From positions 124,001 through 188,000 of the forward strand of contig JAQWRY010000001.1 of NCBI GenBank assembly GCA_029243485.1: a DNA stretch of 64,000 nucleotides, given 5' to 3'. The stretch comes from Candidatus Binatia bacterium. Lineage in GTDB: Bacteria > Desulfobacterota > Binatia > UBA12015. The notes beneath the pieces are model-generated. The model saw only the letters and a program-made list of their open reading frames with translations. It was not told where the DNA came from and did not search any database. Shown in pieces: positions 1-64,000 of this stretch. The position numbers and the translations under genes are program-made. Position 1 is the first letter of the stretch. Every line of letters begins with the position of its first letter.

Positions 1-1
1 C

Positions 2-838
2 GTTCTTTCCGGAACGGGGAACTTCGACCGCCTCCAGCTTCCGGGGATTGTCGAAACCGAGGAGTGGAAGACGTACGACCCCACATCCCAGTTCGCGGCG
101 GAGGACGATCTCGGCCTCACAGGCAAGAAGACGTTCGAACAAGCACTACTTCCGCTGCGGGCCGACCTCAGCGAGGTCCCGGCGCGCAAGCTCACCTACT
201 TCGATCCGGAACGCAGGGAATACGTCGGATTGTCGATCGACGCGATCCCGATCGAAGTGCGCGCCGCCCCCGCCGGGCATCGCCCCCTGCCCATAGGAAG
301 CGGGGCCGTCTCCGGACTGGATGCCTACGAGCTCGCCCCCAACAAAATCGACCTCGGGGCGCTCCATGCGAACCTTCGGCCGGCGGCGACTCGGCCGACC
401 TTCCTGCTTGTACAATTGCTTCCACTCGTGGCCGTCTGCGCGGCTTTCTGGTGGGGAGGGCGACGACGGCGGCTCGCCCTGGACCCGGCCCACCTGCGCA
501 GCAAGAGGATCCGCGGCGAGTTGAAGGTCCTGATCCAACGGATGGATGCCGGCGTCGCCTCCGGAGACTCGGTCGCCTTCTTCGAAGCCGCGCGCCGCGC
601 GATCCAGGAGCGCGTGGCGGGAATCGACGGCGCGGTCGCTGCCCAGAGTCTGACCCTGGCGGAGATCGAACGAACCCTCCGGGACCGCCCCGAACTCTGC
701 GAACGCGTCCGGGGGGTCTTCTGCGCCGCAGACGCACTCGCCTACGGCGGCTCCGACGACGAGGCGCGCGCGCTCGCCGGGCACCGGAACGACGTCGTCG
801 CACTGCTGCAGGAACTCGACCGGGAGAAGACATCGTGA
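2..838 (+). CDS. batD: BatD-like protein, C-terminal part (5' end outside window)
   Basis: The reading frame is open from the first base of the window, so this is the last 278 residues of a longer protein. Visible are a beta-rich region, then one membrane segment around residues 130-150 (LLVQLLPLVAVCAAFWW) followed by a basic stretch (GGRRRR) and a helical cytoplasmic tail. That layout, beta-rich periplasmic repeats, one C-terminal membrane helix and a helical tail, is that of BatD/oxygen-tolerance proteins, which work with BatA/BatB (VWA proteins) and the TPR proteins BatC/BatE in the envelope. The stop codon overlaps the GTG start of the downstream TPR-SH3 gene by 4 bases, which supports one operon. 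BatD is inferred from architecture and neighbour; the exact role of Bat proteins is poorly known. Confidence 0.72.
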   Translation, partial: VLSGTGNFDRLQLPGIVETEEWKTYDPTSQFAAEDDLGLTGKKTFEQALLPLRADLSEVPARKLTYFDPERREYVGLSIDAIPIEVRAAPAGHRPLPIGSGAVSGLDAYELAPNKIDLGALHANLRPAATRPTFLLVQLLPLVAVCAAFWWGGRRRRLALDPAHLRSKRIRGELKVLIQRMDAGVASGDSVAFFEAARRAIQERVAGIDGAVAAQSLTLAEIERTLRDRPELCERVRGVFCAADALAYGGSDDEARALAGHRNDVVALLQELDREKTS

Positions 839-1623
839 AGCGACTTCGACTCGTCCCCGCTCTCCTTGCAGTCACGCTCACGATCGTGTGCTCGCCGCAC
901 GACGGTCCGGCGCAGACGACACTGGCGGATCCGTTCGCGCAGGCCAACGCCGCCTACGCCGCCGGGGAGTACGAGGCCGCCGCGGCCGCGTTCCGCGCGC
1001 TCGCCGAAGCGGGCCTGGTCTCGAGCGCGCTCTTGTACGATCTCGGCAACGCCGAATCGAAAGCGGGCCGGCCGGGCGAAGCCGTACTCAGCTACGAGCG
1101 CGCGCTCGCCCTGTCACCTCGCGACCCCGACGTGCTAGCGAACCTTCGTCAGACACGAACGGCGGCGAACCTACCCGAACCAGAGCGAACGCGCTGGCAG
1201 GAGATGAGCGCCACGCTGACCGTCGACGAGTGGTCCTGGCTCGCGGCGGCAGCCCTGTGGGCTGCCTGCCTGCTTCTCGGCGTCCACGCACTGCGCTCGG
1301 ACGGTGAGCAACGGCCGTCACGGATCCTCATCACCGCGCTCACGGCATTGGTCGTATTGGTGGCCGTGGGCGGAAGCTTCGCAACGACGCGCCTCGCCGA
1401 CCTCGACCGTGCCGTCGTCGTCGGCCCCGGTCCCGCCCTTCGGGTCGCGCCCTTCGAGTCCGCCACGGTGTCCACCGAGCTCGCGGCCGGCAGCATCGTC
1501 GACATCGATCGGTTCCACGAGGACTTCGCCCTCGTCCGCACCGCCGAGGGCCAGGCGGGTTGGATGCCCAAGCCCGAGGTCGAGGAAATCCTGGCTTACT
1601 GCGCGATCTCGATCTGCCCGTGA
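835..1623 (+). CDS. batE: BatE-like TPR and SH3-domain membrane protein
   Basis: This 262-residue protein begins at a GTG that overlaps the batD stop (GTGA). It has an N-terminal signal or anchor (residues 1-27), a TPR region at about 30-110 (motifs QANAAYAAGEYEAAAAAF and YDLGNAESKAGRPGEAVLSY), two membrane helices at about 130-180 and a C-terminal bacterial SH3-like segment ending near GWMPKPEV. TPR plus two helices plus SH3 is the BatE arrangement of the aerotolerance operon, and batD lies directly upstream. The last dozen residues (after VEEIL) do not look like an SH3 end and run into a decayed fragment, so the native C-terminus may have been altered. Confidence 0.75.
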   Translation: MKRLRLVPALLAVTLTIVCSPHDGPAQTTLADPFAQANAAYAAGEYEAAAAAFRALAEAGLVSSALLYDLGNAESKAGRPGEAVLSYERALALSPRDPDVLANLRQTRTAANLPEPERTRWQEMSATLTVDEWSWLAAAALWAACLLLGVHALRSDGEQRPSRILITALTALVVLVAVGGSFATTRLADLDRAVVVGPGPALRVAPFESATVSTELAAGSIVDIDRFHEDFALVRTAEGQAGWMPKPEVEEILAYCAISICP

Positions 1624-1764
1624 TCGTCGTGCCCGACGGACTGGCCGCTCGGGCCGACGGTCCTCGTCGTCGCGCAGCCGCATGCGGCGCGCGCCAAGCT
1701 CTGCTTTCGGCGTGAAGGCTACGGGCTCGCGCAAGTCGACGCGGTCCGCCCCGGCCGGCGCTAG
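1593..1764 (+). pseudogene. YdcF/DUF218-like remnant, two frames
   Basis: Just behind and partly overlapping batE, two different frames carry pieces that resemble one protein family. Frame starting 1593 reads LLRDLDLPVIVVPDG, like the early strand of DUF218 (YdcF/ElyC/SanA) proteins. Frame 1648-1764 reads TVLVVAQPHAARAKLCFRRE, like the conserved strand-helix in which YdcF proteins have VLVVTSPYH..RA..CFRR, and ends at a TAG. The stretch between these two motifs in a complete protein (about 60-80 residues) is absent and neither piece has a start. I read it as a gene with a lost middle. The family match is from memory of the motif, so certainty is moderate. Confidence 0.4.
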
Positions 1765-2159
1765 TCCGGTACGAAGCTCCGCCGCGGAGGGATCGGGTAA
1801 ATCGATTCCAACACCCGATTGCTCCGGATACCGACCGCCTCGCGATGGATCCGCAGCTCATACCGCGCCTCGATCGCTTCCTCGCGAGCCGCGTTCCAAT
1901 CAGAGACGCGCTTCCGTCTCTCCGCCGGCGCCTGCGCGTTGTCGATCGCTCGCGCGACGACGTCGAGTCGCAAGAGCGCGAGGTCGACCTTGTCCCCGGA
2001 GCGGCCAAGCGCAGAGGCCATCTCCTGCACGATCTCCTTCTCGAGTTCTTCCGCCCCAAGTTCGATGTCGATCTTTCGCTTCAGCCGGTCCAGGTAGGGA
2101 CTCTCGAACCCGGAGTCCGCGAGTTCGCGGACGAGCGTCTTCCACGGAGGCGCGCGCAC
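1761..2159 (-). CDS. Hypothetical helical protein, 132 aa
   Basis: I do not recognise this protein. It starts with GTG 9 bases after the stop of the upstream YihY-type gene on the same strand, so the two are probably co-transcribed. The sequence is mostly charged amphipathic helix (LKRKIDIELGAEELEKEIVQEM, DNAQAPAERRKRVSDWN) with no signal peptide, membrane segment or cysteine pairs, and ends in a short proline/arginine tail. Codon use matches neighbouring genes, with G/C in third positions, which supports real coding. Its stop codon overlaps the stop of the decayed fragment on the other strand. A small cytoplasmic partner of the membrane protein is possible but unproven. Confidence 0.6.
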   Translation of the reverse strand: MRAPPWKTLVRELADSGFESPYLDRLKRKIDIELGAEELEKEIVQEMASALGRSGDKVDLALLRLDVVARAIDNAQAPAERRKRVSDWNAAREEAIEARYELRIHREAVGIRSNRVLESIYPIPPRRSFVPD

Positions 2160-2168
2160 GAACGGATC

Positions 2169-3449
2169 TCAGGACCGCCCTTCGGCGGGGGCTGCCGCGA
2201 CGGAGCTTACCGTCGCCTCCGGCGCGTGCTTCTCGGCCAGGAGATCTGCCAGCGACAGATTCGCAAAGACCTGCTGCTGCCCGCGCCCCGCTCGCCCTAA
2301 CAGACCACCCAGTCGCGGATCCCACTGCCGGGCCCCAGCGCTCTCCACGAGAGAAGCGGCGACGTCTCCGAGATCGATCGCCGCCGGATCCCGGCCGAGT
2401 GCGTACAAGCCCCGGGACCCCGCCAACGCAACGAGGAACCCGCTCACGCGCAGTCGCTCAGCGACTCGTTCAACGACGCCCGTCTCGACCTGGATCTCAC
2501 GAGCCAGCGCCCGCGGTTCAATCCCGCCGCCTTCCCCCTCGAAGCGCTCCGCGGCCCGAAGAAGCGCCTGCGTCGCGACCGCCCACTGCGGCGGAGGTGC
2601 GCCCTCGAGCTCGACGGCGTCAACACCGAACTCGACCATCGCCGCGACCTCCGCGCCGGCGAGCACGATCGTCCAGCTGACGTAGACCCACACCAGCGTC
2701 ACCGGCACCTGCGCCAGCGCGCCGTACACGACGTTCGCCCGGACCACACCTATCTGCAGCTGGACGTACGCGATCTGCACGATCTGCCAGGAGATGCCCG
2801 CGAGAATCGCGGCGATGAGGATCGCACGGAAGTGGGGCCTGCGATTGGGCATGACGGTGTACACGATCGCCAGAGCGAGCACGTTGAAACCGTACGGGAC
2901 GAGGCGAAGCCCCTGCGCCCAGACGTCCCCGATGATCTCGTTGGCGAGGAGGCCTTTTAGCGTCTCCTGCTCCGCGAGAAACGAGGTCGCACCAAAGCCC
3001 GCGAGCAACAAGAACGGCGTCAGCAAGACGACGCTCATGTAGTCGCTCAGCTTGCGCCACCACACGCGGCCCGTATGGATGCGCCAGATGTGGTTGAGAC
3101 TCGCCTCGACGTTTCCGAGAACCGAGATCGCGGTGAAGAGTAGCGCGATGACGCCCAGGCTCGTAAGCGTCCCCGCGTTCATCTCGCCGACGAAGCCGAT
3201 GATGCGCTCGGTCACCTGCGAGCTGAGCCCCAGCTGGGTCAGGAGCCAGTGCTCCAGTCGCTCGGCGGAACCCAGGCCCCTTAGGGCCGCGAACATCAGA
3301 GCCAGCAGCGGCACGAGCGAAAGTAGGGTCGTGTAGGCCAACGCGGACGCTTGGATCAGGCACCTATCGTCGTAAAACCGGAGCGCAAGCATCCGAAGAA
3401 AGCGCCAGGCCCGAAACATTGGGCTCTCCGAACGGGTGGTCGGCGTCAT
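2169..3449 (-). CDS. YihY/BrkB family inner-membrane protein
   Basis: I start this 426-residue protein at the ATG giving MTPTTRSESPMFRAWRFL; an upstream in-frame extension has no ribosome site and unlike composition. Residues about 25-290 hold six hydrophobic segments with family hallmarks (SALAYTTLLSLVPLLALMFA near the start, NHIWRIHTGRVWWRK, and YGALAQVPVTLVWVYVSW). This is the YihY/BrkB fold, once mis-annotated as RNase BN. The cytoplasmic tail of about 130 residues resembles a winged-helix segment (ALAREIQVETGVVERVAERL, GFLVALAGSRGLYALGRDP), as in the longer members of the family. Members are probably membrane transport or envelope proteins without an agreed substrate. It faces away from the CBS gene across about 140 bases. 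Confidence 0.85.
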   Translation of the reverse strand: MTPTTRSESPMFRAWRFLRMLALRFYDDRCLIQASALAYTTLLSLVPLLALMFAALRGLGSAERLEHWLLTQLGLSSQVTERIIGFVGEMNAGTLTSLGVIALLFTAISVLGNVEASLNHIWRIHTGRVWWRKLSDYMSVVLLTPFLLLAGFGATSFLAEQETLKGLLANEIIGDVWAQGLRLVPYGFNVLALAIVYTVMPNRRPHFRAILIAAILAGISWQIVQIAYVQLQIGVVRANVVYGALAQVPVTLVWVYVSWTIVLAGAEVAAMVEFGVDAVELEGAPPPQWAVATQALLRAAERFEGEGGGIEPRALAREIQVETGVVERVAERLRVSGFLVALAGSRGLYALGRDPAAIDLGDVAASLVESAGARQWDPRLGGLLGRAGRGQQQVFANLSLADLLAEKHAPEATVSSVAAAPAEGRS

Positions 3450-3589
3450 CGGAACCCCGTTTTGACACAGCAAACGGGCCGGAGGAAGAGACACGTTGCG
3501 TCTTGCCTCGCAGCACGGAGGGGTGAATACTCGCGACCAGCTTCGGGCGTGCTCACGCCGGAACACAATCCCAGAAAGCGGAGGTTTCC

Positions 3590-4129
3590 ATGATTCGAGA
3601 CAGCATCCTCGAGGAAGAAGCGGCGATCGCCTCAGAGCGAGCCGACGCAGGGAGCTCGATTGAAGCCGAGATTCTCGAGAAGCCCATCGGGTCGCTTCCC
3701 AGCCTCCGCGACCCGATTCAGCTCGACCGGCGTACAACCCTTCGCGCGGTCATCCAGCGCTTGAACCAAGAGCGCGTCGGGTGCGTGCTGATCGTCGAAG
3801 ACGGTCTCCTCGCCGGCGTGTTCACCGAGCGGGACGTTCTCACCAAGCTCGTCGGGACCGACATCGACGTCGACCGCACCGCCGTCGAGGATCTCATGAC
3901 CCGAGATCCCGAGTGCCTGAGACTCGATGACAGCGTCGCGTACGCGCTGAACAAGATGACGATCGGCGGCTTCCGCCACATCCCGCTCGTCGACCGCCAC
4001 GGCCGACCCGCCGGCGTGATCGCGATGCGGCACATCGTCGAGTACCTCGTCGATCTGTTCCCGCGCGGCGTCCTGAATCTCCCGCCGTCGCCGAATCTCG
4101 CGATCGCTCGCACGCGCGAAGGAGCCTGA
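3590..4129 (+). CDS. Two-CBS-domain protein
   Basis: The ATG is preceded by GGAGG at good spacing. The 179-residue protein has an acidic N-terminal helix (1-30) and a CBS pair: CBS1 at about 38-97 (RTTLRAVIQRLNQERVGCVLIV, GVFTERDVLTKL) and CBS2 at about 103-160 (DLMTRDPECLRLDDSVAYAL, GGFRHIPLVD). A Bateman pair of this kind usually binds adenine nucleotides and either senses energy state or regulates a partner. There is no attached catalytic domain, so it is a stand-alone sensor. A second, shorter CBS protein is encoded on the minus strand near 20.5 kb. Confidence 0.88.
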   Translation: MIRDSILEEEAAIASERADAGSSIEAEILEKPIGSLPSLRDPIQLDRRTTLRAVIQRLNQERVGCVLIVEDGLLAGVFTERDVLTKLVGTDIDVDRTAVEDLMTRDPECLRLDDSVAYALNKMTIGGFRHIPLVDRHGRPAGVIAMRHIVEYLVDLFPRGVLNLPPSPNLAIARTREGA

Positions 4130-4149
4130 GAACCAGCACAGCCGTACGC

Positions 4150-4463
4150 AGGAGCTCTGGGCCTCGTGGTCCAGAAGCCAGCGCTTTGCGATGAATGCCA
4201 AAGGCGTATCCCGTGAGGGAGCCCGTGGAACTCACCAGACGGTGACACGGGATGATGACCGAGATGGGATTCGCGCCGTTCGCGGCACCGACGGCGCGAC
4301 TGGCTTTCGGGGAGCCGAGCGAAGTCGCCATTTCCCCGTATGTCTTCGTCGAACCCACCTCCACTCGCCGAAGTCGGCGCCAGAGCGCGGACTGAAATGC
4401 CGTGCCGCCCGGATCGACCTCGATGCGACGAAGAGCGTCCAGGTCTCCATCGAAGTAAGCGGG
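4150..4463 (-). pseudogene. ogt: ogt remnant (methylated-DNA-protein cysteine methyltransferase)
   Basis: The minus strand encodes the C-terminal catalytic part of an O6-alkylguanine-DNA alkyltransferase: AYFDGDLDAL, then GGTAFQSALWRRL, then GSTKTYGEMA, the active-site motif IPCHRLV (Cys codon at 4245-4247) and GSLTGYAFGIHRK. The N-terminal 60-70 residues and any start codon are missing, and the remnant begins inside the end of an alkA remnant. After HRK the expected RWLLDHEA is found in the next frame (around 4180-4190), so there is a one-base insertion, and no stop follows for over 200 bases in any frame. The active site survives but the gene cannot make a normal protein. Confidence 0.8.
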
Positions 4464-4467
4464 GCGG

Positions 4468-4632
4468 TCACGCCGCGTCGGTCCCCCAGATCGCCATCGC
4501 TGCGTAGGAACGCCACGGGCGCCAGCTCTCTGCCTGCTCTGCGAGTTCCTTTTCGCGCAGCGGCGCGCCGTTGCCGAGAATCTTCCGCAGGCCGAGGTCG
4601 CCGGCGGGGAACGCATCGGGCTCGCGCAGCGC
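4468..4632 (-). pseudogene. alkA: alkA remnant (3-methyladenine DNA glycosylase C-terminus)
   Basis: About 54 codons on the minus strand match the last part of AlkA-type glycosylases: LREPDAFPAGDLGLRK, then ELAEQAESWRPWRSYAAMA, then IWG and a stop at 4468-4470. EPDAFP.GDLGL and the W.PWRSYA segment are hallmark stretches. Everything upstream, including the helix-hairpin-helix and catalytic Asp, is gone; the next 55 bases upstream show no AlkA similarity. Its stop codon overlaps the start of the ogt remnant. In many bacteria alkA and ogt sit together as an alkylation-repair unit, so both remnants probably come from one original operon. Confidence 0.75.
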
Positions 4633-4687
4633 CGGCCGCGGGCGATACCGCGAGATCCTCGTCGAAACGAAAGGTTAGCCGGAAGGC

Positions 4688-5047
4688 TCAACGCAGCAGC
4701 GGCGCCGGCGACACCGACACGGGACGGCTCCCTGTCGCGAGCACGAGACCGTGCGCGCGCACTCCCGCAACCGGTCCGACGACCGTGAACCGGCAGCGAC
4801 GAGCTTCGACACCGCCCGTCGCCAGATACGTCGCCCCGGCGGCCAGGCGGAACCTCCCCGAATCGGTCGTCGCCATGCCCACGTGATCGAGGGCCTCGAC
4901 GCGGACCACGCGTTCTTCGCGGGCGTCGCTTGTGATGCGGCACACCAGAACGCCGCGTGTACCGCTGATCGCTTCGGTCACGAAGCTCTGGGTCGTAGCC
5001 GAAGTCGAAAACAGCGCGACCAACAAGACGCCCGGGAAGGAAGACAT
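4688..5047 (-). CDS. Predicted secreted protein, 119 aa, unknown function
   Basis: The protein opens with a hydrophobic stretch (FPGVLLVALFSTSA, residues 4-17) that fits a signal peptide, although the positively charged n-region is missing if ATG 5047 is used. The mature part is beta-rich with two cysteines (in VLVCRIT and RRCRFTV) that could form a disulfide. An in-frame stop lies 12 bases upstream, so the start cannot move far, and the ribosome site is weak. I recognise no family. It is bordered by the decayed alkA/ogt region downstream, so it could itself be a survivor of a disturbed locus. Confidence 0.5.
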   Translation of the reverse strand: MSSFPGVLLVALFSTSATTQSFVTEAISGTRGVLVCRITSDAREERVVRVEALDHVGMATTDSGRFRLAAGATYLATGGVEARRCRFTVVGPVAGVRAHGLVLATGSRPVSVSPAPLLR

Positions 5048-5156
5048 CCACAGCCGCTACGCGTGCGAGGCTCCGCCGACCATGCCGAGGGTGACAAACC
5101 CTAGTTCAACGTACGCGAGGCGCAGCCACCGACAGCCCCATCTCCCCTGGCGGGCA

Positions 5157-6686
5157 CTAGATCGTCGCCGTCCCGGCCAGGTACGCGACCACTCGAGCGA
5201 GCCCGGCGCGACGGCGGTACAACGCGACACTGTCCAACAACCAGCGACCCGGATTGTCGGCTGCGAACTCGAGGTGTGTGCGCTCGCCCGGCGCGACGAT
5301 CAGCGTGTCCTTCCGCGGGGCCACGGCGGGATCCACCCCGTCGAGCAGGAGCCGGAAGACGTGGCCGTGCAGGTGCATCGACTGGAACTGGGACGTCTTG
5401 TTGTCGATCTCCATGCGGACCCGCTCGCCCGGCTGGATCCGGAGCGGCCCCGGGGCCGTGCCGGCCGTCGGATCCTCCGGGAAGGACTTTCCGTTTATGG
5501 TGTAGCGATACTCCCCCGGAACCTCGGCGAGGGAGATCCGGAGGTTTCGACGAGGTCCCTCTGGAAGCGTCCGCGGCTCCTTCGCGCGAAGCATGTCGTA
5601 CCGAAGGCGCTCACCCTCCCACCGGGGCGGAACAGTGCTCACAACCGGCTTCGCGTCGGGCGTGTGCAACACTCCGACGGCTCCCCCCGACTGCCCCAGA
5701 GCCGCCGCCCGAATCGCGTAGGCCCCCTGTTCGCCGACGGTGACGATCACGTCGTACCGCTCACCGATTCCGATCACGAGATCGTCCACGACGACGGGCT
5801 CGACGGCGCGCCCGTCCGCAGCCACGACCTCTAGACGATGACCGGTCACCATGAAACGGAAGAACGTCTGAGACGATCCATTGATCACGCGAAGGCGGAC
5901 GCGATCGCCCTCGGCCGCCTTACACGTCCAGGCGTTCCCGTGGCCGTGACCGTTCATCAGGAACGCGGAGAAGTTGACCTCGCTCGGGAACGGCTTGCCG
6001 TCGGGACCGGGGTTCACGAAGCGTTCGTGCGTCGACGCCTTCGGCTTGCCTCCGCGCTTGCGGAGCCCCGACAACACTGCGGCGGGATCGCCGGTTTCCC
6101 AATCCGACAAGAACACGACCTGGTCGCGCTTCGTGCCGTACGGATTCTCCCGTTCCTCGACCACGAACGCTCCGGCGAGACCGAGTTGCCGCTGGAACCC
6201 GACGGTCGAGTGGTACCAGTACGTCCCCGGCTCGGCTGCGGGAAACTCGTAGATCGACACGTTGCCCGGGCGAATAGGGAGCTGTGTGATGCCGATCTCT
6301 CCGTCCATCGGGTTGGGCACGGGCAGGCCATGGAAGTGAAAGGCCGTCGGTTGTTCGAGGCCGTTGATCACCTCGGTCCGCAAGAGAAACCCTTCGCGGA
6401 ATCGAATCTCGGGCGCAGGTAGAACGCCGTTCACGACGAGCGCGCCCTGCGGACGACCCACCGGTGCCATGTCTTCCTTCGAAAGCGCCAGTCGGTACCG
6501 CACCGGCGCAAGCGGTCCCGACGCCGTCGTCGATTTCCCGAACGCTTCGGCGTCCTGGGGTGCGGACAGCGGCGCGGCGACGGCAACCGCCCCTATACCG
6601 GCAACAGCCCGAAGGACCTCGCGGCGCGACGGGTTCTTCGGGGGAACGGTCGAGCGCTTCACGGCGGGGTCGCGAGAATCCGGCAT
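5157..6686 (-). CDS. Multicopper-oxidase-like protein lacking copper ligands
   Basis: This 509-residue protein has a Tat signal (SRREVLR at 20-26 followed by a hydrophobic stretch) and three cupredoxin domains. Copper motif 1 is intact (H117-F-H119-G). Motif 2, normally HSH, is H159-S-T161. Motif 3 is intact (M-H438-L-H440-G-H442). Motif 4, normally HCHxxxHxxxxM, aligns in place but reads D485-S-V487, R491 and L496, so the type 1 copper cysteine, both flanking histidines and the later ligands are all replaced. The frame is open throughout and flanking sequence (NPGRWLL, ARVVAY) is conserved. Electron transfer by the usual route looks impossible; it may keep a structural or metal-binding role like other degenerate cupredoxins. 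No ribosome site is obvious before the ATG. Confidence 0.85.
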   Translation of the reverse strand: MPDSRDPAVKRSTVPPKNPSRREVLRAVAGIGAVAVAAPLSAPQDAEAFGKSTTASGPLAPVRYRLALSKEDMAPVGRPQGALVVNGVLPAPEIRFREGFLLRTEVINGLEQPTAFHFHGLPVPNPMDGEIGITQLPIRPGNVSIYEFPAAEPGTYWYHSTVGFQRQLGLAGAFVVEERENPYGTKRDQVVFLSDWETGDPAAVLSGLRKRGGKPKASTHERFVNPGPDGKPFPSEVNFSAFLMNGHGHGNAWTCKAAEGDRVRLRVINGSSQTFFRFMVTGHRLEVVAADGRAVEPVVVDDLVIGIGERYDVIVTVGEQGAYAIRAAALGQSGGAVGVLHTPDAKPVVSTVPPRWEGERLRYDMLRAKEPRTLPEGPRRNLRISLAEVPGEYRYTINGKSFPEDPTAGTAPGPLRIQPGERVRMEIDNKTSQFQSMHLHGHVFRLLLDGVDPAVAPRKDTLIVAPGERTHLEFAADNPGRWLLDSVALYRRRAGLARVVAYLAGTATI

Positions 6687-6787
6687 GACAAACGTCTTAG
6701 CGAATCCGGCGCGTCCGACTCCACCGAGGCAGCCCCGGTTGACCGGCGCCGCCCGATCGGGGACAAATTCGCTGGATCCGGAGGACC

Positions 6788-7339
6788 ATGGTGAAACGCG
6801 ACGAGTGCATCCTGTTCAGTGGAGCCGCAAGCGGTGCGGAGTCCGAGTTCGGGGCCGCCGCCGAGCGCTACGGCATCGAAGAAGTGAACTTCACCTTCGA
6901 GGGTCACAACGACGCCCGCTCCCGCGGGATCCGGGTGCTGACGCACGCGGAGCTTGAAAGGGGCGACGTCAGTCTCACCTACGTGAGCCGCCTCATGCAC
7001 CGAAAGTACCCGAACACTCCCCTGTTCAAGAAGGTCCTCCAGAGCATCTGGCATCAGGTGAACACCGGCCAGGAAGTCTACGTGATCGGCCGCATCCTGC
7101 AGGACGGTACCGTCAAGGGCGGGACCGGCTGGGGCGCGGAGTTCGCCAAGCTCTGCAACAAGCCCCTCTTCGTCTTCGACCAGGACGAGGGCCGCTGGTC
7201 ACGATGGAACGGCGACTCCTGGGACGGCACCGAGCCGCCCGTGATCTCGCATGCCCAGTTTACGGGCACCGGCACCCGGTTCCTCGCCGAGGGCGGCAAA
7301 CAGGCCATCGCCGACCTCTTCGAACGCAGCTTCGACTGA
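6788..7339 (+). CDS. SLOG/LOG-like Rossmann protein
   Basis: The ATG follows GGAGG. The 183-residue protein begins CILFSGAASGAESEFG and later has KGGTGWGAEFAKLCNKPLFV, which resemble the nucleotide-binding and glycine-rich elements of the SLOG superfamily (relatives of the LOG/TIGR00725 lysine-decarboxylase-like proteins). It lacks the exact PGGxGTxxE motif of cytokinin-activating LOG enzymes, so that activity should not be assumed. SLOG domains often bind nucleotide-derived ligands. It stands alone between the oxidase-like gene, transcribed away, and a receiver-domain gene. The fold assignment is my inference from motifs; the reaction is unknown. Confidence 0.6.
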   Translation: MVKRDECILFSGAASGAESEFGAAAERYGIEEVNFTFEGHNDARSRGIRVLTHAELERGDVSLTYVSRLMHRKYPNTPLFKKVLQSIWHQVNTGQEVYVIGRILQDGTVKGGTGWGAEFAKLCNKPLFVFDQDEGRWSRWNGDSWDGTEPPVISHAQFTGTGTRFLAEGGKQAIADLFERSFD

Positions 7340-7353
7340 CTCCCGTCTCTGCC

Positions 7354-7396
7354 GCCGGTCTCCCCGCCGGTCTCCCCCCCGGTCTCCCCGCCGGTC
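7354..7396 (+). repeat. 12-bp tandem repeat, about 3.6 copies
   Basis: The unit GCCGGTCTCCCC repeats three times with one or two changes (7354-7365, 7366-7377, 7378-7389) and a partial fourth copy to 7396, directly after the SLOG-like gene. It lies between genes, is not a dyad, and is too short and too regular in period for a CRISPR. It may simply be a slippage-prone minisatellite. Confidence 0.85.
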
Positions 7397-7523
7397 GGCA
7401 TGAGCGTTGCTTACTTCACTGCTCTGATGTGACGCAGGGCCGTTCCATGCGGCCCCAGCGCGGCATCTGTGACGAAATCGTGACGCAGGCGACGAAGAAT
7501 TGACTTTCAAAGGGGAACTTTCC

Positions 7524-8042
7524 ATGACGCACGGCGTCCTGCTGGTCGACGACGACGTCGAGATTCTGGAGATGTTCCGCAAGCTGCTGCGTCGGGAGCC
7601 CTACGAGATCGAGGTCGCAGCCGGGGCCGAAACTGCTCTGGAAATGATGGCGGAGCAACGATTCTCGGTGGTGGTCTCCGACGAGCGGATGCTTGGCATG
7701 ACCGGGACGGATTTCCTGTCGCGGATCCAGCTGGAGTACCCCGATGTCGTGCGCATGATGGTCACCGGCCAGAGCGCCGTCGACGGCGCCATGCGGGCCA
7801 TCAACGAGGGCCAGGCCTCCCGATTCCTCCTGAAACCGGTGCGGGCCTCGGAGCTCGGGTCCGCCATCCGCGAAGCTCTCACCGAGTGGGACCTCCGCCA
7901 CGCTTCCGAAGCCTCGCTCGACCGCGAGAAGCGGCGCGAGGCCGCGATGGCGACTCTCGAAGGCCAATGGGAGGGCCTCACCAGCATCCGCCGCGACTAT
8001 TCGGGTACGATCGTCCTACCCGGCCGCGGTGACGACCTCTAG
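7524..8042 (+). CDS. Stand-alone response-regulator receiver protein
   Basis: ATG 7524 follows AAAGGGGAAC. The 172-residue protein is a CheY-like receiver: acidic pocket D9-D10-D11, phospho-acceptor D53 in [11 protein letters not shown]81 in MVTG, and K104 in FLLKP. The SDERMxGMTG...MVTG pattern is typical of receivers from the RpfG/PleD-like group. No DNA-binding or enzymatic domain follows, only about 60 residues of charged helix ending in a short tail ([15 protein letters not shown]). It would act as a phosphorylation-controlled protein-protein switch. No histidine kinase is encoded nearby, so the partner is elsewhere. Confidence 0.88.
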
Positions 8043-8233
8043 AACGCTGCGCGCGAGGCCGAAAGCCACGCGGGCGCCCGCGGCCGCCGCTAGCGGCACC
8101 GGCGGTGGCCCCAGCCCCTCCCCCTGCGACGAGGCAGACACTTCGCCATCCGCCGGGCTTTTCCTCTGTCCCCCGACCGGTTACCGTCAATGATGTCGCG
8201 TCGCCCGCGACGTCCCACACGGTAGGAGCTACG

Positions 8234-8644
8234 ATGACGAAGAAGGTCGAGAAATCCCACGAGGAATGGAAGGCTGAGCTCTCTCCCGAGCAGTTCGCCG
8301 TCTGCCGCGAGAAGGCCACCGAGCGCGCCTTCTCCGGTGCCTACTGGGACCATCATGAGGCCGGCAAGTATGCCTGTGCTGGCTGCGGCGCGGAGCTCTT
8401 CGCCTCCGACACGAAATTCGACTCGGGAACCGGCTGGCCCAGCTTCCACACGCCCTCCGCAGACGGCAGCGTCGCCGAAGAAGTCGACGCGAGCCACGGC
8501 ATGCGCCGAACGGAAGTCCACTGCGCCGCCTGCGAGTCGCACCTCGGCCACGTCTTCGACGACGGCCCGACGCCGACCGGACTTCGATACTGCATCAACT
8601 CCGCGAGCCTGGACTTCGTTCCGAAGGACGACGAGAAGAAGTAG
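8234..8644 (+). CDS. msrB: Peptide-methionine (R)-S-oxide reductase MsrB
   Basis: The start [12 protein letters not shown] has a TAGGAGC ribosome site; a longer upstream frame is not supported. The 136-residue protein is a full-length single-domain MsrB with zinc cysteines C48/C51 (CAGC) and C97/C100 (CAAC), the GTGWPSF motif, the [11 protein letters not shown] motif and the catalytic cysteine C120 in RYCINSASL. It repairs oxidised methionine (R-sulfoxide) in proteins using thioredoxin. There is no signal peptide, so it is cytoplasmic. It is monocistronic as far as the window shows. Confidence 0.96.
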
Positions 8645-9385
8645 CCGCGCCGCAGCGTACCAGGATTGTTGGAGGTTCCTCTGCTGGTACTCCGCGCATC
8701 CGAGGAGTCGCGCTCGTTGACCGGGCGGTGGCAGCACTCGTCGTGTGAAGCCTGCTTCACGGGTACACGGTGGTCAGCAGTCGGATGCGACGCCGCGGGA
8801 TGCTCGACCCGGCATACGTGCCTGGCTGATTCGAGTCGCGGCCCACTCCGCTCGATCACGTCGGGGGGGGGGGGCTCTAGCCTCCCGCCGAGTCCTCCAG
8901 CCGGAGAGGGTAGCCTGCGAGAGTCATGGATCGGCCCCGCTGATCTGGGCCCGAGCTTGCACGCACCGGCCAGAACCAAGGCATCCAAGAACGAACAGGC
9001 CACTCACGAGGCGCCGCGTACGGCTCGAACGAGTGCCTCCTCGTGCTTGGCCCCGAGGCCTCCGTACAGCCCGCCCGCTCGATCCTCACTCAGTCTAACA
9101 ATACTGCTCCGCCGTGGACCGCGGGCACGGCGCGAGAAGCACCGTCGCCCCACCCGGCCTGGCCCCACACCGCCCCCACCATTCGTGCGCCGTTGCGCTG
9201 TCCCCGTCGTCTGCGTACTCGGCTCACTCTGCACACGCGGTGCCGCGAGATGGGGCGCTCTCTCTCTTGTTCCAACTTTGCGTCGCTCTACCCTGGTGCG
9301 AAGTGATTGAGCCGTCAGCATGACTTTCACTTATGCTTGACGTTGCAGCGTTCACTGCTCACTACCAAGCAACCGGAGGGGGACC
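8645..9385. other. Non-coding gap of about 740 bp
   Basis: No reading frame here has a ribosome site, family motif or the third-position GC bias seen in neighbours. Notable contents are a run of 12 G at 8863-8874, a short imperfect dyad around 8881-8920, and a relatively AT-rich stretch at 9290-9360 that probably carries the DUF1800 promoter. A minus-strand stretch near 9000-9060 (GGLYGGLGAKHEEALV) looks protein-like and could be a gene remnant, but I cannot name it. The rest shows nothing I can support. Confidence 0.5.
9307..9337 (+). promoter_or_regulatory. Candidate sigma-70-type promoter for DUF1800/DUF1501
   Basis: TTGAGC (9307-9312) and TATGCT (9332-9337) are separated by 19 bases in a locally AT-rich region, about 50 bases before the DUF1800 start and its GGAGGGGGA ribosome site. 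Spacing is at the long end and both boxes are imperfect, so this is only a candidate. Confidence 0.25.
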
Positions 9386-10867
9386 ATGGGAGACGAGAAT
9401 ACCGCCTTGTCGGCGGGAGACGTGCGCCACCTTTTGCGCCGCACCGGATTCGGAGCGAAGCCGAAAGAGGTGGAGAAGATGTCGGCGAAGTACCCCACGC
9501 GTGGGGCGGCCGCTGACAAGCTCTTGAAGTTCAAACCAGCGAACTTTCGTCCGGGCGGCAAAGACATACGCGCCCGGCAGGTCAGTTGGTTCAAGTACAT
9601 GCTGAAGGGGAAGCGAGCACTGCAGGAAAAGATGGTGCTGTTCCTGCACGATCATTTCGCGACGAACAACGACACCCTCGGCGATGACCTGCAGATGGCG
9701 AATCAGAACCGCCTTCTGCGCCAAGGCTGCATCGGGGACTTCAAGCAGCTGGTGAAGGACATCAATCTCGACCCGGCGATGATGGACTTCCTGGACACGG
9801 TCCGGAATCGCAAAGAACAACCGAACGAGAACTACCCGCGCGAACTCCTGGAGCTCTTCACCGTCGGAGTGACGGACTTCCAGGGAAACAACAACTACGA
9901 ACAGGAAGACATCGTCCAGATCGCGCGTGCGTTCAGTGGATGGCGTCTCAACGAGAAAGACGACCCCTTCCTGCAAGAAAGCCGGCACGACTTCATGGAG
10001 GACTTCCCCAAGCGGGGGCCGAAGGTGATCTTCCAGACCACCGGCAGCTTCGGGCCGGGTGGGCGCTCGTTCACGACGCTCGGTGAAGGGGCGACGGAGA
10101 TCGAGGAGGTGATCGACATCCTCTTCGAGCACACCGACTCGGACGGCGAGAACACCGTCGCTCGCCGGATTGCCCGACGCCTCCTCGAGTACTTTGCCCA
10201 CGGGGCGTACGCGACGTCGGACCCGCCTACGGCTGCCGCTGCGGACGCGGTCATCGCGGAATCCGGCTTCGATTCGAACTGGGACCTTGGCGCATTGATC
10301 CGCGCGATCCTCGTGAGCGATGCGTTCTACGAGACCGCCGGTTCGGGCCCGGCGACACCGCGCTCCGTGAAGTGGCCGATCGACTACGCGGTCACCTCGA
10401 TGCGGCTCCTCGGAATGAAGCTGAAGGGCAAGGATGCCCGACTCGACGGCGGCGCGCGGCGCCGCATCGTCGACCACCTTTCCGACATGGGCCAGGAACT
10501 CTTCGACCCTCCGAGCGTATTCGGCTGGGATTGGGAGAACTCGTGGATCACGAGCCGCACGGTGCTGTCGCGGGCGATCTTCGCGCGCGATCTCACGGTC
10601 GCCCGCGGAAACAGTGCGACCGGCTTTCGACCACACAAGTTGATGGACACCGAACTCACCGACCCGCCGGCGATCGTCGACGCGGTAACGGACGTTCTCG
10701 GCGTTTCCGATCGGATCTCTCCTACGGAGCGCGCGATCTTGATCGACTACCTGACCGACGAGGGCGTCCAGTCCTCCATCGACCTCGAAAACGAGGACGT
10801 CGTCGAGCGCAAGCTCGCCGGCCTTTTCGCCGTCGTGATGCAATCGCCGGCCTACCAGCTCCACTAG
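9386..10867 (+). CDS. DUF1800 family protein
   Basis: The ATG is preceded by GGAGGGGGACC. The 493-residue protein has the DUF1800 signature features: HLLRRTGFGA near the start, LFLHDHFATNND at about 85, NENYPRELLELFTVGV at about 150, the AFSGWR segment, and VFGWDWENSWI towards the end. DUF1800 proteins are nearly always encoded directly before a DUF1501 protein, as here (15 bases apart). No signal peptide is visible on this one, while the DUF1501 partner has a Tat signal. The biochemical function is unknown; they are abundant in bacteria with complex outer surfaces. Confidence 0.92.
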   Translation: MGDENTALSAGDVRHLLRRTGFGAKPKEVEKMSAKYPTRGAAADKLLKFKPANFRPGGKDIRARQVSWFKYMLKGKRALQEKMVLFLHDHFATNNDTLGDDLQMANQNRLLRQGCIGDFKQLVKDINLDPAMMDFLDTVRNRKEQPNENYPRELLELFTVGVTDFQGNNNYEQEDIVQIARAFSGWRLNEKDDPFLQESRHDFMEDFPKRGPKVIFQTTGSFGPGGRSFTTLGEGATEIEEVIDILFEHTDSDGENTVARRIARRLLEYFAHGAYATSDPPTAAAADAVIAESGFDSNWDLGALIRAILVSDAFYETAGSGPATPRSVKWPIDYAVTSMRLLGMKLKGKDARLDGGARRRIVDHLSDMGQELFDPPSVFGWDWENSWITSRTVLSRAIFARDLTVARGNSATGFRPHKLMDTELTDPPAIVDAVTDVLGVSDRISPTERAILIDYLTDEGVQSSIDLENEDVVERKLAGLFAVVMQSPAYQLH

Positions 10868-10882
10868 AAGGGGGAGAACCAA

Positions 10883-12298
10883 ATGGCTATTTCTCGCAGG
10901 CAGTTTCTCGGCCGCAGCGGAGCGGTTGCCGGCGGCGTCGTCGGCGCCAGTCTCTTCGGCAATCCATTCACGCGTGACGCGATGGCGATGACGCTCGGCG
11001 ATCGATACGTCGTCTCGCTCTACCTCGATGGAGGCAACGACGGCCTCAACACGATCACGCCGGTAGACAACGGCGGCTCCGGCGCCCTTCGCGCCGACTA
11101 TGAAGCGGCGCGCAACACCGGCAGCGGGGGAATCCGTCTCTCCTCGGGCGAGCTGCTCGTTCCGGGCGGCCCTTCCCTCCTCGACCCCAACACCGGGTCG
11201 CAGCTCGGCTTCCATCCGGGCCTCTACGGACTCTCGAACCTCTACGGCCAGGGCAAGGTCGCCGTGATCCAGGGCTGCGGGTACCCGAACGCAAGCCTGT
11301 CGCACGACACCTCCGCCAAGGTCTGGGAGCGCGCGGATCCAAATCGTTCCGGGATCAGCACGGGCTGGGTCGGCCGACATCTCGCGGCGCACTTCGGCCC
11401 CTCGGACATTCCGGCAGTCGCGGTTCGAGGGTCGATCCCCGGCGAGTTCGATCAGACCACTACGAGCGTGCTGACGGTCTCGCGCGTGGAGCAGTTCAAC
11501 TTCCCATACGACAGCAGCAATGGCTCCGACTCGACCTTCCGGCGAAACGCCTTGATGGCACTAGCCGACGAGTCTCTGCTCTCCGGCCAGCCGGTCCAAT
11601 CGCAAGTCGGCGCGGCTGACAAATCGACGCTCCTCGCGGCCGATAGCTACCCGGGCCTGCACGACGCCTACGAGGACGACCGACCGTCGTTCGATCAGAT
11701 GTACGACGACCTCGGGACCAGCGCGGCTCGAGACCTTCGTGAGATCTCGAAAATCATCTACGGCGTCGAGAACGCAGTCCCCAACGTGAACGCTCGCTAC
11801 TTCGAGCTACGCAACGGCGGGTACGACAACCACTCCGACCAGGGCGGCGGGAGCCCGGGCGGACGACACTACAACAACCACGAGGAGGTCGGGCAGGCGC
11901 TCGAGACCTTCTACGCTGATTGCGACGACATGGGCGTGGCGGACAAGCTCATCGTCTTCGTCTGGAGCGAATTCTCCCGCCGGATCCTACAGAACGACAC
12001 GGGGACGGACCATGGCACGCAAGGGCCGATGTTCGTGCTCGGCGGCACGGTCAACGGCGGCGTCTACGGGAACCACCCCGACATCGCCGACGGCTCCCTC
12101 GAAAGCGGGAATACCATCTACACCCAGGACGTCGCGAACCCGTACCGCTCGACGGACTTTCGGGACGTGTACGGGACCATCATGAAGCACTGGGTGAACG
12201 TGCCGCACGCCACCGTGCTCTCCAATCTTCTCCCGCTCGACACCGGTGATCCGAATGAGCGGTGGGCCACCGAGAACTTCGACATGGGTTTCCTCTAG
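10883..12298 (+). CDS. DUF1501 family Tat-exported protein
   Basis: A GGGGGAG site lies before the ATG. The 471-residue protein starts MAISRRQFLGRSGAVAGGVV, a classic twin-arginine signal (SRRQFLG). Family features follow: VSLYLDGGNDGLNT, GFHPGLYGL, the VWSEFSRRILQND segment and the conserved DHGTQGPMFVLGG motif near residue 375. DUF1501 is distantly related to the alkaline phosphatase/sulfatase fold, but no substrate is established. It is coupled to the upstream DUF1800 gene and ends before a roughly 100-base gap to sthA. Confidence 0.92.
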   Translation: MAISRRQFLGRSGAVAGGVVGASLFGNPFTRDAMAMTLGDRYVVSLYLDGGNDGLNTITPVDNGGSGALRADYEAARNTGSGGIRLSSGELLVPGGPSLLDPNTGSQLGFHPGLYGLSNLYGQGKVAVIQGCGYPNASLSHDTSAKVWERADPNRSGISTGWVGRHLAAHFGPSDIPAVAVRGSIPGEFDQTTTSVLTVSRVEQFNFPYDSSNGSDSTFRRNALMALADESLLSGQPVQSQVGAADKSTLLAADSYPGLHDAYEDDRPSFDQMYDDLGTSAARDLREISKIIYGVENAVPNVNARYFELRNGGYDNHSDQGGGSPGGRHYNNHEEVGQALETFYADCDDMGVADKLIVFVWSEFSRRILQNDTGTDHGTQGPMFVLGGTVNGGVYGNHPDIADGSLESGNTIYTQDVANPYRSTDFRDVYGTIMKHWVNVPHATVLSNLLPLDTGDPNERWATENFDMGFL

Positions 12299-12397
12299 GT
12301 ATGACGGGGTGCCGAGCGGGTCTTTGCGCCGGCACCCCGCAAACCCGCGACATCACGAACCGGATCGGCTATGGTTCGGAATTCGAAGGGAGCGTCG

Positions 12398-13798
12398 ATG
12401 TCACAAGAGCATTTCGATCTACTCGTCATTGGGAGCGGACCCGCGGGCCAGAAGGGCGCGATCAACGCAGCCAAGCTCGGCAAGCGGGTCGCGATCGCCG
12501 ACGGCGCGCTCGTCCTGGGCGGTACCTGCCTCCACACCGGCACGATCCCGAGCAAGTCCCTCCGAGAGGCCGTCCTGTACCTCTCCGGGTACCGGCAGAA
12601 GGCGTTCTACGGGAAAAGTTACGCCGTCCAGCGCCGGGTCACGTTCCGCGATCTCTCGCTCCGCGTGTCCGAAGTCGTCGATCGCGAACTCGACGTGGTT
12701 CGCGATCAGCTCGCCCGCAACCGCGTCGAGATCCTCGACGGACACGCTACCTTCGTCGATCCAAACACAGTCGAGATCAAACGCGACAACGGGATTTCGA
12801 TCCGTGCCTCCGCCGACGGGATCCTGATCGCCTGCGGTGCGCGGCCCGCCCACTCGCCTACCGTGCCGGTCGACGGCCGCCGCATCTTCGACTCCGATCA
12901 GTTCGTGAGCGAGTCCCGCGGGGACCAGGAGGTCGTGCGCTCCCTCATCGTCGTGGGCGCCGGCGTGATCGGCCTCGAGTACGCGGCGATGGCCACGGCG
13001 CTCGGCGCGGACGTGACGATCATCGATGGTCGCCGCGACGTCCTCGAGTTCGTAGATCGCGAAATTCTGGAGGCGCTGTTCTACAACCTCCGAGAGAACA
13101 ACGCGACGCTGCGTTTCGGCGAGAAGGTCGTGTCGGTGGGCATCGACGATCGCGACCGCGTGTCCGCGCAGCTCGAGAGCGGGAAGAAGGTCGCCGCCGA
13201 CACGCTTCTCTTCACCGTCGGGCGACAAGCAAACGGAGATCGCCTCGGGCTAGAGGCCGCCGGGGTCGAGGTCGACAAGCGCGGACGAATCCAGGTCGAC
13301 GAAAACTTCCAGACGACCGCCTCGCACATCTACGCCGCGGGCGACGTGATCGGCTTTCCCGCCTTGGCGTCCACCTCGATGGAACAGGGACGAATCGCGA
13401 GCTGCCACATGTTCGGCGTGCCGTTCAAGCACACGCCGGAGCTCTTCCCCTATGGGATCTATACTCTCCCGGAGATCTCGATGGTCGGCAAGACCGAAGA
13501 GCAGCTCACGGACGCCAAGATCCCGTACGAGGTCGGCATGGCCCGCTTCAGCGAGCTCGCCCGGGGACAGATGATCGGCGACCGCACCGGCCGTCTCAAG
13601 ATTCTATTCGATCCCGATAGCCTGAAGCTGCTCGGCGTTCACATCATCGGCGACGGCGCCGCCGAACTCGTCCACATCGGCCAGACCGTGATGTACTTCG
13701 GCGGCACCATCGAGTTCCTCCGCGACGCCGTCTTCAACTACCCAACTCTCGCCGAGGGCTACAAGGTCGCGGCGTTCGACGGGTTGAACAAGCTCTGA
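12398..13798 (+). CDS. sthA: Soluble NAD(P)+ transhydrogenase SthA
   Basis: The start MSQEHFDLLVIG has an AAGGGAG site. The 466-residue flavoprotein has an FAD site (IGSGPAGQKGA, 11-21), the segment GGTCLHTGTIPSK at 41-53, an NAD(P) site (VVGAGVIGLEYAAMA) and a C-terminal dimerisation domain. Lipoamide dehydrogenases carry CxxxxC at the 41-53 segment; here only C44 is present and the second position is threonine, which is the pattern of SthA-type transhydrogenases. The enzyme interconverts NADH/NADP+ and NAD+/NADPH in the cytoplasm. An exonuclease III gene follows 3 bases after the stop, so the two are probably co-transcribed. Confidence 0.9.
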   Translation: MSQEHFDLLVIGSGPAGQKGAINAAKLGKRVAIADGALVLGGTCLHTGTIPSKSLREAVLYLSGYRQKAFYGKSYAVQRRVTFRDLSLRVSEVVDRELDVVRDQLARNRVEILDGHATFVDPNTVEIKRDNGISIRASADGILIACGARPAHSPTVPVDGRRIFDSDQFVSESRGDQEVVRSLIVVGAGVIGLEYAAMATALGADVTIIDGRRDVLEFVDREILEALFYNLRENNATLRFGEKVVSVGIDDRDRVSAQLESGKKVAADTLLFTVGRQANGDRLGLEAAGVEVDKRGRIQVDENFQTTASHIYAAGDVIGFPALASTSMEQGRIASCHMFGVPFKHTPELFPYGIYTLPEISMVGKTEEQLTDAKIPYEVGMARFSELARGQMIGDRTGRLKILFDPDSLKLLGVHIIGDGAAELVHIGQTVMYFGGTIEFLRDAVFNYPTLAEGYKVAAFDGLNKL

Positions 13799-13801
13799 GC
13801 C

Positions 13802-14575
13802 ATGCGCGTCGTCACCTGGAACATCAACGGGCTGAACGCCCGCCAAGCCTACATCGAGCATTGGCTCGCAGCGCGCCAACCCGACCTGGTCGGCCTGCAA
13901 GAGCTGAAGATGATGGACGAGAAGTTCCCTCACCTCGCGTTCGAAGCCGCCGGCTACAAGGCGGTCACGCACGGCCAGAAGAGCTGGAACGGTGTCGCCG
14001 TGCTCGCGCGGGAGGACGTCGAAGTCGTCGCCCGCGGCCTCCCGGGCCAGGAAGACTTCGGCGCACGGTTCCTGCACATCCGCTCCGGCGATCTGGACTT
14101 CCTCACCGTGTACTGCCCGAATGGAAAGCACCTCGGGCACGACGACTATCCGCGCAAGCTAGCCTGGTACGACACGCTGGCCGATCACCTCGCCGCGACG
14201 CTCGATCCGACCAAGCCCGCCATCCTCGGAGGCGACTTCAACATCTGCCCCACCCCGCTCGACAGCTGGAACGAGGACGCCCATGCCGGCGAGATCTTCC
14301 ACACGGACGAGGAGCGCGCTCGCCTGCGCCGACTGGCCGATTGGGGATTCACCGACATCTACCGCGACCGGCATCCGGACACCCAGGCGTTCTCCTGGTG
14401 GGATTACCGCGGTGGCGCGTTCCACAAGAAGCAGGGCCTGCGCATCGATTTCCTGCTCGCGACAAGGCCCGCACTCGATCGCGTCACGTCCGTCGAGATC
14501 GACCGCGACTACCGCAAAAAACAGGACGGGCTGTCCGCCTCCGATCACGCGCCGGTGATCGCAGATCTCGACTAG
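13802..14575 (+). CDS. xthA: Exodeoxyribonuclease III
   Basis: This 257-residue protein has the exonuclease III/APE fold motifs in order: TWNINGLNAR, LQELK (metal-binding Glu), SWNGVAVLAR, the YCPNG segment, GGDFNICP (Asp and Asn of the active site), FSWWDYR, GLRIDFLL and SDHAPV (catalytic Asp-His). It cleaves at abasic sites and degrades 3' ends during base excision repair. It starts 3 bases after sthA. Its stop lies close to the stop of gcvP on the opposite strand. Confidence 0.95.
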   Translation: MRVVTWNINGLNARQAYIEHWLAARQPDLVGLQELKMMDEKFPHLAFEAAGYKAVTHGQKSWNGVAVLAREDVEVVARGLPGQEDFGARFLHIRSGDLDFLTVYCPNGKHLGHDDYPRKLAWYDTLADHLAATLDPTKPAILGGDFNICPTPLDSWNEDAHAGEIFHTDEERARLRRLADWGFTDIYRDRHPDTQAFSWWDYRGGAFHKKQGLRIDFLLATRPALDRVTSVEIDRDYRKKQDGLSASDHAPVIADLD

Positions 14576-14587
14576 TGCACCGCCGGC

Positions 14588-17464
14588 CTAGGCCGACTCC
14601 TCCGCCAGCGCTTCTAGTGGCGGGCACGTGCAGAACAGGTTGCGATCGCCGTACGCGTTGTCGATCCGACCGACGGGCGGCCAGTACTTGAAGTCGGCCA
14701 GCCACGGCGCCGGGTAGGCGGCGCGTCGGCGCGAGTACGGGTGGGACCACACGTCGTCGCTGACCGCCCCCGCGGTGTGCGGGGCATTCTTCAGCGGGTT
14801 GTCGTCCTTGTCGAGCGCGCCGCTCTCCACCTCGCGAATCTCTTGTCGGATCGTGAGGAGGGCGTCACAGAGCCGGTCGAGCTCCGCCCGGGGCTCGCTC
14901 TCGGTCGGCTCGATCATCAGCGTCCCGGCGACGGGGAAGCTCATTGTCGGCGCGTGGAAGCCGTAGTCCATGAGACGCTTGGCAATGTCCTCGACGTTCA
15001 CGCCCGCGCTCTTCTCGAAGGGCCGACAATCGATGATGAACTCGTGCGCGACCCGGCCGCCCGGGCCCGAGTAGAGAACGTCGAATCCCTTGGAGAGGCG
15101 TCGAGCCATGTAGTTCGCGTTCAGGATCGCGATCTCCGTCGCCCGGCGAAGCCCCGCGGCACCCATGAGCGCGATGTAGACCCAACTGATCGGCAGAATG
15201 CTGGGGCTCCCGTAGGGCGCGGCCGAGACGCCACCCTCCCCGCTCACCGGGTCACCCGGCAGAAACGGCTCCAGATGAGCGCGGGCCGCGATCGGCCCCA
15301 TGCCTGGACCGCCCCCGCCATGCGGAATGCAGAACGTCTTGTGCAGGTTCAGGTGACACACGTCGGCGCCAATCTGCGCCGGCGACGTCAGGCCGACCTG
15401 TGCGTTCAGATTCGCGCCGTCCATGTACACCTGGCCGCCCGCGTCGTGGATGATTCGACAGATCTCCTGGATCTCGGCTTCGAAGACACCGTGGGTCGAC
15501 GGGTACGTAATCATCAACGCACCGAGCGCGTCGGCGAACTCCTCGGCGCGACGTCGGAGATCCTCCACGTCCACGTTGCCGTTCGAGTCACACGCGACCG
15601 CCGCCACCCGGAAGCCGGCCGTCACGGCAGTAGCGGCATTCGTGCCGTGTGCGGAAACCGGAATGAGGCAGACGTCGCGCCCAGTGTCCCCGCGCGAGCG
15701 GTGATAGCGCGCGATGGCGAGCAGGCCAGCATACTCCCCCTGCGACCCCGCGTTGGGCTGGAGCGAGACCGCGGGCAGTCCCGTGATCGCACCGAGCCAC
15801 GCTTCGAGTTGCCCCAACATCTCCGTGTACCCGAGCGTTTGCTCCTTCGGGGCGTAAGGATGAATCCCACCGAACTCAGGCCACGTCACAGGGAGCATCT
15901 CGCTCGTTGCATTGAGCTTCATTGTGCACGAGCCGAGCGGGATCATCGACACGTTCAGCGAGAGGTCGCGCGACTCGAGCCGGTGGAGATACCGCAGCAT
16001 CTCGTGCTCGCCGCGGTAGGAGTGGAACACCGGGTGTTCGAGATAGGCACTCTTCCGCTCGAACGCCGCCGGCAGATCGAGATCCGCCTTGTCGGCCAAC
16101 GCGTCCAGATCCGGCGCAGCAACGCCGAAGGCGCCTAGGATACTGATGACATCGTCACGGTTGGTGGTCTCGTCGAGCGCGATGCCGACGGACCCGTCCC
16201 CAAAATCACGAAGGTTGATGCCAGCCGCATCCGCCGCGGCCATCACGTCGGCGCCACTTCGTCCGGCCGGGGTGACCCGGATCGTGTCGAAGTAGATTCC
16301 CGACGGCGTCTCGTGCCCGGCCTCCTGCAGACCCCTCGCCAGAGCACCACACAGACGACGAACCCGCCCGGCGATCCGCGCGAGGCCGTCGGGGCCATGG
16401 TAAACCGCGTACATGCCGGCCATGATCGCGAGCAGCACCTGCGCCGTGCAGATGTTGCTCGTCGCGCGATCGCGCCGGATGTGCTGCTCCCGCGTCTGAA
16501 TTGCGAGACGGTACGCGTTCGCACCGTCCGCGTCCTTCGACACGCCGATCAGTCGACCCGGCAGACGACGGGCGTGCTTCTCGTGCGTCGAGAGGTACGC
16601 CGCGTGCGGACCGCCGTACCCGAGAGGAACCCCGAACCGCTGGGTAGATCCGACGGCGATGTCCGCGCCCAGCTCGCCCGGAGGCGCCAACAAGGTGAGC
16701 GCCAGGAGATCGGCCGCCATCACGACCGTCGCGCCGGCGTCGTGCGCGCGCGAGGCGAGATCGCGGTAGTCTTCCACGCGGCCGTCGGTCGTCGGATACT
16801 GCAGGAGCACCCCGCAGTCTTCACCCTTGGTAAAGCTCATGTCGGACGTCGCCACGACTTGAACGTCCATCCCCATCGAGGACCCGCGCGTCCGCACCAC
16901 GCCGATCGTCTGCGGATGGCAATCCGCCGCGACGATGAACCGGTCGGCCTTGCGCGCGATAGCGCGACACATCCCCATCGCCTCGGCGGCGGCCGTGGCT
17001 TCGTCCAGAAGCGAGGCGTTGGCGAGCGGGAGGCCGGTCAGATCGGCGACCATCGTCTGGAAGTTGATCAGTGCCTCGAGCCGTCCCTGCGAGATCTCGG
17101 CTTGATACGGGGTGTACTGAGTGTACCAACCGGGATTCTCGAGAATGTTCCGCTGGATGACCGGCGGGACGATCGTGTCCGAATAGCCCATCCCGATGCA
17201 GGAGCGCTGAACGACGTTGCGCTCCGCCATCGTCCGCAGCCGCGCCAGCAGCTCACTCTCCCCCGGAGCCCGCTCGCCCAGACCGGGCAGCTTCAGCGGC
17301 TCTGCCAGCCGAATCGCCCCCGGGACCGTCTCCGCGGCCAGCTGCTCGAGGGAGGGACACTGGATGACCTCGAGCATCTCCGCCACGTCGGCGTCGCTCG
17401 GGCCGATGTGGCGCTCGGCAAAGGTGTCGGAGGGATCGAGCGACGAGTGGCGTGGCTGGCTCAT
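14588..17464 (-). CDS. gcvP: Glycine dehydrogenase (decarboxylating), P protein
   Basis: The 958-residue length is that of the single-chain P protein, not the split GcvPA/GcvPB form. It opens with [17 protein letters not shown], the usual start of the family, and contains the PLP lysine motif [16 protein letters not shown] around residue 700, the GSCTMKLNA motif and [12 protein letters not shown]-like serine/glycine region. The enzyme decarboxylates glycine and passes the aminomethyl group to lipoyl-GcvH. Unusually, no gcvT, gcvH or lpd neighbour is present, so the rest of the cleavage system must be elsewhere. I looked for a glycine riboswitch in the 110 bases upstream and saw none. Confidence 0.96.
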
Positions 17465-17575
17465 CCCGCAAGGGTATGAATCGGGCTCCGGGCAGGCAAA
17501 CCGACGGTTCCCGTTGAATCGCCGCCGGAGGCTGCGCTACAGAGAATCGCCCGCGAACCCCGAGAAGGAGCCCAC

Positions 17576-19396
17576 ATGTCCAACAACAAGATCACCAGCG
17601 AAGAGATCGCACGCCAGGTCGAAGGCAAGACCGTCCCGAGCGTGTTCCTCGAAACCATGAAGGCTCACCGGGACCGCGTCGCCCTGCGGTGGAAACAGGA
17701 CGACGGCTCCTTCGGCGAGTGGACGTTCGGGGACTACGGAGAAAAGGTCGCTCGAGCCGCCGCCGGACTCGCGGCTCTCGGAATCGAGCGCGGTGACCGC
17801 GTCGTGCTCATGCTCCGCAACATCCCCGAGTTCCACTTCCTGGATCTCGCCGTGAACTTCCTCGGCGCCACCTCCATTTCGATCTACAACTCGTCCTCCG
17901 CCGAACAGGTCCACTATCTCGTCGACCATTCCGAGGCGAAGCTCGGCATCGTCGAGGACATGGGATTCCTGGCCCGCTTTCTCGAGGTGAAGGACCGTCT
18001 GCCGAAGCTCGGCAAGCTCGGCATCCTGAACGATCCCGACGGGGCCGCCGCGAGCGATGTGTTCCGCGTCGAGTCGCTGCTCGCGACCGCGCCGCTCGAC
18101 CTCGACGAAGCGGCGAAGATCGCCCAGCCCGAGGATCTCGCGACGATGATCTACACGTCGGGGACCACCGGGCCGCCGAAGGGCGTCATGCTCTCACAGG
18201 CGAACATCGCGTGGACGTGCGAGTCCTTCAAAGGCGCCCTCGAGATCGAGAACCTCCCCGGAAAGAAGCTAATCTCCTATCTCCCGATGGCTCACATCGC
18301 CGAGCGGATGGTGAGCCACTACCAGCAGATCTTCTACGCGTTCGAGGTCACCTCCTGCCCCGACGCATCGGCGATCGGTGAGTACGCCCGCGCCGTGCGG
18401 CCAAATATCATGTTCGGCGTCCCGCGCGTGTGGGAGAAGATCTACGCGGGCATCAACGCCGCCCTCGCGGTCGACGCCGACAAGCAGAAGAGCTTCGGCG
18501 AAGCACTCGAGGCGGCGAAGCCCCTCGCGGAGGCCATCAGTTGGGAACGCGCCACCGACGTCGAGAAGGAGACCTACGAGTTCTTCGACAAGGTCGCCTT
18601 CCGTCCGGTGCGCCAGCTGGTCGGTCTCGATGAACTCGAGCTCGCGTTGACCGGAGCGGCTCCGATTCCTGCGGAGATGCTCCAGTGGTTCCGCACCATC
18701 GGCGTTCCGTTGGCGGAGCTCTACGGCATGTCCGAGTCGAGCGGGCCGATGACGTGCTCAGCGAAGAAGGTGAAGCCCGGCAGCGTCGGTCGCGCGATCC
18801 CCGGCTGTGACGTCCGACTCGCGGAGGACGGCGAAGTCATCTGTCGGGGCGGCAACGTCTTCAGCGGCTACCTGAAGAGCCCCGACAAGACCGCCGAGGC
18901 CCTGGATGCCGACGGCTGGCTCCACTCCGGCGACATCGGCGAGGTCGACGACGAGGGATACTTCAAGATCGTCGACCGCAAGAAAGAACTCATCATCACC
19001 GCCGGCGGCAAGAACATCAGCCCGGCGAACCTCGAGTCCGCGCTCAAGATGATCCCGCTGATCGGCCAGGCGTGCGCTATCGGCGACCGCCGACCGTTCG
19101 TGTCGGCGCTCCTGGTCCTCGACCCGGATACGGCCAAGACCTTCGCCGCGGCTGAGAACATCGAACACGGCTCCCTCGCCGACCTCGCGGCACACCCCCA
19201 GGTGGTGGAAGCCGTCCAAAACGGGCTCGAAGCCGCAATGGCCGACTTCAACAACGCCGAGCGGGTGAAGAAGGTGAAGATCCTCGGAGAAGAGTGGCTC
19301 CCGGATTCGGAGTGCCTCACCCCGACCTCGAAGCTCAAGCGGAGGGGCATCCACCAGCGCTACGAAGCCGAGATCGAAGGTCTGTACGAGCGCTGA
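17576..19396 (+). CDS. Long-chain acyl-CoA synthetase (AMP-forming)
   Basis: An AGGAG site precedes the ATG. The 606-residue protein is a full-length FACS-type adenylate-forming enzyme: P-loop MIYTSGTTGPPKG near residue 195, the YLPMAHIAER segment, ELYGMSESSGP near 383, GWLHSGDIGEVDDEGY and DRKKELIITAGGKNISP near 470. The long insertion between the P-loop and the second motif is typical of the FadD15/ACSBG-like long-chain group. It activates fatty acids to acyl-CoA at the membrane surface, and feeds the dehydrogenases, hydratase and thiolase found elsewhere in the window. The gcvP gene is divergent. Confidence 0.92.
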   Translation: MSNNKITSEEIARQVEGKTVPSVFLETMKAHRDRVALRWKQDDGSFGEWTFGDYGEKVARAAAGLAALGIERGDRVVLMLRNIPEFHFLDLAVNFLGATSISIYNSSSAEQVHYLVDHSEAKLGIVEDMGFLARFLEVKDRLPKLGKLGILNDPDGAAASDVFRVESLLATAPLDLDEAAKIAQPEDLATMIYTSGTTGPPKGVMLSQANIAWTCESFKGALEIENLPGKKLISYLPMAHIAERMVSHYQQIFYAFEVTSCPDASAIGEYARAVRPNIMFGVPRVWEKIYAGINAALAVDADKQKSFGEALEAAKPLAEAISWERATDVEKETYEFFDKVAFRPVRQLVGLDELELALTGAAPIPAEMLQWFRTIGVPLAELYGMSESSGPMTCSAKKVKPGSVGRAIPGCDVRLAEDGEVICRGGNVFSGYLKSPDKTAEALDADGWLHSGDIGEVDDEGYFKIVDRKKELIITAGGKNISPANLESALKMIPLIGQACAIGDRRPFVSALLVLDPDTAKTFAAAENIEHGSLADLAAHPQVVEAVQNGLEAAMADFNNAERVKKVKILGEEWLPDSECLTPTSKLKRRGIHQRYEAEIEGLYER

Positions 19397-19402
19397 TCGC
19401 GC

Positions 19403-19939
19403 CTATGCGGATAGTGCTTCTTTCGGCGCGGCCTCGGCCTGCATAAACTGCATGAGGAGCTCGACCAGCTCGTGCGGGGGCGGCGCCTCGGGCTCTTCGA
19501 CCACACGTCAGCGTCCCATCCGAGCCGCTCGAAGACCGGTGTGACGAGCAGGCGTTCACGCAAGAGCTCGGTCGCCTCGATGATGAAGTCCTCGCGCTCC
19601 CCGTGGAGGAACTGGGACAACAGGAACGCGTTGATGTGGAGCTGCATCTCGAGGAGCTTGTCGTCTTCGAGCTCGACCGGCGGCTTCATCAGCTCGTTGG
19701 TCATCTTGGCGAGCCCGCCGTTCAGGCGCCCCTGCATGAGCTTCTCGAGATTGACTTCCGTGGACCAATCCTCATCCGACGCATTCCACGTCAGGGCCTT
19801 GCCCTTCTCATAGAGCGCGAGAAGGTTCTTCTGACGAAGCTCGTACTGCCAGTCGAAAACGGTCTCGAGCGTTCCCTTGACGGAGGAGAAGGCGCCACTT
19901 CTCGGGCATCGGAATCGCATTCACTTGCAGGTAGTCCAC
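19403..19939 (-). pseudogene. Ferritin-like domain protein, broken
   Basis: The pieces of one protein appear in successive frames on the minus strand. A GTG start at 19939 with a GAGGG site reads VDYLQVNAIPMPEKW; the frame then shifts near 19880 to TLETVFDWQYELRQKNLL and LHINAFLLSQFLHGE; it jumps to EDFIIEATELLRERL and VFERLGWDADVW; it shifts again near 19497 to EEPEAPPPHELVELLM and stops at 19403. The FDWQYELRQKNLLALYEKGKA segment is typical of a ferritin-like diiron family that I know from proteobacterial and actinobacterial genomes. The four-helix region between FLHGE and EDFIIEA that would hold the iron ligands is missing. Two frameshifts plus an internal deletion make it nonfunctional. 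Confidence 0.7.
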
Positions 19940-19973
19940 AGCAGTCCCTCCAGCCGGACATGCGTCCGACATT

Positions 19974-20345
19974 CTAGTCTTGTTGCGACGTCTCGGCGCG
20001 GGCGTCGCTCCGGACCCCCAGGTAGGCGACCAACAGCTCGGTCAACTCGGTCTGAAGTTCTTCGTCGGTCAGCGTGCGGTCGGCGACGCGCGTTTCTCCG
20101 AGTAGGATGTGCTGCTGTATGAACGCAAAGGACGCTCGGATTCCGAGATCGATGGCGAGCACCGGATCGCGATGCCCGAACTCGGTGACAGCCGCCTAGA
20201 TGATCACGCGGGTCGGAACACCCGCCCAACGCTCGGCATCGACAACTCGCGGAGGCCCTTCTCGTTGATCAACGCCTGCGCCGCATCGAGGAGCCGGTAC
20301 AGGGTCCGCTCGCTACGAGCCTGCTTCGGGCCGGAGAAGCGGGAC
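19974..20345 (-). pseudogene. TetR-family regulator, broken
   Basis: The minus strand at about 20240-20340 reads SGPKQARSERTLYRLLDAAQ then ALINEKGLREL, the first helices of a TetR DNA-binding domain. The recognition helices that should follow are absent. In another frame the C-terminal ligand-binding end appears: VTEFGHRDPVLAIDLGIRAS, FAFIQQHILLGETR and LTDEELQTELTELLVAYLG, ending with a stop at 19974. An in-frame stop (VII-stop) separates the parts, and there is no start codon after the upstream stop. It lies 34 bases before the broken ferritin-like gene on the same strand, so regulator and target probably formed one operon that decayed together. Confidence 0.72.
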
Positions 20346-20412
20346 GATCTGTGCGCGTGTCATTCGGGTTCGGCTCCGTCGGGTGATCCGGGGACAGGCT
20401 CGGGGCCGATCA

Positions 20413-20431
20413 AGAATCAGATTCTGATTCT
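20413..20431. promoter_or_regulatory. Perfect 19-bp palindrome, likely TetR-type operator
   Basis: AGAATCAGA and TCTGATTCT form perfect 9-base arms around a single central T. The site is AT-rich in a GC-rich region and lies about 70 bases upstream of the TetR remnant, the usual place for an autoregulatory operator. No run of T follows, so a terminator is unlikely. Confidence 0.6.
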
Positions 20432-20526
20432 GTTCCTCAGCCAGGCACTGCTCCTTGTAAAAGGCGGTACCGGCTGCCGTTCGGCGAGTCCGTTCCGGAG
20501 CCGTCGCGCCCGGGAGAAAACCGAGC

Positions 20527-20958
20527 TCAGCCCTGGTTGATGTAGGTCTCGAGCTGCTCGATCTGGTCCTGCTTCTCCGAGATCACCGCTTTCACGATGT
20601 CGCCGATCGAGAGCAAGCCGTCGAGCCGGTCTCCCACCAAGACAGGCAGGTGGCGAACCCGCCTCTGGGTCATGAGGGCCATGCACTCCTCCACCGTCTT
20701 CTGCGGCGTCACGACGAACAGCTCGGTCGTCATGATTTCGCGAACGGGGGTGTCCCGCGAGGCCTTCCCTTTCAGGACCACCTGGCGGGCATAGTCGCGC
20801 TCCGAGAGGATGCCAGCGACATCCGAGCCTTCGAGAACCAGCACGGCACCGATGCCCTTCTCAGCCATCAGCTCCAGCGCCGCGAAGACGCTATCCTCCG
20901 GGGAAACCGACCAGATGTCGTTTCCTTTCGACTGCAAGAGTTCCTGAACGGTCTTCAT
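20527..20958 (-). CDS. CBS-pair protein, 143 aa
   Basis: The start MKTVQELLQSKG follows an AAGGAGG site, which fixes it over a longer upstream frame. The protein is a bare CBS pair: CBS1 about 10-62 (SVSPEDSVFAALELMAEKG, GILSERDYARQV) and CBS2 about 75-130 (VREIMTTELFVVTPQKTVEE, RRVRHLPVLVGDRLDGLLSI). The SERDYARQVVLKGK stretch is typical of the single-unit CBS proteins widespread in proteobacteria that bind adenylates or NADH. It is transcribed towards the decayed TetR locus, with about 180 bases between them. Confidence 0.9.
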   Translation of the reverse strand: MKTVQELLQSKGNDIWSVSPEDSVFAALELMAEKGIGAVLVLEGSDVAGILSERDYARQVVLKGKASRDTPVREIMTTELFVVTPQKTVEECMALMTQRRVRHLPVLVGDRLDGLLSIGDIVKAVISEKQDQIEQLETYINQG

Positions 20959-21074
20959 TGAAGCCTCCTTCGTCTGGAGGTCGCAGTGCGGCCTGATTGT
21001 GCGAAAAGTCTGACACTCTCCCGCGAGGCGCTCAAGCGATTCTCGGTCTTCTGGACTTGGGTCTCGGTAAAGGC

Positions 21075-21632
21075 ATGATGGGGGCAATGGAATGGCTCTC
21101 CATCGGGCTCGCCTTGCTGTTCACCCTACTCGGCCTGGGCTGCCTGCTCCTCACAGCGGTCGGGCTTCCGGGCACCTGGCTGATGATCGGCCTGGCCGCC
21201 GCGTTCGAGGTGCTGCGCGGCTCGGTCGGTGGCGGTGCCGATGGGGCGTCGGTTTGGTGGACGATCGGCATTTGTGCAGCACTCGCCGGTGTCGGCGAGG
21301 TGATCGAAACCGCAGCCGGAGCCGCCGGAAGCCACGCAGGCGGCGGAACCAGCCGCGGAATGATCGGGGCCGTCCTAGGCGGGATCGTCGGAGGCATCGC
21401 CTTTACGCCGATCATCCCAATCCCGCTGGTCGGCACGCTGGTCGGCGCGATGATCGGGACGTTCGCGGGGGCGCTCGCGGGAGAGTTGACCGGCGAAGCA
21501 GCCCAGGACGGCGGCGAGTCCCTGCGCGCGGCAGCCGGCGCGACGGTGGGTCGGCTTCTCGGGTCCATGGGGAAGACCCTGGTCGGTGCCGTCGTCTGGG
21601 TCCTCCTCACGATTCGCCTGTTCACTTTCTGA
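21075..21632 (+). CDS. DUF456 membrane protein
   Basis: The 185-residue protein is almost entirely hydrophobic with glycine-zipper stretches: WLSIGLALLFTLLGLGCLLL, LPGTWLMIGLAAAFEVL, AALAGVGEVIETAAGA, the repeated GGIVGGIAFTPIIPIPLVG, and LVGAMIGTFAGALAGELTG. The LPGTW motif after the first helix and the P-I-P loop are DUF456 features. Function is unknown. ATG 21075 is chosen, but ATG 21087 (MEWLSIG) is equally possible since neither has a strong ribosome site. It precedes the acyl-CoA synthetase pair by 60 bases. Confidence 0.82.
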   Translation: MMGAMEWLSIGLALLFTLLGLGCLLLTAVGLPGTWLMIGLAAAFEVLRGSVGGGADGASVWWTIGICAALAGVGEVIETAAGAAGSHAGGGTSRGMIGAVLGGIVGGIAFTPIIPIPLVGTLVGAMIGTFAGALAGELTGEAAQDGGESLRAAAGATVGRLLGSMGKTLVGAVVWVLLTIRLFTF

Positions 21633-21692
21633 GCATTTGCCGTGCCCCGGGGCTGATGCGGGCGGCACGGCCGACCGCTAGGCTTGCGTTCC

Positions 21693-22364
21693 ATGCCCGA
21701 ATCGAGCGCCGGCCCTTCCCACACCCTTTCCGAGTACGAATCCAAGCAGCGCTTGGCGTCTCTCGGCGTTCCGGTAGCGGTCGAGAAGCTCGCGGCCACC
21801 GCGGATGACGCCGCGCGCGCCGCCGAGGAAATCGGCGGTCCGGTCGCCGTGAAGCTCTGCGGCGACAAGATCGCGCACAAGACGGAACGGAATCTCGTCC
21901 GTTTGGGCGTCGCCCCTGGCGAGGCGACGCGCGCCGCGGCAGCCGAGCTCCTGGCAGCCGCTCGGCCCGAAGACGGCGATGTCGGCGTCCTGGTCGCTCA
22001 GATGGTCTCCGGGCGCCGCGAGCTCATCGCCGGCTGCGTCCAGGATCCGACCTTCGGCAACTGCGTGATGCTGGGCATCGGCGGAATCTTCGCCGAAGCT
22101 CTCGCCGACGTCGTGTTCCGCCTGGTGCCCCTCTCCCCCGCCGACGCCGCCTCCATGATCGACGACCTCCACAACCAGAAGATGCTCGACGACTTCCGCG
22201 GCGAGCCCGCCGTGGATCGCGAGGCGCTCACACAGGTCCTCCTCGGCCTCAGCCGGCTCGTCGAATCCGATCCGCAGATCGTGTCGGTCGACCTGAACCC
22301 ACTCATCGTTTCAGAAGGCCGACCCGTCGCGGTCGATGCCCTCATCGAGGTTCGCGGAGAATGA
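21693..22364 (+). CDS. ADP-forming acyl-CoA synthetase, ATP-grasp (beta) subunit
   Basis: At 223 residues this is a stand-alone ATP-grasp_5 subunit. It starts PSHTLSEYESKQRLASLGVP, like ATP-grasp subunits of succinyl-CoA and acetyl-CoA synthetases, then VAVKLCGDKIAHKTERNLVR (conserved Lys and HK segment), MVSGRRELIAGCVQDPTFG, MLGIGGIFAE and VDLNPLIV. Its stop overlaps the start of the next gene (ATGA), the CoA-binding partner. Together they would convert acyl-CoA, ADP and phosphate to acid, CoA and ATP, or the reverse. In most bacteria the two domains are fused; the split form is better known from archaea. Confidence 0.88.
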   Translation: MPESSAGPSHTLSEYESKQRLASLGVPVAVEKLAATADDAARAAEEIGGPVAVKLCGDKIAHKTERNLVRLGVAPGEATRAAAAELLAAARPEDGDVGVLVAQMVSGRRELIAGCVQDPTFGNCVMLGIGGIFAEALADVVFRLVPLSPADAASMIDDLHNQKMLDDFRGEPAVDREALTQVLLGLSRLVESDPQIVSVDLNPLIVSEGRPVAVDALIEVRGE

Positions 22365-23830
22365 GCACCGAGATCCTGGAGCGCTTCCGTCCCCTGTTCG
22401 AACCCCGCGGCATCATCATCGCCGGGGCCTCGAGCCATCCGGGGAAGTTCGGCTTCGTCGCCGCGCACAACATCCTGAGCGAAGGATTCCCCGGTGAGGT
22501 CTTCCTCACGAACCGCGACGGCGCCGAGATTCTAGGACGCCAGACGCTCACGTCGATCGACGACGTACCCGAGGGCGCGGCCGACCTCGTGTTCGTCTGC
22601 ACACCACAGAAGACCCTCCCCGACCTGCTCCGCAGCTGTGCGGCCAAAGGCGTGAAGGCAGCGTTCGTCACAACGGCCGGCTATGGCGAGCTCGGCGAAG
22701 AAGGCAAGCAAGCCGAGAAGGACCTCGTCGATCTCTGCGCCGAGCTCGACATCCTCCTCCTCGGCCCGAACGGCCAGGGAGTCATCTCGACCCCCGCGAA
22801 GCTCTGCGCGCAGATCGTGGCTCCGTTCCCGCCACGGGGCAACATCGCAATCGCGAGCCAATCCGGCGGATTCGTGCAGGCGTTCCAGAACTACGCGGTC
22901 AAGACGGGCGTCGGCATCAGCCGCGCCGTTTCCGCCGGCAACTGCGCCGCAACGAACGTCGAAGACTACCTCGAATACTTCGCGGCCGATCCCGAGACCG
23001 CCGTCAGCCTCATCTACATCGAAGGCATCGAAGACGGACGACGGTTCTACGACACCGTAAAGCGCGCCGCGGCGGAGAAACCTCTCGTCGTCCTGAAGGG
23101 CGGCGCCACGTCCGGCGGGCAACGCGCGGCCGCGTCGCACACGGGCGCGCTCGCGACCGACGACAACGTGTTCGACGGAATGTGTCGGCAAGCCGGGCTC
23201 ACCCGCGCGACCTCGGTCGAGGAAGCCTTCGAGCTGGCGGCGAGCTTCGCGACCCACCCTCTCCCGCGCGGCGGGAACGTCTTCGTCCTCACCACCGCCG
23301 GCGGATGGGGCGTCGTGACCGCGGACCGCATCACCAGCTCGCGCAACCTCGATCTCATGCCGATTCCGGATGACCTCAAGGCGGAGTTCGACAAGCGACT
23401 GCCTCCACGTTGGAGCCGCAACAACCCGGCCGACCTCGCCGGTTCCGAGACGCGCGACACTGTCGCGGAGTGCCTCGAACTCGTTGCCGGCCATTCCGAA
23501 GTCGACTCGGTGCTCCTCCTCGGCGTCGGAATCCAATCGAACCTCGGCGCCATGGAACGCGCGGGCCGCTTCTACCCCGGTCACGGCCTCGAGCGGATCG
23601 TCGAATTCCACGAGCGGCAGGACACCCGTTACGCGCAGCTCTCGATGGACCTCGAGAAGCGCTTCGACAAGCCCGTTCTCGTCGCAACGGAGTTGGTCGA
23701 CTGTCAGTCCGAAAACGCTGGCCCAAAAACTCTGCGCGACGCCGGCAGTCTCGCCTATGCCTCGTCGTACCGTGCCGTAACCGCGCTGGAACACCTCTAC
23801 CGCCACTCGCAGCACCGCGCCCAACGTTGA
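22361..23830 (+). CDS. ADP-forming acyl-CoA synthetase, CoA-binding (alpha) subunit
   Basis: This 489-residue protein has a CoA-binding Rossmann domain (GIIIAGASSHPGKFGFVAA, 15-33), a succinyl-CoA-ligase-like flavodoxin domain (GNIAIASQSGGFVQAF, about 160-180) and the phosphohistidine motif RAAASHTGALATDD near residue 250. A further domain (VLTTAGGWGVVTADR and WSRNNPADLAGS) completes the alpha subunit. It is translationally coupled to the ATP-grasp subunit upstream. The substrate cannot be read from the sequence; acetate, propionate or branched/aromatic acids are known for the family. Confidence 0.9.
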   Translation: MSTEILERFRPLFEPRGIIIAGASSHPGKFGFVAAHNILSEGFPGEVFLTNRDGAEILGRQTLTSIDDVPEGAADLVFVCTPQKTLPDLLRSCAAKGVKAAFVTTAGYGELGEEGKQAEKDLVDLCAELDILLLGPNGQGVISTPAKLCAQIVAPFPPRGNIAIASQSGGFVQAFQNYAVKTGVGISRAVSAGNCAATNVEDYLEYFAADPETAVSLIYIEGIEDGRRFYDTVKRAAAEKPLVVLKGGATSGGQRAAASHTGALATDDNVFDGMCRQAGLTRATSVEEAFELAASFATHPLPRGGNVFVLTTAGGWGVVTADRITSSRNLDLMPIPDDLKAEFDKRLPPRWSRNNPADLAGSETRDTVAECLELVAGHSEVDSVLLLGVGIQSNLGAMERAGRFYPGHGLERIVEFHERQDTRYAQLSMDLEKRFDKPVLVATELVDCQSENAGPKTLRDAGSLAYASSYRAVTALEHLYRHSQHRAQR

Positions 23831-23849
23831 TCGCAACCGGAGACCCGCA

Positions 23850-26099
23850 ATGAAGAAGCTCCTGCTTGCCCTAGCCCTCCTCCTCACCGGCGGCACCATC
23901 GTCGTACGCGGCATGGCGGGCGGCTGGTTGGGCACGCACGAAGCGCCGGGCGAAATCACACAGCGACGCGTGCCCGCGAAGATCATCGCGGACCGCGAGG
24001 ACACCCAGACGGCCGCCGCCGAGGGGGTAGGCGCGGGCACCGACAAACAGATCCTCTTCGGGGACCTGCACGTTCACACGACATTCTCGCCCGACGCCTT
24101 CTTCGCCAGCCTCCCGATCCTGCAGGGCGAAGGCGCGCATCCGCCCGCCGACGCCTGCGACTACGCACGCTACTGTTCGGCTCTCGATTTCTGGTCGATC
24201 AACGACCACGCGGAAGGCATCACGCCGCAGCACTGGGCGGAAACCGTCGAGAGCATCCGCCAGTGCAACGAAGTTTCGGGGGACGCAGAGAATCCCGACG
24301 TGGTCGCGTTCCTGGGTTGGGAGTGGACCCAAGTCGGCCAGACGCCGGACACGCACTACGGACACAAGAACGTGATCCTGCACGGGATCGAGGACGACGA
24401 GATCCCCGCACGGCCGATCGGTTCACGTGGCCTCGCCCAGCAAGCGATGACGCAGGGGTTGCCGACGCTCGCCGCGGCGGCAATTGGCATCGGCGGTGGC
24501 GATCGGCGCTACAACGACCTCCTGTATTACCTGAACGAGCGAGCGGAAGCGGACGTCTGCCCCGACGGCGTTCCGGAGCGCGAACTGCCCGTCGACTGCA
24601 TGGAGAGCGCGCAGACGCCGGGCGTTCTGTTCGACAAGCTCGACGATTGGGGCGTCGACTCGATCGTCATTCCGCACGGGACGACTTGGGGCTTCTACAC
24701 GCCCGCCGGCTCCACCTGGAAAAAGCAGCTGACAGCCGAGGAGCACGATCCGAAGCGGCAGACTCTCGTCGAGATCTACTCGGGCCATGGAAACTCCGAG
24801 GAATATCGTGACTTCCGCGCGGTCCGGTACGACGAGGACGGCAACCCGTACTGCCCTGAGCCGAGCCGGGACTACCTCCCCTCGTGCTGGCGCGCCGGTG
24901 AGATCATTCGCGACCGTTGCGCGAAGGAAGGCCACGACGCGGACGAGTGCGACCAACGCGCGGCGCAGGCGCGAGCGCACTACCTCGGCGGCGGGAACAG
25001 CGGCCATCACGCCATCCCCGGCGTCACGGCCAACGATTGGCTGGACGCGGGCCAGTGTCAGGACTGCTTTCTTCCCTCGTTCAACTACCGTCCGGGCGGC
25101 TCCGTCCAATACATGATGGCTCTGCGCAACTTCGATGAGCCCGAGGGCCCCGGGCGCTTTCGCTTCGGCTTCATGGCCTCCAGCGACAACCACACCGCGC
25201 GCCCGGGCACGGGCTATAAAGAGATCGATCGACGAGAGAACACGGAGGCGGCCGGTGTGATGGACGAATCTGGGAACGCCATGCTGCGGGCGCCCGCGAG
25301 CGAGCCCGTCGCGAAGTCGCAATCCGCTGCGGGTCTCGTGGACACCATGCAGGCGTTCCAGCTCATGGAGATGGAGCGGCAGTCCTCGTTCTTCCTCACC
25401 GGCGGACTCGTTGCGACGCATGCGAGCGGCCGTGACCGCGACGCCATCTGGAACGCCTTCGACCGACGTGAGGTCTACGGAACCAGCGGCGATCGCATCC
25501 TACTATGGTTTGATCTGCTCGACGACGGAGGCCACGCGATCGTGCCGATGGGCGGCGAGCTCGAGATGTTCCAGACGCCACGGTTCCGGGTTCGCGCCGT
25601 CGGCGCGTTCAAGCAGAAGCCGGGCTGCCCGGCGGACGCGGGCGAGGCCCTCGATACGGCGAGGCTGCACCACCTCTGCCGCGGCGAGTGCTACAATCCG
25701 TCGGACGACCGCAAGCGCATCACCCGCATCGAAGTCATCCGTATCCGTCCGCAGGCCCACAAAGACGAGCCGCTCGCCGATCTGATCGAAGACCCGTGGC
25801 GCGTGTTCACCTGCGAGCCGGACCCCACCGGCTGCTTCGTGGAGTTCGACGATCCGCAGTTTGCCTCCTCGGGACGCAACGCGCTGTATTACGTTCGGGC
25901 GATCCAGGAGCCCTCGCCCGCCGTCAACGCCGACTCGCTTCGTTGTGAGCGCGACGCCGACGGTAGCTGCCTCGACGTCGCCCCCTGCTACGGTGACTTC
26001 CGCACCGACTACGAGGACGACTGCCTGGCCGAGAGCGAAGAACGCGCCTGGTCCTCCCCCATCTTCATCGATCACCTTCGCGCCCGCCCGGGCGCCTGA
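23850..26099 (+). CDS. DUF3604 secreted protein
   Basis: The 749-residue protein has an uncleaved-looking N-terminal hydrophobic segment (KKLLLALALLLTGGTIVV) and then the DUF3604 domain: QILFGDLHVHTTFSPDAF with the HxH of a PHP-like metal site, FWSINDHAEG, EWTQVGQTPDTHYGHKNVIL, SIVIPHGTTWGFY, FGFMASSDNHTARPGTG and GDRILLWFDLLD near the end. Several cysteine pairs fit an extracytoplasmic location. DUF3604 is related to PHP-type phosphoesterases and its substrate is unknown. A second copy starts at 63.3 kb. It lies between the acyl-CoA synthetase and a thiolase. Confidence 0.9.
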   Translation: MKKLLLALALLLTGGTIVVRGMAGGWLGTHEAPGEITQRRVPAKIIADREDTQTAAAEGVGAGTDKQILFGDLHVHTTFSPDAFFASLPILQGEGAHPPADACDYARYCSALDFWSINDHAEGITPQHWAETVESIRQCNEVSGDAENPDVVAFLGWEWTQVGQTPDTHYGHKNVILHGIEDDEIPARPIGSRGLAQQAMTQGLPTLAAAAIGIGGGDRRYNDLLYYLNERAEADVCPDGVPERELPVDCMESAQTPGVLFDKLDDWGVDSIVIPHGTTWGFYTPAGSTWKKQLTAEEHDPKRQTLVEIYSGHGNSEEYRDFRAVRYDEDGNPYCPEPSRDYLPSCWRAGEIIRDRCAKEGHDADECDQRAAQARAHYLGGGNSGHHAIPGVTANDWLDAGQCQDCFLPSFNYRPGGSVQYMMALRNFDEPEGPGRFRFGFMASSDNHTARPGTGYKEIDRRENTEAAGVMDESGNAMLRAPASEPVAKSQSAAGLVDTMQAFQLMEMERQSSFFLTGGLVATHASGRDRDAIWNAFDRREVYGTSGDRILLWFDLLDDGGHAIVPMGGELEMFQTPRFRVRAVGAFKQKPGCPADAGEALDTARLHHLCRGECYNPSDDRKRITRIEVIRIRPQAHKDEPLADLIEDPWRVFTCEPDPTGCFVEFDDPQFASSGRNALYYVRAIQEPSPAVNADSLRCERDADGSCLDVAPCYGDFRTDYEDDCLAESEERAWSSPIFIDHLRARPGA

Positions 26100-26122
26100 G
26101 CCTCACGGCAGGAGAATCCATC

Positions 26123-27295
26123 ATGGCTGAAGCATTCATCGTCGGAGCCGTCCGCACCGCCGCCGGGCGCAAGCGCGGCAAACTCGCAAAGCAGCACCCC
26201 ATCGACCTCGGAGCAAAGATCCTCGACGAACTGATCGCCCGGACCGGCGCGGACGCGAACCTCGTCGAGGACGTGGTCTTCGGGTGTGTGAACCAGGTCG
26301 GTTCGCAGGGGACGAACATCGCCCGCAACGCCGTGCTGTCCTCGAGCTTGCCGGAAGCAGTGCCCGCGACGACGGTCGACCGACAATGCGGCTCTTCACA
26401 GCAGGCCGTCCACTTCGCGGCACAGGCCGTGCTATCCGGCGTTCACGACGTGGTCATCGCAGGCGGCGTCGAGGTCATGAGCCTCGTCCCGATCGGCGGC
26501 AACGCGATCGCCGGCCACAAGGTCGGGTACGGGTCACCCTACGGCGCCGGAATGAAGAAGCGCTACCCGGGCGTGAAGTTCAATCAGTTCGACGGAGCCG
26601 AGATGCTCGCCCAGCAGCACGGCATCAACCGCGCGGCCCTCGACGCCTTCGGCGTTGCCTCCCACCAGAAGGCGGCCCGTGCGACCGAAGAAGGACGCTT
26701 CCAGCGCGAGATCATGCCGATCGAGATCGAGAACGAAGACGGCGGCAAAGAGATGTTCCAGAAGGACGAGGGCATCCGCTACGACGCCAACATCGAAACG
26801 ATGGCCGGCCTCAAGTCCCTCTCCGATGCCGGACTCCTCACCGCGGGGACCTCGAGTCAGATCTCGGATGGTGCGGCCGCACTCTTGATCTGCAACGAGG
26901 AGGGTCTCGCGAAGCTCGGCCTCACCGCGCGGGCCCGCATCAAGGCGATGAGCGTCGTCGGCGCCGACCCGATCGTCATGCTCGGCGCGCCGATCCCGGC
27001 GACGGAGAAGCTTCTGTCGAAGAGCGGCACCGCGATCGGTGACGTCGACCTGTACGAAGTCAACGAAGCGTTCGCCTCGGTTCCGCTCGCCTGGGCGAAG
27101 GGCGTCGGCGCGGATGAGGGCAAGCTCAACGTGAACGGCGGCGCCATGGCACTTGGTCACCCTCTGGGCTGTACCGGCGCTAAGTTGATGACGACCCTCC
27201 TGCACGAACTCGAGCGGACCGACGGTTCGCTGGGTCTGCAGACGATGTGCGAAGGCGGCGGCCTCGCCAACGCCACGCTGATCGAACGGATCTAA
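26123..27295 (+). CDS. Acetyl-CoA acyltransferase (thiolase)
   Basis: A CAGGAG site precedes the ATG. At 390 residues this is a full-length thiolase with the catalytic triad in place: C89 (VDRQCGSSQQA), H346 (GGAMALGHPLGCTG, with C350 nearby) and C376 (MCEGGGLANA). The motif NEAFASVPLAWAKG is also present. It cleaves 3-ketoacyl-CoA to acetyl-CoA, or condenses two acyl-CoAs. The lack of a partner hydratase in the same operon means the chain length is not indicated; hydratase, dehydrogenases and SDR occur 7-10 kb downstream. Confidence 0.94.
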   Translation: MAEAFIVGAVRTAAGRKRGKLAKQHPIDLGAKILDELIARTGADANLVEDVVFGCVNQVGSQGTNIARNAVLSSSLPEAVPATTVDRQCGSSQQAVHFAAQAVLSGVHDVVIAGGVEVMSLVPIGGNAIAGHKVGYGSPYGAGMKKRYPGVKFNQFDGAEMLAQQHGINRAALDAFGVASHQKAARATEEGRFQREIMPIEIENEDGGKEMFQKDEGIRYDANIETMAGLKSLSDAGLLTAGTSSQISDGAAALLICNEEGLAKLGLTARARIKAMSVVGADPIVMLGAPIPATEKLLSKSGTAIGDVDLYEVNEAFASVPLAWAKGVGADEGKLNVNGGAMALGHPLGCTGAKLMTTLLHELERTDGSLGLQTMCEGGGLANATLIERI

Positions 27296-27321
27296 GCCGA
27301 GTCACGGCGATCGGCTTCGCG

Positions 27322-28191
27322 TCAATACGCGTCGAAGTCGATCGCCGAGAACCGGACGTGCGCCGGATCCAGCGTGCGGCCGGGCTCGCGCAGGTCGCGG
27401 TAGATCAGATTCAGCGGCGATGGCCGAGCGAACTCCGGGAGCGGGAGCCACGGCCGCCCGAACCACTCCCTCGAGCCGTCGAGCCCCATCCACAACCGCA
27501 CCGGGTTCTGCACACCGAGCCTTGGGAGCTTGCCGAGCGCACTCTGCGCGATGCACTCCTCAGCCGGGAGGCTCACGAGTTCCACCCAGATGCCGAACCG
27601 GCCCGTCGGTGCGTAGACCGTGAAACCGCCCGCACCTGCGGTTCGCCGGTACGAGCGCGCTGGACAGCCGAAGCGCCATTCGAGCTCGTTCTCGTCCCAT
27701 AGACGTTCGAAGCACGGGCCCTGGGCCGCGGCGGATGGCGGCGGCGGCGAACCGAGCCCGATCCGGACATCGAGAGGGCTCACCAGCTGGAAGCCGAGCT
27801 TCCGCACGAAGCCCGGCGTGCTCGACGCATTGGCGACACCAACCACGAAGTCGTATCCGGCCGCCGCGGCATCTGCGTACGTCGCCTCCGCGAGCCGCGT
27901 AAACAGGCCCTGCCCCTGATAGGCCGGATCCGTTGCCGTGTGCAGCGACAGAACCCCGCGCGCCTCGGCGCCGAACAGCCGCGCCCTCAAAGGCAGTGTG
28001 ACGTAGTGCGCCGCCAACCGCTCCCCATCCCAGGCGTTTCGGCCGACGGCGGAGCCGACCGGATTCTCGCAGTACGACCAGGCCAGGTAGCCCGGAGTCA
28101 AATGCGTGAAGCCGGCAAAGACCGACGACAGCACACGAGAAACCTCGGCGAGTTCACGGCCTCCAAACTCGAGGGGCCGGTCTTCAAGCAT
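27322..28191 (-). CDS. GNAT-fold acyltransferase-like protein
   Basis: The start MLEDRPLEFGG overlaps the end of the deacetylase gene (ATGCTTGA), so translation is coupled. Residues about 30-150 show a GNAT pattern: LTPGYLAWSYCENPVG, LAAHYVTLPLRARLFGAEA, LHTATDPAYQGQGLFTRLAE (the acetyl-CoA-binding QGQG loop), and VGVANASSTPGFVRKLGF. The C-terminal 130 residues form a second, GNAT-like half. Such proteins accompany exopolysaccharide and capsule loci, where they acylate sugars or peptides. Coupling to a polysaccharide deacetylase supports work on a glycan, but the acceptor is not known. Confidence 0.78.
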   Translation of the reverse strand: MLEDRPLEFGGRELAEVSRVLSSVFAGFTHLTPGYLAWSYCENPVGSAVGRNAWDGERLAAHYVTLPLRARLFGAEARGVLSLHTATDPAYQGQGLFTRLAEATYADAAAAGYDFVVGVANASSTPGFVRKLGFQLVSPLDVRIGLGSPPPPSAAAQGPCFERLWDENELEWRFGCPARSYRRTAGAGGFTVYAPTGRFGIWVELVSLPAEECIAQSALGKLPRLGVQNPVRLWMGLDGSREWFGRPWLPLPEFARPSPLNLIYRDLREPGRTLDPAHVRFSAIDFDAY

Positions 28192-29056
28192 CGCGTGCCT
28201 TCCGATCCAAAATCTCGTCGACGTAGGTGTCGAACCGCACGATACCGGCCCCGAGATCGACGACCGCATCGAGGCGCGACAACACCCTCGATCGGTTCAC
28301 GTACATCAAGGCGTTCAGGGCCGGGTTCCCCCCCAACTCCGGGTGCATGAACCGTTCTTGCTCGGTGTCGAGGTCATAGGGATGAAAGTACCCGACCACC
28401 GGTCCGCCGGCCGACAGCCGCCGCCGGATCAGGTACCGCACGAATGCCGCCGGCAGGACCCGGAAGTACACGCCGCCTGCGAACGCTAGCTTCCGCCACA
28501 CGGTGAGCGGAACTTCCCACACTCCCGACTCCATCCGGACACAAGCCGTCCCGAAGCCTTCCCAACCGTAGAGGGGATTGGCGTGCGGCAGAACGGAGCT
28601 CGAATACGTGAAACCGAGTTCCCGCAGAGCCTCGTAGGCCCAGGCCGTCTTGTCCGTGAGCGAGAAGATCGGCGCGCGGAAGCCGCGGATCTCTCCGGCA
28701 CCCGCCTTGTGCAGATCGGCCACGTTTCGCTCGAGATCCGCGCGGAAGCCGTCGGGGCCGAGTCGTTCGAGCGGCGTGTGGTCGCTCGTATGACAGGCCA
28801 GCTCGTGTCCCGCATCCACGAGGCGCGCGATCAGGTCCGGATAGCGCCGAGCCACGTCCCCCACGGTGAAGAAGGTCGCACGGACCCCATGTTTCTCGAG
28901 AAAGCGGAGGTATCCGTCCGCATTCGCGGGCACTCGCTCCGCGTACTTCGACCCGTCGGGCAGGAGGCTACGGACGTCCTCCAGATCCACGCTGAACAAG
29001 AACGATGCGGGCGAGACCTTGGGGGCCGCTTCGTGCGCTGGGCCTTGTGTCGGCAT
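28184..29056 (-). CDS. Polysaccharide deacetylase, DUF3473/XrtA-associated type
   Basis: The 290-residue protein is a NodB-homology carbohydrate esterase: FSVDLEDV (catalytic and metal acids near 24-27), RATFFTVGDVARR, GHELACHTSDHT (metal histidines H89 and H93), EIRGFRAPIFSL, and a C-terminal region (VWEVPLTVWRKLAFAGGVYFR, GYFHPYDLD) like deacetylases tied to exosortase/PEP-CTERM exopolysaccharide loci. No signal peptide is present. A GAGG site lies before the ATG; a TATAAA stretch at 29067-29072 (minus strand) with TTGCTC 18 bases upstream could be a promoter but sits very close to the start codon. It is followed by the overlapping GNAT gene. Confidence 0.88.
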   Translation of the reverse strand: MPTQGPAHEAAPKVSPASFLFSVDLEDVRSLLPDGSKYAERVPANADGYLRFLEKHGVRATFFTVGDVARRYPDLIARLVDAGHELACHTSDHTPLERLGPDGFRADLERNVADLHKAGAGEIRGFRAPIFSLTDKTAWAYEALRELGFTYSSSVLPHANPLYGWEGFGTACVRMESGVWEVPLTVWRKLAFAGGVYFRVLPAAFVRYLIRRRLSAGGPVVGYFHPYDLDTEQERFMHPELGGNPALNALMYVNRSRVLSRLDAVVDLGAGIVRFDTYVDEILDRKARDA

Positions 29057-29113
29057 CGAACCTCGCTTTATAGTGTCACCACTCGCCGGCGAGCAACACG
29101 TAGGTCGTACCGC

Positions 29114-31210
29114 TCATGCGCTAGGCTTCGCTCCGGCCGGCGACGCGACGTCGATCGGACCTAGGACTAGGGCGCGGCTCGGAACGCCCGCGGAAACCTC
29201 GATCTCGTAGCGCCCCGGGCTCACCGGCACCTCGACCGGCACCGGTACCGTCAGCGATCCGCCCGGGCCGATCGCGATGGGCAGAACGACTCGCTGAGTC
29301 TGCGCCGGCCCCACGCGCTCGCCCCGCCGGTACCACTGAACCGTCACTTCGGTGGGCCGGATCGGCGGCGCGTGGCGATACGTGGCACCCGTCGGGTTTT
29401 GAAACTCCAGCGCGAGATCTGCGCGACCGGGTGCCAGCTTTCCAGACGACGAACCGAGTCCGATCGTGAGCCGGTCGGGAGCCTCGAAAACCTCAGTGCG
29501 CGTCTCGAGCCGAAAGCCGCGAAGAGCATCGGTTCCACCGAGGTCTGTCAACGCGCGCCGTCCTTCCGGCTGTCGATCGAGCTTTTTCTGAAAACGAACC
29601 CTCTCAGCGCGATACCAGTCCTTCTCGTGGCTCAAGACGGAACCGAAGCCAAGGGCACCCAGCGCCTCCGCCGAGGCGACGCTTGGAAGACCCACCGCGA
29701 GGTGGTGCACCTGATCGTTCAGCGGAGAAGCGAACGAGTTGTAGCACGCCGAGGACGGCCGCGGGTCATAGCTCTGCAGTAGGAGGTAGCGCGCCATGGC
29801 CAACCGGCCCACCCCATTGGACACCTTGGCCATCGGCACGTGCAGCGCCGCCCCGTGCCCGACCCGTCGCAGGAGAGCCACATCGTCGGCACTCACGTCG
29901 ACGTCCCAGCCGATGAGGGCGAGAGGACGGCCGAAGCTCCACGTGCCCACCGGAGCCACGAACCGCTCTGCGACCACGGCAAGCGACACGGCCGCGACGG
30001 CCACGACCACCACCGCCCGGGGCCGTCGCTCCAGGACCGCCACCACGCCGTACCCCGCCAGGAAAGCAATCGGCACCCAGATGCCGACGGCCACCGCGAA
30101 GAGGCCCCGGACGGCGCCGAGACCCGGGACGACATCGCGCAGGAGCGGGAACAACCCGGGGAACCGCACGGAGGTGCCTGGGATCTCAAAGCCATTGGAC
30201 GACGCCCACACCACGACCAAACCGGCCGTGAGATACGCGACACGGGGATCCTCGCCGTCGGTGCGTCGCGGGCCGCGCAAGCGGTCCGCCAAGGCGACGC
30301 CGACGAGCCCCAGACTGATCAGCCCGGGGAAGTACACATGGCCCGGCAAGTAGTCCGACAACGCCATGAGGATCGTCTCTCTCCCGGAGAGGACACCCCA
30401 CATCTCGGCCGTCTCGAGATACGGCGAGAGAAAGAACCACGCAAAGCTCACCGAGACGACGGCGGCACCGATCAGCGGAGCGACCACGCCACGCAGTCGA
30501 TGACGGTAGGCGACCAGGCCGAACGAACCGTAGACGCCCACGACGAGCGCCGTTGCGAGGAGCACGTAGATCGTCTCTAGCGACTGAAGTGTGAGGAAGA
30601 ATGCGACACCGAGCGCGTTCCCCCACCCGCCGCGCGCGAACAGGCGATGCAGGAACAGAAGTGCCAGCGGAACGAAGTAGTCCGCGTACAGATACGGGTG
30701 CCCACCGTCGATAATCCGCGGCGGCACGAGCAAGAAGATCAGGCCGGCGAGAAACGCCGCTGGAGCACTCCGCGTGAAGTGGTACGACAGCGCGTACATC
30801 GCAAGCCCCGGCAGCCAGAACGTGAGCACCACAAGCAGGTTGTACGTGAGCACCGGATCTCCGGTGACAAGCCACGGGACCGCCGCGAGCACGCCTTCGC
30901 CGAACATGTGTTCACCGAGCGTGTACGACCTCGGCAGGGGGTAGCACTGCCCGTCTCCGAAGAAATTCCACGGCTCGCCCGTCAGAACGGCCGCGTTTCG
31001 AACGATCACGGAAACGACCATCTGCTGGTCCAGTCGTCCGAGGCCCCGTACGGCCGAATCGATACTCCCGTTTGCGGGGAGGAGCCGTGTCGGGTCCGCG
31101 AGCGGAGCCGCCAGGACCCAGAGGGCGACGCCGAGGTACGCGAGCGCCGCCAGCGCGAACGAGCGTCGCGCGAGAGCGCGGGAGGGGGATGGCGTCATGG
31201 GCTCGGACAT
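29114..31210 (-). CDS. Polytopic membrane protein, glycosyltransferase-like (GT-C type)
   Basis: The 698-residue protein has about 11-12 membrane helices between residues 15 and 440 and a beta-rich C-terminal domain (about 560-690) that would face the periplasm. The first loop (LRGLGRLDQQMVVSVIVRN and DGQCYPLPRSYTLGEHMFGE) is long and polar, as in GT-C enzymes where it holds the catalytic acid. HPYLYADYFVPLALLFLHRL is typical of YfhO/PMT-like membrane proteins. I cannot assign donor or acceptor. It sits between an SDR and a polysaccharide deacetylase on the same strand, which suggests glycan modification. An in-frame ATG at 31198 is an alternative start. Confidence 0.65.
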   Translation of the reverse strand: MSEPMTPSPSRALARRSFALAALAYLGVALWVLAAPLADPTRLLPANGSIDSAVRGLGRLDQQMVVSVIVRNAAVLTGEPWNFFGDGQCYPLPRSYTLGEHMFGEGVLAAVPWLVTGDPVLTYNLLVVLTFWLPGLAMYALSYHFTRSAPAAFLAGLIFLLVPPRIIDGGHPYLYADYFVPLALLFLHRLFARGGWGNALGVAFFLTLQSLETIYVLLATALVVGVYGSFGLVAYRHRLRGVVAPLIGAAVVSVSFAWFFLSPYLETAEMWGVLSGRETILMALSDYLPGHVYFPGLISLGLVGVALADRLRGPRRTDGEDPRVAYLTAGLVVVWASSNGFEIPGTSVRFPGLFPLLRDVVPGLGAVRGLFAVAVGIWVPIAFLAGYGVVAVLERRPRAVVVVAVAAVSLAVVAERFVAPVGTWSFGRPLALIGWDVDVSADDVALLRRVGHGAALHVPMAKVSNGVGRLAMARYLLLQSYDPRPSSACYNSFASPLNDQVHHLAVGLPSVASAEALGALGFGSVLSHEKDWYRAERVRFQKKLDRQPEGRRALTDLGGTDALRGFRLETRTEVFEAPDRLTIGLGSSSGKLAPGRADLALEFQNPTGATYRHAPPIRPTEVTVQWYRRGERVGPAQTQRVVLPIAIGPGGSLTVPVPVEVPVSPGRYEIEVSAGVPSRALVLGPIDVASPAGAKPSA

Positions 31211-31244
31211 GAGTTGGACGCGATCCCCTCCCCCGTTCTGCAGA

Positions 31245-32147
31245 TCATTTCAAGGCGTTCGCGATCGCCTTCATCTCATCGCCGATTCCGGTCGGAATGG
31301 TGTAGCCTTCGGGGTCGCGGATCTTCCCGATCTGGTCGCGAACCGCCTCGGCACTCACAACCTCACCCTTGCCCGCAATCCAGCCCTGCGCGAGCCCGAT
31401 GAACATCCGTGCGAACCGGCCGCCGCCGACCGAGTAGACTTCATGAGTGTACTCGCACCCTTCCGAGCAGAGGTACGTCACCAACGGCGTGACCGTCTCA
31501 GGATCCAGATAATCCGCGAGGGGACCGAGGAGCTCCTCGGTCATGCGCGTACGCGCCGTCGGCGCGATTGCGTTGCACTTCACGTCGTACTTGGCGCCTT
31601 CGACGGCCAAGACGTGCATCAAACCGACGAGGCCCATCTTCGCCGCACCGTAGTTGCTCTGGCCGAAATTGCCGAGAAGGCCGGCCGCCGACGACGTGAA
31701 GACGAACCGACCGTAGCGCTGGTCCTTCATCAACCGGAAGGCCGGCTGCGAGACGTAGAACGCGCCCTTCAGATGGACGTCGATGACGAGCTCCAGCTCC
31801 TGCGGAGAGAGCTTCACGAACGATCGGTCGCGCAGGATCCCGGCGTTGTTCACGACGACGTCGACCTTGCCGAACGCCTCGACCGCGGTCTTGATGATCG
31901 ACTCGCCACCTTCGGGCGTCGCGACCGAGTCGTAGTTCGCAGCGGCCTCACCGCCTGCGGCCTTGATCTCGTCGACGACCTGGTCGGCCATGTTACTACC
32001 CTTGCCGGTGCCGTCTGCCTTGCCGCCGAGATCGTTCACGACGACCTTGGCACCACGCTTGGCAAACTCCAGAGCGTACGTCTTGCCGAGCCCACCACCG
32101 GCGCCCGTGATGACCGCAACGCGACCGTCGAAGCGAATGTCTCCCAT
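31245..32147 (-). CDS. SDR oxidoreductase, HSD17B4-like
   Basis: The 300-residue protein has the Rossmann motif TGAGGGLGKTYA (14-25), NNAG at 100-103, S152/S153, and catalytic Y166 and K170 (SNYGAAK). VVVNDLGGKADGTGKGS is diagnostic of the 3-hydroxyacyl-CoA dehydrogenase domain of multifunctional protein 2 (HSD17B4) and its single-domain bacterial relatives. It would oxidise 3-hydroxyacyl-CoA with NAD+, following the enoyl-CoA hydratase step. The C-terminal 60 residues (GEVVSAEAVRDQIGKIRD) extend beyond the core SDR, as in this subgroup. An AAAGGAC site precedes the ATG. Confidence 0.9.
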   Translation of the reverse strand: MGDIRFDGRVAVITGAGGGLGKTYALEFAKRGAKVVVNDLGGKADGTGKGSNMADQVVDEIKAAGGEAAANYDSVATPEGGESIIKTAVEAFGKVDVVVNNAGILRDRSFVKLSPQELELVIDVHLKGAFYVSQPAFRLMKDQRYGRFVFTSSAAGLLGNFGQSNYGAAKMGLVGLMHVLAVEGAKYDVKCNAIAPTARTRMTEELLGPLADYLDPETVTPLVTYLCSEGCEYTHEVYSVGGGRFARMFIGLAQGWIAGKGEVVSAEAVRDQIGKIRDPEGYTIPTGIGDEMKAIANALK

Positions 32148-32266
32148 GCCAAAGTCCTTTCGTGTTCCGTGGCGGCGTCGCCGCCGAGATGGCGTGTATC
32201 ACCACCCGGAGGGGCGGCTCGGCTAGGACATAGCTTCCCGGCGAGAACCCTTCAAAGCTCGGGGTG

Positions 32267-33970
32267 TCAGCCCGCCTTCCCCGCCTTCTCGAGCCGCGCC
32301 CAGCTGTCCCGGAGCGAGACCGCGCGATTGAACACGGGCCGATCCGCCGACGAGTCGACCTCATCGACGGCGAAGTAGCCCAGACGCTCGAACTGCCAGA
32401 GGCTGCCCGGCTCTGCCGTGCCCAGAGCCGGCTCAACCTGGCAATCTGCCAGAACTTCGAGCGAATCAGGGTTCAAATTGCTCTTCCACTCGGGGCCGTC
32501 GGGGCTCTCCTTCGAGAACAGCCGATCGTACAAGCGCACCGTCGCCTGCACGGCGTGCTTGGCGGACACCCAGTGGATGGTCCCTTTCACCTTCCGGCCG
32601 TCGGGAGCGTTCCCGCCGCGGGTCTCGGGGTCGTACGTGCAGTGCAGCTCGACGACCTCGCCCGCATCGTCCTTCACGACATCGACGCACGTGATCAGGT
32701 AGCCCCACCGCAGGCGCACCTCTCGACCGGGCGCGAGCCGGAAGTACTTCTTCGGCGCCTCCTCCCGAAAATCGTCGCGCTCGATGTACAGCTCGCGCGA
32801 GAAGGGGAGCTTTCGCTTCCCCATCGATTCGTCCTCGGGATTATTGACGGCCTCGAGCTCTTCCTCCTGCCCTTCGGGGTAGTTCACGAGAACCACCTTC
32901 AAGGGATGAAGAACCCCAAGAGCGCGGGGCGCGCGGCGGTTCAGGTCCTCGCGGAGCGAATGCTCGAGCATCGCGATGTCGACAAGACTGTTCTTCTTCG
33001 CGACACCCAGGCGTTCGCAGAAGTCACGTATCGCCTCGGGCGTGTATCCACGGCGACGCAGACCCGCGAGCGTCGGCATGCGCGGATCATCCCATCCCTC
33101 GACACGCCCCTCTTCCACCAACTCGCGAAGCTTCCGCTTCGAGTCGATCATGTACGTGAGCTTGAGGCGTGCGAACTCGATCTGTTGCGGATGACTCGGC
33201 ACATCGAGGTTCTCTAGGAACCAGTCGTAGAGCGGCCGATGATCCTCGAACTCGAGGCTGCACAGGGAGTGCGTGATGCCTTCGATCGCATCCGAGAGCG
33301 GATGCGTGAAGTCGTACATCGGGTAGATCGACCAACGATCCCCGGCGCGGTGATGAACGATCTTGCGGATCCGGTAGAGAGCGGGATCCCGCATGTTGAG
33401 GTTGGGCGACGTCATGTCGATCTTCGCCCGAAGAACGTGCGCTCCTTCCTCGAACTCGCCTGCTTCCATACGAGCGAACAGGTCGAGATTCTCCTCGACG
33501 GAACGGTCCCGATGCGGGCTATTCTTTCCCGGTTCCTTGAAGTTCCCGCGGTACTCTCGGATCTCGTCGGCTGAGAGGCTGTCGACGTAAGCCTTCCCGG
33601 CGCGGATCAACTCGACGGCCCAGTCACGCAGGCGACCGAAGTAATCGGACGCGTAGAAGAGATTGTCGCCCCAATCAGCTCCGAGCCATTGAACGTCGCG
33701 GATGATGCTTTCGACGTAGCGAGTCTCCTCCTTCTCTGGGTTCGTGTCGTCGAAGCGGAGGTGGAACGTGCCGCCGTGCTCCGTCGCGATCCCGTAGTTG
33801 ATACAAATCGCCTTCGCGTGACCGATGTGGAGGTAGCCGTTGGGCTCGGGCGGGAATCGGGTCACGACCTTGCCGCCGTGCTTCCCGGCGCGCACGTCGT
33901 CGCTGACGATCGCGCGTACGAAATTCACGGGAGCCTCAGTCGGAGCATCGTCTTTGGGCGAAGCAGCCAT
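32267..33970 (-). CDS. glnS: Glutaminyl-tRNA synthetase
   Basis: The start [20 protein letters not shown] gives 567 residues, close to the family length; a longer upstream frame is not supported. The HIGH motif is at 48-51 ([12 protein letters not shown]), followed by [30 protein letters not shown], and the KMSKS-type SKRKL near 280. The C-terminal anticodon-binding beta-barrels end with YFAVDEVDS. It charges tRNA-Gln directly, so the organism need not rely on GatCAB for Gln-tRNA. Bacterial GlnRS is restricted to some proteobacterial and related lineages. It faces away from the enoyl-CoA hydratase gene across 91 bases. Confidence 0.97.
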
Positions 33971-34061
33971 CGGCAGTAGGATAGGAGGAACCACCCCACA
34001 TGGCCAGACGGCGCCGGGTCCGGATTGCGAAGATCGTGCAGGGAACGGTAAGCCGTAGCCC

Positions 34062-34868
34062 ATGGAACCCGCGCTGCTGGTCGAAAGAGAGGGGCACATC
34101 GTCACGCTGACGCTGAATCGTCCCGCCCGGAAGAACGCCTTCAATCCAGAGGTCCTCTGCCGCCTCTGCGACGCCTTCGACATGATCGACGAGGATGACG
34201 ACATCCGGGTCGCGATCCTGACGGGCGCCGAGGGTAACTTCTCCGCCGGCGCCGATCTCGACCAGCTCGTGACCAAGATGATGAAGGGCCTCCCGCCCGA
34301 GGACGAGTGGGACGAACGCGTCCGCGCCGACTACGGGATCCTCTACAAAGGCTTCCTGAAGGACCGGTACGTGACCAAACCTCTGATAGCCGCGATCGAG
34401 GGCGCCTGCTACGCCGGCGGCACCGAGATCCTGCAGGGAATCGACATCCGGGTCGCGGGCGAGAGCGCCAAGATCGCGATCTCCGAGGTGAAGCGCGGCC
34501 TCTTCCCGATGGCGGGCTCCACGGTCCGTCTCCGTCGGCAGATCGCGTTCACCCACGCGATGGAGATCCTCCTGGTCGGCGACCCGCTCACAGCCGCCGA
34601 GGCTGCGCGGATCGGTCTCATCGGGCAGGTGGTGCCGGACGGCCAGGCCCTTGCCAAGGCGAAGGAAATCGCCGGCAAAATCGCAGCCAACGGACCCCTC
34701 GCGGTGAAGAACATCAAGCTGTCGGTGATCGAGAGTGAGTTCCTCTCCGAGGCGGAGGCCTACAAGCGCGAGCAAGAGCTCGGCATGGAAGTCATGTCGA
34801 GCGCAGACGCGCGCGAAGGCCCCAAGGCGTTCCTCGAAAAGCGTCCGCCGAACTACAAGGGCCGCTGA
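34062..34868 (+). CDS. Enoyl-CoA hydratase/isomerase
   Basis: This 268-residue crotonase-fold protein has the oxyanion-hole segments [11 protein letters not shown] (about 60-70) and [17 protein letters not shown] (about 112-128, with the Glu of the GGxE motif) and the [10 protein letters not shown] region. The GTEI sequence replaces the usual GGGxELA, as seen in several divergent crotonases, so hydratase activity is likely but isomerase activity is possible. The end, [18 protein letters not shown], is the standard hydratase tail. Together with SDR and thiolase it completes a beta-oxidation set within the window, though the genes are not one operon. Confidence 0.9.
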
Positions 34869-34878
34869 GCCCGGCGCC

Positions 34879-35748
34879 CTACTCCGCGACCGCCGGTGCG
34901 GCCGTGGGCTGAGGTGCCCCCGTATTGCTGCCCTCGGTGACGGCGACCTTCGTCACCGGAATCCATACGTCGAGGATCGCGCGGAGCTGGCCGTCGGCTC
35001 GAAGCGTCTTCAGCGCACCGTTCAGCTCGCCCGCCAGCTTCTCGTCGCCTGCCCGAACGGCCCACGCGAGATACTCCTTGGTGAGCGGACGGTAGATGCC
35101 CGCAAGCGCATCGTCACGCGTGTTCGGGCGGCCCGTGAGCCGCCACACCGTGGGCGCGTCGTGGACGAAGTAGTCGATGTCGCCGGCCTTGAGAGCGGCC
35201 GTACCCGCCTCCACGGTGTCGTATCCCACGACCGTCGCGTCCGGGACGTTCTTCTTCGCCCAGCCTTCTCCGGTTGTGCCCTTCTTGACGCCCACGCGGG
35301 ACTCTTTGGCACCAATCTCGTCGGGGTCGACGGAGCGACCGAGATCGTCCGCGCGGATCAGAGCCATCTGCCCGACGCGGAGGTAGGGGTCGGTGAAGAG
35401 CACCTTCTTGGAACGCTCTTCGGTGATCGACAGCCCGGACATGACGACCTCGACCTTCCCGGCCTCGAGAGCCGGCACCAGGTCGGGGAACTTCATGGGC
35501 ACGAACACGATCTTTGAATCGAGGATCTTCCCGACGGCGAGGGCGAGGTCCGCCTCGGCCCCGGTCGGCTTGCCGTCCTTCGAGAAGGCCAGCGGGGCAT
35601 AGCTCTCGGAGATTCCGACCCGCAGCTCTTTGGCCCCCGCGGTGTCGCCACCCAGCGCAACGGCTGGGACCGCGAGCAAAGTCGCGAGCCATTTTCGGAC
35701 CGATTGCACCCGGCGCGGGCGCCCCTCCAAGACCGTTTTACCCTGCAT
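34879..35748 (-). CDS. Periplasmic solute-binding protein, amino-acid type (SBP_bac_3)
   Basis: The ATG at 35748 has AGGAGG seven bases upstream. The 289-residue protein has a signal region (WLATLLAVPAVALGGDTAGA, about 20-39) with a long N-terminal extension and no lipobox. The SBP_bac_3 core starts ELRVGISESYAPLAFSKDG and contains KVEVVMSGLSITEERSKKVLF, RVGVKKGTTGE, and GDIDYFVHDAPTVW. This family binds polar amino acids for ABC import, or acts as a cyclohexadienyl dehydratase or transglycosylase partner. No ABC permease or ATPase gene is adjacent, so it is an orphan receptor or delivers to a distant transporter. An 11-bp hairpin overlaps its ribosome site. Confidence 0.9.
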   Translation of the reverse strand: MQGKTVLEGRPRRVQSVRKWLATLLAVPAVALGGDTAGAKELRVGISESYAPLAFSKDGKPTGAEADLALAVGKILDSKIVFVPMKFPDLVPALEAGKVEVVMSGLSITEERSKKVLFTDPYLRVGQMALIRADDLGRSVDPDEIGAKESRVGVKKGTTGEGWAKKNVPDATVVGYDTVEAGTAALKAGDIDYFVHDAPTVWRLTGRPNTRDDALAGIYRPLTKEYLAWAVRAGDEKLAGELNGALKTLRADGQLRAILDVWIPVTKVAVTEGSNTGAPQPTAAPAVAE

Positions 35749-35757
35749 TCGTCTGCC

Positions 35758-35793
35758 TCCTCTCGCCTCCGCTCACCACCGCAGGCGAGAGGA
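35758..35793 (-). promoter_or_regulatory. Hairpin sequestering the ribosome site of the solute-binding protein
   Basis: On the minus strand TCCTCTCGCCT and AGGCGAGAGGA form a perfect 11-bp stem with a 14-base loop. The downstream arm contains the first four bases of the AGGAGG Shine-Dalgarno sequence (35756-35761), which is ideally placed before ATG 35748. Folding would therefore hide the ribosome site. It could be a translational switch, or the same dyad could bind a protein in DNA form. Confidence 0.55.
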
Positions 35794-35947
35794 AGCCTAC
35801 TTCCTCACGAGGCGCCCGGCAACGCCGGCGGTCACACGAACCGGCGGCGCCCTCGCCCGTGGCACACGACGCCCGCCATCGCGAGCGGCCTGTTGTTGAG
35901 GCCGGAGCGACACTTGCTATCCAAACGGCAGCGCCACAGGAGCCCAC

Positions 35948-37168
35948 GTGAACCTCAAGTATAGCAAAGATTATCAACGCTTCCGCGAGGAAGTGCGGCA
36001 GTTCATCAAGGACCACTGGACCGAGGAAGACGTCGCGGCGAACCCGCAACTGAGCGAGATGGCTCAGGGCCTCGGGTCGTCACCGCGAACCGACGAACGG
36101 GCAACGGCCTTCCGTCGCGCAGCGGCGGAGCGCGGCTACATGTACCGCCACGTGCCTCGGGCCTATGGCGGCGGCGAGCAGGCTCCGGATCCGCTGAAGG
36201 CCACGATCCTCGTCGAGGAACTCAAGGCCGCCAAGGCACCGGTCGAGCTGATGAGCCAGGGCCCGGCCATGCTGGTCCCCACCCTGCTAGCGCACGGCAC
36301 TGAGGAACAAAAGAAGCAGTACGTCGAAAGCACGCTTCTCGGGCACGTCCGCTGGTGTCAGGGCTACAGCGAACCCGGCGCCGGCAGTGACCTGGCGTCG
36401 CTCCGAACGAGCGGCGTCCTCGAGGGCGACCACTGGGTCGTGAACGGCCAGAAGATCTGGACCTCGAACGCACGCGAGGCGGACATGATGTTCGCTCTCA
36501 TCCGCACCGAGCCGGACGAACCGAAGCACGACGGCATCAGCTACCTGCTGATCGACATGAAGACGCAGGGCATCGACGTCCGTCCGCTGCGGCAGATGGA
36601 TGGCGACGCGCACTTCAACGAGGTGTTCCTCGACAACGTGAGGGTCCCGCGCGACAGCGTAGTGGGCGAGCGGGGCCAGGGCTGGTACGTCAGCCGCTCC
36701 ACGCTCAAGGCCGAGCGTGCGTTGATCGGAAACGCTTCCATGGCGCGACGCACGTTCGATGGCGCCGTTGCCCTCGCACAGATGACCCAGGTCCGCGGCC
36801 GTCCCGCGATCGAAGACCCCGTCATCCGGGATCGTCTGACCGACCTCGAATCCCGCGTGCTCGCCGCCGAGTACAACGGCTTCCGGCTGCTCACCGAGAG
36901 TGCCAAGGGCCACGACGGCGGCCTTGCGGGGCTCGTCACGAAGCTCCACACGTCGACGCTCGCGCACGACGTATCCAAGCTCGCGATGAACATCTCCAGC
37001 GACGCTGCGATGCTCGCCCCAGGCGAAGAGCACGCGCCGTTCGCGGGCATGCTCGTGCAGTCGTACATCATGTACTACGCCCTCGCGATCGGCGGCGGCG
37101 CCCCCAACATTCAGCGCAACGTCATCGGCGAGCGGGGACTCGGTCTCCCGCGCGACCCTCGGCGCTAG
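35948..37168 (+). CDS. Acyl-CoA dehydrogenase, large subunit-like
   Basis: A GTG start after AGGAGCC is chosen because the protein then begins MNLKYSKDYQRFREEVRQFI, matching family N-termini. The 406-residue flavoprotein shows CQGYSEPGAGSDLASLRT (FAD/substrate loop), GQKIWTSNA, FNEVFLDNVRVPRDSVVGE and a C-terminal GGGAPNIQRNVIGERGLGLP (FAD contact). It oxidises acyl-CoA to 2-enoyl-CoA. A second, shorter dehydrogenase starts 9 bases downstream. Such adjacent pairs are known to form heterotetramers in steroid and cyclic-acid degradation, which is a likely reading here. Confidence 0.93.
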   Translation: MNLKYSKDYQRFREEVRQFIKDHWTEEDVAANPQLSEMAQGLGSSPRTDERATAFRRAAAERGYMYRHVPRAYGGGEQAPDPLKATILVEELKAAKAPVELMSQGPAMLVPTLLAHGTEEQKKQYVESTLLGHVRWCQGYSEPGAGSDLASLRTSGVLEGDHWVVNGQKIWTSNAREADMMFALIRTEPDEPKHDGISYLLIDMKTQGIDVRPLRQMDGDAHFNEVFLDNVRVPRDSVVGERGQGWYVSRSTLKAERALIGNASMARRTFDGAVALAQMTQVRGRPAIEDPVIRDRLTDLESRVLAAEYNGFRLLTESAKGHDGGLAGLVTKLHTSTLAHDVSKLAMNISSDAAMLAPGEEHAPFAGMLVQSYIMYYALAIGGGAPNIQRNVIGERGLGLPRDPRR

Positions 37169-37177
37169 GAGCCGATC

Positions 37178-38263
37178 ATGGACTTCGGTCTCAGCGAGGA
37201 GCAGACCCTCCTACAGGACACGGTCAAGAGGTTTGCCCAGGCGGAATGTCCGTCGACACGCGTTCGCCAGGTGATGGAAAGCGACGACGGACACGACCCC
37301 GCGTTGTGGCAAGGCCTCGCCGAACTCGGTGTGGCCGGGATGACCGTCCCCACCGAGCATGGTGGCGCCGGACTCGAACTGCTGGACCTCGCGCTGATCG
37401 CCGACGTTCTCGGCTGGGCCGCGACACCCGGCCCGTTTCTCGGCAACGCGATGGCGACGACAGCACTCTGCGCCAGCGATTCGGACGCACAGAACCAGTG
37501 GCTGCCCGGCGTGGCCACCGGCGAGACCCTTCTAACCGTCGCCTTCGGCGAAGGCATCGGCGAATGGGACGCCGGCGCCGTCGAGACGAAAGCCACGGGC
37601 GGCAAGCTCTCCGGCGTGAAGTCGCTCGTCCCCTACGCAGGTGTGTCGGACGCACTGATCGTCTCCGCCATGGACGGCGACGGCCCGGGCCTGTGGGCCG
37701 TCGAGCGCGGGGCCAGCGGGATGCAGATCTCGGCGCTCACCGGCAACGACCAGACTCGTCGCGTTTCCCGGGTGCACTTCGACGGGACGCCCGCGACGAA
37801 GATCGCAGCGGGCCGGACGGCAGCCGACCGCGCGCGCGACGTGGGGCTCGTCCTCCTCGCCGCCGACGCTTCGGGTGGGGCGCACCGGTGCCTCGAGATG
37901 ACCACCGACTATGCGCTCACCCGCGAGCAGTTCGGTCAGATCATCGGTGCCTTCCAGGGCGTGAAGCACCAGCTCGCGAACCTCGCCTGCGACCTCGAGC
38001 CCGCCGTGTCCCTGTGGTGGTACGCCGCCCACGCCTTCGATCACATCAACGACAAGTCCGAACGACACGCGGCGCTCTCCAAGGCGCACCTCACCGATCT
38101 TTACGATACGACGGTCCGGTATGCGATCGAGCTCCACGGCGGAATCGGCTTCACCTGGGAGTACGACCTCCACCTCTGGTTCCGCCGGGCGATGTTCGAC
38201 CGTGCGTTTCTCGGCGAGTCGAGCTACCACCGCAGGCGTGCAGCCGACCTCGCCGGCTGGTGA
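37178..38263 (+). CDS. Acyl-CoA dehydrogenase, short partner subunit-like
   Basis: TAGGAG precedes the ATG. At 361 residues this protein is shorter than its neighbour. It has the N-terminal helical domain (MDFGLSEEQTLLQDTVKRFA), the middle beta domain in reduced form (VAFGEGIGEWDAG where YSEPGAGSD would be), and the C-terminal helical domain (ALTREQFGQIIGAFQGVKHQ, then HGGIGFTWEYDLHLWFRRA). The middle-domain flavin motif is degenerate, while the C-terminal arginine-rich end is present. That is the pattern of the second subunit in heteromeric acyl-CoA dehydrogenases, where only one subunit keeps the whole flavin site. Confidence 0.9.
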   Translation: MDFGLSEEQTLLQDTVKRFAQAECPSTRVRQVMESDDGHDPALWQGLAELGVAGMTVPTEHGGAGLELLDLALIADVLGWAATPGPFLGNAMATTALCASDSDAQNQWLPGVATGETLLTVAFGEGIGEWDAGAVETKATGGKLSGVKSLVPYAGVSDALIVSAMDGDGPGLWAVERGASGMQISALTGNDQTRRVSRVHFDGTPATKIAAGRTAADRARDVGLVLLAADASGGAHRCLEMTTDYALTREQFGQIIGAFQGVKHQLANLACDLEPAVSLWWYAAHAFDHINDKSERHAALSKAHLTDLYDTTVRYAIELHGGIGFTWEYDLHLWFRRAMFDRAFLGESSYHRRRAADLAGW

Positions 38264-38268
38264 GTGCC

Positions 38269-38589
38269 ATGATCGAACGGCACCACTACTTCCGCCTGAA
38301 GGAACCCCACGGGACCCCCGAGGGACGAGCCGATATCGCAGAGCGTACGATGACCGCGCTTGCACCGCTCCCGGGTGTTCTCGGAGTGACGGTTGCGACG
38401 CCGGCCGACGACCACGCCGCAGCCGGCTGGGATCTCACCGTCACCGTGCGTTTCTCGAGCCTCGAAGACGTCGAGACTTATCGTGCAGACCCGGACCATC
38501 GACGCTTCGTCGACGAAGTGCTGGGTCCGCGGATCGCTGTGAAGAAGATCTGGAACTTCACGGTCGTGGACGAGTCGCGAACCAACTAG
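38269..38589 (+). CDS. Dabb (stress-responsive A/B barrel) domain protein
   Basis: This 106-residue protein begins 5 bases after the dehydrogenase stop (MIERHHYFRLKEPHGTPEGR) and shows the ferredoxin-like Dabb pattern: a first strand with HHYFRLK, a helix of about 20 residues, the GVLGVTVATPAD strand, VRFSSLEDVETYRADPDHRR and a final strand ending KKIWNFTVVDES. Dabb proteins are small dimeric barrels; some are cyclases or hydrolases in catabolic routes, but many are unassigned. Its place behind two acyl-CoA dehydrogenases suggests a role in the same pathway. Confidence 0.8.
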   Translation: MIERHHYFRLKEPHGTPEGRADIAERTMTALAPLPGVLGVTVATPADDHAAAGWDLTVTVRFSSLEDVETYRADPDHRRFVDEVLGPRIAVKKIWNFTVVDESRTN

Positions 38590-38617
38590 ACCGGCGCCGC
38601 CGCGGGGAGACCACGGC

Positions 38618-40579
38618 GTGACCGAGCTGGCCGCGGCCGCCGTGGCGCTGACGGTTCTCTACTGGCTTCCCGGAGCCGGCCTGATCGAACTGCTGTGGCC
38701 GGCCCTCCGGTCCGACCCGCGCCACGACCGCCTGTCGCGGCTCGCAGTTTCAGCCGCCGTCAGCATGGCGATCCGCCCGGTGCTCGTCCTTTGGTGCCGG
38801 GTCGTCGACGTTCCGGCCGGCACCTGGCTCGCTTGGACGCCCGCCGTGCTCGCCGCCTGCGTTCTCGCCGGTGGTGCCTGGCGTCGGCGCCGGGTTCCCG
38901 AGCCCCACGCGCGCGAGGGTGCCGGCTTCGGCTGGGTCGACGCCGTCCTCGCCCTCGTGGTCGGCCTCACGATCGCGTCGCGATGGATCGCGATCGACGG
39001 CCTACTCGTTCCGGCGTGGGGCGACTCGGTCCAACACAGTTTCATCACCCAGCTGTTCCTGGACAACGAGGGACTCTTCGACAGCTGGGCCCCGTACGCG
39101 CCCATGGAGAGCCTCACTTACCACTTCGGCTTCCACGCAATGGCCGCGGCTTGGGCGACGATCACGGGAGCGAGCGCCACCGACGCCGTCCTATACGTCG
39201 GCCAGGTCACGGGCGTAGTCGCCGTTCTGGCCCTCTACACCGTCACTCTGCAGCTCACCGGCGGCCGGCGCGCAGCGGCAACCGGCGCCCTGCTCTTCGC
39301 GGCGCTCCTCTCGCCGACGCCCGCGTTCTACGTGAGCTGGGGCCGTTACACGCAGCTTGCCGGCCAAGCTCTGCTGCCGCTCCTGGTGTGTCTGCTCGAC
39401 GTCGTGTGGTTCAATCGCAGGACGAGGTCGCGCGGCGTCGTCGTCGTATTCGGCCTCGTGCTCGCGGGATTGTGCTTGACTCACTACCGCGTGGCGCTGC
39501 TCGGCGGGACCGCGATCGTCACCTGGTCGGCCGCAGCCGCGTGGCGGTGGCGCACCGACCCCGCAGAGTGGCTCTCCCGCGCCGCCGGGATACTCCTCGC
39601 CGGACTGGGTGCGCTCGGACTCATTGCGCCCTGGCTCGCGGAGCTGACCGAGAGCCTGCTCCTCGCCGTCCATGGCACCATCGGCGCCATCGATCCGGGC
39701 GTCTTCTCGTTCACCGACGCGCTGCGCGCGTGGTCGGCGATCCCGGCGCAGGCCCCCCTGCTCACCCTGATCGCGATTCTCGTGGCAGCGGTCGCAGGAG
39801 CCGTGGTCCGTGACCGGCCCGTCCTGCTCGTGCTGGCCTGGAGCGGACTCGCCGTGCTCGCGACGAACCCCTTCCTTCTCGGCCTGCCCGGCATGGGCTT
39901 TGTCACCAACTTCGCCGTGGGCATCGCCGCGTACATCCCTGAGGCTATTCTGTTCGGCTGGGCGACCGCGAAGTGCGTTCCCTGGTTCGAGGCACGATCT
40001 GGTGGCCGCGCCGTTCTGGGCAGTGGCCTCGCACTCGCAGCGATCATCGGATTCACGGCGCGCGCGACCCCGGTCGACGACGAGTTCCAGCTCCTCTCCG
40101 CGTCCGACCTGCGGGCCTTCGAGTGGATCCGAGCCAACACTCCGCAAGACGCTCGGTTCCAAGTGAACGTCGCCCTCGCGTACGGTGGCCAGACGGCGGT
40201 GGGCACCGACGCGGGTTGGTGGCTCCCCCTCTTCACCGGTAGAACCGCAACGCTGCCGCCGCTGCTCTACACGATCGAGCGGATGAACGAGCGGCACCGG
40301 CACGACGTCTGGGCGCTTCCCACGTGGATCAAGCGCTCCGCCCACACGCCTCGGATCTACCACCAGAACTACTGCTTCGAGCGCGTCAGTCATCTCTATC
40401 TCGGCGAGAAGCGCGGCTCGATCGGGGGCGACGGTACGCCTCTCCTCCCCGAGGACTGGGTGCGCCGAGATCCCAAGATGACGCTCCTGTTCGAAGACGG
40501 TCGCGCCCAAGTGTGGCAATTCGACGGCTCCGAGTGTGGGAACTGGCCCAAAAATGTGCGACGGACCGTGGTGAGATGA
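38618..40579 (+). CDS. Polytopic membrane protein, glycosyltransferase-like
   Basis: A GTG start follows GGGGAG. The 653-residue protein has about 12 membrane helices up to residue 490 and then a soluble C-terminal domain of about 160 residues (FQLLSASDLRAFEWIRANTP to the end). A polar loop after helix 4 (VPAWGDSVQHSFITQLFLDN, YHFGFHAMAAAW) contains acidic and histidine residues like the catalytic loop of GT-C and DUF6541-type proteins. FEWIRANTPQDARFQVN is a common start of the periplasmic domain in this group. Substrate is unknown. Its stop overlaps the start of the MscS-type gene (ATGA), so the two are co-translated. Confidence 0.7.
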   Translation: MTELAAAAVALTVLYWLPGAGLIELLWPALRSDPRHDRLSRLAVSAAVSMAIRPVLVLWCRVVDVPAGTWLAWTPAVLAACVLAGGAWRRRRVPEPHAREGAGFGWVDAVLALVVGLTIASRWIAIDGLLVPAWGDSVQHSFITQLFLDNEGLFDSWAPYAPMESLTYHFGFHAMAAAWATITGASATDAVLYVGQVTGVVAVLALYTVTLQLTGGRRAAATGALLFAALLSPTPAFYVSWGRYTQLAGQALLPLLVCLLDVVWFNRRTRSRGVVVVFGLVLAGLCLTHYRVALLGGTAIVTWSAAAAWRWRTDPAEWLSRAAGILLAGLGALGLIAPWLAELTESLLLAVHGTIGAIDPGVFSFTDALRAWSAIPAQAPLLTLIAILVAAVAGAVVRDRPVLLVLAWSGLAVLATNPFLLGLPGMGFVTNFAVGIAAYIPEAILFGWATAKCVPWFEARSGGRAVLGSGLALAAIIGFTARATPVDDEFQLLSASDLRAFEWIRANTPQDARFQVNVALAYGGQTAVGTDAGWWLPLFTGRTATLPPLLYTIERMNERHRHDVWALPTWIKRSAHTPRIYHQNYCFERVSHLYLGEKRGSIGGDGTPLLPEDWVRRDPKMTLLFEDGRAQVWQFDGSECGNWPKNVRRTVVR

Positions 40580-43038
40580 GGTCCCTTCGAACCTGGTCGG
40601 CATGCCTCGCGTTGCTTCTGCCGCTGCTGATGGCGGTCGCTCCGGCGTACCCGCAAGACGCCGCCACGGGCGAGTTGCCAACGGCGGACGCCTCCGGCAC
40701 CGATGCCTCCGCCGAAAAATCGGCCGAGGCGGAGCCCGAGGAAGCTGCCCCCCCTCGACCCGAAGCATCCCAACTCGCGCAACGCCTGGAAGAGACGTCT
40801 TCGAAGCTGCGAAAGCTCCACTCGGTCCTCGGAGAGGACAAGACTGCAGACGAGGTCCAAAAGACGTTCCCGCCGCTGCGCAAGCGGCTGGAGGAGTTGG
40901 ACGAACGGCAAGACGATCTCCTGGAGCCGGCGACCGGCCGCAAGGCGCTGAACGATCTCGAGAACGAGTGGAAGGATGCCGCTGCCCAGCTGGCGGGCTG
41001 GACGAACGCTCTCACGGTATCTGCGGCCAAGCTCGACGACATCCGGACTCAACTCCGGAAGCTCTCCCAGGAATGGATGCTCGTGAGAGAGCGCTCCCAG
41101 GAAGCAGAGCTTCCCTCGGCAGTCATCCAGCGCGTCGAGACCACGCTCGTCGAGCTTTCCGCAACCGAAAACGAGGTCCGGACGCGCCGTGCCCGCGTCC
41201 TCGAACTACAAAACTCCTTGTCCGAAGAATTGGTAGACGTCGGCTCCGTACTCGACCTCGTCGACCAGGCGCGAAAGAAGGAGCAAGAGCAGCTCCTGGA
41301 ATCCGAGCGTCCTCCGCTGTGGAAGATCCTCGCGAACTTCTCCCTGAACACGCCGGTGTGGCGCCAGATCGCAGAGTCGTGGATCGGGGACGCCAGAGCG
41401 GTCAAGACGTACGCAACCGATCACCCGGAGCCGTTCGGCTGGCAGTTCCTACTTTTGCTGACCCTCGCTGGCCTCGTGGGCTCGCTCGACCGGCAGAGCC
41501 GCCGGACGAGTTTCCAGGACCCCGAACTCGCCGCAGCCGCGCGCGTCCTGCGCCGCCCGTTCTCGGCCGCCGTCCTGATCACGTTGCTCGCGACGCCATG
41601 GATCCATCCCGTCGCCCCCAGCGGGCTGCAGCAGTTCTCCGGGCTCGCTCTCATCCCAGCCGTCCTTCGCCTGCTTCCCAAGGAGTTCCGCGAACGACGC
41701 GACGGCAGCCTTGCGTCCGCAGTGCTGCTGTATCTCCTCAGCGCATTCTCGGGCCAGATCGACCCAGCCTCCGACGTCAACCGGATCTTCATCCTGGTCG
41801 AGAGCTGCGCCGGCCTGTTCATCCTGCTCAACTTCTTCAAGCCGGATCCCAAAGCGCAGGCGAGTTCGATCTGGAGTCTCCTGCTCAGGATCGGGCGACG
41901 ACTCATCATCGCCGGCCTGACGGTCGCGGTGTTCGCGAACATCATCGGCAACGCCTCGTTGGCCGACTTGTTCACCTCGAGCTTCCTCAACGCCGGCTTC
42001 GTCGCCGTAATGCTCTATGCGGTGTCACGCGTCCTCGACGGCGTGATGATCATGCTGCCGCGGACCGGAGCTCTCGGCTCGATCGACATCGTTCACCGAA
42101 ACGCCCAGATGTTCGCCCGCCGCGGCATCGGCCTCGTCCGCGTGATCACGTGGTGCGTGTGGTTCGGGTTCACCCTACGGTTCTTCCAGATCCGCGACGA
42201 GTTCGCAGCCGGCTTCCAGGAAACCATGACAGCGAGTTGGCAGCTCGGGTCGCTCGAGATCTCCGCCGGCAACATCATCGTATTCATCGTGGCGATCATG
42301 ATCACGATCGCATCCGCTCGCTCCCTTCAGTTCATCTTGCGCCACGACGTCCTGCCTAAACTCAACCTGCCCCGCGGCGTCCCCGGCGCGATTGCCTCAG
42401 CGACGCAGTACGTGACTCTCTCCCTCGGCTTCGTGATCTCCCTGGCCGTCGCCGGAGTCGACCTTGGGAGCCTCGCTCTCGTCGCCGGCGGTTTGGGCGT
42501 CGGTATCGGCTTCGGCCTCCAGAACGTCGTGAACAATTTCGTGTCCGGGCTGATTCTCCTGTTCGAACGCCCCGTCCGTGACGGCGACTTCGTCGAAGCC
42601 GGGACGACATTCGGCGAGGTGAAACGGATCGGCTTCCGCTCGAGCACGATCCGCACCTGGCAGGGATCTGAGGTCATCGTCCCCAACGCCGACCTGATCT
42701 CGCAAACGGTCACCAACTGGACGTTGACCGACAACCACCGGTGCATGGAACTGCCGGTCCGTGCCGCGTACGGCAACGAAGCAGAAAAGATCATGAAGCT
42801 CCTGATCGAGACGGCCGCCATCCACGAGAACACGTTCGAAGACCCTGGCCCCAAGGTCTACTTCATGGCCTTCGGCGAGAATGCGCTCGAGTTCTCCCTG
42901 CGCTTCTGGGTCAACTTCGAGGTCGGGTTCGGCACGCGGAGTGAGGTCGCCGTGCTCGTCGATAACGCACTGCGAGAGGCCGGCTTCGCCGCCCCTGTTC
43001 CGCACCGCGTGATCCACCTCGAGACGCAGTCGTCCTAA
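40576..43038 (+). CDS. MscS-family mechanosensitive channel with large periplasmic N-terminus
   Basis: The ATG overlaps the previous stop. The 820-residue protein has a signal peptide (WSACLALLLPLLMAVAPAYP), an acidic Ala/Pro/Glu linker, a periplasmic coiled coil (about 60-250: QLAQRLEETSSKLRKLHSVL, LEELDERQDDLLEP), about 9-10 membrane helices (about 290-630) and the conserved MscS core: the pore helix ATQYVTLSLGFVISLAV, the GGLGVGIGFGLQNVVNNFVS segment, VRDGDFVEAG, and VPNADLISQTVTNW. This is the KefA/MscK-like size class, which protects against osmotic shock. Its 3' end overlaps the fdhD end on the other strand by 4 bases. Confidence 0.93.
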   Translation: MRSLRTWSACLALLLPLLMAVAPAYPQDAATGELPTADASGTDASAEKSAEAEPEEAAPPRPEASQLAQRLEETSSKLRKLHSVLGEDKTADEVQKTFPPLRKRLEELDERQDDLLEPATGRKALNDLENEWKDAAAQLAGWTNALTVSAAKLDDIRTQLRKLSQEWMLVRERSQEAELPSAVIQRVETTLVELSATENEVRTRRARVLELQNSLSEELVDVGSVLDLVDQARKKEQEQLLESERPPLWKILANFSLNTPVWRQIAESWIGDARAVKTYATDHPEPFGWQFLLLLTLAGLVGSLDRQSRRTSFQDPELAAAARVLRRPFSAAVLITLLATPWIHPVAPSGLQQFSGLALIPAVLRLLPKEFRERRDGSLASAVLLYLLSAFSGQIDPASDVNRIFILVESCAGLFILLNFFKPDPKAQASSIWSLLLRIGRRLIIAGLTVAVFANIIGNASLADLFTSSFLNAGFVAVMLYAVSRVLDGVMIMLPRTGALGSIDIVHRNAQMFARRGIGLVRVITWCVWFGFTLRFFQIRDEFAAGFQETMTASWQLGSLEISAGNIIVFIVAIMITIASARSLQFILRHDVLPKLNLPRGVPGAIASATQYVTLSLGFVISLAVAGVDLGSLALVAGGLGVGIGFGLQNVVNNFVSGLILLFERPVRDGDFVEAGTTFGEVKRIGFRSSTIRTWQGSEVIVPNADLISQTVTNWTLTDNHRCMELPVRAAYGNEAEKIMKLLIETAAIHENTFEDPGPKVYFMAFGENALEFSLRFWVNFEVGFGTRSEVAVLVDNALREAGFAAPVPHRVIHLETQSS

Positions 43039-43874
43039 GCGGCCGCCGCGCGAATCCTGCCGGGGTCGTGGTAGACGTTCATCCGACCGGATCGCAGGAA
43101 GCCAACGAGCGTGAGGTCGAGGCGCGCCGCTAGGTCGATGGCGAGGCTGCTGGGCGCACTCACCGCGCAAAGCACCGGAAGACCAGCCATCGCGGCCTTC
43201 TGAACGATCTCGAAGCTCGCGCGGCCCGAGACCAGAAGCACCGCACGCGAGGCCGGCGTTCGCCCGAGGAGAAGCTCGTGGCCGATCGCCTTGTCGACCG
43301 CATTGTGACGGCCGACGTCTTCTCGCAGGACCCGTAGGTCCCCCTGCGCTTCGAAGATGGCCGCGGCATGCAAGCCACCGGTCTCCGCGAAGACATCCTG
43401 CGAGGCCCGCATCCGACCGGGCAGCTCGGAAAGCCAATCGACGGTGACCTCTGGGCCGGGCGCGAGCCGGTCCACCGACTGTTCCAAGCGATCGATCGTC
43501 TGTTTGCCGCAGAGACCGCACGAACTCGACACGTAGAACTCGCGGCGTGCGCGCTGGACCCGGTCGGCATTGGCAGTCGCGGCCCGGTCGGACAGCGTGA
43601 CCTCGACCACGTTGCCGTACTCGGCGAGATCGCACGGCCGAAGGCTTGCGAGATCGTCGGCGGACCCGACGATGCCTTCCGTCAGACAGAACCCCGCGGC
43701 GAGCTCCTGGTCCTCCCCGGGCGTGCGCATCGTGACGGCGAGCGGCGCGTCCCCGATCCGGATCTCGAGCGGCTCCTCGACGGCGACACGATCTTCGGTC
43801 GCGTCGGCCCGGTCACCCGTCCACCGAACTACCCCGCGCCGGGCGACTCCCGACCGGTCCGCCACCGCGCTCAC
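43035..43874 (-). CDS. fdhD: Formate dehydrogenase accessory sulfurtransferase FdhD
   Basis: The 279-residue protein starts with an ATG that overlaps the stop of the upstream molybdoenzyme gene (ATGA). It carries the family core VEEPLEIRIGDAPLAVTMRT, the GFCLTEGIV segment, the essential cysteine pair C119-G-L-C122-G, LREDVGRHNAVDKAIGH and ASFEIVQKAAMAGLPVL. FdhD transfers sulfur from IscS to the molybdenum cofactor before insertion into formate dehydrogenase. Its coupling to the oxidoreductase gene says the partner needs a sulfurated Mo/W-bisMGD. Confidence 0.95.
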   Translation of the reverse strand: MSAVADRSGVARRGVVRWTGDRADATEDRVAVEEPLEIRIGDAPLAVTMRTPGEDQELAAGFCLTEGIVGSADDLASLRPCDLAEYGNVVEVTLSDRAATANADRVQRARREFYVSSSCGLCGKQTIDRLEQSVDRLAPGPEVTVDWLSELPGRMRASQDVFAETGGLHAAAIFEAQGDLRVLREDVGRHNAVDKAIGHELLLGRTPASRAVLLVSGRASFEIVQKAAMAGLPVLCAVSAPSSLAIDLAARLDLTLVGFLRSGRMNVYHDPGRIRAAAA

Positions 43875-46144
43875 CGGCTCTCGTCGTTGCCGGAGACGCG
43901 GATCGTCACCGGGATGAACTTCGACGTCGGGGTCCGGCTCCGTTTCGCGAAGCTCGTGACGGCGACCAGCGGATTCAACTCCGGGAAGTACCCGGCCGCA
44001 CAGCCCCGCGGGATGTCGTACGCGACCGCTCGAAAGCCAACGACCACGCGCCGGCGGCCATCCTCGAAGTGGCTCTCGACCTCGAGGAGATCCCCATCCG
44101 ACAAGCCTCGGTCCGTCAGGTCACCCTCGGACAGGAAGATCACCTGCCGGGTTCCGTAGACACCGCGGTAGCGATCGTCGAGCTCGTAGATCGTCGTGTT
44201 GAACTGGTCGTGGGAGCGCATCGTCATGAGACGAAGCTGCCCCTCGGGGAGGCTCGAGTCCGGAACGATGGACGGCATGAAGCGCGCCCGCCCGGTGGAC
44301 GTCTTCCAATCCCGGTCCCGTGCCGAGTTGCCGAGATAGAAGCCGCCGGGTCGTTCGATACGTCGATTGAAGTCGTCGAACAGGTTCGGCAAGACGCGCT
44401 CGATGCGGTCCCGAATCCGTCCGTAATCGGCGACGAGATCATCCCAGTCGATGCCGCGAGTCTTGCGACTCGCACGCCCGATCCCAGCGACGATGGCGGG
44501 CTCCGATCGAAGCAGAGGCGACGCCGGCTCGTTGCGCCCGTGTGAGGCGTGCACCACGCTCATCGAGTCCTCGACGGTGACCTTCTGCAAACCGGCAGCC
44601 TGGACGTCTCGCTCGGTGCGGCCCAGGCACGGCAAGATCAGCGCGTCCTTTCCGAGCACCGTGTGGCTGCGATTCAGTTTTGTACTCACGTGCACGGTCA
44701 GCTCACACCGGGCAAGCGCCTCGGACGTGTAAGCCGTGTCCGGCGTCGCCGCGACGAAGTTGCCTCCCATGCCGAGGAACACCCGGGCCCGGCCCTCAGC
44801 CATCGCCTCGATGGCTCCGACGGTATCATAGCCATGAGCGGACGGCGGCGAGAACTGGAACTCCACACCGAGCCGCTCGAGGAACGCCGCGGCCGGCTTC
44901 TCGGTGATCCCCATGGTCCGGTCGCCCTGGACGTTGCTGTGGCCGCGCACCGGACACGCGCCCGCACCTTCGCGACCGAGATTACCGCGTAGAAGCAGAA
45001 GATTGGTGACCTGCTGAATGGTGGCGACCGCATGCCGCTGCTGCGTGAGGCCCATCGCCCAGCAGGCGATCACCGCGTCGGCCTCGACGTAGACCGTCGC
45101 CGCTTCTTCGAGCTCGGCGCGCGTCAGGCCGGATTCCTTCTCGATGTGTTCCCACGAGACAGCGCCGAGGGCCTGCACGTACTCCTCGAGCCCGCTCGTG
45201 TGGCGATCGATGAACTCGCGATCGAGCACCGCGCCGGGAGCGGCCTTCTCGGCAGCGAGCACCGCCTTGCCGATTCCGGTGAGCGCTGCGAGATCGCCGC
45301 CGATCTGAACCTGCAAATAGTGCGTGCTGATCGACGTGCCGCGACCGCTCAGGAGCTCCCAGGGATCCTTCGGATGGGCGAACTCGACCAGTGCGCGCTC
45401 CCGCAGGGGATTCAGACTCACGATGCGAGCGCCGCGACGGCGTGCCGCTTGGAGCTCCGTCAGCATACGCGGATGATTCGTGCCGGGGTTTTGACCGATC
45501 ACGAAGATCGCATCGGCCTTCTGGAAATCCTCGAGTGTGACGGTCCCCTTCCCGATGCCAATCGACTCCGACAGCCCGACGCCGCTCGACTCGTGACACA
45601 TGTTCGAGCAGTCCGGGAAATTGTTGGTGCCGAGCCGCCGACCGAGAAGTTGATAGAGGAAGGCGGCCTCGTTGCTCGTGCGACCTGACGTGTAGAAGAC
45701 CGCCTCGTTGGGGTCATCCAACCCGTCGAGGGCGGCGCCGATCTGACCGAAGGCATCCGCCCACGAGACCGGCTGGTACGTATCGCTCGCCTGGTCGTAG
45801 CGCATCGGGTGCGTCAGGCGACCCTGCCCCTCCAGCCAGTGGTCGGTCTGCCCTCGCAGGCTCGCCACCGGGTTCGCTGCGAAGAAGTCAGGGCCGACAC
45901 GCTTGCCCGTCGCCTCGAACGCAACGGCCTTCGCCCCGTTCTCGCAGAACTCGAAACGGGCCGGCGAATTCGGCTCGGGCCAGGCACACCCGGGGCAGTC
46001 GAAGCCGTCGGGCTGATTCACGTGGGCTAGGGACCGGACCCCCGCGAGGGGCGCGCCGTCGCGACCGAGACGCTGAGCGGTCGAGATGAGGGCGCCCAGG
46101 CCTCCCGCAGCCGGTCCCTTGGGGTTCTGTCGGTGATCAGACAT
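43871..46144 (-). CDS. FdhF/YdeP-family molybdopterin oxidoreductase
   Basis: The start MSDHRQNPKGPAAGG gives 757 residues. Motifs: FDCPGCAWPEP (C50, C53), AKAVAFEATGKRVGPDFF, YTSGRTSNEAAFLYQLLGRR, NMCHESSGVGL, IFVIGQNPGTNHPRML, GACPVRGHSNVQGDRT, and a C-terminal molydopterin-dinucleotide-binding domain (LRLMTMRSHDQFNTTIYE). This is the alpha-subunit family that includes E. coli YdeP: a cytoplasmic protein related to formate dehydrogenase H but with the N-terminal cluster motif reduced to CxxC and no selenocysteine. Its substrate is not settled; YdeP is linked to acid resistance. Direct overlap with fdhD is the usual arrangement. Confidence 0.92.
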   Translation of the reverse strand: MSDHRQNPKGPAAGGLGALISTAQRLGRDGAPLAGVRSLAHVNQPDGFDCPGCAWPEPNSPARFEFCENGAKAVAFEATGKRVGPDFFAANPVASLRGQTDHWLEGQGRLTHPMRYDQASDTYQPVSWADAFGQIGAALDGLDDPNEAVFYTSGRTSNEAAFLYQLLGRRLGTNNFPDCSNMCHESSGVGLSESIGIGKGTVTLEDFQKADAIFVIGQNPGTNHPRMLTELQAARRRGARIVSLNPLRERALVEFAHPKDPWELLSGRGTSISTHYLQVQIGGDLAALTGIGKAVLAAEKAAPGAVLDREFIDRHTSGLEEYVQALGAVSWEHIEKESGLTRAELEEAATVYVEADAVIACWAMGLTQQRHAVATIQQVTNLLLLRGNLGREGAGACPVRGHSNVQGDRTMGITEKPAAAFLERLGVEFQFSPPSAHGYDTVGAIEAMAEGRARVFLGMGGNFVAATPDTAYTSEALARCELTVHVSTKLNRSHTVLGKDALILPCLGRTERDVQAAGLQKVTVEDSMSVVHASHGRNEPASPLLRSEPAIVAGIGRASRKTRGIDWDDLVADYGRIRDRIERVLPNLFDDFNRRIERPGGFYLGNSARDRDWKTSTGRARFMPSIVPDSSLPEGQLRLMTMRSHDQFNTTIYELDDRYRGVYGTRQVIFLSEGDLTDRGLSDGDLLEVESHFEDGRRRVVVGFRAVAYDIPRGCAAGYFPELNPLVAVTSFAKRSRTPTSKFIPVTIRVSGNDESR

Positions 46145-46240
46145 GCGCAGCCACAGAACCCTTGGCATGCAACGCGAAATCGGTCTAGTCGCGCGGCCTC
46201 CCGCCTTGTCGCTGACCCGCGGGCGGCGTAAATACAACCG

Positions 46241-47422
46241 GTGTCCCGACTCCTGAGCTTCCTTCGGGGAAAGTGGATGCCGCTCGTGACCGCGCTCGTG
46301 GTCGCGAGCGCCGGCTTCTTCATCTACCAGCGAATCGAGGACAACCTGCACCGCCTTCTCCCCGAGCAGCTGCAGACCCTCCTCTGCGCCGAAGACGGCG
46401 TCTCCGGACGACTTGCTCATGTCCAGCGAGCAGGCGGAGTTGCGACGCCTTCTGGCGCCTCACCTCGACAGTCAGCTGACAGACTTCATCGTTCTCGCGC
46501 CGACGGGGCGGATCATCGCGGCCTATCTGACCGAACAGATCGGCTCGGCCGACCTCGCTGAGCACCCGTTCGTGAAGCGCGCGCTCGCCGGCGACCCGGT
46601 CGTCTCGGTTCCGTTCCCGTCCCACATCGGGCTTCCGAACGCATCGGGCGTCGGGGACGTGGGCGAGCTCACCGAAAGCCTCCGCCGCGGAGTGATCACC
46701 CTCGACAGTCAGGACGTCGTCGACGCCACGACGGCCCGGACCATGGCCGAGACGCGCATGGGGGTCGATCGCCAAACCCTGCTCGAAGAGGCCGAACGCT
46801 ACCCGACGCGCTGGCTCGCGGAGTCTCGCCCCTCCGACGCGACCGCTTCGCCAACCGGGGCCGCCGCCTCGACCGCGGCGCCCCGACTTACCGAAGATCT
46901 GCTCTCGAACGACCCCGCCCGCGTCCGAAAGGCCCTCACGCGGGAAGATCTCGACGCCCGCGTCGCCGCGCTGATCGTCCCGTGGCTCGCCCATCCCGAA
47001 GTCCGGGGCGTGGCGTCGACGGCGTCATTCTGGCCCTCGTCAAACGCGAGGCCGAGGTCGACGAGACGCTCTGGGCCAATCAAGAAGTACAGGACGTTCA
47101 CGCGAGCTCGGTCCTGCTGGACGCTCCACAGCGACGCCGCGTTAAGCGCACCGCCGAGCACGTCTTCACGCTCCTCGCCGTGATCTTCGATCGTGCGCCG
47201 CTGCGATTCTCGCTGTTTGTCCTCGCGTCGGCGGACCCGAACCTGCGCGGAACCGCGCTCGAATACCTCGAGAACGTGTTGCCCGATGGCCTCAGGCGTG
47301 CTCTTTGGCGCCACGTGGCGCGGGAAAGCACCGTCATCCAATCCAGCCGATCGACCGAAGAGCTGGCCAGCGAACTCCAACGCACGACCTCCCCCTTGGT
47401 CGGTCGCCGGTCCCGTTCATGA
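46241..47422 (+). pseudogene. Broken gene: sensor N-terminus joined to HEAT-repeat C-terminus
   Basis: A GTG start reads SRLLSFLRGKWMPLVTALV and VASAGFFIYQRIEDNLHRLL then LQTLL, a membrane anchor plus the start of an extracytoplasmic sensor domain. The frame then fails; from about 46415 another frame continues SSEQAELRRLLAPHLDSQL and TDFIVLAPTGRIIAAYL, the later part of a CACHE-like domain, followed by a low-similarity stretch and HEAT-like pieces (LSNDPARVRKALTREDLDA, IVPWLAHPEVRG). From about 47010 the first frame resumes with VKRTAEHVFTLLAVIFDRAP and LRGTALEYLENVLPDGLRRA, a typical HEAT-repeat C-terminus, and stops at 47422 overlapping the next ATG (ATGA). Missing middle and frame changes indicate a dead gene whose 3' coupling to the transporter survives. 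Confidence 0.62.
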
Positions 47423-48825
47423 AGGAGCTCTCTCGGCCAGAGCGATTCCTGCGGATCTTCACCGAGATCCGCCCCGGAGAGGGCCGCACCGCCCTCCTCC
47501 TCTTCCTGAACGTCTTCCTGATCCTCTGCGCCTACTACTTCGTGAAGCCGCTGCGCGACGGGTGGATCGCCGTCTCGGCCATCGAAGGTCTGTCGAAGAT
47601 GGAGGTGAAGGCCTACTCCAGTTTCGGGCAGAGCATTCTGTTTCTCGGGGCGATCGGGGTGTACGCCCGGATGTCCTCCATGCTCCCGCGCGCCGTGCTG
47701 ATCTCGCGCACGACGATGTTCTGCATGTCGAACCTGGTGCTGTTCTGGTTCCTGCAGCCGAACTTCTTCCTCGCGAACCTTCCTGGCATGGGCATCATGT
47801 TCTACCTCTGGGTCGGGATGTTCGGCCTCTTCGTCGTGGCCCAGTTCTGGGCGTTTGCGGCGGATCTCTACACAGATGAGCGGGGCCGTCGGCTGCTCCC
47901 GATGATCGCGATCGGGGCCACGTCCGGGGCCACCGTGGGGTCGTTCATCGTCGAGCAGGTGGTCTACAGCGAGCTGCTGGACAGCGGAACGCTGCTCCTC
48001 CTGGCCAACATTCCGCTGGCCCTGTCGATCTGGCTCACACGCCAAGCCGACATTCTCGGGCCGCTGGGCGAGGGCTATCCCGAGGCCGGAGCCGGGGGGG
48101 CCTCACCGGAACCGGGGCCCGCGGAGAGGTCCGAAAACTCCGACGGGGCTTTCGCGCTGATCCGGGCGCACCACTATCTGATGCTCGTCGCGGCGGTCAC
48201 CCTGATCAACGCCTGGGTGAACACCAATGGAGAAAACCTGCTCTTCCGAGTAGTTCAGGAGGCTCTGGCCACCTCGGTCGAGGCCACCGGGGTCACCGAT
48301 CCCGCCCTCATCTTGCATGAGGTCCGCGAGGGCACCACCGCGTTCTACGGGGACTTCTTTTTCTGGGTGAACGTGACCGCGCTCCTGCTGCAGGCTCTGG
48401 TGGCGTCCCGACTCCTTGCTCTAGGCGGGTTTGGGGCTATCCTTCTCCTACTTCCTAGCATCGCCCTCGTGGGTTATACGGCAATGGCTTTCTTGCCGAT
48501 ATTGGGGGTGGTGAGGGTGATGAAAATCGCAGAAAACGCGACGGATTACTCCATCAATAATACGGCGTCGCAGGTGTTGTGGTTGCCTACGACTGCCGAA
48601 ATGAAGTTCAAGGCCAAGCCTGCGATCGCGACGTTCTGCGTCCGTCTCGGGGATGGCCTGGCCGCATTGACCGTCCTCGTGGGCGTACAGCTCATGAATC
48701 TGTCGACGCGGTCCTTCTTCCTTCTGAATGCCGCACTCGTTTTGCTTTGGCTCGGGGTGGCAGTGGCGGTGGTGGGTGAGCATGGACGGATCGTTGAATC
48801 GGGTGCGAGGAAAAATGCAGCCTAA
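47419..48825 (+). CDS. NTT/Npt-type nucleotide transporter-like membrane protein
   Basis: The ATG overlaps the stop of the broken upstream gene. The 468-residue protein has 11-12 membrane helices. The start, EIRPGEGRTALLLFLNVFLI then LCAYYFVKPLRDGWIA, is the conserved opening of the ATP/ADP translocase-like group (Npt1/Npt2, TlcC), and FWAFAADLYTDERGRRLLPM plus IGATSGATVGSFI and KIAENATDYSINNTASQVLWLP are further group motifs. Classical NTTs serve intracellular parasites and plastids; free-living bacteria have relatives whose direction and substrate are unknown. It overlaps the start of a serine hydrolase gene by 11 bases. Confidence 0.82.
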   Translation: MKELSRPERFLRIFTEIRPGEGRTALLLFLNVFLILCAYYFVKPLRDGWIAVSAIEGLSKMEVKAYSSFGQSILFLGAIGVYARMSSMLPRAVLISRTTMFCMSNLVLFWFLQPNFFLANLPGMGIMFYLWVGMFGLFVVAQFWAFAADLYTDERGRRLLPMIAIGATSGATVGSFIVEQVVYSELLDSGTLLLLANIPLALSIWLTRQADILGPLGEGYPEAGAGGASPEPGPAERSENSDGAFALIRAHHYLMLVAAVTLINAWVNTNGENLLFRVVQEALATSVEATGVTDPALILHEVREGTTAFYGDFFFWVNVTALLLQALVASRLLALGGFGAILLLLPSIALVGYTAMAFLPILGVVRVMKIAENATDYSINNTASQVLWLPTTAEMKFKAKPAIATFCVRLGDGLAALTVLVGVQLMNLSTRSFFLLNAALVLLWLGVAVAVVGEHGRIVESGARKNAA

Positions 48826-49762
48826 GTCGGCACATCTCCTGGTTTGTTTGGTTGCGACGTTGGCCGCCCTTCCCTTCGTCACGCGGCCCGCGTCGGCCGA
48901 CGACTTGAGCGGAGGAGAGATCTTCCTCGAAGCGGACGCAGCGCCGCTGTGGGATGCGATCGACCCGGTCTTCCAGCGCCAACTCGAGCAACGGCTCGAT
49001 ACGCTCGGATTCACGCCCGCGATCCGCAACAAGAACCTCGGCGTCGCCGTGGTCGACATCACGGACCCCGAAGCGCCCCGCGTCGCCGCCGTGAACGGCG
49101 ACGTCATGATCTACGCCGCGAGCCTCCCGAAGATCGCGATCCTTCTGGGTGCCTTCGAACGCATCGAAGCCGGCGAGCTCCAGCTCACCGCCGAGAACGA
49201 GCGCTTGCTACACCTCATGATCCAGCGCTCTTCGAACAAGGCCGCTACGGTCATGATGGACCGCGTCGGCAAGGAGTACATCGCCGAGACCCTGCGATCC
49301 GACGAGTACCGCCTCTACGACGTCAGGCACAACGGCGGCCTCTGGGCCGGCAAGGACTACGGCAAGGCCGGCCTCTGGCGCCGCGATCCGCTCCACAACC
49401 TCTCGCACGGTGCGACGGCCATGCAGGTGGCCCGCTTCTACTACATGATGGAGACGGGCGAACTCGTCGACGAAGAGGCCAGCGCGAAGATGAAGGAGCT
49501 GATGGCCGACTCAGCCATCAAGCACAAGTTCGTCAAGGCCCTCGACCGCATCGACCCGGACGCGGAGATCTACCGCAAGTCCGGCAGTTGGCAGCAGTGG
49601 CACGCCGACAGCGCCATCGTCGAACGCGATGGCCGCCGCTACATCGCCGTCGGCCTCTGCGAAGACCAACAGGGCGGCCGCTGGCTCGAGCGCATCTTCC
49701 ACGTCATGGACGCCCTCGTCATGGAGTCCCCCTCCACCGAAGTCGCCCGCCTCGAAGAGTAG
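48815..49762 (+). CDS. Exported SxxK serine hydrolase, class A beta-lactamase-like
   Basis: ATG 48815 with GCGAGG is chosen; it overlaps the transporter stop. The 315-residue protein has a signal peptide (LLVCLVATLAALPFVTRPASA) and the penicillin-recognising motifs: S103-L-P-K106 (YAASLPKIAIL), an SxN-type RSSNKAATVMM, and the third motif KSG (YRKSGSWQQWH). The omega-loop glutamate of true beta-lactamases is not clear, so a D,D-peptidase or esterase is as likely. It acts in the periplasm. A longer paralogue with the same three motifs lies head-on 300 bases downstream. Confidence 0.86.
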   Translation: MQPKSAHLLVCLVATLAALPFVTRPASADDLSGGEIFLEADAAPLWDAIDPVFQRQLEQRLDTLGFTPAIRNKNLGVAVVDITDPEAPRVAAVNGDVMIYAASLPKIAILLGAFERIEAGELQLTAENERLLHLMIQRSSNKAATVMMDRVGKEYIAETLRSDEYRLYDVRHNGGLWAGKDYGKAGLWRRDPLHNLSHGATAMQVARFYYMMETGELVDEEASAKMKELMADSAIKHKFVKALDRIDPDAEIYRKSGSWQQWHADSAIVERDGRRYIAVGLCEDQQGGRWLERIFHVMDALVMESPSTEVARLEE

Positions 49763-50064
49763 GGACGTTGGTTAATCTCGGCGATTTCGTTTAGTCGCTG
49801 CGCTTATTGCGGGCTCGTCGGGGGGCCTGCCCGAGCTTTCTCCCGATTTCGGCCGGGCACGGGAGTCGCTGCAGGGCTGGCGTTCCAAACGGCACTCAGT
49901 TGGTAAGGGGTGGACCTTCGGAAGTTCTCTCGCTCGGCGGCGGCTGGTCTTCCAAAGTCGTCTTACTCCGGCGGAAGGTCTTCACATCAACGGAGCGCGG
50001 TGCGTCCTTGGCCCCGGCCTTGATGAAAGTTGGGCGCGGGAGTCAGCCTCGTCGCACGCGTTGT
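49763..50064. other. Convergent intergenic region, about 300 bp
   Basis: It separates two convergent serine hydrolase genes. GGCTCG (49812-49817) and CGAGCT (49832-49837) can form a short stem with extra G-C pairs inside, followed by TTTC, a weak terminator candidate for the forward gene. The rest has no open frame I believe and no repeat. Base composition is slightly lower in GC than the flanking genes. Confidence 0.4.
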
Positions 50065-51360
50065 CTACTGAGCGACTTGTGTGGTCCGGAGAGGATGGAG
50101 TTGCTGCATCATTTGCTGGATCCGGGTTCCGAGGCGTTCGTGTTCTTCGGCGGCGTTCTTGCGCAAGACGTTGGAGAGAACGACGACCATGTAGCGCATC
50201 GGGGGGTTTCGTTCGGGCTCCTCGACGACGGCGATCGACGCGAGGAAGTTCCAGACGTTGCCGTGGTACTTCTCACAGACGTGACCGCGCTCCGGGCGGC
50301 ATTTATAGAGTGAGCCGGACTTGAAGTAGACGGCCGAGTTGCGCAGCGCCGGAGACGAGGCGTAGCGGATTCGGCGGTCGGTCACGTAGAGGAGCTTCTT
50401 GATCTCTTTGCTCGACCAGGGGTCGACGAGCTCGCCCATTTCCATGGCGACGAGGAACTCCATCAGGGAGCGCGCGGACGCGTAGCTCGACGTTCCCGGA
50501 AGGCGCTTTTTTCCCTCTCGGGTGAATAGGCTTCCCTGCCGGAGCTTGCCCCGGTTCAGGCCGTTGCGGCCGACAGGTTCCTGCAGCACTGCCTTGAGCT
50601 CGCCGGAGAGTTGACCCTTCCCCGCCGAATTCAGGTACGCCCGGCTCGCCTCGTGCGACTTCGGGTACCCCGAGCCGAAGTGCTTCATCAGCACGGCCTC
50701 ACGTCCCACCATCGACGCCGCCGCATTGGAACTCGGCGACATCATGTGATCGAGGAGCGTATAGAGGGTCATCTGCTCGCCCTCTGCGATCGGCCGACGA
50801 CGGACCTTCTTGCCGCCGATATGGAAGACGGGGACTTCATGGGAATCGGTCCGGATGAACTCGTCAGTGACGACGACCGTCTCCTTCAGCATGTCCCGGC
50901 GCTTGCGAATGTCCGGCTCGATGTCCGCGAGTGTCTGGAACATGCCCAGCGCGAGCAGGACCTTGCCGACGCTCCCCGCGTTCATCATCGCGTCCGGGTT
51001 CACTTCGGCATACCGCGGGCGATCGGGATCGCTCACGTCGAGCAGGGCGACGCCGTAGCCGCCCACGTCGCTCCCAAGCTCGTCGCGGAGCATCTGATTC
51101 AGCTGCGGATCCGGCGCGGGAATCTGGAAATTCGGTTTGTGCTGCAACGACAGGACGATCTTGTCCGTAGTCAGGTCGCCCCCCGGCGGGAGCACCTTCC
51201 CGCCCGAGTTCCTCTGGGCGAGGCGGAAGCCTTCGATACGGGTAATGCCGCTGTTCGGGTAGCCATCTAGGGGATACGCGCCGACCCCGCCGGCCAGAAG
51301 AGCCGTCGCGGAAGCAACGGCCGCGGAAACACAGATGGTTCGTCGGGTGATTCGGCGCAT
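50065..51360 (-). CDS. Exported SxxK serine hydrolase, long form
   Basis: ATG 51360 is preceded by AAGGAG; an ATG at 51393 is possible. The 431-residue protein has a signal peptide with a twin-arginine-like start (RRITRRTICVSAAVASATAL). The motifs are S130-V-G-K133 (NAGSVGKVLLALG), SPSSNAAASMVG (SxN) and YFKSGSLYKC (KSG). It shares GYGVALLDVSDPDRPRYAEV with the shorter neighbour's VAVVDITDPEAPRVAAVNG. Extra segments, including a cysteine pair (KCRPERGHVCEKY), distinguish it. It follows the dikinase-like gene by 37 bases on the same strand, so the two should be co-expressed. Confidence 0.86.
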   Translation of the reverse strand: MRRITRRTICVSAAVASATALLAGGVGAYPLDGYPNSGITRIEGFRLAQRNSGGKVLPPGGDLTTDKIVLSLQHKPNFQIPAPDPQLNQMLRDELGSDVGGYGVALLDVSDPDRPRYAEVNPDAMMNAGSVGKVLLALGMFQTLADIEPDIRKRRDMLKETVVVTDEFIRTDSHEVPVFHIGGKKVRRRPIAEGEQMTLYTLLDHMMSPSSNAAASMVGREAVLMKHFGSGYPKSHEASRAYLNSAGKGQLSGELKAVLQEPVGRNGLNRGKLRQGSLFTREGKKRLPGTSSYASARSLMEFLVAMEMGELVDPWSSKEIKKLLYVTDRRIRYASSPALRNSAVYFKSGSLYKCRPERGHVCEKYHGNVWNFLASIAVVEEPERNPPMRYMVVVLSNVLRKNAAEEHERLGTRIQQMMQQLHPLRTTQVAQ

Positions 51361-51397
51361 GCCGGACTCCTTGTCTCTCGTTTTGGAATTCATCCGC

Positions 51398-54307
51398 TCA
51401 GTGGACCCGGTCGAGCGGAACCGTACCCACGAGATCCGGCCCGCCCGTGCGGGCATCGAGCCCCTTTAGGTAGGTGCTCTCTTTTGCGCCCTTCGACTCG
51501 ACGAAGGGCCGGATCTGAAGCACCGCGAGTTTCCCGCCGCGGAACCCGAACTCGATGTCCGCCGGCATCGGCTCTCCGAGATCCCCCCGCAGAGCCGGGA
51601 AGCGTTGCGGGGCATCCCTCGAGAGCTGGATCAGAGCCTGGATCTCGTTCGGCTGCAGGACGCGCTTGCCTCCCTGCGTCGGCACCTTCGTGACGCCACC
51701 CGAACGGTTCAGAACCCGCCGATACGGCGCGGTCGCGTTCGCGAGCAGTCGCGTTTCTCCGGTCGCCGGGTTCACCAGCAGCGACTCCGCCGCCTGACCG
51801 TCGACCGCTCCACCGACGCCCTCGTTGACCGCGATGGAAAGCCAACCATCCCGGTTGCCCTGCACGTCCGTGGTCACCATCACGCCGGACTTCTCCGACG
51901 GGAAGCCGAGCTGAATCAGCACGGCCGGGAATACGTACTCGGGCTGCGTCATGTGGGATTGACGCCAAGCGTACGCACGGTCGGTGAACGGGGATGCCAT
52001 CACGTCTTTGATCGCCTTCTCAATGTTCGTGAAGCCGACGACATTCGGCACCGTGAGATTGAGGCCCGCACCCGTGAACCCATCGAGGTCCTCGACGTTG
52101 GTGTCGCTTCGCACGAAGACGCCGTACGTTCCGTCCGCCCCGAAGTGCTTGTGCAGTGCGGTTCGGAGGCGACTCTGGAAGTCGGACGAGAACTCGACGT
52201 TCTCGATCCAGGCCCGCAGCCGCGCGAGGAACGCCTTGGTCGCGCGCTTCTTCTCCGGCCCCTCGGACGTCGAGCCGAGCATCTCGTACTGCTTCTTCAT
52301 CCAATCCCAGACCGAAGGACCGCCGGTCTCGATCGGCCGATCGAGGAGCTTTCGGAACTCCCCGAACGGAATCACGACGCCATCCGGTACCGCCTTACCG
52401 AAGGCATTGCGCAGCTCACCCAGGTTGGCGCTCTTCGGGCCGGCCACGCGCCCCGAATCCGCCGCGCGCAGCGAGGACATCGGCACGACACCGGTCGTAT
52501 TGAGATCGAGCTTGTTCAGATCCGGTCGGATGACCAGCGTGTGGCCCGCCTCCATCTGTCCGAAGATCGGGTCCCATTGAGGCCCATCGTTTGCCAGCTC
52601 CACGACGCCTCCGGGACTCACCGCGAGCACGACGCGCTGCCCCTGCTTCGCACGCACGCGCGAGAGCATCTCGTGGCCGACGACGACATTGGGAATCCCG
52701 AGATTTCGCGCGAGCAACTGCACGTGCGAAAGGGAGTTGCCCTCGCCTTCGGTCAGAATACCGCCGACCGGAGGTAGCTCCGCGATCGTCTCCGGGAGAA
52801 GATAGATCCCCTTCGAATCGAAGTCCCCGGCCTCCTCAGCGGCGCCGGGGACACGAAGAACCCCACGCGCGATCCCCGGATTCAACGCCCGCAGTCCCGA
52901 CCCGACGGTCTGCCCGAACACCTTGTGCTCGACACCCGCACCGGCGTTCGCATCGTTCGTGAGCGAGTCGGTGACAACGCCGTAGAAGAGCATCGGACCG
53001 CCGCGAAGCCGGTCCTGCGGATACAGATTGGCGATCGTATCGAGCCGCGAGAAGTGCTGCACCGCTTCGCCGAAGTTGAACGCGACTGTTCGTCCGGCCC
53101 ACTCGGGACCGCGACCGAGGTACTTCACTTCCTCACGATACTTGTCGATCGTGGGTGCGCCGCCGCGCGACACGCGTACGATCGAGTTGCGAAGGCTCAC
53201 GGCCTGGCCCGGCGAGATCAGCCCCGAGCCGTAGAGGCCACTGGTCAAGTACCAGAGCCACTCGAGGCGCTGCCGCCGCGTGGCATTCGGCGCCTGCAGA
53301 GCCAATTCGTTGCCGGCCGTGTAAACCCCGTCTTCGAGTGCGAGGCTCGCCTCGACCAGGGCACGACGCGCCGCGGGGCCACGCCACTCCCCCGCACGCT
53401 CACGAAGGACACCCAGCAGATCGGCCCCGTTCTCGAGGCGCGAGGAAGGGTCGGCCCCGTCGAGCCCCGTCGCGCGTTGGATCAACTGATCCCGCAGCAT
53501 CCCGCCCGGGAGCCGGGCCGCTGCCGCCCGGACGGCGTTTCCGGCGTTGTTCGCCGCGTAGAGCGTGTCGATGTCGGTGGCGAGCTGCGAGTAGCTCCCC
53601 TGGAGCGAGCCGCGCCCATTGCTGGCCGCGTATTCCCGAACACGCCCCGCATCGCCCGAGTCGGGCGATCCGTGAATCTTGACCCGCAGGTTCTTGAAGC
53701 CGGAGTCCGCGCGCGCGATGCGCATCGCGTCGGCCCGGACCTGCTGTGCCGTCACGTCCCCGGGCGCGATCTCGCGCGGCACGAGCCGCACGGTCTCCCG
53801 CATAAGATACCAGCGATCGTCGCGCGCCCACTGCGGGTCGGCCAGGACGGCGGCGAGGATCCGCTCCCCGCCGGCTTCTTCGTCCTCGGCCTGGAGGGCT
53901 CCGCGATACGTGAGCGTCGCGCGCATGACCCAGCCGTCGTCTGCCTCACGCAGGAAGCGCTCCAACAGAAGCTGCTTCAAGGTACGCAGATCCGGTGCCG
54001 GGCCGACGAACGGGGCACCGTCGAGCTCGGCGAAGACGTTCGCAATCTTGAAGCCGCCGTCTCGTAGCTGCTTCGCCTTCGAGTTCCAAAGGCCGTGCTG
54101 AACGCCGCCTCCGTGGCCGCTACATCCGGCGCGGGCCGGCCGCACCGTGCCGTCCTCGCAAAACCAACGTAGTCCTTCGAAGGGACCACGCGGCGCCCCC
54201 TTCATCTCCTCGACCCACACGCGCAGGGTCGCCTCATCGGGAAGCGCGGTAGCGGTGCCCGGCAAGGCCAAAGCCAAAGCCAGCACGACGAGTGCAACGA
54301 ATCGCAT
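51398..54307 (-). CDS. Exported glucan-water-dikinase-like/PEP-synthase-like protein
   Basis: AAGGAG precedes the ATG. The 969-residue protein starts with a signal peptide (MRFVALVVLALALALPGTAT then A) and no later membrane segment. Residues 22-470 are an unassigned helical domain with C50 and C62. A swivelling phosphohistidine domain follows (about 475-575) with H528 in NSLSHVQLLARNLGIPNVVV. The ATP-grasp domain comes last (620-935): GPKSANLGELRNAF, PDGVVIPFGEF, VRSDTNVEDLDGFTGAGLN (731-749) and ADIEFGFRGGKLAVLQIRP (916-934, metal-binding acids). Histidine domain before ATP-grasp and the RSDxNxEDLxGxxGAGL motif are features of glucan water dikinase. An ATP-dependent enzyme outside the cytoplasm is unexpected. 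Confidence 0.8.
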   Translation of the reverse strand: MRFVALVVLALALALPGTATALPDEATLRVWVEEMKGAPRGPFEGLRWFCEDGTVRPARAGCSGHGGGVQHGLWNSKAKQLRDGGFKIANVFAELDGAPFVGPAPDLRTLKQLLLERFLREADDGWVMRATLTYRGALQAEDEEAGGERILAAVLADPQWARDDRWYLMRETVRLVPREIAPGDVTAQQVRADAMRIARADSGFKNLRVKIHGSPDSGDAGRVREYAASNGRGSLQGSYSQLATDIDTLYAANNAGNAVRAAAARLPGGMLRDQLIQRATGLDGADPSSRLENGADLLGVLRERAGEWRGPAARRALVEASLALEDGVYTAGNELALQAPNATRRQRLEWLWYLTSGLYGSGLISPGQAVSLRNSIVRVSRGGAPTIDKYREEVKYLGRGPEWAGRTVAFNFGEAVQHFSRLDTIANLYPQDRLRGGPMLFYGVVTDSLTNDANAGAGVEHKVFGQTVGSGLRALNPGIARGVLRVPGAAEEAGDFDSKGIYLLPETIAELPPVGGILTEGEGNSLSHVQLLARNLGIPNVVVGHEMLSRVRAKQGQRVVLAVSPGGVVELANDGPQWDPIFGQMEAGHTLVIRPDLNKLDLNTTGVVPMSSLRAADSGRVAGPKSANLGELRNAFGKAVPDGVVIPFGEFRKLLDRPIETGGPSVWDWMKKQYEMLGSTSEGPEKKRATKAFLARLRAWIENVEFSSDFQSRLRTALHKHFGADGTYGVFVRSDTNVEDLDGFTGAGLNLTVPNVVGFTNIEKAIKDVMASPFTDRAYAWRQSHMTQPEYVFPAVLIQLGFPSEKSGVMVTTDVQGNRDGWLSIAVNEGVGGAVDGQAAESLLVNPATGETRLLANATAPYRRVLNRSGGVTKVPTQGGKRVLQPNEIQALIQLSRDAPQRFPALRGDLGEPMPADIEFGFRGGKLAVLQIRPFVESKGAKESTYLKGLDARTGGPDLVGTVPLDRVH

Positions 54308-54849
54308 CAACAAATCTCCTTGGCGGCAACCGACCAGGCACGGTAGGTCGCCTCTCCGAACAAGACGAAGTGGATCTCGCTCAACGTGCCGACGCTTTCG
54401 CGGCACGTGGTGATCGACAGTGGGGCGGCCTCCCCCAGCGGGTAACCGAACACCCCGCAAGAGATGGCCGGAAAGGCCACGGACTCGAGCCCGTTCTCGT
54501 GCGCCAGCGCGAGCGACGCCCGATAGGCATTTCGTAGAAGCGGCGCCGATGTGGCCGCCGAAACGTACACGGGCCCGACGGTATGAATGACGTACCGCGC
54601 CGGGAGGTCGAACCCGGGAGTAAGCCGGGCCTCGCCGGTCGGGCAACGGACCCCAGGGCCAGCTTCCGGGGCCTCGCGGCAGGCGTCGAGGAGCTCCGGG
54701 CCGGCAGCGCGGTGGATCGCACTGTCTACGCCGCCCCCGCCCAGCATCTGCTCGTTCGCCGCGTTCACGATGGCATCGACCGAGACCCGAGTGAGGTCTC
54801 CTTCTTGCAGCACGAGCGTGCAGGTTTCGGTGAGAGCGAAGTGATCCAC
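54307..54849 (-). CDS. Macro-domain protein (ADP-ribose binding/hydrolase-like)
   Basis: A GTG start is used; the stop overlaps the dikinase-like ATG by one base (TGATG), so translation is coupled. The 180-residue protein is a single macro domain: LVLQEGDLTRVSVDAIVNAA, NEQMLGGGGVDSAIHRAAGP (MacroD-type loop), HTVGPVY, and AFPAISCGVFGYPLGEAA. These match the MacroD/YmdB class, which hydrolyses O-acetyl-ADP-ribose and mono-ADP-ribose on proteins. No signal peptide is visible, so unlike its two operon partners it should be cytoplasmic. Confidence 0.93.
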   Translation of the reverse strand: MDHFALTETCTLVLQEGDLTRVSVDAIVNAANEQMLGGGGVDSAIHRAAGPELLDACREAPEAGPGVRCPTGEARLTPGFDLPARYVIHTVGPVYVSAATSAPLLRNAYRASLALAHENGLESVAFPAISCGVFGYPLGEAAPLSITTCRESVGTLSEIHFVLFGEATYRAWSVAAKEIC

Positions 54850-54897
54850 GGCGGCCGGTGACCCGAGCGTATGTCTGCCCCGTGGGGTGGCAGATGT

Positions 54898-56163
54898 CTA
54901 GGAGACGGGCCGCAAAGTGCCCAGAACGCCCGCCTTTTCGAGGGCCTCAACCTTCTCGTCGTCGTAGCCCAGGACGTCGCGCAGAACCCGCTCGTTGTCG
55001 CGCCCGGGCTCCACAGCCGCCTTGGCCAGAACTGGGAGCGTCTCGTCCGGGAACTTCAGAGGGGTCGGCATGAGATCCGTCCCGCGCTCCGCGTGGCCAT
55101 CGAACCCGAGCCGGTGCTGGAATTGCGGATCCTGCGCGATCGACGTGGTGTCGTTCACCGGCGCAATCGGGGTGTTGAACTCGCGCCCAAACTCGACCCA
55201 TTCCCGGGTCGTGCGAGTCTCGAAGATCGCGGCGAGCTCCCGTCGAAGCTCGAGGTCGCCCCGCGCGTGGTCGCCGAACTTCGCACCCGGTCGCCGCGCG
55301 TAGAGCTCCGGCTTGCCGACGCCGTGCGCGAAGTTCTTCCAGAACTCGCGCTCGGAGGCCATGAACAGCACCGTACCGTCCTTGGACGGATAGTACTGAT
55401 ACCGAACGGCATCCTTCATGCTGTTCTCACCCAGCGGTCGGCGCGGCCCCCGCCCGTCTCCGTCGTTGCCCGTGACTTCGGCCGCGGGTCGCTCGTAGGC
55501 CTTGTTGCCCTCGATGCCGTTCCAGTTGAAAGCCGCAGCCGCATCGCTCTGCGCCACCTCGAACCGACTGCCCTCACCCGTTGCACGCGCGCGCAGGATT
55601 GCAGAGACGATCCCGAACGCCGCGAACAACGGTCCGGCGTGGATCCCGATCGTCGTATAGGCCGGGATCTCCGGCAGGCCGTCTTCGCGCGTCCCGGGCC
55701 GTGCGACGCCCGCCCACGCGTCGTACGCGATCCCGTGGCTCGGCATGTCGCGGTAAGGACCGGTGAGACCGTATCCGCTGATCGCGCAGTAGACGAGCGC
55801 CGGATTCGTTTCACGAAGCCGGTCCCAGCCGAGGCCGCGACGCTCCAGCGCACCGGGGCGCATGCCTTCAACGACGGCGTCCGCCCCGCGCACGAGGTCG
55901 AGATACACGTCCACACCCTCGGGCTTGCGCAGATCTAGCGTGAGGCTCTGCTTCCCGCGATTGAGGTGCCAATGAAGGATCGAGATTCCGTCCACGATCG
56001 GAAACGCCATCTTTCGCACGTAGTCCCCGCCAGGCGGCTCGACCTTGATCACCTCCGCGCCCAAGTCCGCGAGATGCATCGCGACGCCGCCGGGACCGAG
56101 CAACGCACTCTCGATCACCCGCACGCCCGCGAGGGGAGCCCCTGCACCGCTTCCGTCCGCCAT
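54898..56163 (-). CDS. CaiB/BaiF family class III CoA transferase
   Basis: The 421-residue protein opens with APLAGVRVIESALLGPGGVA then MHLADLGAEVIKVEPPGGD, the family start. SLTLDLRKPEGVDVYLDLV, RPGALERRGLGWDRLRE, YCAISGYGLTGPYRDMPSHG and IAYDAWAG (the Asp that carries the acyl/CoA intermediate) are in place. Class III transferases move CoA between carboxylic acids such as carnitine, formate, bile acids or aromatic acids. Its substrate is open; the catabolic setting suggests an acid degraded through CoA esters. The quinone oxidoreductase gene is divergent across 81 bases. Confidence 0.93.
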   Translation of the reverse strand: MADGSGAGAPLAGVRVIESALLGPGGVAMHLADLGAEVIKVEPPGGDYVRKMAFPIVDGISILHWHLNRGKQSLTLDLRKPEGVDVYLDLVRGADAVVEGMRPGALERRGLGWDRLRETNPALVYCAISGYGLTGPYRDMPSHGIAYDAWAGVARPGTREDGLPEIPAYTTIGIHAGPLFAAFGIVSAILRARATGEGSRFEVAQSDAAAAFNWNGIEGNKAYERPAAEVTGNDGDGRGPRRPLGENSMKDAVRYQYYPSKDGTVLFMASEREFWKNFAHGVGKPELYARRPGAKFGDHARGDLELRRELAAIFETRTTREWVEFGREFNTPIAPVNDTTSIAQDPQFQHRLGFDGHAERGTDLMPTPLKFPDETLPVLAKAAVEPGRDNERVLRDVLGYDDEKVEALEKAGVLGTLRPVS

Positions 56164-56244
56164 CCCCGGAGGGAATCACGGCCGCTCGCGACGGGCAACG
56201 CAGGGGCGCCTTGACGACGTAATCTCGGTGGGGGACACCGCCTC

Positions 56245-57267
56245 ATGCGACAGATCTGGATCCCCAAGGCCGGCGCCCCCGAAGTGCTCGAAGTGCGCGA
56301 GGCGCCCGACCCGTCACCCGCGCCGGGCGAGGTCCGCATCCGGGTGGCCGCGACCGGGATCAACTTCGCCGACATCGCCGCGCGGCTCGGGACCTACCAG
56401 GACTGTCCCCCGATGCCCGTGGTCGTCGGCTACGAGGTCGCGGGGACGGTCGACGCCGTGGGGTCCGGCGTCGACGGGAGCTTCGAAGGCCGCGAAGTCC
56501 TCGCCCTCACGCACTTCGGTGGCTATTGCGACGTCGTCTGTACGCCGGTCGCGCAGGTCTTCGATCGCCCGGATGGGATGGACGCGAAAACCGGAGCTGC
56601 GATCCCGGTCAACTACATCACTGCTTGGCAGCTCGTCGTGGCGATGGGCGGACTCAAAGCCGGCGAAACCGTCCTCATCCACTCCGCCGGGGGCGGCGTC
56701 GGTGTTGCTGTCACCCAACTCGCCAAGAACATCGGAGCCACGGTGATTGGCACCGCCTCGGCGGGAAAGCACGACTTCATCCGTGGCACCGGCGTCGACC
56801 ACTGCATCGACTACCGCACGGAGGACTTCGCGAAACGGGTACAAGAGATCACAAACGGCAAGGGCGTCGAGCTGGCCCTTGACGCCGTCGGAGGCCCGTC
56901 CTTCGCACAGAGCTACGACTCCCTCTCTCCGACGGGACGGCTCGGCATGTTCGGTGTCTCTGCCGGCACGACCGGCAAGGACCCGAACCGCCTCGGCTTC
57001 CTGAAGGCGGTTCTGCAGATGCCGTGGCTGAAGTTCCATCCGCCGGCACTCATGAACGCGAACAAAGGCGTCTTCGGCGTGAACCTCGGTCGCATGTGGC
57101 ACGAGGTCGAACGGCTGCGCCCGTGGATGGAGTCGATCGTCGGACTCTGGAACGACGGCGTCGTGAAGCCCGTCATCTCTAAAACGTTTCCCTTCAGCGA
57201 GGCAGCCGCCGCGCACCACTACATTCAAGATCGGAAGAATCAGGGCAAGGTGCTGTTGGAGCCTTGA
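56245..57267 (+). CDS. Zinc-free medium-chain dehydrogenase, quinone oxidoreductase type
   Basis: The 340-residue protein belongs to the MDR superfamily: N-terminal GroES-like domain (EVREAPDPSPAPGEVRIRVA, GINFADIAARLGTYQ, GYEVAGTVDAVGSGVDG) and NAD(P)-binding domain (IHSAGGGVGVAVTQLAKNIG). The catalytic-zinc cysteine and structural-zinc cysteine cluster of alcohol dehydrogenases are missing, as in the QOR and VAT-1/synaptic-vesicle groups. HDFIRGTGVDHCIDYRTEDF is typical of VAT-1-like members. It would reduce quinones or enones with NADPH. Confidence 0.9.
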   Translation: MRQIWIPKAGAPEVLEVREAPDPSPAPGEVRIRVAATGINFADIAARLGTYQDCPPMPVVVGYEVAGTVDAVGSGVDGSFEGREVLALTHFGGYCDVVCTPVAQVFDRPDGMDAKTGAAIPVNYITAWQLVVAMGGLKAGETVLIHSAGGGVGVAVTQLAKNIGATVIGTASAGKHDFIRGTGVDHCIDYRTEDFAKRVQEITNGKGVELALDAVGGPSFAQSYDSLSPTGRLGMFGVSAGTTGKDPNRLGFLKAVLQMPWLKFHPPALMNANKGVFGVNLGRMWHEVERLRPWMESIVGLWNDGVVKPVISKTFPFSEAAAAHHYIQDRKNQGKVLLEP

Positions 57268-57336
57268 GCGCAAGCCGCGGAACGAGGGCGGCGCCGCAAC
57301 GCGACAGCGAGGCCCGCAACCCGTACGAAGCCAGAC

Positions 57337-57993
57337 GTGAGTTCTCTTCCTCTCTTCTCCCCTGCCGCCATCGAGGTCGACGCCGGGACGGTGCGACGCT
57401 ACTTCGCCTCCGTCGGCCCCGAATCCGATGTGCTGATCCGGAACTTTCATCACGAGGAGCCGGTCTCGCCGTCCCTCTACCGCAGCGCACGTGCGGCGTC
57501 GGTTCTGATTCCGCTGACGGACGCGCCGAAACCGCAGCTCTTGATGACGCGCCGGCAGCATTCGATCTCCGCGCCGGGCCAGATCTGTTTCCCCGGCGGC
57601 ACCCGCGAACCGAGCGACCCGAACCCCACCGCGACGGCGCTACGCGAGACCCGCGAGGAAATCGGGATCGCTGCCGAAGCCGTCGAACCACTCGGAACTC
57701 TCGGCCGGTACTACAGCCATAGCGGCCATGAGATCACGCCAGTAGTGGCGGTCCTGCATCCGCCGTACGAGCTTCGACCGGACCCGTCCGAAGTGGATGA
57801 GGTCGTGTACCTCGACGCGAGCGACGCCTTTCGCCCCGATGCTTACCGTCTCGTACAACACGATCCCGACCACCCTCGTGCACATTACCACGTCTCCGCG
57901 GGCCCCAAACCGATCACCGGGCCAACGGTGTGCGTCCTCATGCACCTCTACCAGTGCCTCGCCGACTTCCTCGAACGCGAGCAGCCTTCCTAG
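57337..57993 (+). CDS. NUDIX hydrolase, CoA pyrophosphatase type
   Basis: A GTG start gives 218 residues. The NUDIX box is complete: GGTREPSDPNPTATALRETR followed by EEIGI, and the UPF0035 stretch LLMTRRQHSISAPGQICFPG lies just before it, which marks the CoA-pyrophosphatase (NudL/YeaB) group. These enzymes cleave CoA or acyl-CoA to 4'-phosphopantetheine derivatives and 3',5'-ADP. In a region rich in CoA enzymes that role fits. It ends 9 bases before the stop of the convergent membrane-protein gene. Confidence 0.9.
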   Translation: MSSLPLFSPAAIEVDAGTVRRYFASVGPESDVLIRNFHHEEPVSPSLYRSARAASVLIPLTDAPKPQLLMTRRQHSISAPGQICFPGGTREPSDPNPTATALRETREEIGIAAEAVEPLGTLGRYYSHSGHEITPVVAVLHPPYELRPDPSEVDEVVYLDASDAFRPDAYRLVQHDPDHPRAHYHVSAGPKPITGPTVCVLMHLYQCLADFLEREQPS

Positions 57994-58002
57994 CGTCCGG
58001 AC

Positions 58003-59253
58003 TCACGCACACGGGTTGGCGTAGAGAATCCACTCCGTCCAGAGCGCGCAGACTGCGAGGAAACCCAGGTAGAGACGGAGCCACCCGCGCTCGAATCTCG
58101 CGCCCTGCGGACCACAGACCGCAACCGCCGTCAGCAATATCGCGCAGAGCAGCGCGTATCGACCCTGTGGTTGGAAGTCGACGAACCAGGCATTCCACGC
58201 CGCCAACGAGACGGTGATCACGACCGAAGCCGCCAACCACGCGGCACCGCGACGCGTCGCGGGCTCCGCGCCGGTCAGGCTCGACGTTGCACGCACGAGA
58301 CCGACGACCAGCAGGACGAGCGCCGCAGCGAGCAGCGGCATCGGCAGTGGAAGGTCCACGTTGCGGAACACACCGAACGCGGAAGCCGGGAAGAGGTACG
58401 CGAAAGTGCCCTCGGCGTTCGGAATCACATCACCTGCGCGCGCCTCATACGCCGTTTTGACGTAGTCGCCGTACAGCCACAGACCCAGCGGGTCGCCCCC
58501 ATTTCGCCATGCGTTCCACGCGAGCAGCGGACCGCACACGACAAGGCCCGACAACGTCGCCACGCAGATCGCCCGCACACCGATTCTCCCCCGCCACCAC
58601 GCCCAGAAGAGCCAGAATCCGGTAGCCGGAAGGATCCCGAAGCCGGTCGGCTTGCCCATGAGAACCAACGCAGAGCCGATGCCGACCCACGCGAGACCGT
58701 GTTCGCCCTCTCCCGCCCGCACCCAGCGCGCCAGCCCCCACGCCACCACCGCGCCCGCGAAGACGGTCATCGCATCGCCGTTGCTGTACGACCCGATGAA
58801 GATCAGCTGCGGATATACGGCGGCCATGAGACCCACCGCGCGGCCGGCGGCAGACGATCCGGTCCAGATCCAGGCGGCACAGGCCAGCAGGAGAACCGTC
58901 GCCACGCCGAGCAACGCGCTGCCGAATCGCGCCATCGGATAGCCCCGGACCGCATCGACCTGAATCGGAAACCGGTACAGCCAATCCGGGTCGAGCCCGA
59001 CCCGCGTGAGCGCGACCGTCGCCGCCTGCGCCGCATACTGGGTGGGGGGAAAGGAGCCCTTGATCGTCCAGCTACTCTCCGGCCAAGTCGGCGCGCGACC
59101 GTGCGCCCATTCGTTCGCGACCCAGAAGTGGCCGGCCTCGTCGGGAGCGCACTCGATGCGTTCGGCCTGGGCAGCCAGCGGTACCGCCCAGATTGCGAAA
59201 GCCCGCAGAGAGAACGCCAGCGCGGCAAGAAGAAGCAGGTCTCGACCGCGCAT
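58003..59253 (-). CDS. Membrane glycosyltransferase-like protein (PMT_2/DUF2142-like)
   Basis: The 416-residue protein has about 10 membrane helices. After the first helix comes IECAPDEAGHFWVANEWAHG, whose D-E pair is typical of GT-C enzymes of the PMT/ArnT/DUF2142 type, and FPPTQYAAQAATVAL follows. RFGSALLGVATVLLLACAAW and LIFIGSYSNGDAMTVFAGAV match the second conserved stretch of this group. It likely transfers a sugar from a lipid carrier, but the acceptor cannot be told. It is the third polytopic GT-like protein in the window and stands alone, upstream of the sigma-54 regulator gene. Confidence 0.7.
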   Translation of the reverse strand: MRGRDLLLLAALAFSLRAFAIWAVPLAAQAERIECAPDEAGHFWVANEWAHGRAPTWPESSWTIKGSFPPTQYAAQAATVALTRVGLDPDWLYRFPIQVDAVRGYPMARFGSALLGVATVLLLACAAWIWTGSSAAGRAVGLMAAVYPQLIFIGSYSNGDAMTVFAGAVVAWGLARWVRAGEGEHGLAWVGIGSALVLMGKPTGFGILPATGFWLFWAWWRGRIGVRAICVATLSGLVVCGPLLAWNAWRNGGDPLGLWLYGDYVKTAYEARAGDVIPNAEGTFAYLFPASAFGVFRNVDLPLPMPLLAAALVLLVVGLVRATSSLTGAEPATRRGAAWLAASVVITVSLAAWNAWFVDFQPQGRYALLCAILLTAVAVCGPQGARFERGWLRLYLGFLAVCALWTEWILYANPCA

Positions 59254-59304
59254 GGGGGTCGGCTATCACCACAGAGGCGATCACGCCAAGGGAGCCGGCC
59301 CCGC

Positions 59305-60684
59305 CTACTGCAGGCCGTACTTCTTGAGCTTGCGGTACAACGTCGTGCGCCCGATGCCGAGATGGCGGACGACCGCGGAGACGTTGCCATTCGTGTGCTT
59401 CAGGGCGTTCTCGATCGCGAGCCGTTCCAGCTCGTCGAGACGCATCAGCGGACTCTGAGCGGTGAGCAGCGAATGGCCATTCCCGTTCGCCATCGCGTTC
59501 GCTTCTTCGAGCAGGCTGTTCGTGCCGCGAATCTCGGGTGACAACTCGGCCGGCGTGATCGTCCCGGTGACGCACTCGACCGCGGAGCGCTGTACGGCGT
59601 TCTGAAGCTCGCGAACGTTGCCGGGCCACGCGTAGTCCATCAGCGCTTCCATCGCCTCGCCCGAGAAGCCGACGCGACGGTCGCCACTCGCAAAACCGAA
59701 GTCCCGCAGAAACTTGAGGGCGAGCCCCGGGATGTCCTCCCTACGATCCCGCAAAGGCGGCAGCTGCAACTCGAATACGGCGATGCGGTAGAAGAGATCC
59801 TCGCGGAAATTTCCGGCAGCAACTTCGGCTCTCAAGTCACGGTTCGTCGCTCCGAGGAGCCGGAAGTTCGACGTGATCTCGCGCGTCCCGCCGACTCGCT
59901 GGAACGTGCGCTCCTGAACTGCTCGCAGCAGCTTCGCCTGTACCGTCGGGCTGAGTTCGCCGATCTCGTCGAGAAACAGTGTCCCCCGATCCGCGAGCTC
60001 AAACTTGCCGGCGCGCTGTTGATCGGCGCCCGTGAAGGCGCCCTTCTCGTGCCCGAACAGCTCATCTTCCTGGAGCGTCTCCGGGATCGCCGCGCAGTTG
60101 AGCGCTACGAAGGGTCCGGTCGACCTGCGGCTCTGTTCGTGGATGGCTCGCGCCGCGAGTTCCTTGCCCGTGCCGCTCTCGCCGTTGACGAGGACCGTCA
60201 CGTCGCTCGCACCCACGCGCGCAATGCGCGCGAACAGGCTCTTCATGACCGGCGACGAGCCCACCATCCCCGCTACGCCATTCGCACCGTTCTCGAGCTG
60301 GGCGAGTCGCACGCTCATCCGGTGCTTCTCGACCGCGTTCTTCAGGGTCGTGACGAGCTTCGTGCGGTCCAGCGGCTTCACCAGGTAGTCGTAGGCGCCG
60401 AGTTGCATGGCGCTCACTACCGTCTCGACGGCCGATTCCGAGGTCATCATGATGACCGGGAGGAAGTGCTGGGAGTCCTTGATCGCCGCCAGCACGTCCA
60501 GCCCACTCACGCCGGGCAGATTCACGTCCAACAAGATTGCATCCGGGAGGCATTTCCCCACCGCCTGCAGGCAATCCTCGCCGGTGTCGAGGGCCTCCAC
60601 CGTGTAGCCGGAGTCCTCGAGCCATCTCTGCGGGAGAACGCGAATGGCGCGATCGTCCTCCACCAAGAGCACGAGCCCGCTCAT
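59305..60684 (-). CDS. NtrC-family sigma-54-dependent response regulator
   Basis: The start MSGLVLLVEDDRAIRV has a GGGGGGAA site. The 459-residue protein has a receiver domain (E9-D10-D11, D53 in LLDVNLPG, YLVKPLD), an AAA+ domain with Walker A GESGTGKE, the sigma-54 loop GAFTGA and Walker B GTLFLDEIGEL, and a C-terminal Fis-type helix-turn-helix (LKHTNGNVSAVVRHLGIGRT then TLYRKLKKYGL). It activates sigma-54 promoters when phosphorylated. No histidine kinase is next to it. The haloalkane dehalogenase gene is divergent, 98 bases away, but I found no clear -24/-12 site there. Confidence 0.95.
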   Translation of the reverse strand: MSGLVLLVEDDRAIRVLPQRWLEDSGYTVEALDTGEDCLQAVGKCLPDAILLDVNLPGVSGLDVLAAIKDSQHFLPVIMMTSESAVETVVSAMQLGAYDYLVKPLDRTKLVTTLKNAVEKHRMSVRLAQLENGANGVAGMVGSSPVMKSLFARIARVGASDVTVLVNGESGTGKELAARAIHEQSRRSTGPFVALNCAAIPETLQEDELFGHEKGAFTGADQQRAGKFELADRGTLFLDEIGELSPTVQAKLLRAVQERTFQRVGGTREITSNFRLLGATNRDLRAEVAAGNFREDLFYRIAVFELQLPPLRDRREDIPGLALKFLRDFGFASGDRRVGFSGEAMEALMDYAWPGNVRELQNAVQRSAVECVTGTITPAELSPEIRGTNSLLEEANAMANGNGHSLLTAQSPLMRLDELERLAIENALKHTNGNVSAVVRHLGIGRTTLYRKLKKYGLQ

Positions 60685-60782
60685 AACGGCATTCCCCCCA
60701 CGCACCGCCCCAGCACAACCATCGAAGTTGTTTTCGGCCGGATCCGCGGGAATGTTTACCTGCGCCGAACCGCCCGTTATCC

Positions 60783-61673
60783 ATGAGTCCAATGCCCATC
60801 TCGCCCGAGTCCCGGTACGTCAAGAAGAAGACCGAAGTCCTCGGCAAGCAGATGGCCTACATCGACGAGGGCGAAGGCGATCCGATCGTCTTTCTGCACG
60901 GGAATCCGACCTCGTCGTACCTCTGGCGGAACGTCATGCCGCATCTCGAGGGTCAGGGCCGGCTGATAGCGCCCGACCTGATCGGGATGGGCGACTCCGA
61001 GAAGCTCGTGCCGAGCGATGCGGGCACCTACCGCTTCGTCGAGCATCGTCAGTACCTCGACGCGCTCCTCGAGCAGCTGGGCGTCACCGAGAACCTCACG
61101 CTCGTCATTCACGACTGGGGGTCGAGCCTCGGCTTCGACTGGGCGAACCGGCACCGCGACGCCGTTTCCGGGATCGCCTTTATGGAGGCGATCGTGATGC
61201 CCCTCACCTGGGAGCAGTGGCCGCAAGCGGCGACACCGCCGTTCCAGCAATTCCGATCCGACGCCGGCGAGAAGATGATTCTCGAGCAGAACGCCTTCAT
61301 CGAGATGGTCCTTCCGACCTCGATTTTGCGGAAGCTCTCCGACGAAGAGATGAACGAGTATCGCCGCCCCTTCGCGCGGGGAGGCGAGGATCGCCGCCCC
61401 ACCCTCACTTGGCCGCGGCAGATCCCTCTCGCGGGGGAGCCCGCCGACGTGGTCGAGATCGTCCGGAGCTATGGCGAGTGGCTGCTGTCGTCCGACGTAC
61501 CGAAGCTGTTCATCAACGCGGAGCCCGGCGCCATCCTGCGCGGCGACGCGGCCGACTTCTGCCGCTCCTGGCCGAACACCCAGGAGACGACGGTCAACGG
61601 CATTCACTTCGTCCAGGAAGACTCCCCCGACGAGATCGGCCAAGCCATCTCCGACTGGAGAAAAGGCCTCTAG
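60783..61673 (+). CDS. Haloalkane dehalogenase, HLD-II type
   Basis: The 296-residue alpha/beta-hydrolase has the full haloalkane dehalogenase pentad: nucleophile D111 and halide-binding W112 ([11 protein letters not shown]), halide-binding N41 ([15 protein letters not shown]), catalytic acid E135 (IAFMEAIV) and base H275 ([15 protein letters not shown]). N41 with E135 after strand 6 is the HLD-II arrangement (DhaA/LinB group). It hydrolyses carbon-halogen bonds to alcohols. Sequence alone cannot exclude use of other substrates, since natural roles of these enzymes are often unclear. The WS/DGAT gene follows on the same strand after 75 bases. Confidence 0.92.
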
Positions 61674-61748
61674 CCACCTAAAGAGCTTGACCCCGACGGC
61701 TCGGCTCAGAGCAGATTCGAGAAGACGCCGGACCAACAGGAGTTACCG

Positions 61749-63236
61749 ATGCCGAGATACGCGTATGAAAGGTTGTCCGCCCAGGACCAGAGCTTCCTGG
61801 CGTTCGAGACGCGCAACGTGCACATGCACGTCGCCGCGACCCAGATTTACGACGCCGGAGATCTCGCGACCGGACAGGGCGGCATCGACTTCCAGAAGTA
61901 CAAGCGCGCCACGGAGGCCATCCTCCATCTCGTGCCTCGCTACCGGCAGAAGCTGAAGTGGATTCCGATCGAGAACCGCGCCGTCTGGGTCGACGACCGG
62001 CACTTCAACCTCGACTACCACATTCGGCACACGAGTCTCCCGCGGCCGGGTGAGATGGATCAGCTCGCGCGGCTCTCGCAGCGCATCATGTCCCAGCCTC
62101 TCGACCGCGGCCGCCCGCTTTGGGAAATCTGGGTCGTCGAGGGGATGCAGGACAATCGTTTCGCCGTCATCACGAAGATTCACCACTGCATGATCGACGG
62201 CGCGTCCGGGGTCGACCTCAGCATGATCCTCATGTCGCCGACCCCCGACCGACAGGTCGACGAGCCGGTTCCGTACATCCCGCGTCCCGTTCCCTCGACG
62301 TACGAGCTCCTGCGCGACGAGATGCTCGACCGCGTGAAGGCACCGCTCGAACTGATCCGCGGCGTGCGCCGGTTCGCCACCGAAACCGAAGACCTGCGCA
62401 CCGAGGTGGGGATCCGTCTGCGCGCTCTGCAGGAACTCGCCGGCTGGGCGATGCGCGGCGCCTCCGAAACTCCAATCAACGGACCCGTCGGACCGCATCG
62501 TCGTTTCGATTGGATGACGATGCCTCTCAACGACATCAAGGCGGTCCGCCGCGCACTCGGCTGCACGGTGAACGACATCGTCCTCGCCACCGTCTCGGGC
62601 GCCGTGCGCAACTACCTGCTGCGCCGACGCGTCGACCCGGCTGAACTCGATTTTCGCACGTCCGCGCCGGTCAGCGTCCGAAAGGACGAAGACAAGGGCA
62701 AGATGGGCAACAACGTCTCATCGTGGATCATCCGTTTGCCCATCGGCGAACCGGATCCGATCCGGCGAATCGAGGCAATCCACGAGACGACCCAGGAGCT
62801 CAAGCGCTCCAAGCAGGCGCTCGGCGTCGAGATGATGATGGCCGCCGCCGAGTGGGCCCCGTCGAGCCTCCTCTCCCTCGGCGCCCAGGCCGCGTCCGGC
62901 CCGATCAACATGATCGTGACCAACGTCCCGGGGCCCCAGTTCCCGCTCTACATGCTGGGCGCGAAGCTCGAAGCGATGTTCCCGGTCGTCCCGCTCCTCG
63001 ACAACATGGGCCTCGGCGTCGCTCTCATGAGCTACGACGGCAAGGTCTGCTGGGGCTTCAACGCGGACTACGAGATGATCCCCGACCTGTCTTCCTTCGT
63101 AAGGCTCATCGGGGAGTCCTTCGCGGAGATCCAGAACGGGGTCCGCCTGCGAGACGTCAAGGCTCCGGACGCCAACGCGCCCGTCGCCGCGGGCGGGAGC
63201 ACCCCGGATGCGAAGGGAGCCACGACCAGCGGCTGA
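61749..63236 (+). CDS. Wax ester synthase/diacylglycerol acyltransferase (WS/DGAT)
   Basis: CAGGAG precedes the ATG. The 495-residue protein has the N-terminal condensation-like domain with the catalytic HHxxxDG motif (H145-H146-C-M-I-D150-G) and the start PRYAYERLSAQDQSFLAFE. The C-terminal DUF1298 domain includes NDIVLATVSGAVRNYLLRR, RKDEDKGKMGNNVSSWIIRL and TNVPGPQFPLYMLGAKL. It esterifies acyl-CoA with fatty alcohols or diacylglycerol, making storage lipid. Common in actinobacteria and in marine or soil proteobacteria. It links to the acyl-CoA synthetase and beta-oxidation genes of the window. Confidence 0.95.
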   Translation: MPRYAYERLSAQDQSFLAFETRNVHMHVAATQIYDAGDLATGQGGIDFQKYKRATEAILHLVPRYRQKLKWIPIENRAVWVDDRHFNLDYHIRHTSLPRPGEMDQLARLSQRIMSQPLDRGRPLWEIWVVEGMQDNRFAVITKIHHCMIDGASGVDLSMILMSPTPDRQVDEPVPYIPRPVPSTYELLRDEMLDRVKAPLELIRGVRRFATETEDLRTEVGIRLRALQELAGWAMRGASETPINGPVGPHRRFDWMTMPLNDIKAVRRALGCTVNDIVLATVSGAVRNYLLRRRVDPAELDFRTSAPVSVRKDEDKGKMGNNVSSWIIRLPIGEPDPIRRIEAIHETTQELKRSKQALGVEMMMAAAEWAPSSLLSLGAQAASGPINMIVTNVPGPQFPLYMLGAKLEAMFPVVPLLDNMGLGVALMSYDGKVCWGFNADYEMIPDLSSFVRLIGESFAEIQNGVRLRDVKAPDANAPVAAGGSTPDAKGATTSG

Positions 63237-63274
63237 AGTGGAGAATCCAACTGCCCTTTGGCTAGACCAATGGC

Positions 63275-64000
63275 ATGAACATCCTGAAGTGGCTCGTCGG
63301 TACCCTCCTCGTCATCTGCCTCTTTCTCTACGCAGCCGGAAGAGGCTGGATCACCGAGCAGTGGCACGCGGGCTCTCCCCAGTCTCCGGCCATCCCGGCA
63401 GAGCTCGTCGAGAAGCGGGAAAACGCGATCGAGAAGGCCGCGACCGACGTCGGCGTCCAGGACCCAAAGCAGATCCTGTTCGGTGATCTGCACGTCCACA
63501 CGACGTTCTCCTTCGACGCGTTTCAGATGAGCCTACCCATGGCGGGCGGCGACGGCGCTCATCCGGTCGCGGACGCCTGCGACTTCGCGCGCCACTGCGC
63601 CGGGCTCGACTTCTGGTCCATCAACGATCACGCCGTCACGCTGACGCCGCGCCGGTGGGAAGAGACAGTCGAATCCGTCCGGCAGTGCAACAACGTGGCG
63701 GGCGACGGGTCGAACCCCGATCTCGTCTCCTACCTGGGCTGGGAATGGACGCAGGTCGGCACCACACCCGAGACGCACTGGGGACACAAGAACGTGATCC
63801 TGCGCGACCTCGCCGACGACCAGATCCCCTCACGCCCCATCAGTGCCGGCATCCCGCCGGGCCTGCCCGAGGCCGCAGAGATAGCTCCGAACCCGGTCCT
63901 CCTCGGCGGCTTCGCCGTCTATGAAGCCGAGACCGGCGGTCCCGACTTCGCGACCTACATGGCCGAGACCCTCGAGCTCCAAGATTGCCCGCAGGGCGTC
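63275..64000 (+). CDS. DUF3604 secreted protein, second copy (3' end outside window)
   Basis: The first 242 residues are visible. An N-terminal membrane segment (NILKWLVGTLLVICLFLYAA) is followed by KQILFGDLHVHTTFSFDAFQ, FWSINDHAVTL, CNNVAGDGSNPDLVSYLGWE and THWGHKNVIL, all collinear with the copy at 23.9 kb. Metal-binding HxH is intact. The segment after SRPIS differs from the first copy, so these are paralogues, not a recent duplicate. It lies 38 bases behind the WS/DGAT gene. Confidence 0.9.
   Translation, partial: MNILKWLVGTLLVICLFLYAAGRGWITEQWHAGSPQSPAIPAELVEKRENAIEKAATDVGVQDPKQILFGDLHVHTTFSFDAFQMSLPMAGGDGAHPVADACDFARHCAGLDFWSINDHAVTLTPRRWEETVESVRQCNNVAGDGSNPDLVSYLGWEWTQVGTTPETHWGHKNVILRDLADDQIPSRPISAGIPPGLPEAAEIAPNPVLLGGFAVYEAETGGPDFATYMAETLELQDCPQGV

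What the first reader, a model, noticed from the sequence alone, without database searches (positions are those of the whole stretch)
47419..54849. Possible envelope phosphorylation module: exported GWD-like dikinase, nucleotide transporter, macro domain and two SxxK hydrolases
Within 7.5 kb lie an NTT-type nucleotide transporter, two exported SxxK serine hydrolases, an exported protein with complete phosphohistidine (H528) and ATP-grasp motifs in glucan-water-dikinase order, and a translationally coupled macro-domain protein. GWD/PPDK enzymes need ATP, which is not normally in the periplasm. A transporter able to move nucleotides outward would solve that, and the serine hydrolases point to peptidoglycan or another wall polymer as substrate. 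I know no described system of this composition. The functional link is my inference from adjacency and overlaps.
Basis: partly seen in the sequence, partly recalled or inferred. Interest (0 to 1): 0.75.

Follow-up and report, generated by a model that had tools for sequence, protein, structure and literature searches.

The report
Exported dikinase paired with ATP carrier
Several groups of uncultured bacteria keep together genes for a probably exported ATP-using phosphate-transfer enzyme, a carrier of the ATP/ADP type and cell-wall-type enzymes, which suggests that they use ATP outside the inner membrane to modify their envelope, something bacteria are not thought to do routinely.

Summary
In detail: an NTT-family carrier, two SxxK proteins with export signals, and a 969-aa protein with an export signal, phosphohistidine (H528) then ATP-grasp; a macro-domain gene overlaps the last. 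The carrier-SxxK-dikinase link is not chance. In 148 genomes of the class the dikinase and this SxxK clade each occur in 20, sharing 19; all 13 genomes with a close NTT relative have the dikinase. SxxK genes lie beside the dikinase in 22 of 24 usable loci, NTT-family genes in 16. In another class an NTT is the next recognised gene downstream in 6 of 6 dikinase genomes. Active-site residues are invariant in 23 dikinases; so are the window protein's only two cysteines. The macro gene was seen in one genus only. Most likely, NTT carriers supply periplasmic ATP, the dikinase phosphorylates H528 and passes phosphate to an envelope polymer, perhaps peptidoglycan. Composition, conservation and intact motifs are shown; export is predicted by a simple rule; transport direction, catalysis and acceptor are inferred. 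It has glucan-water-dikinase (GWD) order but fails the GWD-specific model. I saw no such system in the paper listings searched.

The parts
47419..48825 (+). NTT-family (ATP/ADP carrier type) membrane transporter, 468 aa
   Evidence: profile of 14 rows hits solved ADP,ATP carriers 9j3n/9j3j at E 6e-29/8e-24; 11 of 14 rows hit PF03219, this one does not; the only match to itself in this genome at E<=1e-5
48815..49762 (+). SxxK1: SxxK serine hydrolase (PF13354) with export signal; ATG at 48815 overlaps the end of the NTT gene
   Evidence: PF13354 E 1.4e-22; S103xxK106, S139-S-N141, K255-S-G257, invariant in 22 rows; signal peptide by rule
50065..51393 (-). SxxK2: second SxxK hydrolase with export signal, 442 aa, starts 4 bp after the dikinase stop
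   Evidence: PF13354 E 1.8e-8; SVGK from 141, SSN from 221, KSG from 358; signal peptide by rule
51398..54307 (-). Phosphohistidine/ATP-grasp dikinase with export signal, 969 aa
   Evidence: PPDK_N E 9e-29, PEP-utilizers E 4e-6; 23-row alignment with invariant active-site residues
54245..54307 (-). Likely signal peptide of the dikinase (residues 1-21; cleavage after ATA placed by eye)
   Evidence: sequence; rule met (best score with a start two codons upstream and another cleavage place)
54122..54160 (-). Cys50 and Cys62, the only cysteines of the protein; possible disulfide
   Evidence: invariant in 23 of 23 rows; only Cys in the protein
52625..52801 (-). Phosphohistidine mobile domain (residues 503-561), H528 at 52724-52726
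   Evidence: Pfam PEP-utilizers; SHVQLLAR motif
51476..52444 (-). ATP-grasp domain (residues 622-944) with K625, R733, E919, Q931, R933
   Evidence: Pfam PPDK_N; residues invariant
46241..47404 (+). Broken remnant: start of a dCache-Ser/Thr-kinase gene joined to the end of an NTT-HEAT gene, in more than one frame
   Evidence: tblastn with the whole genes of genome G003; whole genes in L028
54307..54849 (-). Macro-domain protein overlapping the dikinase start; neighbour in this genus only, not part of the conserved module
   Evidence: PF01661 E 1.8e-43; found in 4 of 28 dikinase loci, all genus g1

Best explanation
A dedicated periplasmic, ATP-fuelled phosphotransfer module. NTT-family carriers in the inner membrane exchange nucleotides so that ATP becomes available outside (inferred). 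The exported dikinase binds ATP in its ATP-grasp domain, puts one phosphate on H528, and its mobile domain swings to the N-terminal half, which holds the acceptor (inferred from the mechanism of PEP-synthase/GWD enzymes, recalled). The acceptor is most likely a hydroxyl of an envelope polymer, with peptidoglycan or a peptidoglycan-linked glycan the leading candidate because the usual partners are SxxK and L,D-transpeptidase-like proteins with export signals. These edit or link stem peptides at or around the modified sites (inferred). Shown here: composition, conservation, intact active-site motifs, family membership of the carrier. Predicted by a simple rule: export.
For: Genome level: dikinase in 20 of 148 class genomes; this SxxK clade in 20 of 148, 19 shared (Fisher 9e-22); close NTT (E<1e-100) in 13, all dikinase genomes (Fisher 5e-14). 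Locus level, 24 loci not cut inside the dikinase: SxxK in 22, within 400 bp in 21; NTT-family gene in 16. Another class: in 6 of 6 dikinase genomes the next recognised gene downstream on the same strand is an NTT, then an L,D-transpeptidase-like gene. The window-type NTTs form one group of 14 rows from 13 genomes, support 100/100, all dikinase genomes. All 23 aligned dikinases keep H528, K625, R733, E919, Q931, R933. Export rule met by 26 of 26 dikinases scored, controls 0 of 8. Only two cysteines in the window protein, both invariant in 23 rows.
Against: No biochemistry. NTT direction and substrate unknown; the alignment to solved carriers lacks the acidic residue of their ELWGS stretch and swaps Lys/Arg in LRDTKD, so the substrate may differ. 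NTT genes were not seen in 8 of 24 loci and SxxK not in 2 of 24; no SxxK in the three second-class loci where the upstream side is held. NTTs of dikinase loci as a whole are not one clade (8 label changes, shuffled mean 16), and 20 of 34 genomes with any NTT-like match lack the dikinase. The export rule also passed 1 of 9 NTTs and failed 4 of 9 SxxK1 and 2 of 8 SxxK2 rows. P values ignore relatedness. The SxxK search profile was built from dikinase loci. The structure model was useless (pLDDT 34), so the acceptor domain is unread.
Confidence: 0.5

Rival explanations
1. The NTT is an importer: the cluster salvages nucleotides or nucleotide-like compounds from the periplasm, and the dikinase acts on a small molecule there.
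For: The functionally characterised NTTs come from parasites and plastids and take up nucleotides or ATP (Major et al. 2017, PMC5381601, passages); NTT fusions of free-living bacteria have no assigned function there.
Against: The dikinase itself would still need a phosphate donor outside the cell; dikinase genomes are not reduced (3.2-7.8 Mb); usual partners are SxxK or L,D-transpeptidase-like proteins.
Confidence: 0.2
2. The exported enzyme is a phosphate-activated ligase or condensing enzyme (as PigC/RedH in the same superfamily) that builds or attaches a peptide or other polymer in the periplasm, which SxxK or L,D-transpeptidase-like enzymes then join to peptidoglycan.
For: PigC and RedH models hit the ATP-grasp part, far below their cut-offs; SxxK or SHGC-motif proteins are the usual partners; in three loci the cluster lies beside genes with the domains of RloB and RloC (Pfam for one locus), tied to envelope and cell shape in Pseudomonas (PMC12239564, passages).
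Against: Those model hits cover only the ATP-grasp domain, which the other superfamily models hit as well.
Confidence: 0.15
3. Antibiotic-inactivating pair: a rifamycin-phosphotransferase-like enzyme plus beta-lactamase-like proteins.
For: RIF phosphotransferase and beta-lactamase models are among the hits.
Against: Rph models match the ATP-grasp part only and far below cut-off; the SxxK groups share no acidic residue across all 22 rows between SxN and KTG, though each group has its own; the conserved NTT is unexplained.
Confidence: 0.06
4. The dikinase runs backwards and makes ATP outside from a phosphorylated donor, AMP and phosphate, and the NTT imports that ATP.
For: Reversibility is known for PPDK-type enzymes (recalled).
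Against: No PEP/pyruvate-binding C-terminal domain was found.
Confidence: 0.05
5. Chance neighbourhood.
For: Loci of one genus are not independent.
Against: 19 of 20 genome overlap, 22 of 24 adjacency, and adjacency of NTT in a different class.
Confidence: 0.02

Closest known systems
Alpha-glucan, water dikinase (GWD/PWD) of plants and algae
   Same: Phosphohistidine domain followed by a C-terminal ATP-grasp domain (order of GWD recalled); intact His and ATP-site residues; no PEP-binding domain found.
   Different: Bacterial and exported by prediction; no starch-binding domain seen; GWD phosphohistidine model only 13.7 bits against a 27-bit cut-off; N-terminal half without a Pfam family.
PEP synthase / pyruvate phosphate dikinase
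   Same: Same ATP-grasp and mobile domains; profile hits solved PEP synthases at E down to 2e-34.
   Different: Reverse domain order, no PEP/pyruvate domain, signal peptide.
NTT ATP/ADP carriers (plastid NTT1, Chlamydia Npt1 type) and NTT-HEAT(-cNBD) fusions
   Same: Same family by profile; NTT-HEAT and NTT-HEAT-cNBD genes are in the same loci, architectures described by Major et al. 2017 (PMC5381601, passages).
   Different: That paper calls the fusions' functions unknown, and its text nowhere holds the words dikinase, periplasm or peptidoglycan.
SLC35B1/AXER with Golgi and ER lumenal kinases (recalled, no call)
   Same: Concept: a carrier feeds ATP to phosphotransfer enzymes in a compartment outside the cytosol.
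   Different: Unrelated proteins; eukaryotic.
Class A beta-lactamase-like / D,D-peptidase SxxK enzymes (PF13354)
   Same: SxxK, SxN, KTG motifs and hits to solved beta-lactamase-fold proteins and PBP4.
   Different: No shared general-base Glu across the 22 rows; genomic setting.

Membership tests
Glucan water dikinase (GWD) | Phosphohistidine domain before a C-terminal ATP-grasp domain | tested here: met
   Pfam positions 503-561 then 622-944
Glucan water dikinase (GWD) | GWD phosphohistidine model PF22973 over its cut-off | tested here: not met
   13.7 bits, cut-off 27; the one match in the genome is this gene, but 5 of 14 control genomes also ring, none over the cut-off; 1 of 23 members, E 0.22
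Glucan water dikinase (GWD) | Starch/glucan-binding module in the N-terminal part | tested here: not met
   no carbohydrate-binding family among the matches of 23 members at E<=1
Glucan water dikinase (GWD) | Phosphorylates alpha-glucan with ATP, giving AMP and Pi | not testable with these tools
   needs enzyme assay
PEP synthase / PPDK | PEP/pyruvate-binding TIM-barrel domain at the C terminus | tested here: not met
   not among the families matched by 23 members at E<=1
PEP-utilising dikinase superfamily | Active-site His and ATP-grasp Lys, Arg, Glu, Gln, Arg | tested here: met
   H528, K625, R733, E919, Q931, R933 invariant in 23 rows
NTT ATP/ADP carrier | Sequence relation to characterised NTTs | tested here: met
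   profile vs 9j3n/9j3j E 6e-29/8e-24; PF03219 in 11 of 14 rows, not in the window protein alone
NTT ATP/ADP carrier | Moves adenine nucleotides | not testable with these tools
   needs transport assay; ELWGS acidic residue of solved carriers not kept
Class A beta-lactamase | SxxK, SxN and KTG motifs | tested here: met
   invariant in 22 rows
Class A beta-lactamase | General-base Glu of the omega loop | tested here: inconclusive
   no acidic column shared by all 22 rows between SxN and KTG; no invariant Glu within SxxK1 (9 rows) or SxxKp (8), two within SxxK2 (5)
Macro domain (O-acetyl-ADP-ribose deacetylase type) | Family model over cut-off | tested here: met
   PF01661 147.7 bits over 22, NF001664 210.9 over 200
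L,D-transpeptidase (EXP550, partner in relatives, not in window) | YkuD model over cut-off | tested here: not met
   5 of 20 members weak, best E 0.026; in six genomes, EXP550 genes of three (G037, G003, G055) ring at 13.1-15.5 bits, cut-off 23.4, those of the other three not at all at E<=5
L,D-transpeptidase (EXP550) | Catalytic SxGC motif with upstream His (recalled) | tested here: met
   S384-H-G-C-T388 and H341 invariant in 20 aligned members; a narrower pattern printed 15 ORFs

The most novel reading that the evidence does not exclude
Some bacteria run ATP-dependent chemistry in the periplasm on purpose: an ATP carrier of the NTT family exports ATP for a secreted dikinase that phosphorylates the cell wall or a wall-linked polymer, a route of wall modification not known before.
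Probability: 0.42. Interest if true: 0.92.

Novelty: categorically new. Interest (0 to 1): 0.8.

Why it matters
The periplasm is taught as a compartment without ATP-driven enzymes (general knowledge, recalled). A conserved gene set that pairs an exported dikinase with ATP/ADP-type carriers would break that rule and would suggest a function for NTT and NTT-HEAT carriers of free-living bacteria, which Major et al. 2017 left open. It also makes a direct test possible: a small set of genes can be moved into laboratory E. coli and assayed.

Tried and rejected
Macro domain as part of the module: rejected, found in 4 of 28 loci, all genus g1. Membership in GWD: not claimed. Beta-lactamase function: not favoured, but the general-base test is inconclusive. 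Structure of the dikinase: AlphaFold with three near-identical sequences gave pLDDT 33.6, not used; no fold search was run. Homologues on plasmids: one distant ATP-grasp match in Natrinema. PDB search with the EXP550 profile gave no match below E 0.16. Promoter scan found nothing and terminator-like sites were fewer than the shuffle mean. Papers: the listings (15 of 27,459 shown; 20 of 60; none found; 10 of 32; 3 of 3; 2 of 2; 15 of 26) showed no title or abstract start describing this system; only open-access PMC papers are held and the rest of those lists was not seen. The named-genome scan found two close relatives only, so distribution outside this phylum is untested. Dropped before counting loci: two distant partial matches, G002:C82 (L021, fetched as L044) and L022; loci cut inside the dikinase (L034, L038, L068, L069) were set aside from the 24. 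In one search rows whose profile match began after position 25 were not scored.
Full report
What is there. The window belongs to a 6.5 Mb draft genome in 88 contigs; the one named-genome scan gave two relatives, a record titled Deltaproteobacteria bacterium isolate OFTM293 and one titled bacterium isolate Co_bin.122, 86% and 85% identical over the dikinase. The stated genes exist: NTT 47419-48825 (+), SxxK1 48815-49762 (+), SxxK2 50065-51393 (-), dikinase 51398-54307 (-), macro 54307-54849 (-). NTT and SxxK1 overlap by 11 bases; macro stop and dikinase start share one base; SxxK2 starts 4 bp after the dikinase ends (coordinates; letters).

The dikinase. Pfam sees a PEP-utilizers mobile domain and the PPDK_N ATP-grasp domain in 23 of 23 rows, in that order in the window protein. 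The order is that of glucan water dikinases (recalled) and the reverse of PEP synthase. In the 23-row alignment H528, K625, R733, E919, Q931 and R933 are invariant (positions), and the profile aligns these motifs to the solved PEP synthase 8a8e. The window protein has two cysteines only, C50 and C62, both invariant in 23 rows, which fits a disulfide in an exported protein. A simple rule for signal peptides, tried on several possible starts, was met by 14 of 14 and 12 of 12 scored dikinases of the two subfamilies, by 0 of 8 cytosolic window proteins, and by 1 of 9 NTTs; this is not SignalP. The first 480 or so residues have no Pfam family. A structure prediction with three near-identical sequences failed (pLDDT 33.6).

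The carrier. The window NTT alone gives only a weak model hit. As a 14-row profile (11 single-domain rows and 3 NTT-HEAT rows) it finds the solved ADP,ATP carriers 9j3n and 9j3j at E 6e-29 and 8e-24, and 11 of 14 rows hit PF03219. In that alignment the acidic residue of the ELWGS stretch is not kept, so the substrate cannot be taken for granted. NTT-HEAT and NTT-HEAT-cNBD genes, architectures described by Major et al. 2017 (PMC5381601; passages read), lie in the same loci.

The SxxK proteins. Both window proteins have SxxK, SxN and KSG; these are invariant in 22 rows. No acidic residue between SxN and KTG is shared by all 22, but each of the three groups has its own invariant acidic residues, including two Glu in the 5 SxxK2 rows, so beta-lactamase chemistry is neither shown nor excluded. 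The signal-peptide rule was met by 5 of 9 SxxK1, 6 of 8 SxxK2 and 11 of 11 SxxKp rows scored, both window proteins included; misses may be wrong starts.

Co-occurrence. In the 148 genomes searched as the class, 20 have the dikinase, 20 have this SxxK clade, 19 have both; Fisher 9e-22 without correction for kinship. The exceptions are G482 (dikinase cut by a contig end) and G025 (SxxK only). The SxxK profile came from dikinase loci, which favours finding those genes, but does not by itself explain the lack elsewhere at E<=1e-20. A close NTT relative (E<1e-100) occurs in 13 genomes, all dikinase-positive (Fisher 5e-14). Of the 34 genomes with any NTT-like match at E<=1e-10, 14 have the dikinase, so other NTT clades live without it. 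In a tree of 48 different NTT regions, rooted at the midpoint, the window-type NTTs form one group of 14 rows from 13 genomes (support 100/100), all dikinase genomes; the NTTs of dikinase loci taken together fall in several places (8 label changes, shuffled mean 16).

Gene neighbourhood. Of 28 loci (27 fetched plus the window), 24 are not cut inside the dikinase. SxxK genes lie in 22 of 24, at most 375 bp away in 21; NTT-family genes in 16 of 24. Misses: SxxK in L029, L064; NTT in L025, L027 (2 kb of contig on that side), L029, L035, L036, L041, L042, L043. By subfamily: window type (12 loci, 6 genera) SxxK 11, NTT 10; second type (12 loci, 6 genera) SxxK 11, NTT 6, and in 12 of 12 a protein with an export signal here called EXP550, not found in the 12 window-type loci. 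EXP550 keeps SHGCT and an upstream His in 20 aligned rows, as L,D-transpeptidases do (recalled), but reaches the YkuD model only weakly (5 of 20 members) or not at all (three of six genomes), so this naming is tentative.

A second class. The phylum sample gave 5 of 395 genomes, the window's own included (only two candidates scored per genome, so a lower bound). In the class of one of them, G320, 6 of 85 genomes have the dikinase; in the class of another, G399, 1 of 23, G399 itself. In all 6 of the G320 class the next recognised gene downstream on the same strand is an NTT, followed by EXP550 (a fragment at the contig end in G558); in G320, G575, G556 and G579 an NTT-HEAT-cNBD gene follows, and a fragment of one in G584. 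G320 had been seen before; the other five were new. In G579 the dikinase is split over two contigs and in G584 its frame is broken. SxxK can be judged in only three of the six, where the upstream side is held (G320, G556, G579): none was seen. So the commonest core is dikinase plus NTT plus a partner with an export signal, SxxK or EXP550.

What it is likely to do. An enzyme with intact dikinase residues and an export signal needs a phosphate donor outside the cytoplasm; the recurring neighbour is a carrier of the ATP/ADP family. The simplest reading is that the carrier feeds the enzyme. The wall-type partners point to peptidoglycan or a wall-linked polymer. In three sister-family loci the cluster sits beside genes with the domains of RloB and RloC (for all three, Pfam for one), which in Pseudomonas act in osmotic tolerance, biofilm formation and cell shape (PMC12239564; passages). 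Each functional step is inference. Direction of transport, the phosphate donor and the acceptor are open.

The macro gene was found only in this genus. The window itself carries the wreck of two more genes upstream of the NTT: a dCache protein kinase and an NTT-HEAT gene, whole in G003.

Novelty. I saw no description of an exported dikinase paired with an NTT in the rows listed, a library of open papers only. Extracellular ATP in bacterial cultures is reported (PMC3882102, listing and abstract start); the passages of PMC6335424 concern a periplasmic ATP-degrading enzyme.

Noticed in passing
46241-47404: Remnant joining part of the first 175 residues of a dCache-Ser/Thr kinase to the HEAT end of an NTT-HEAT protein, with frame changes; in G001 only a piece of the HEAT end was found, in G003 both genes are whole.
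   Followed up: partly
L025 (G000:C86:683000-702900), 6290-13499: Second dikinase locus in the same genome, 35% identical, with an SxxK gene, an MFS transporter and an EXP550 gene, no NTT seen.
   Followed up: partly
L030, L031, L032: In sister-family genomes the cluster lies beside inactive-transglutaminase-7TM and ATP-grasp genes, the domains of Pseudomonas RloB and RloC.
   Followed up: partly
L110, L111, L114, L116: Apparent four-gene operon dikinase - NTT - EXP550 - NTT-HEAT-cNBD on one strand in another class (for G320 the fourth gene is seen in L064).
   Followed up: yes
54898-56163: CoA-transferase family III gene upstream of the macro gene on the same strand, 48 bp away; also beside it in G001, not called in G002 or in the short stretch held of G003.
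   Followed up: no
L029 (G001:C417): Another dikinase copy in G001 without SxxK or NTT in the stretch held, near a relative of a protein of no known Pfam family found between SxxK1 and SxxK2 in G003.
   Followed up: no
L035, L037, L039: SxxK open frames run to about 630 residues or more, so the SxxK domain may carry a long extra region there.
   Followed up: no
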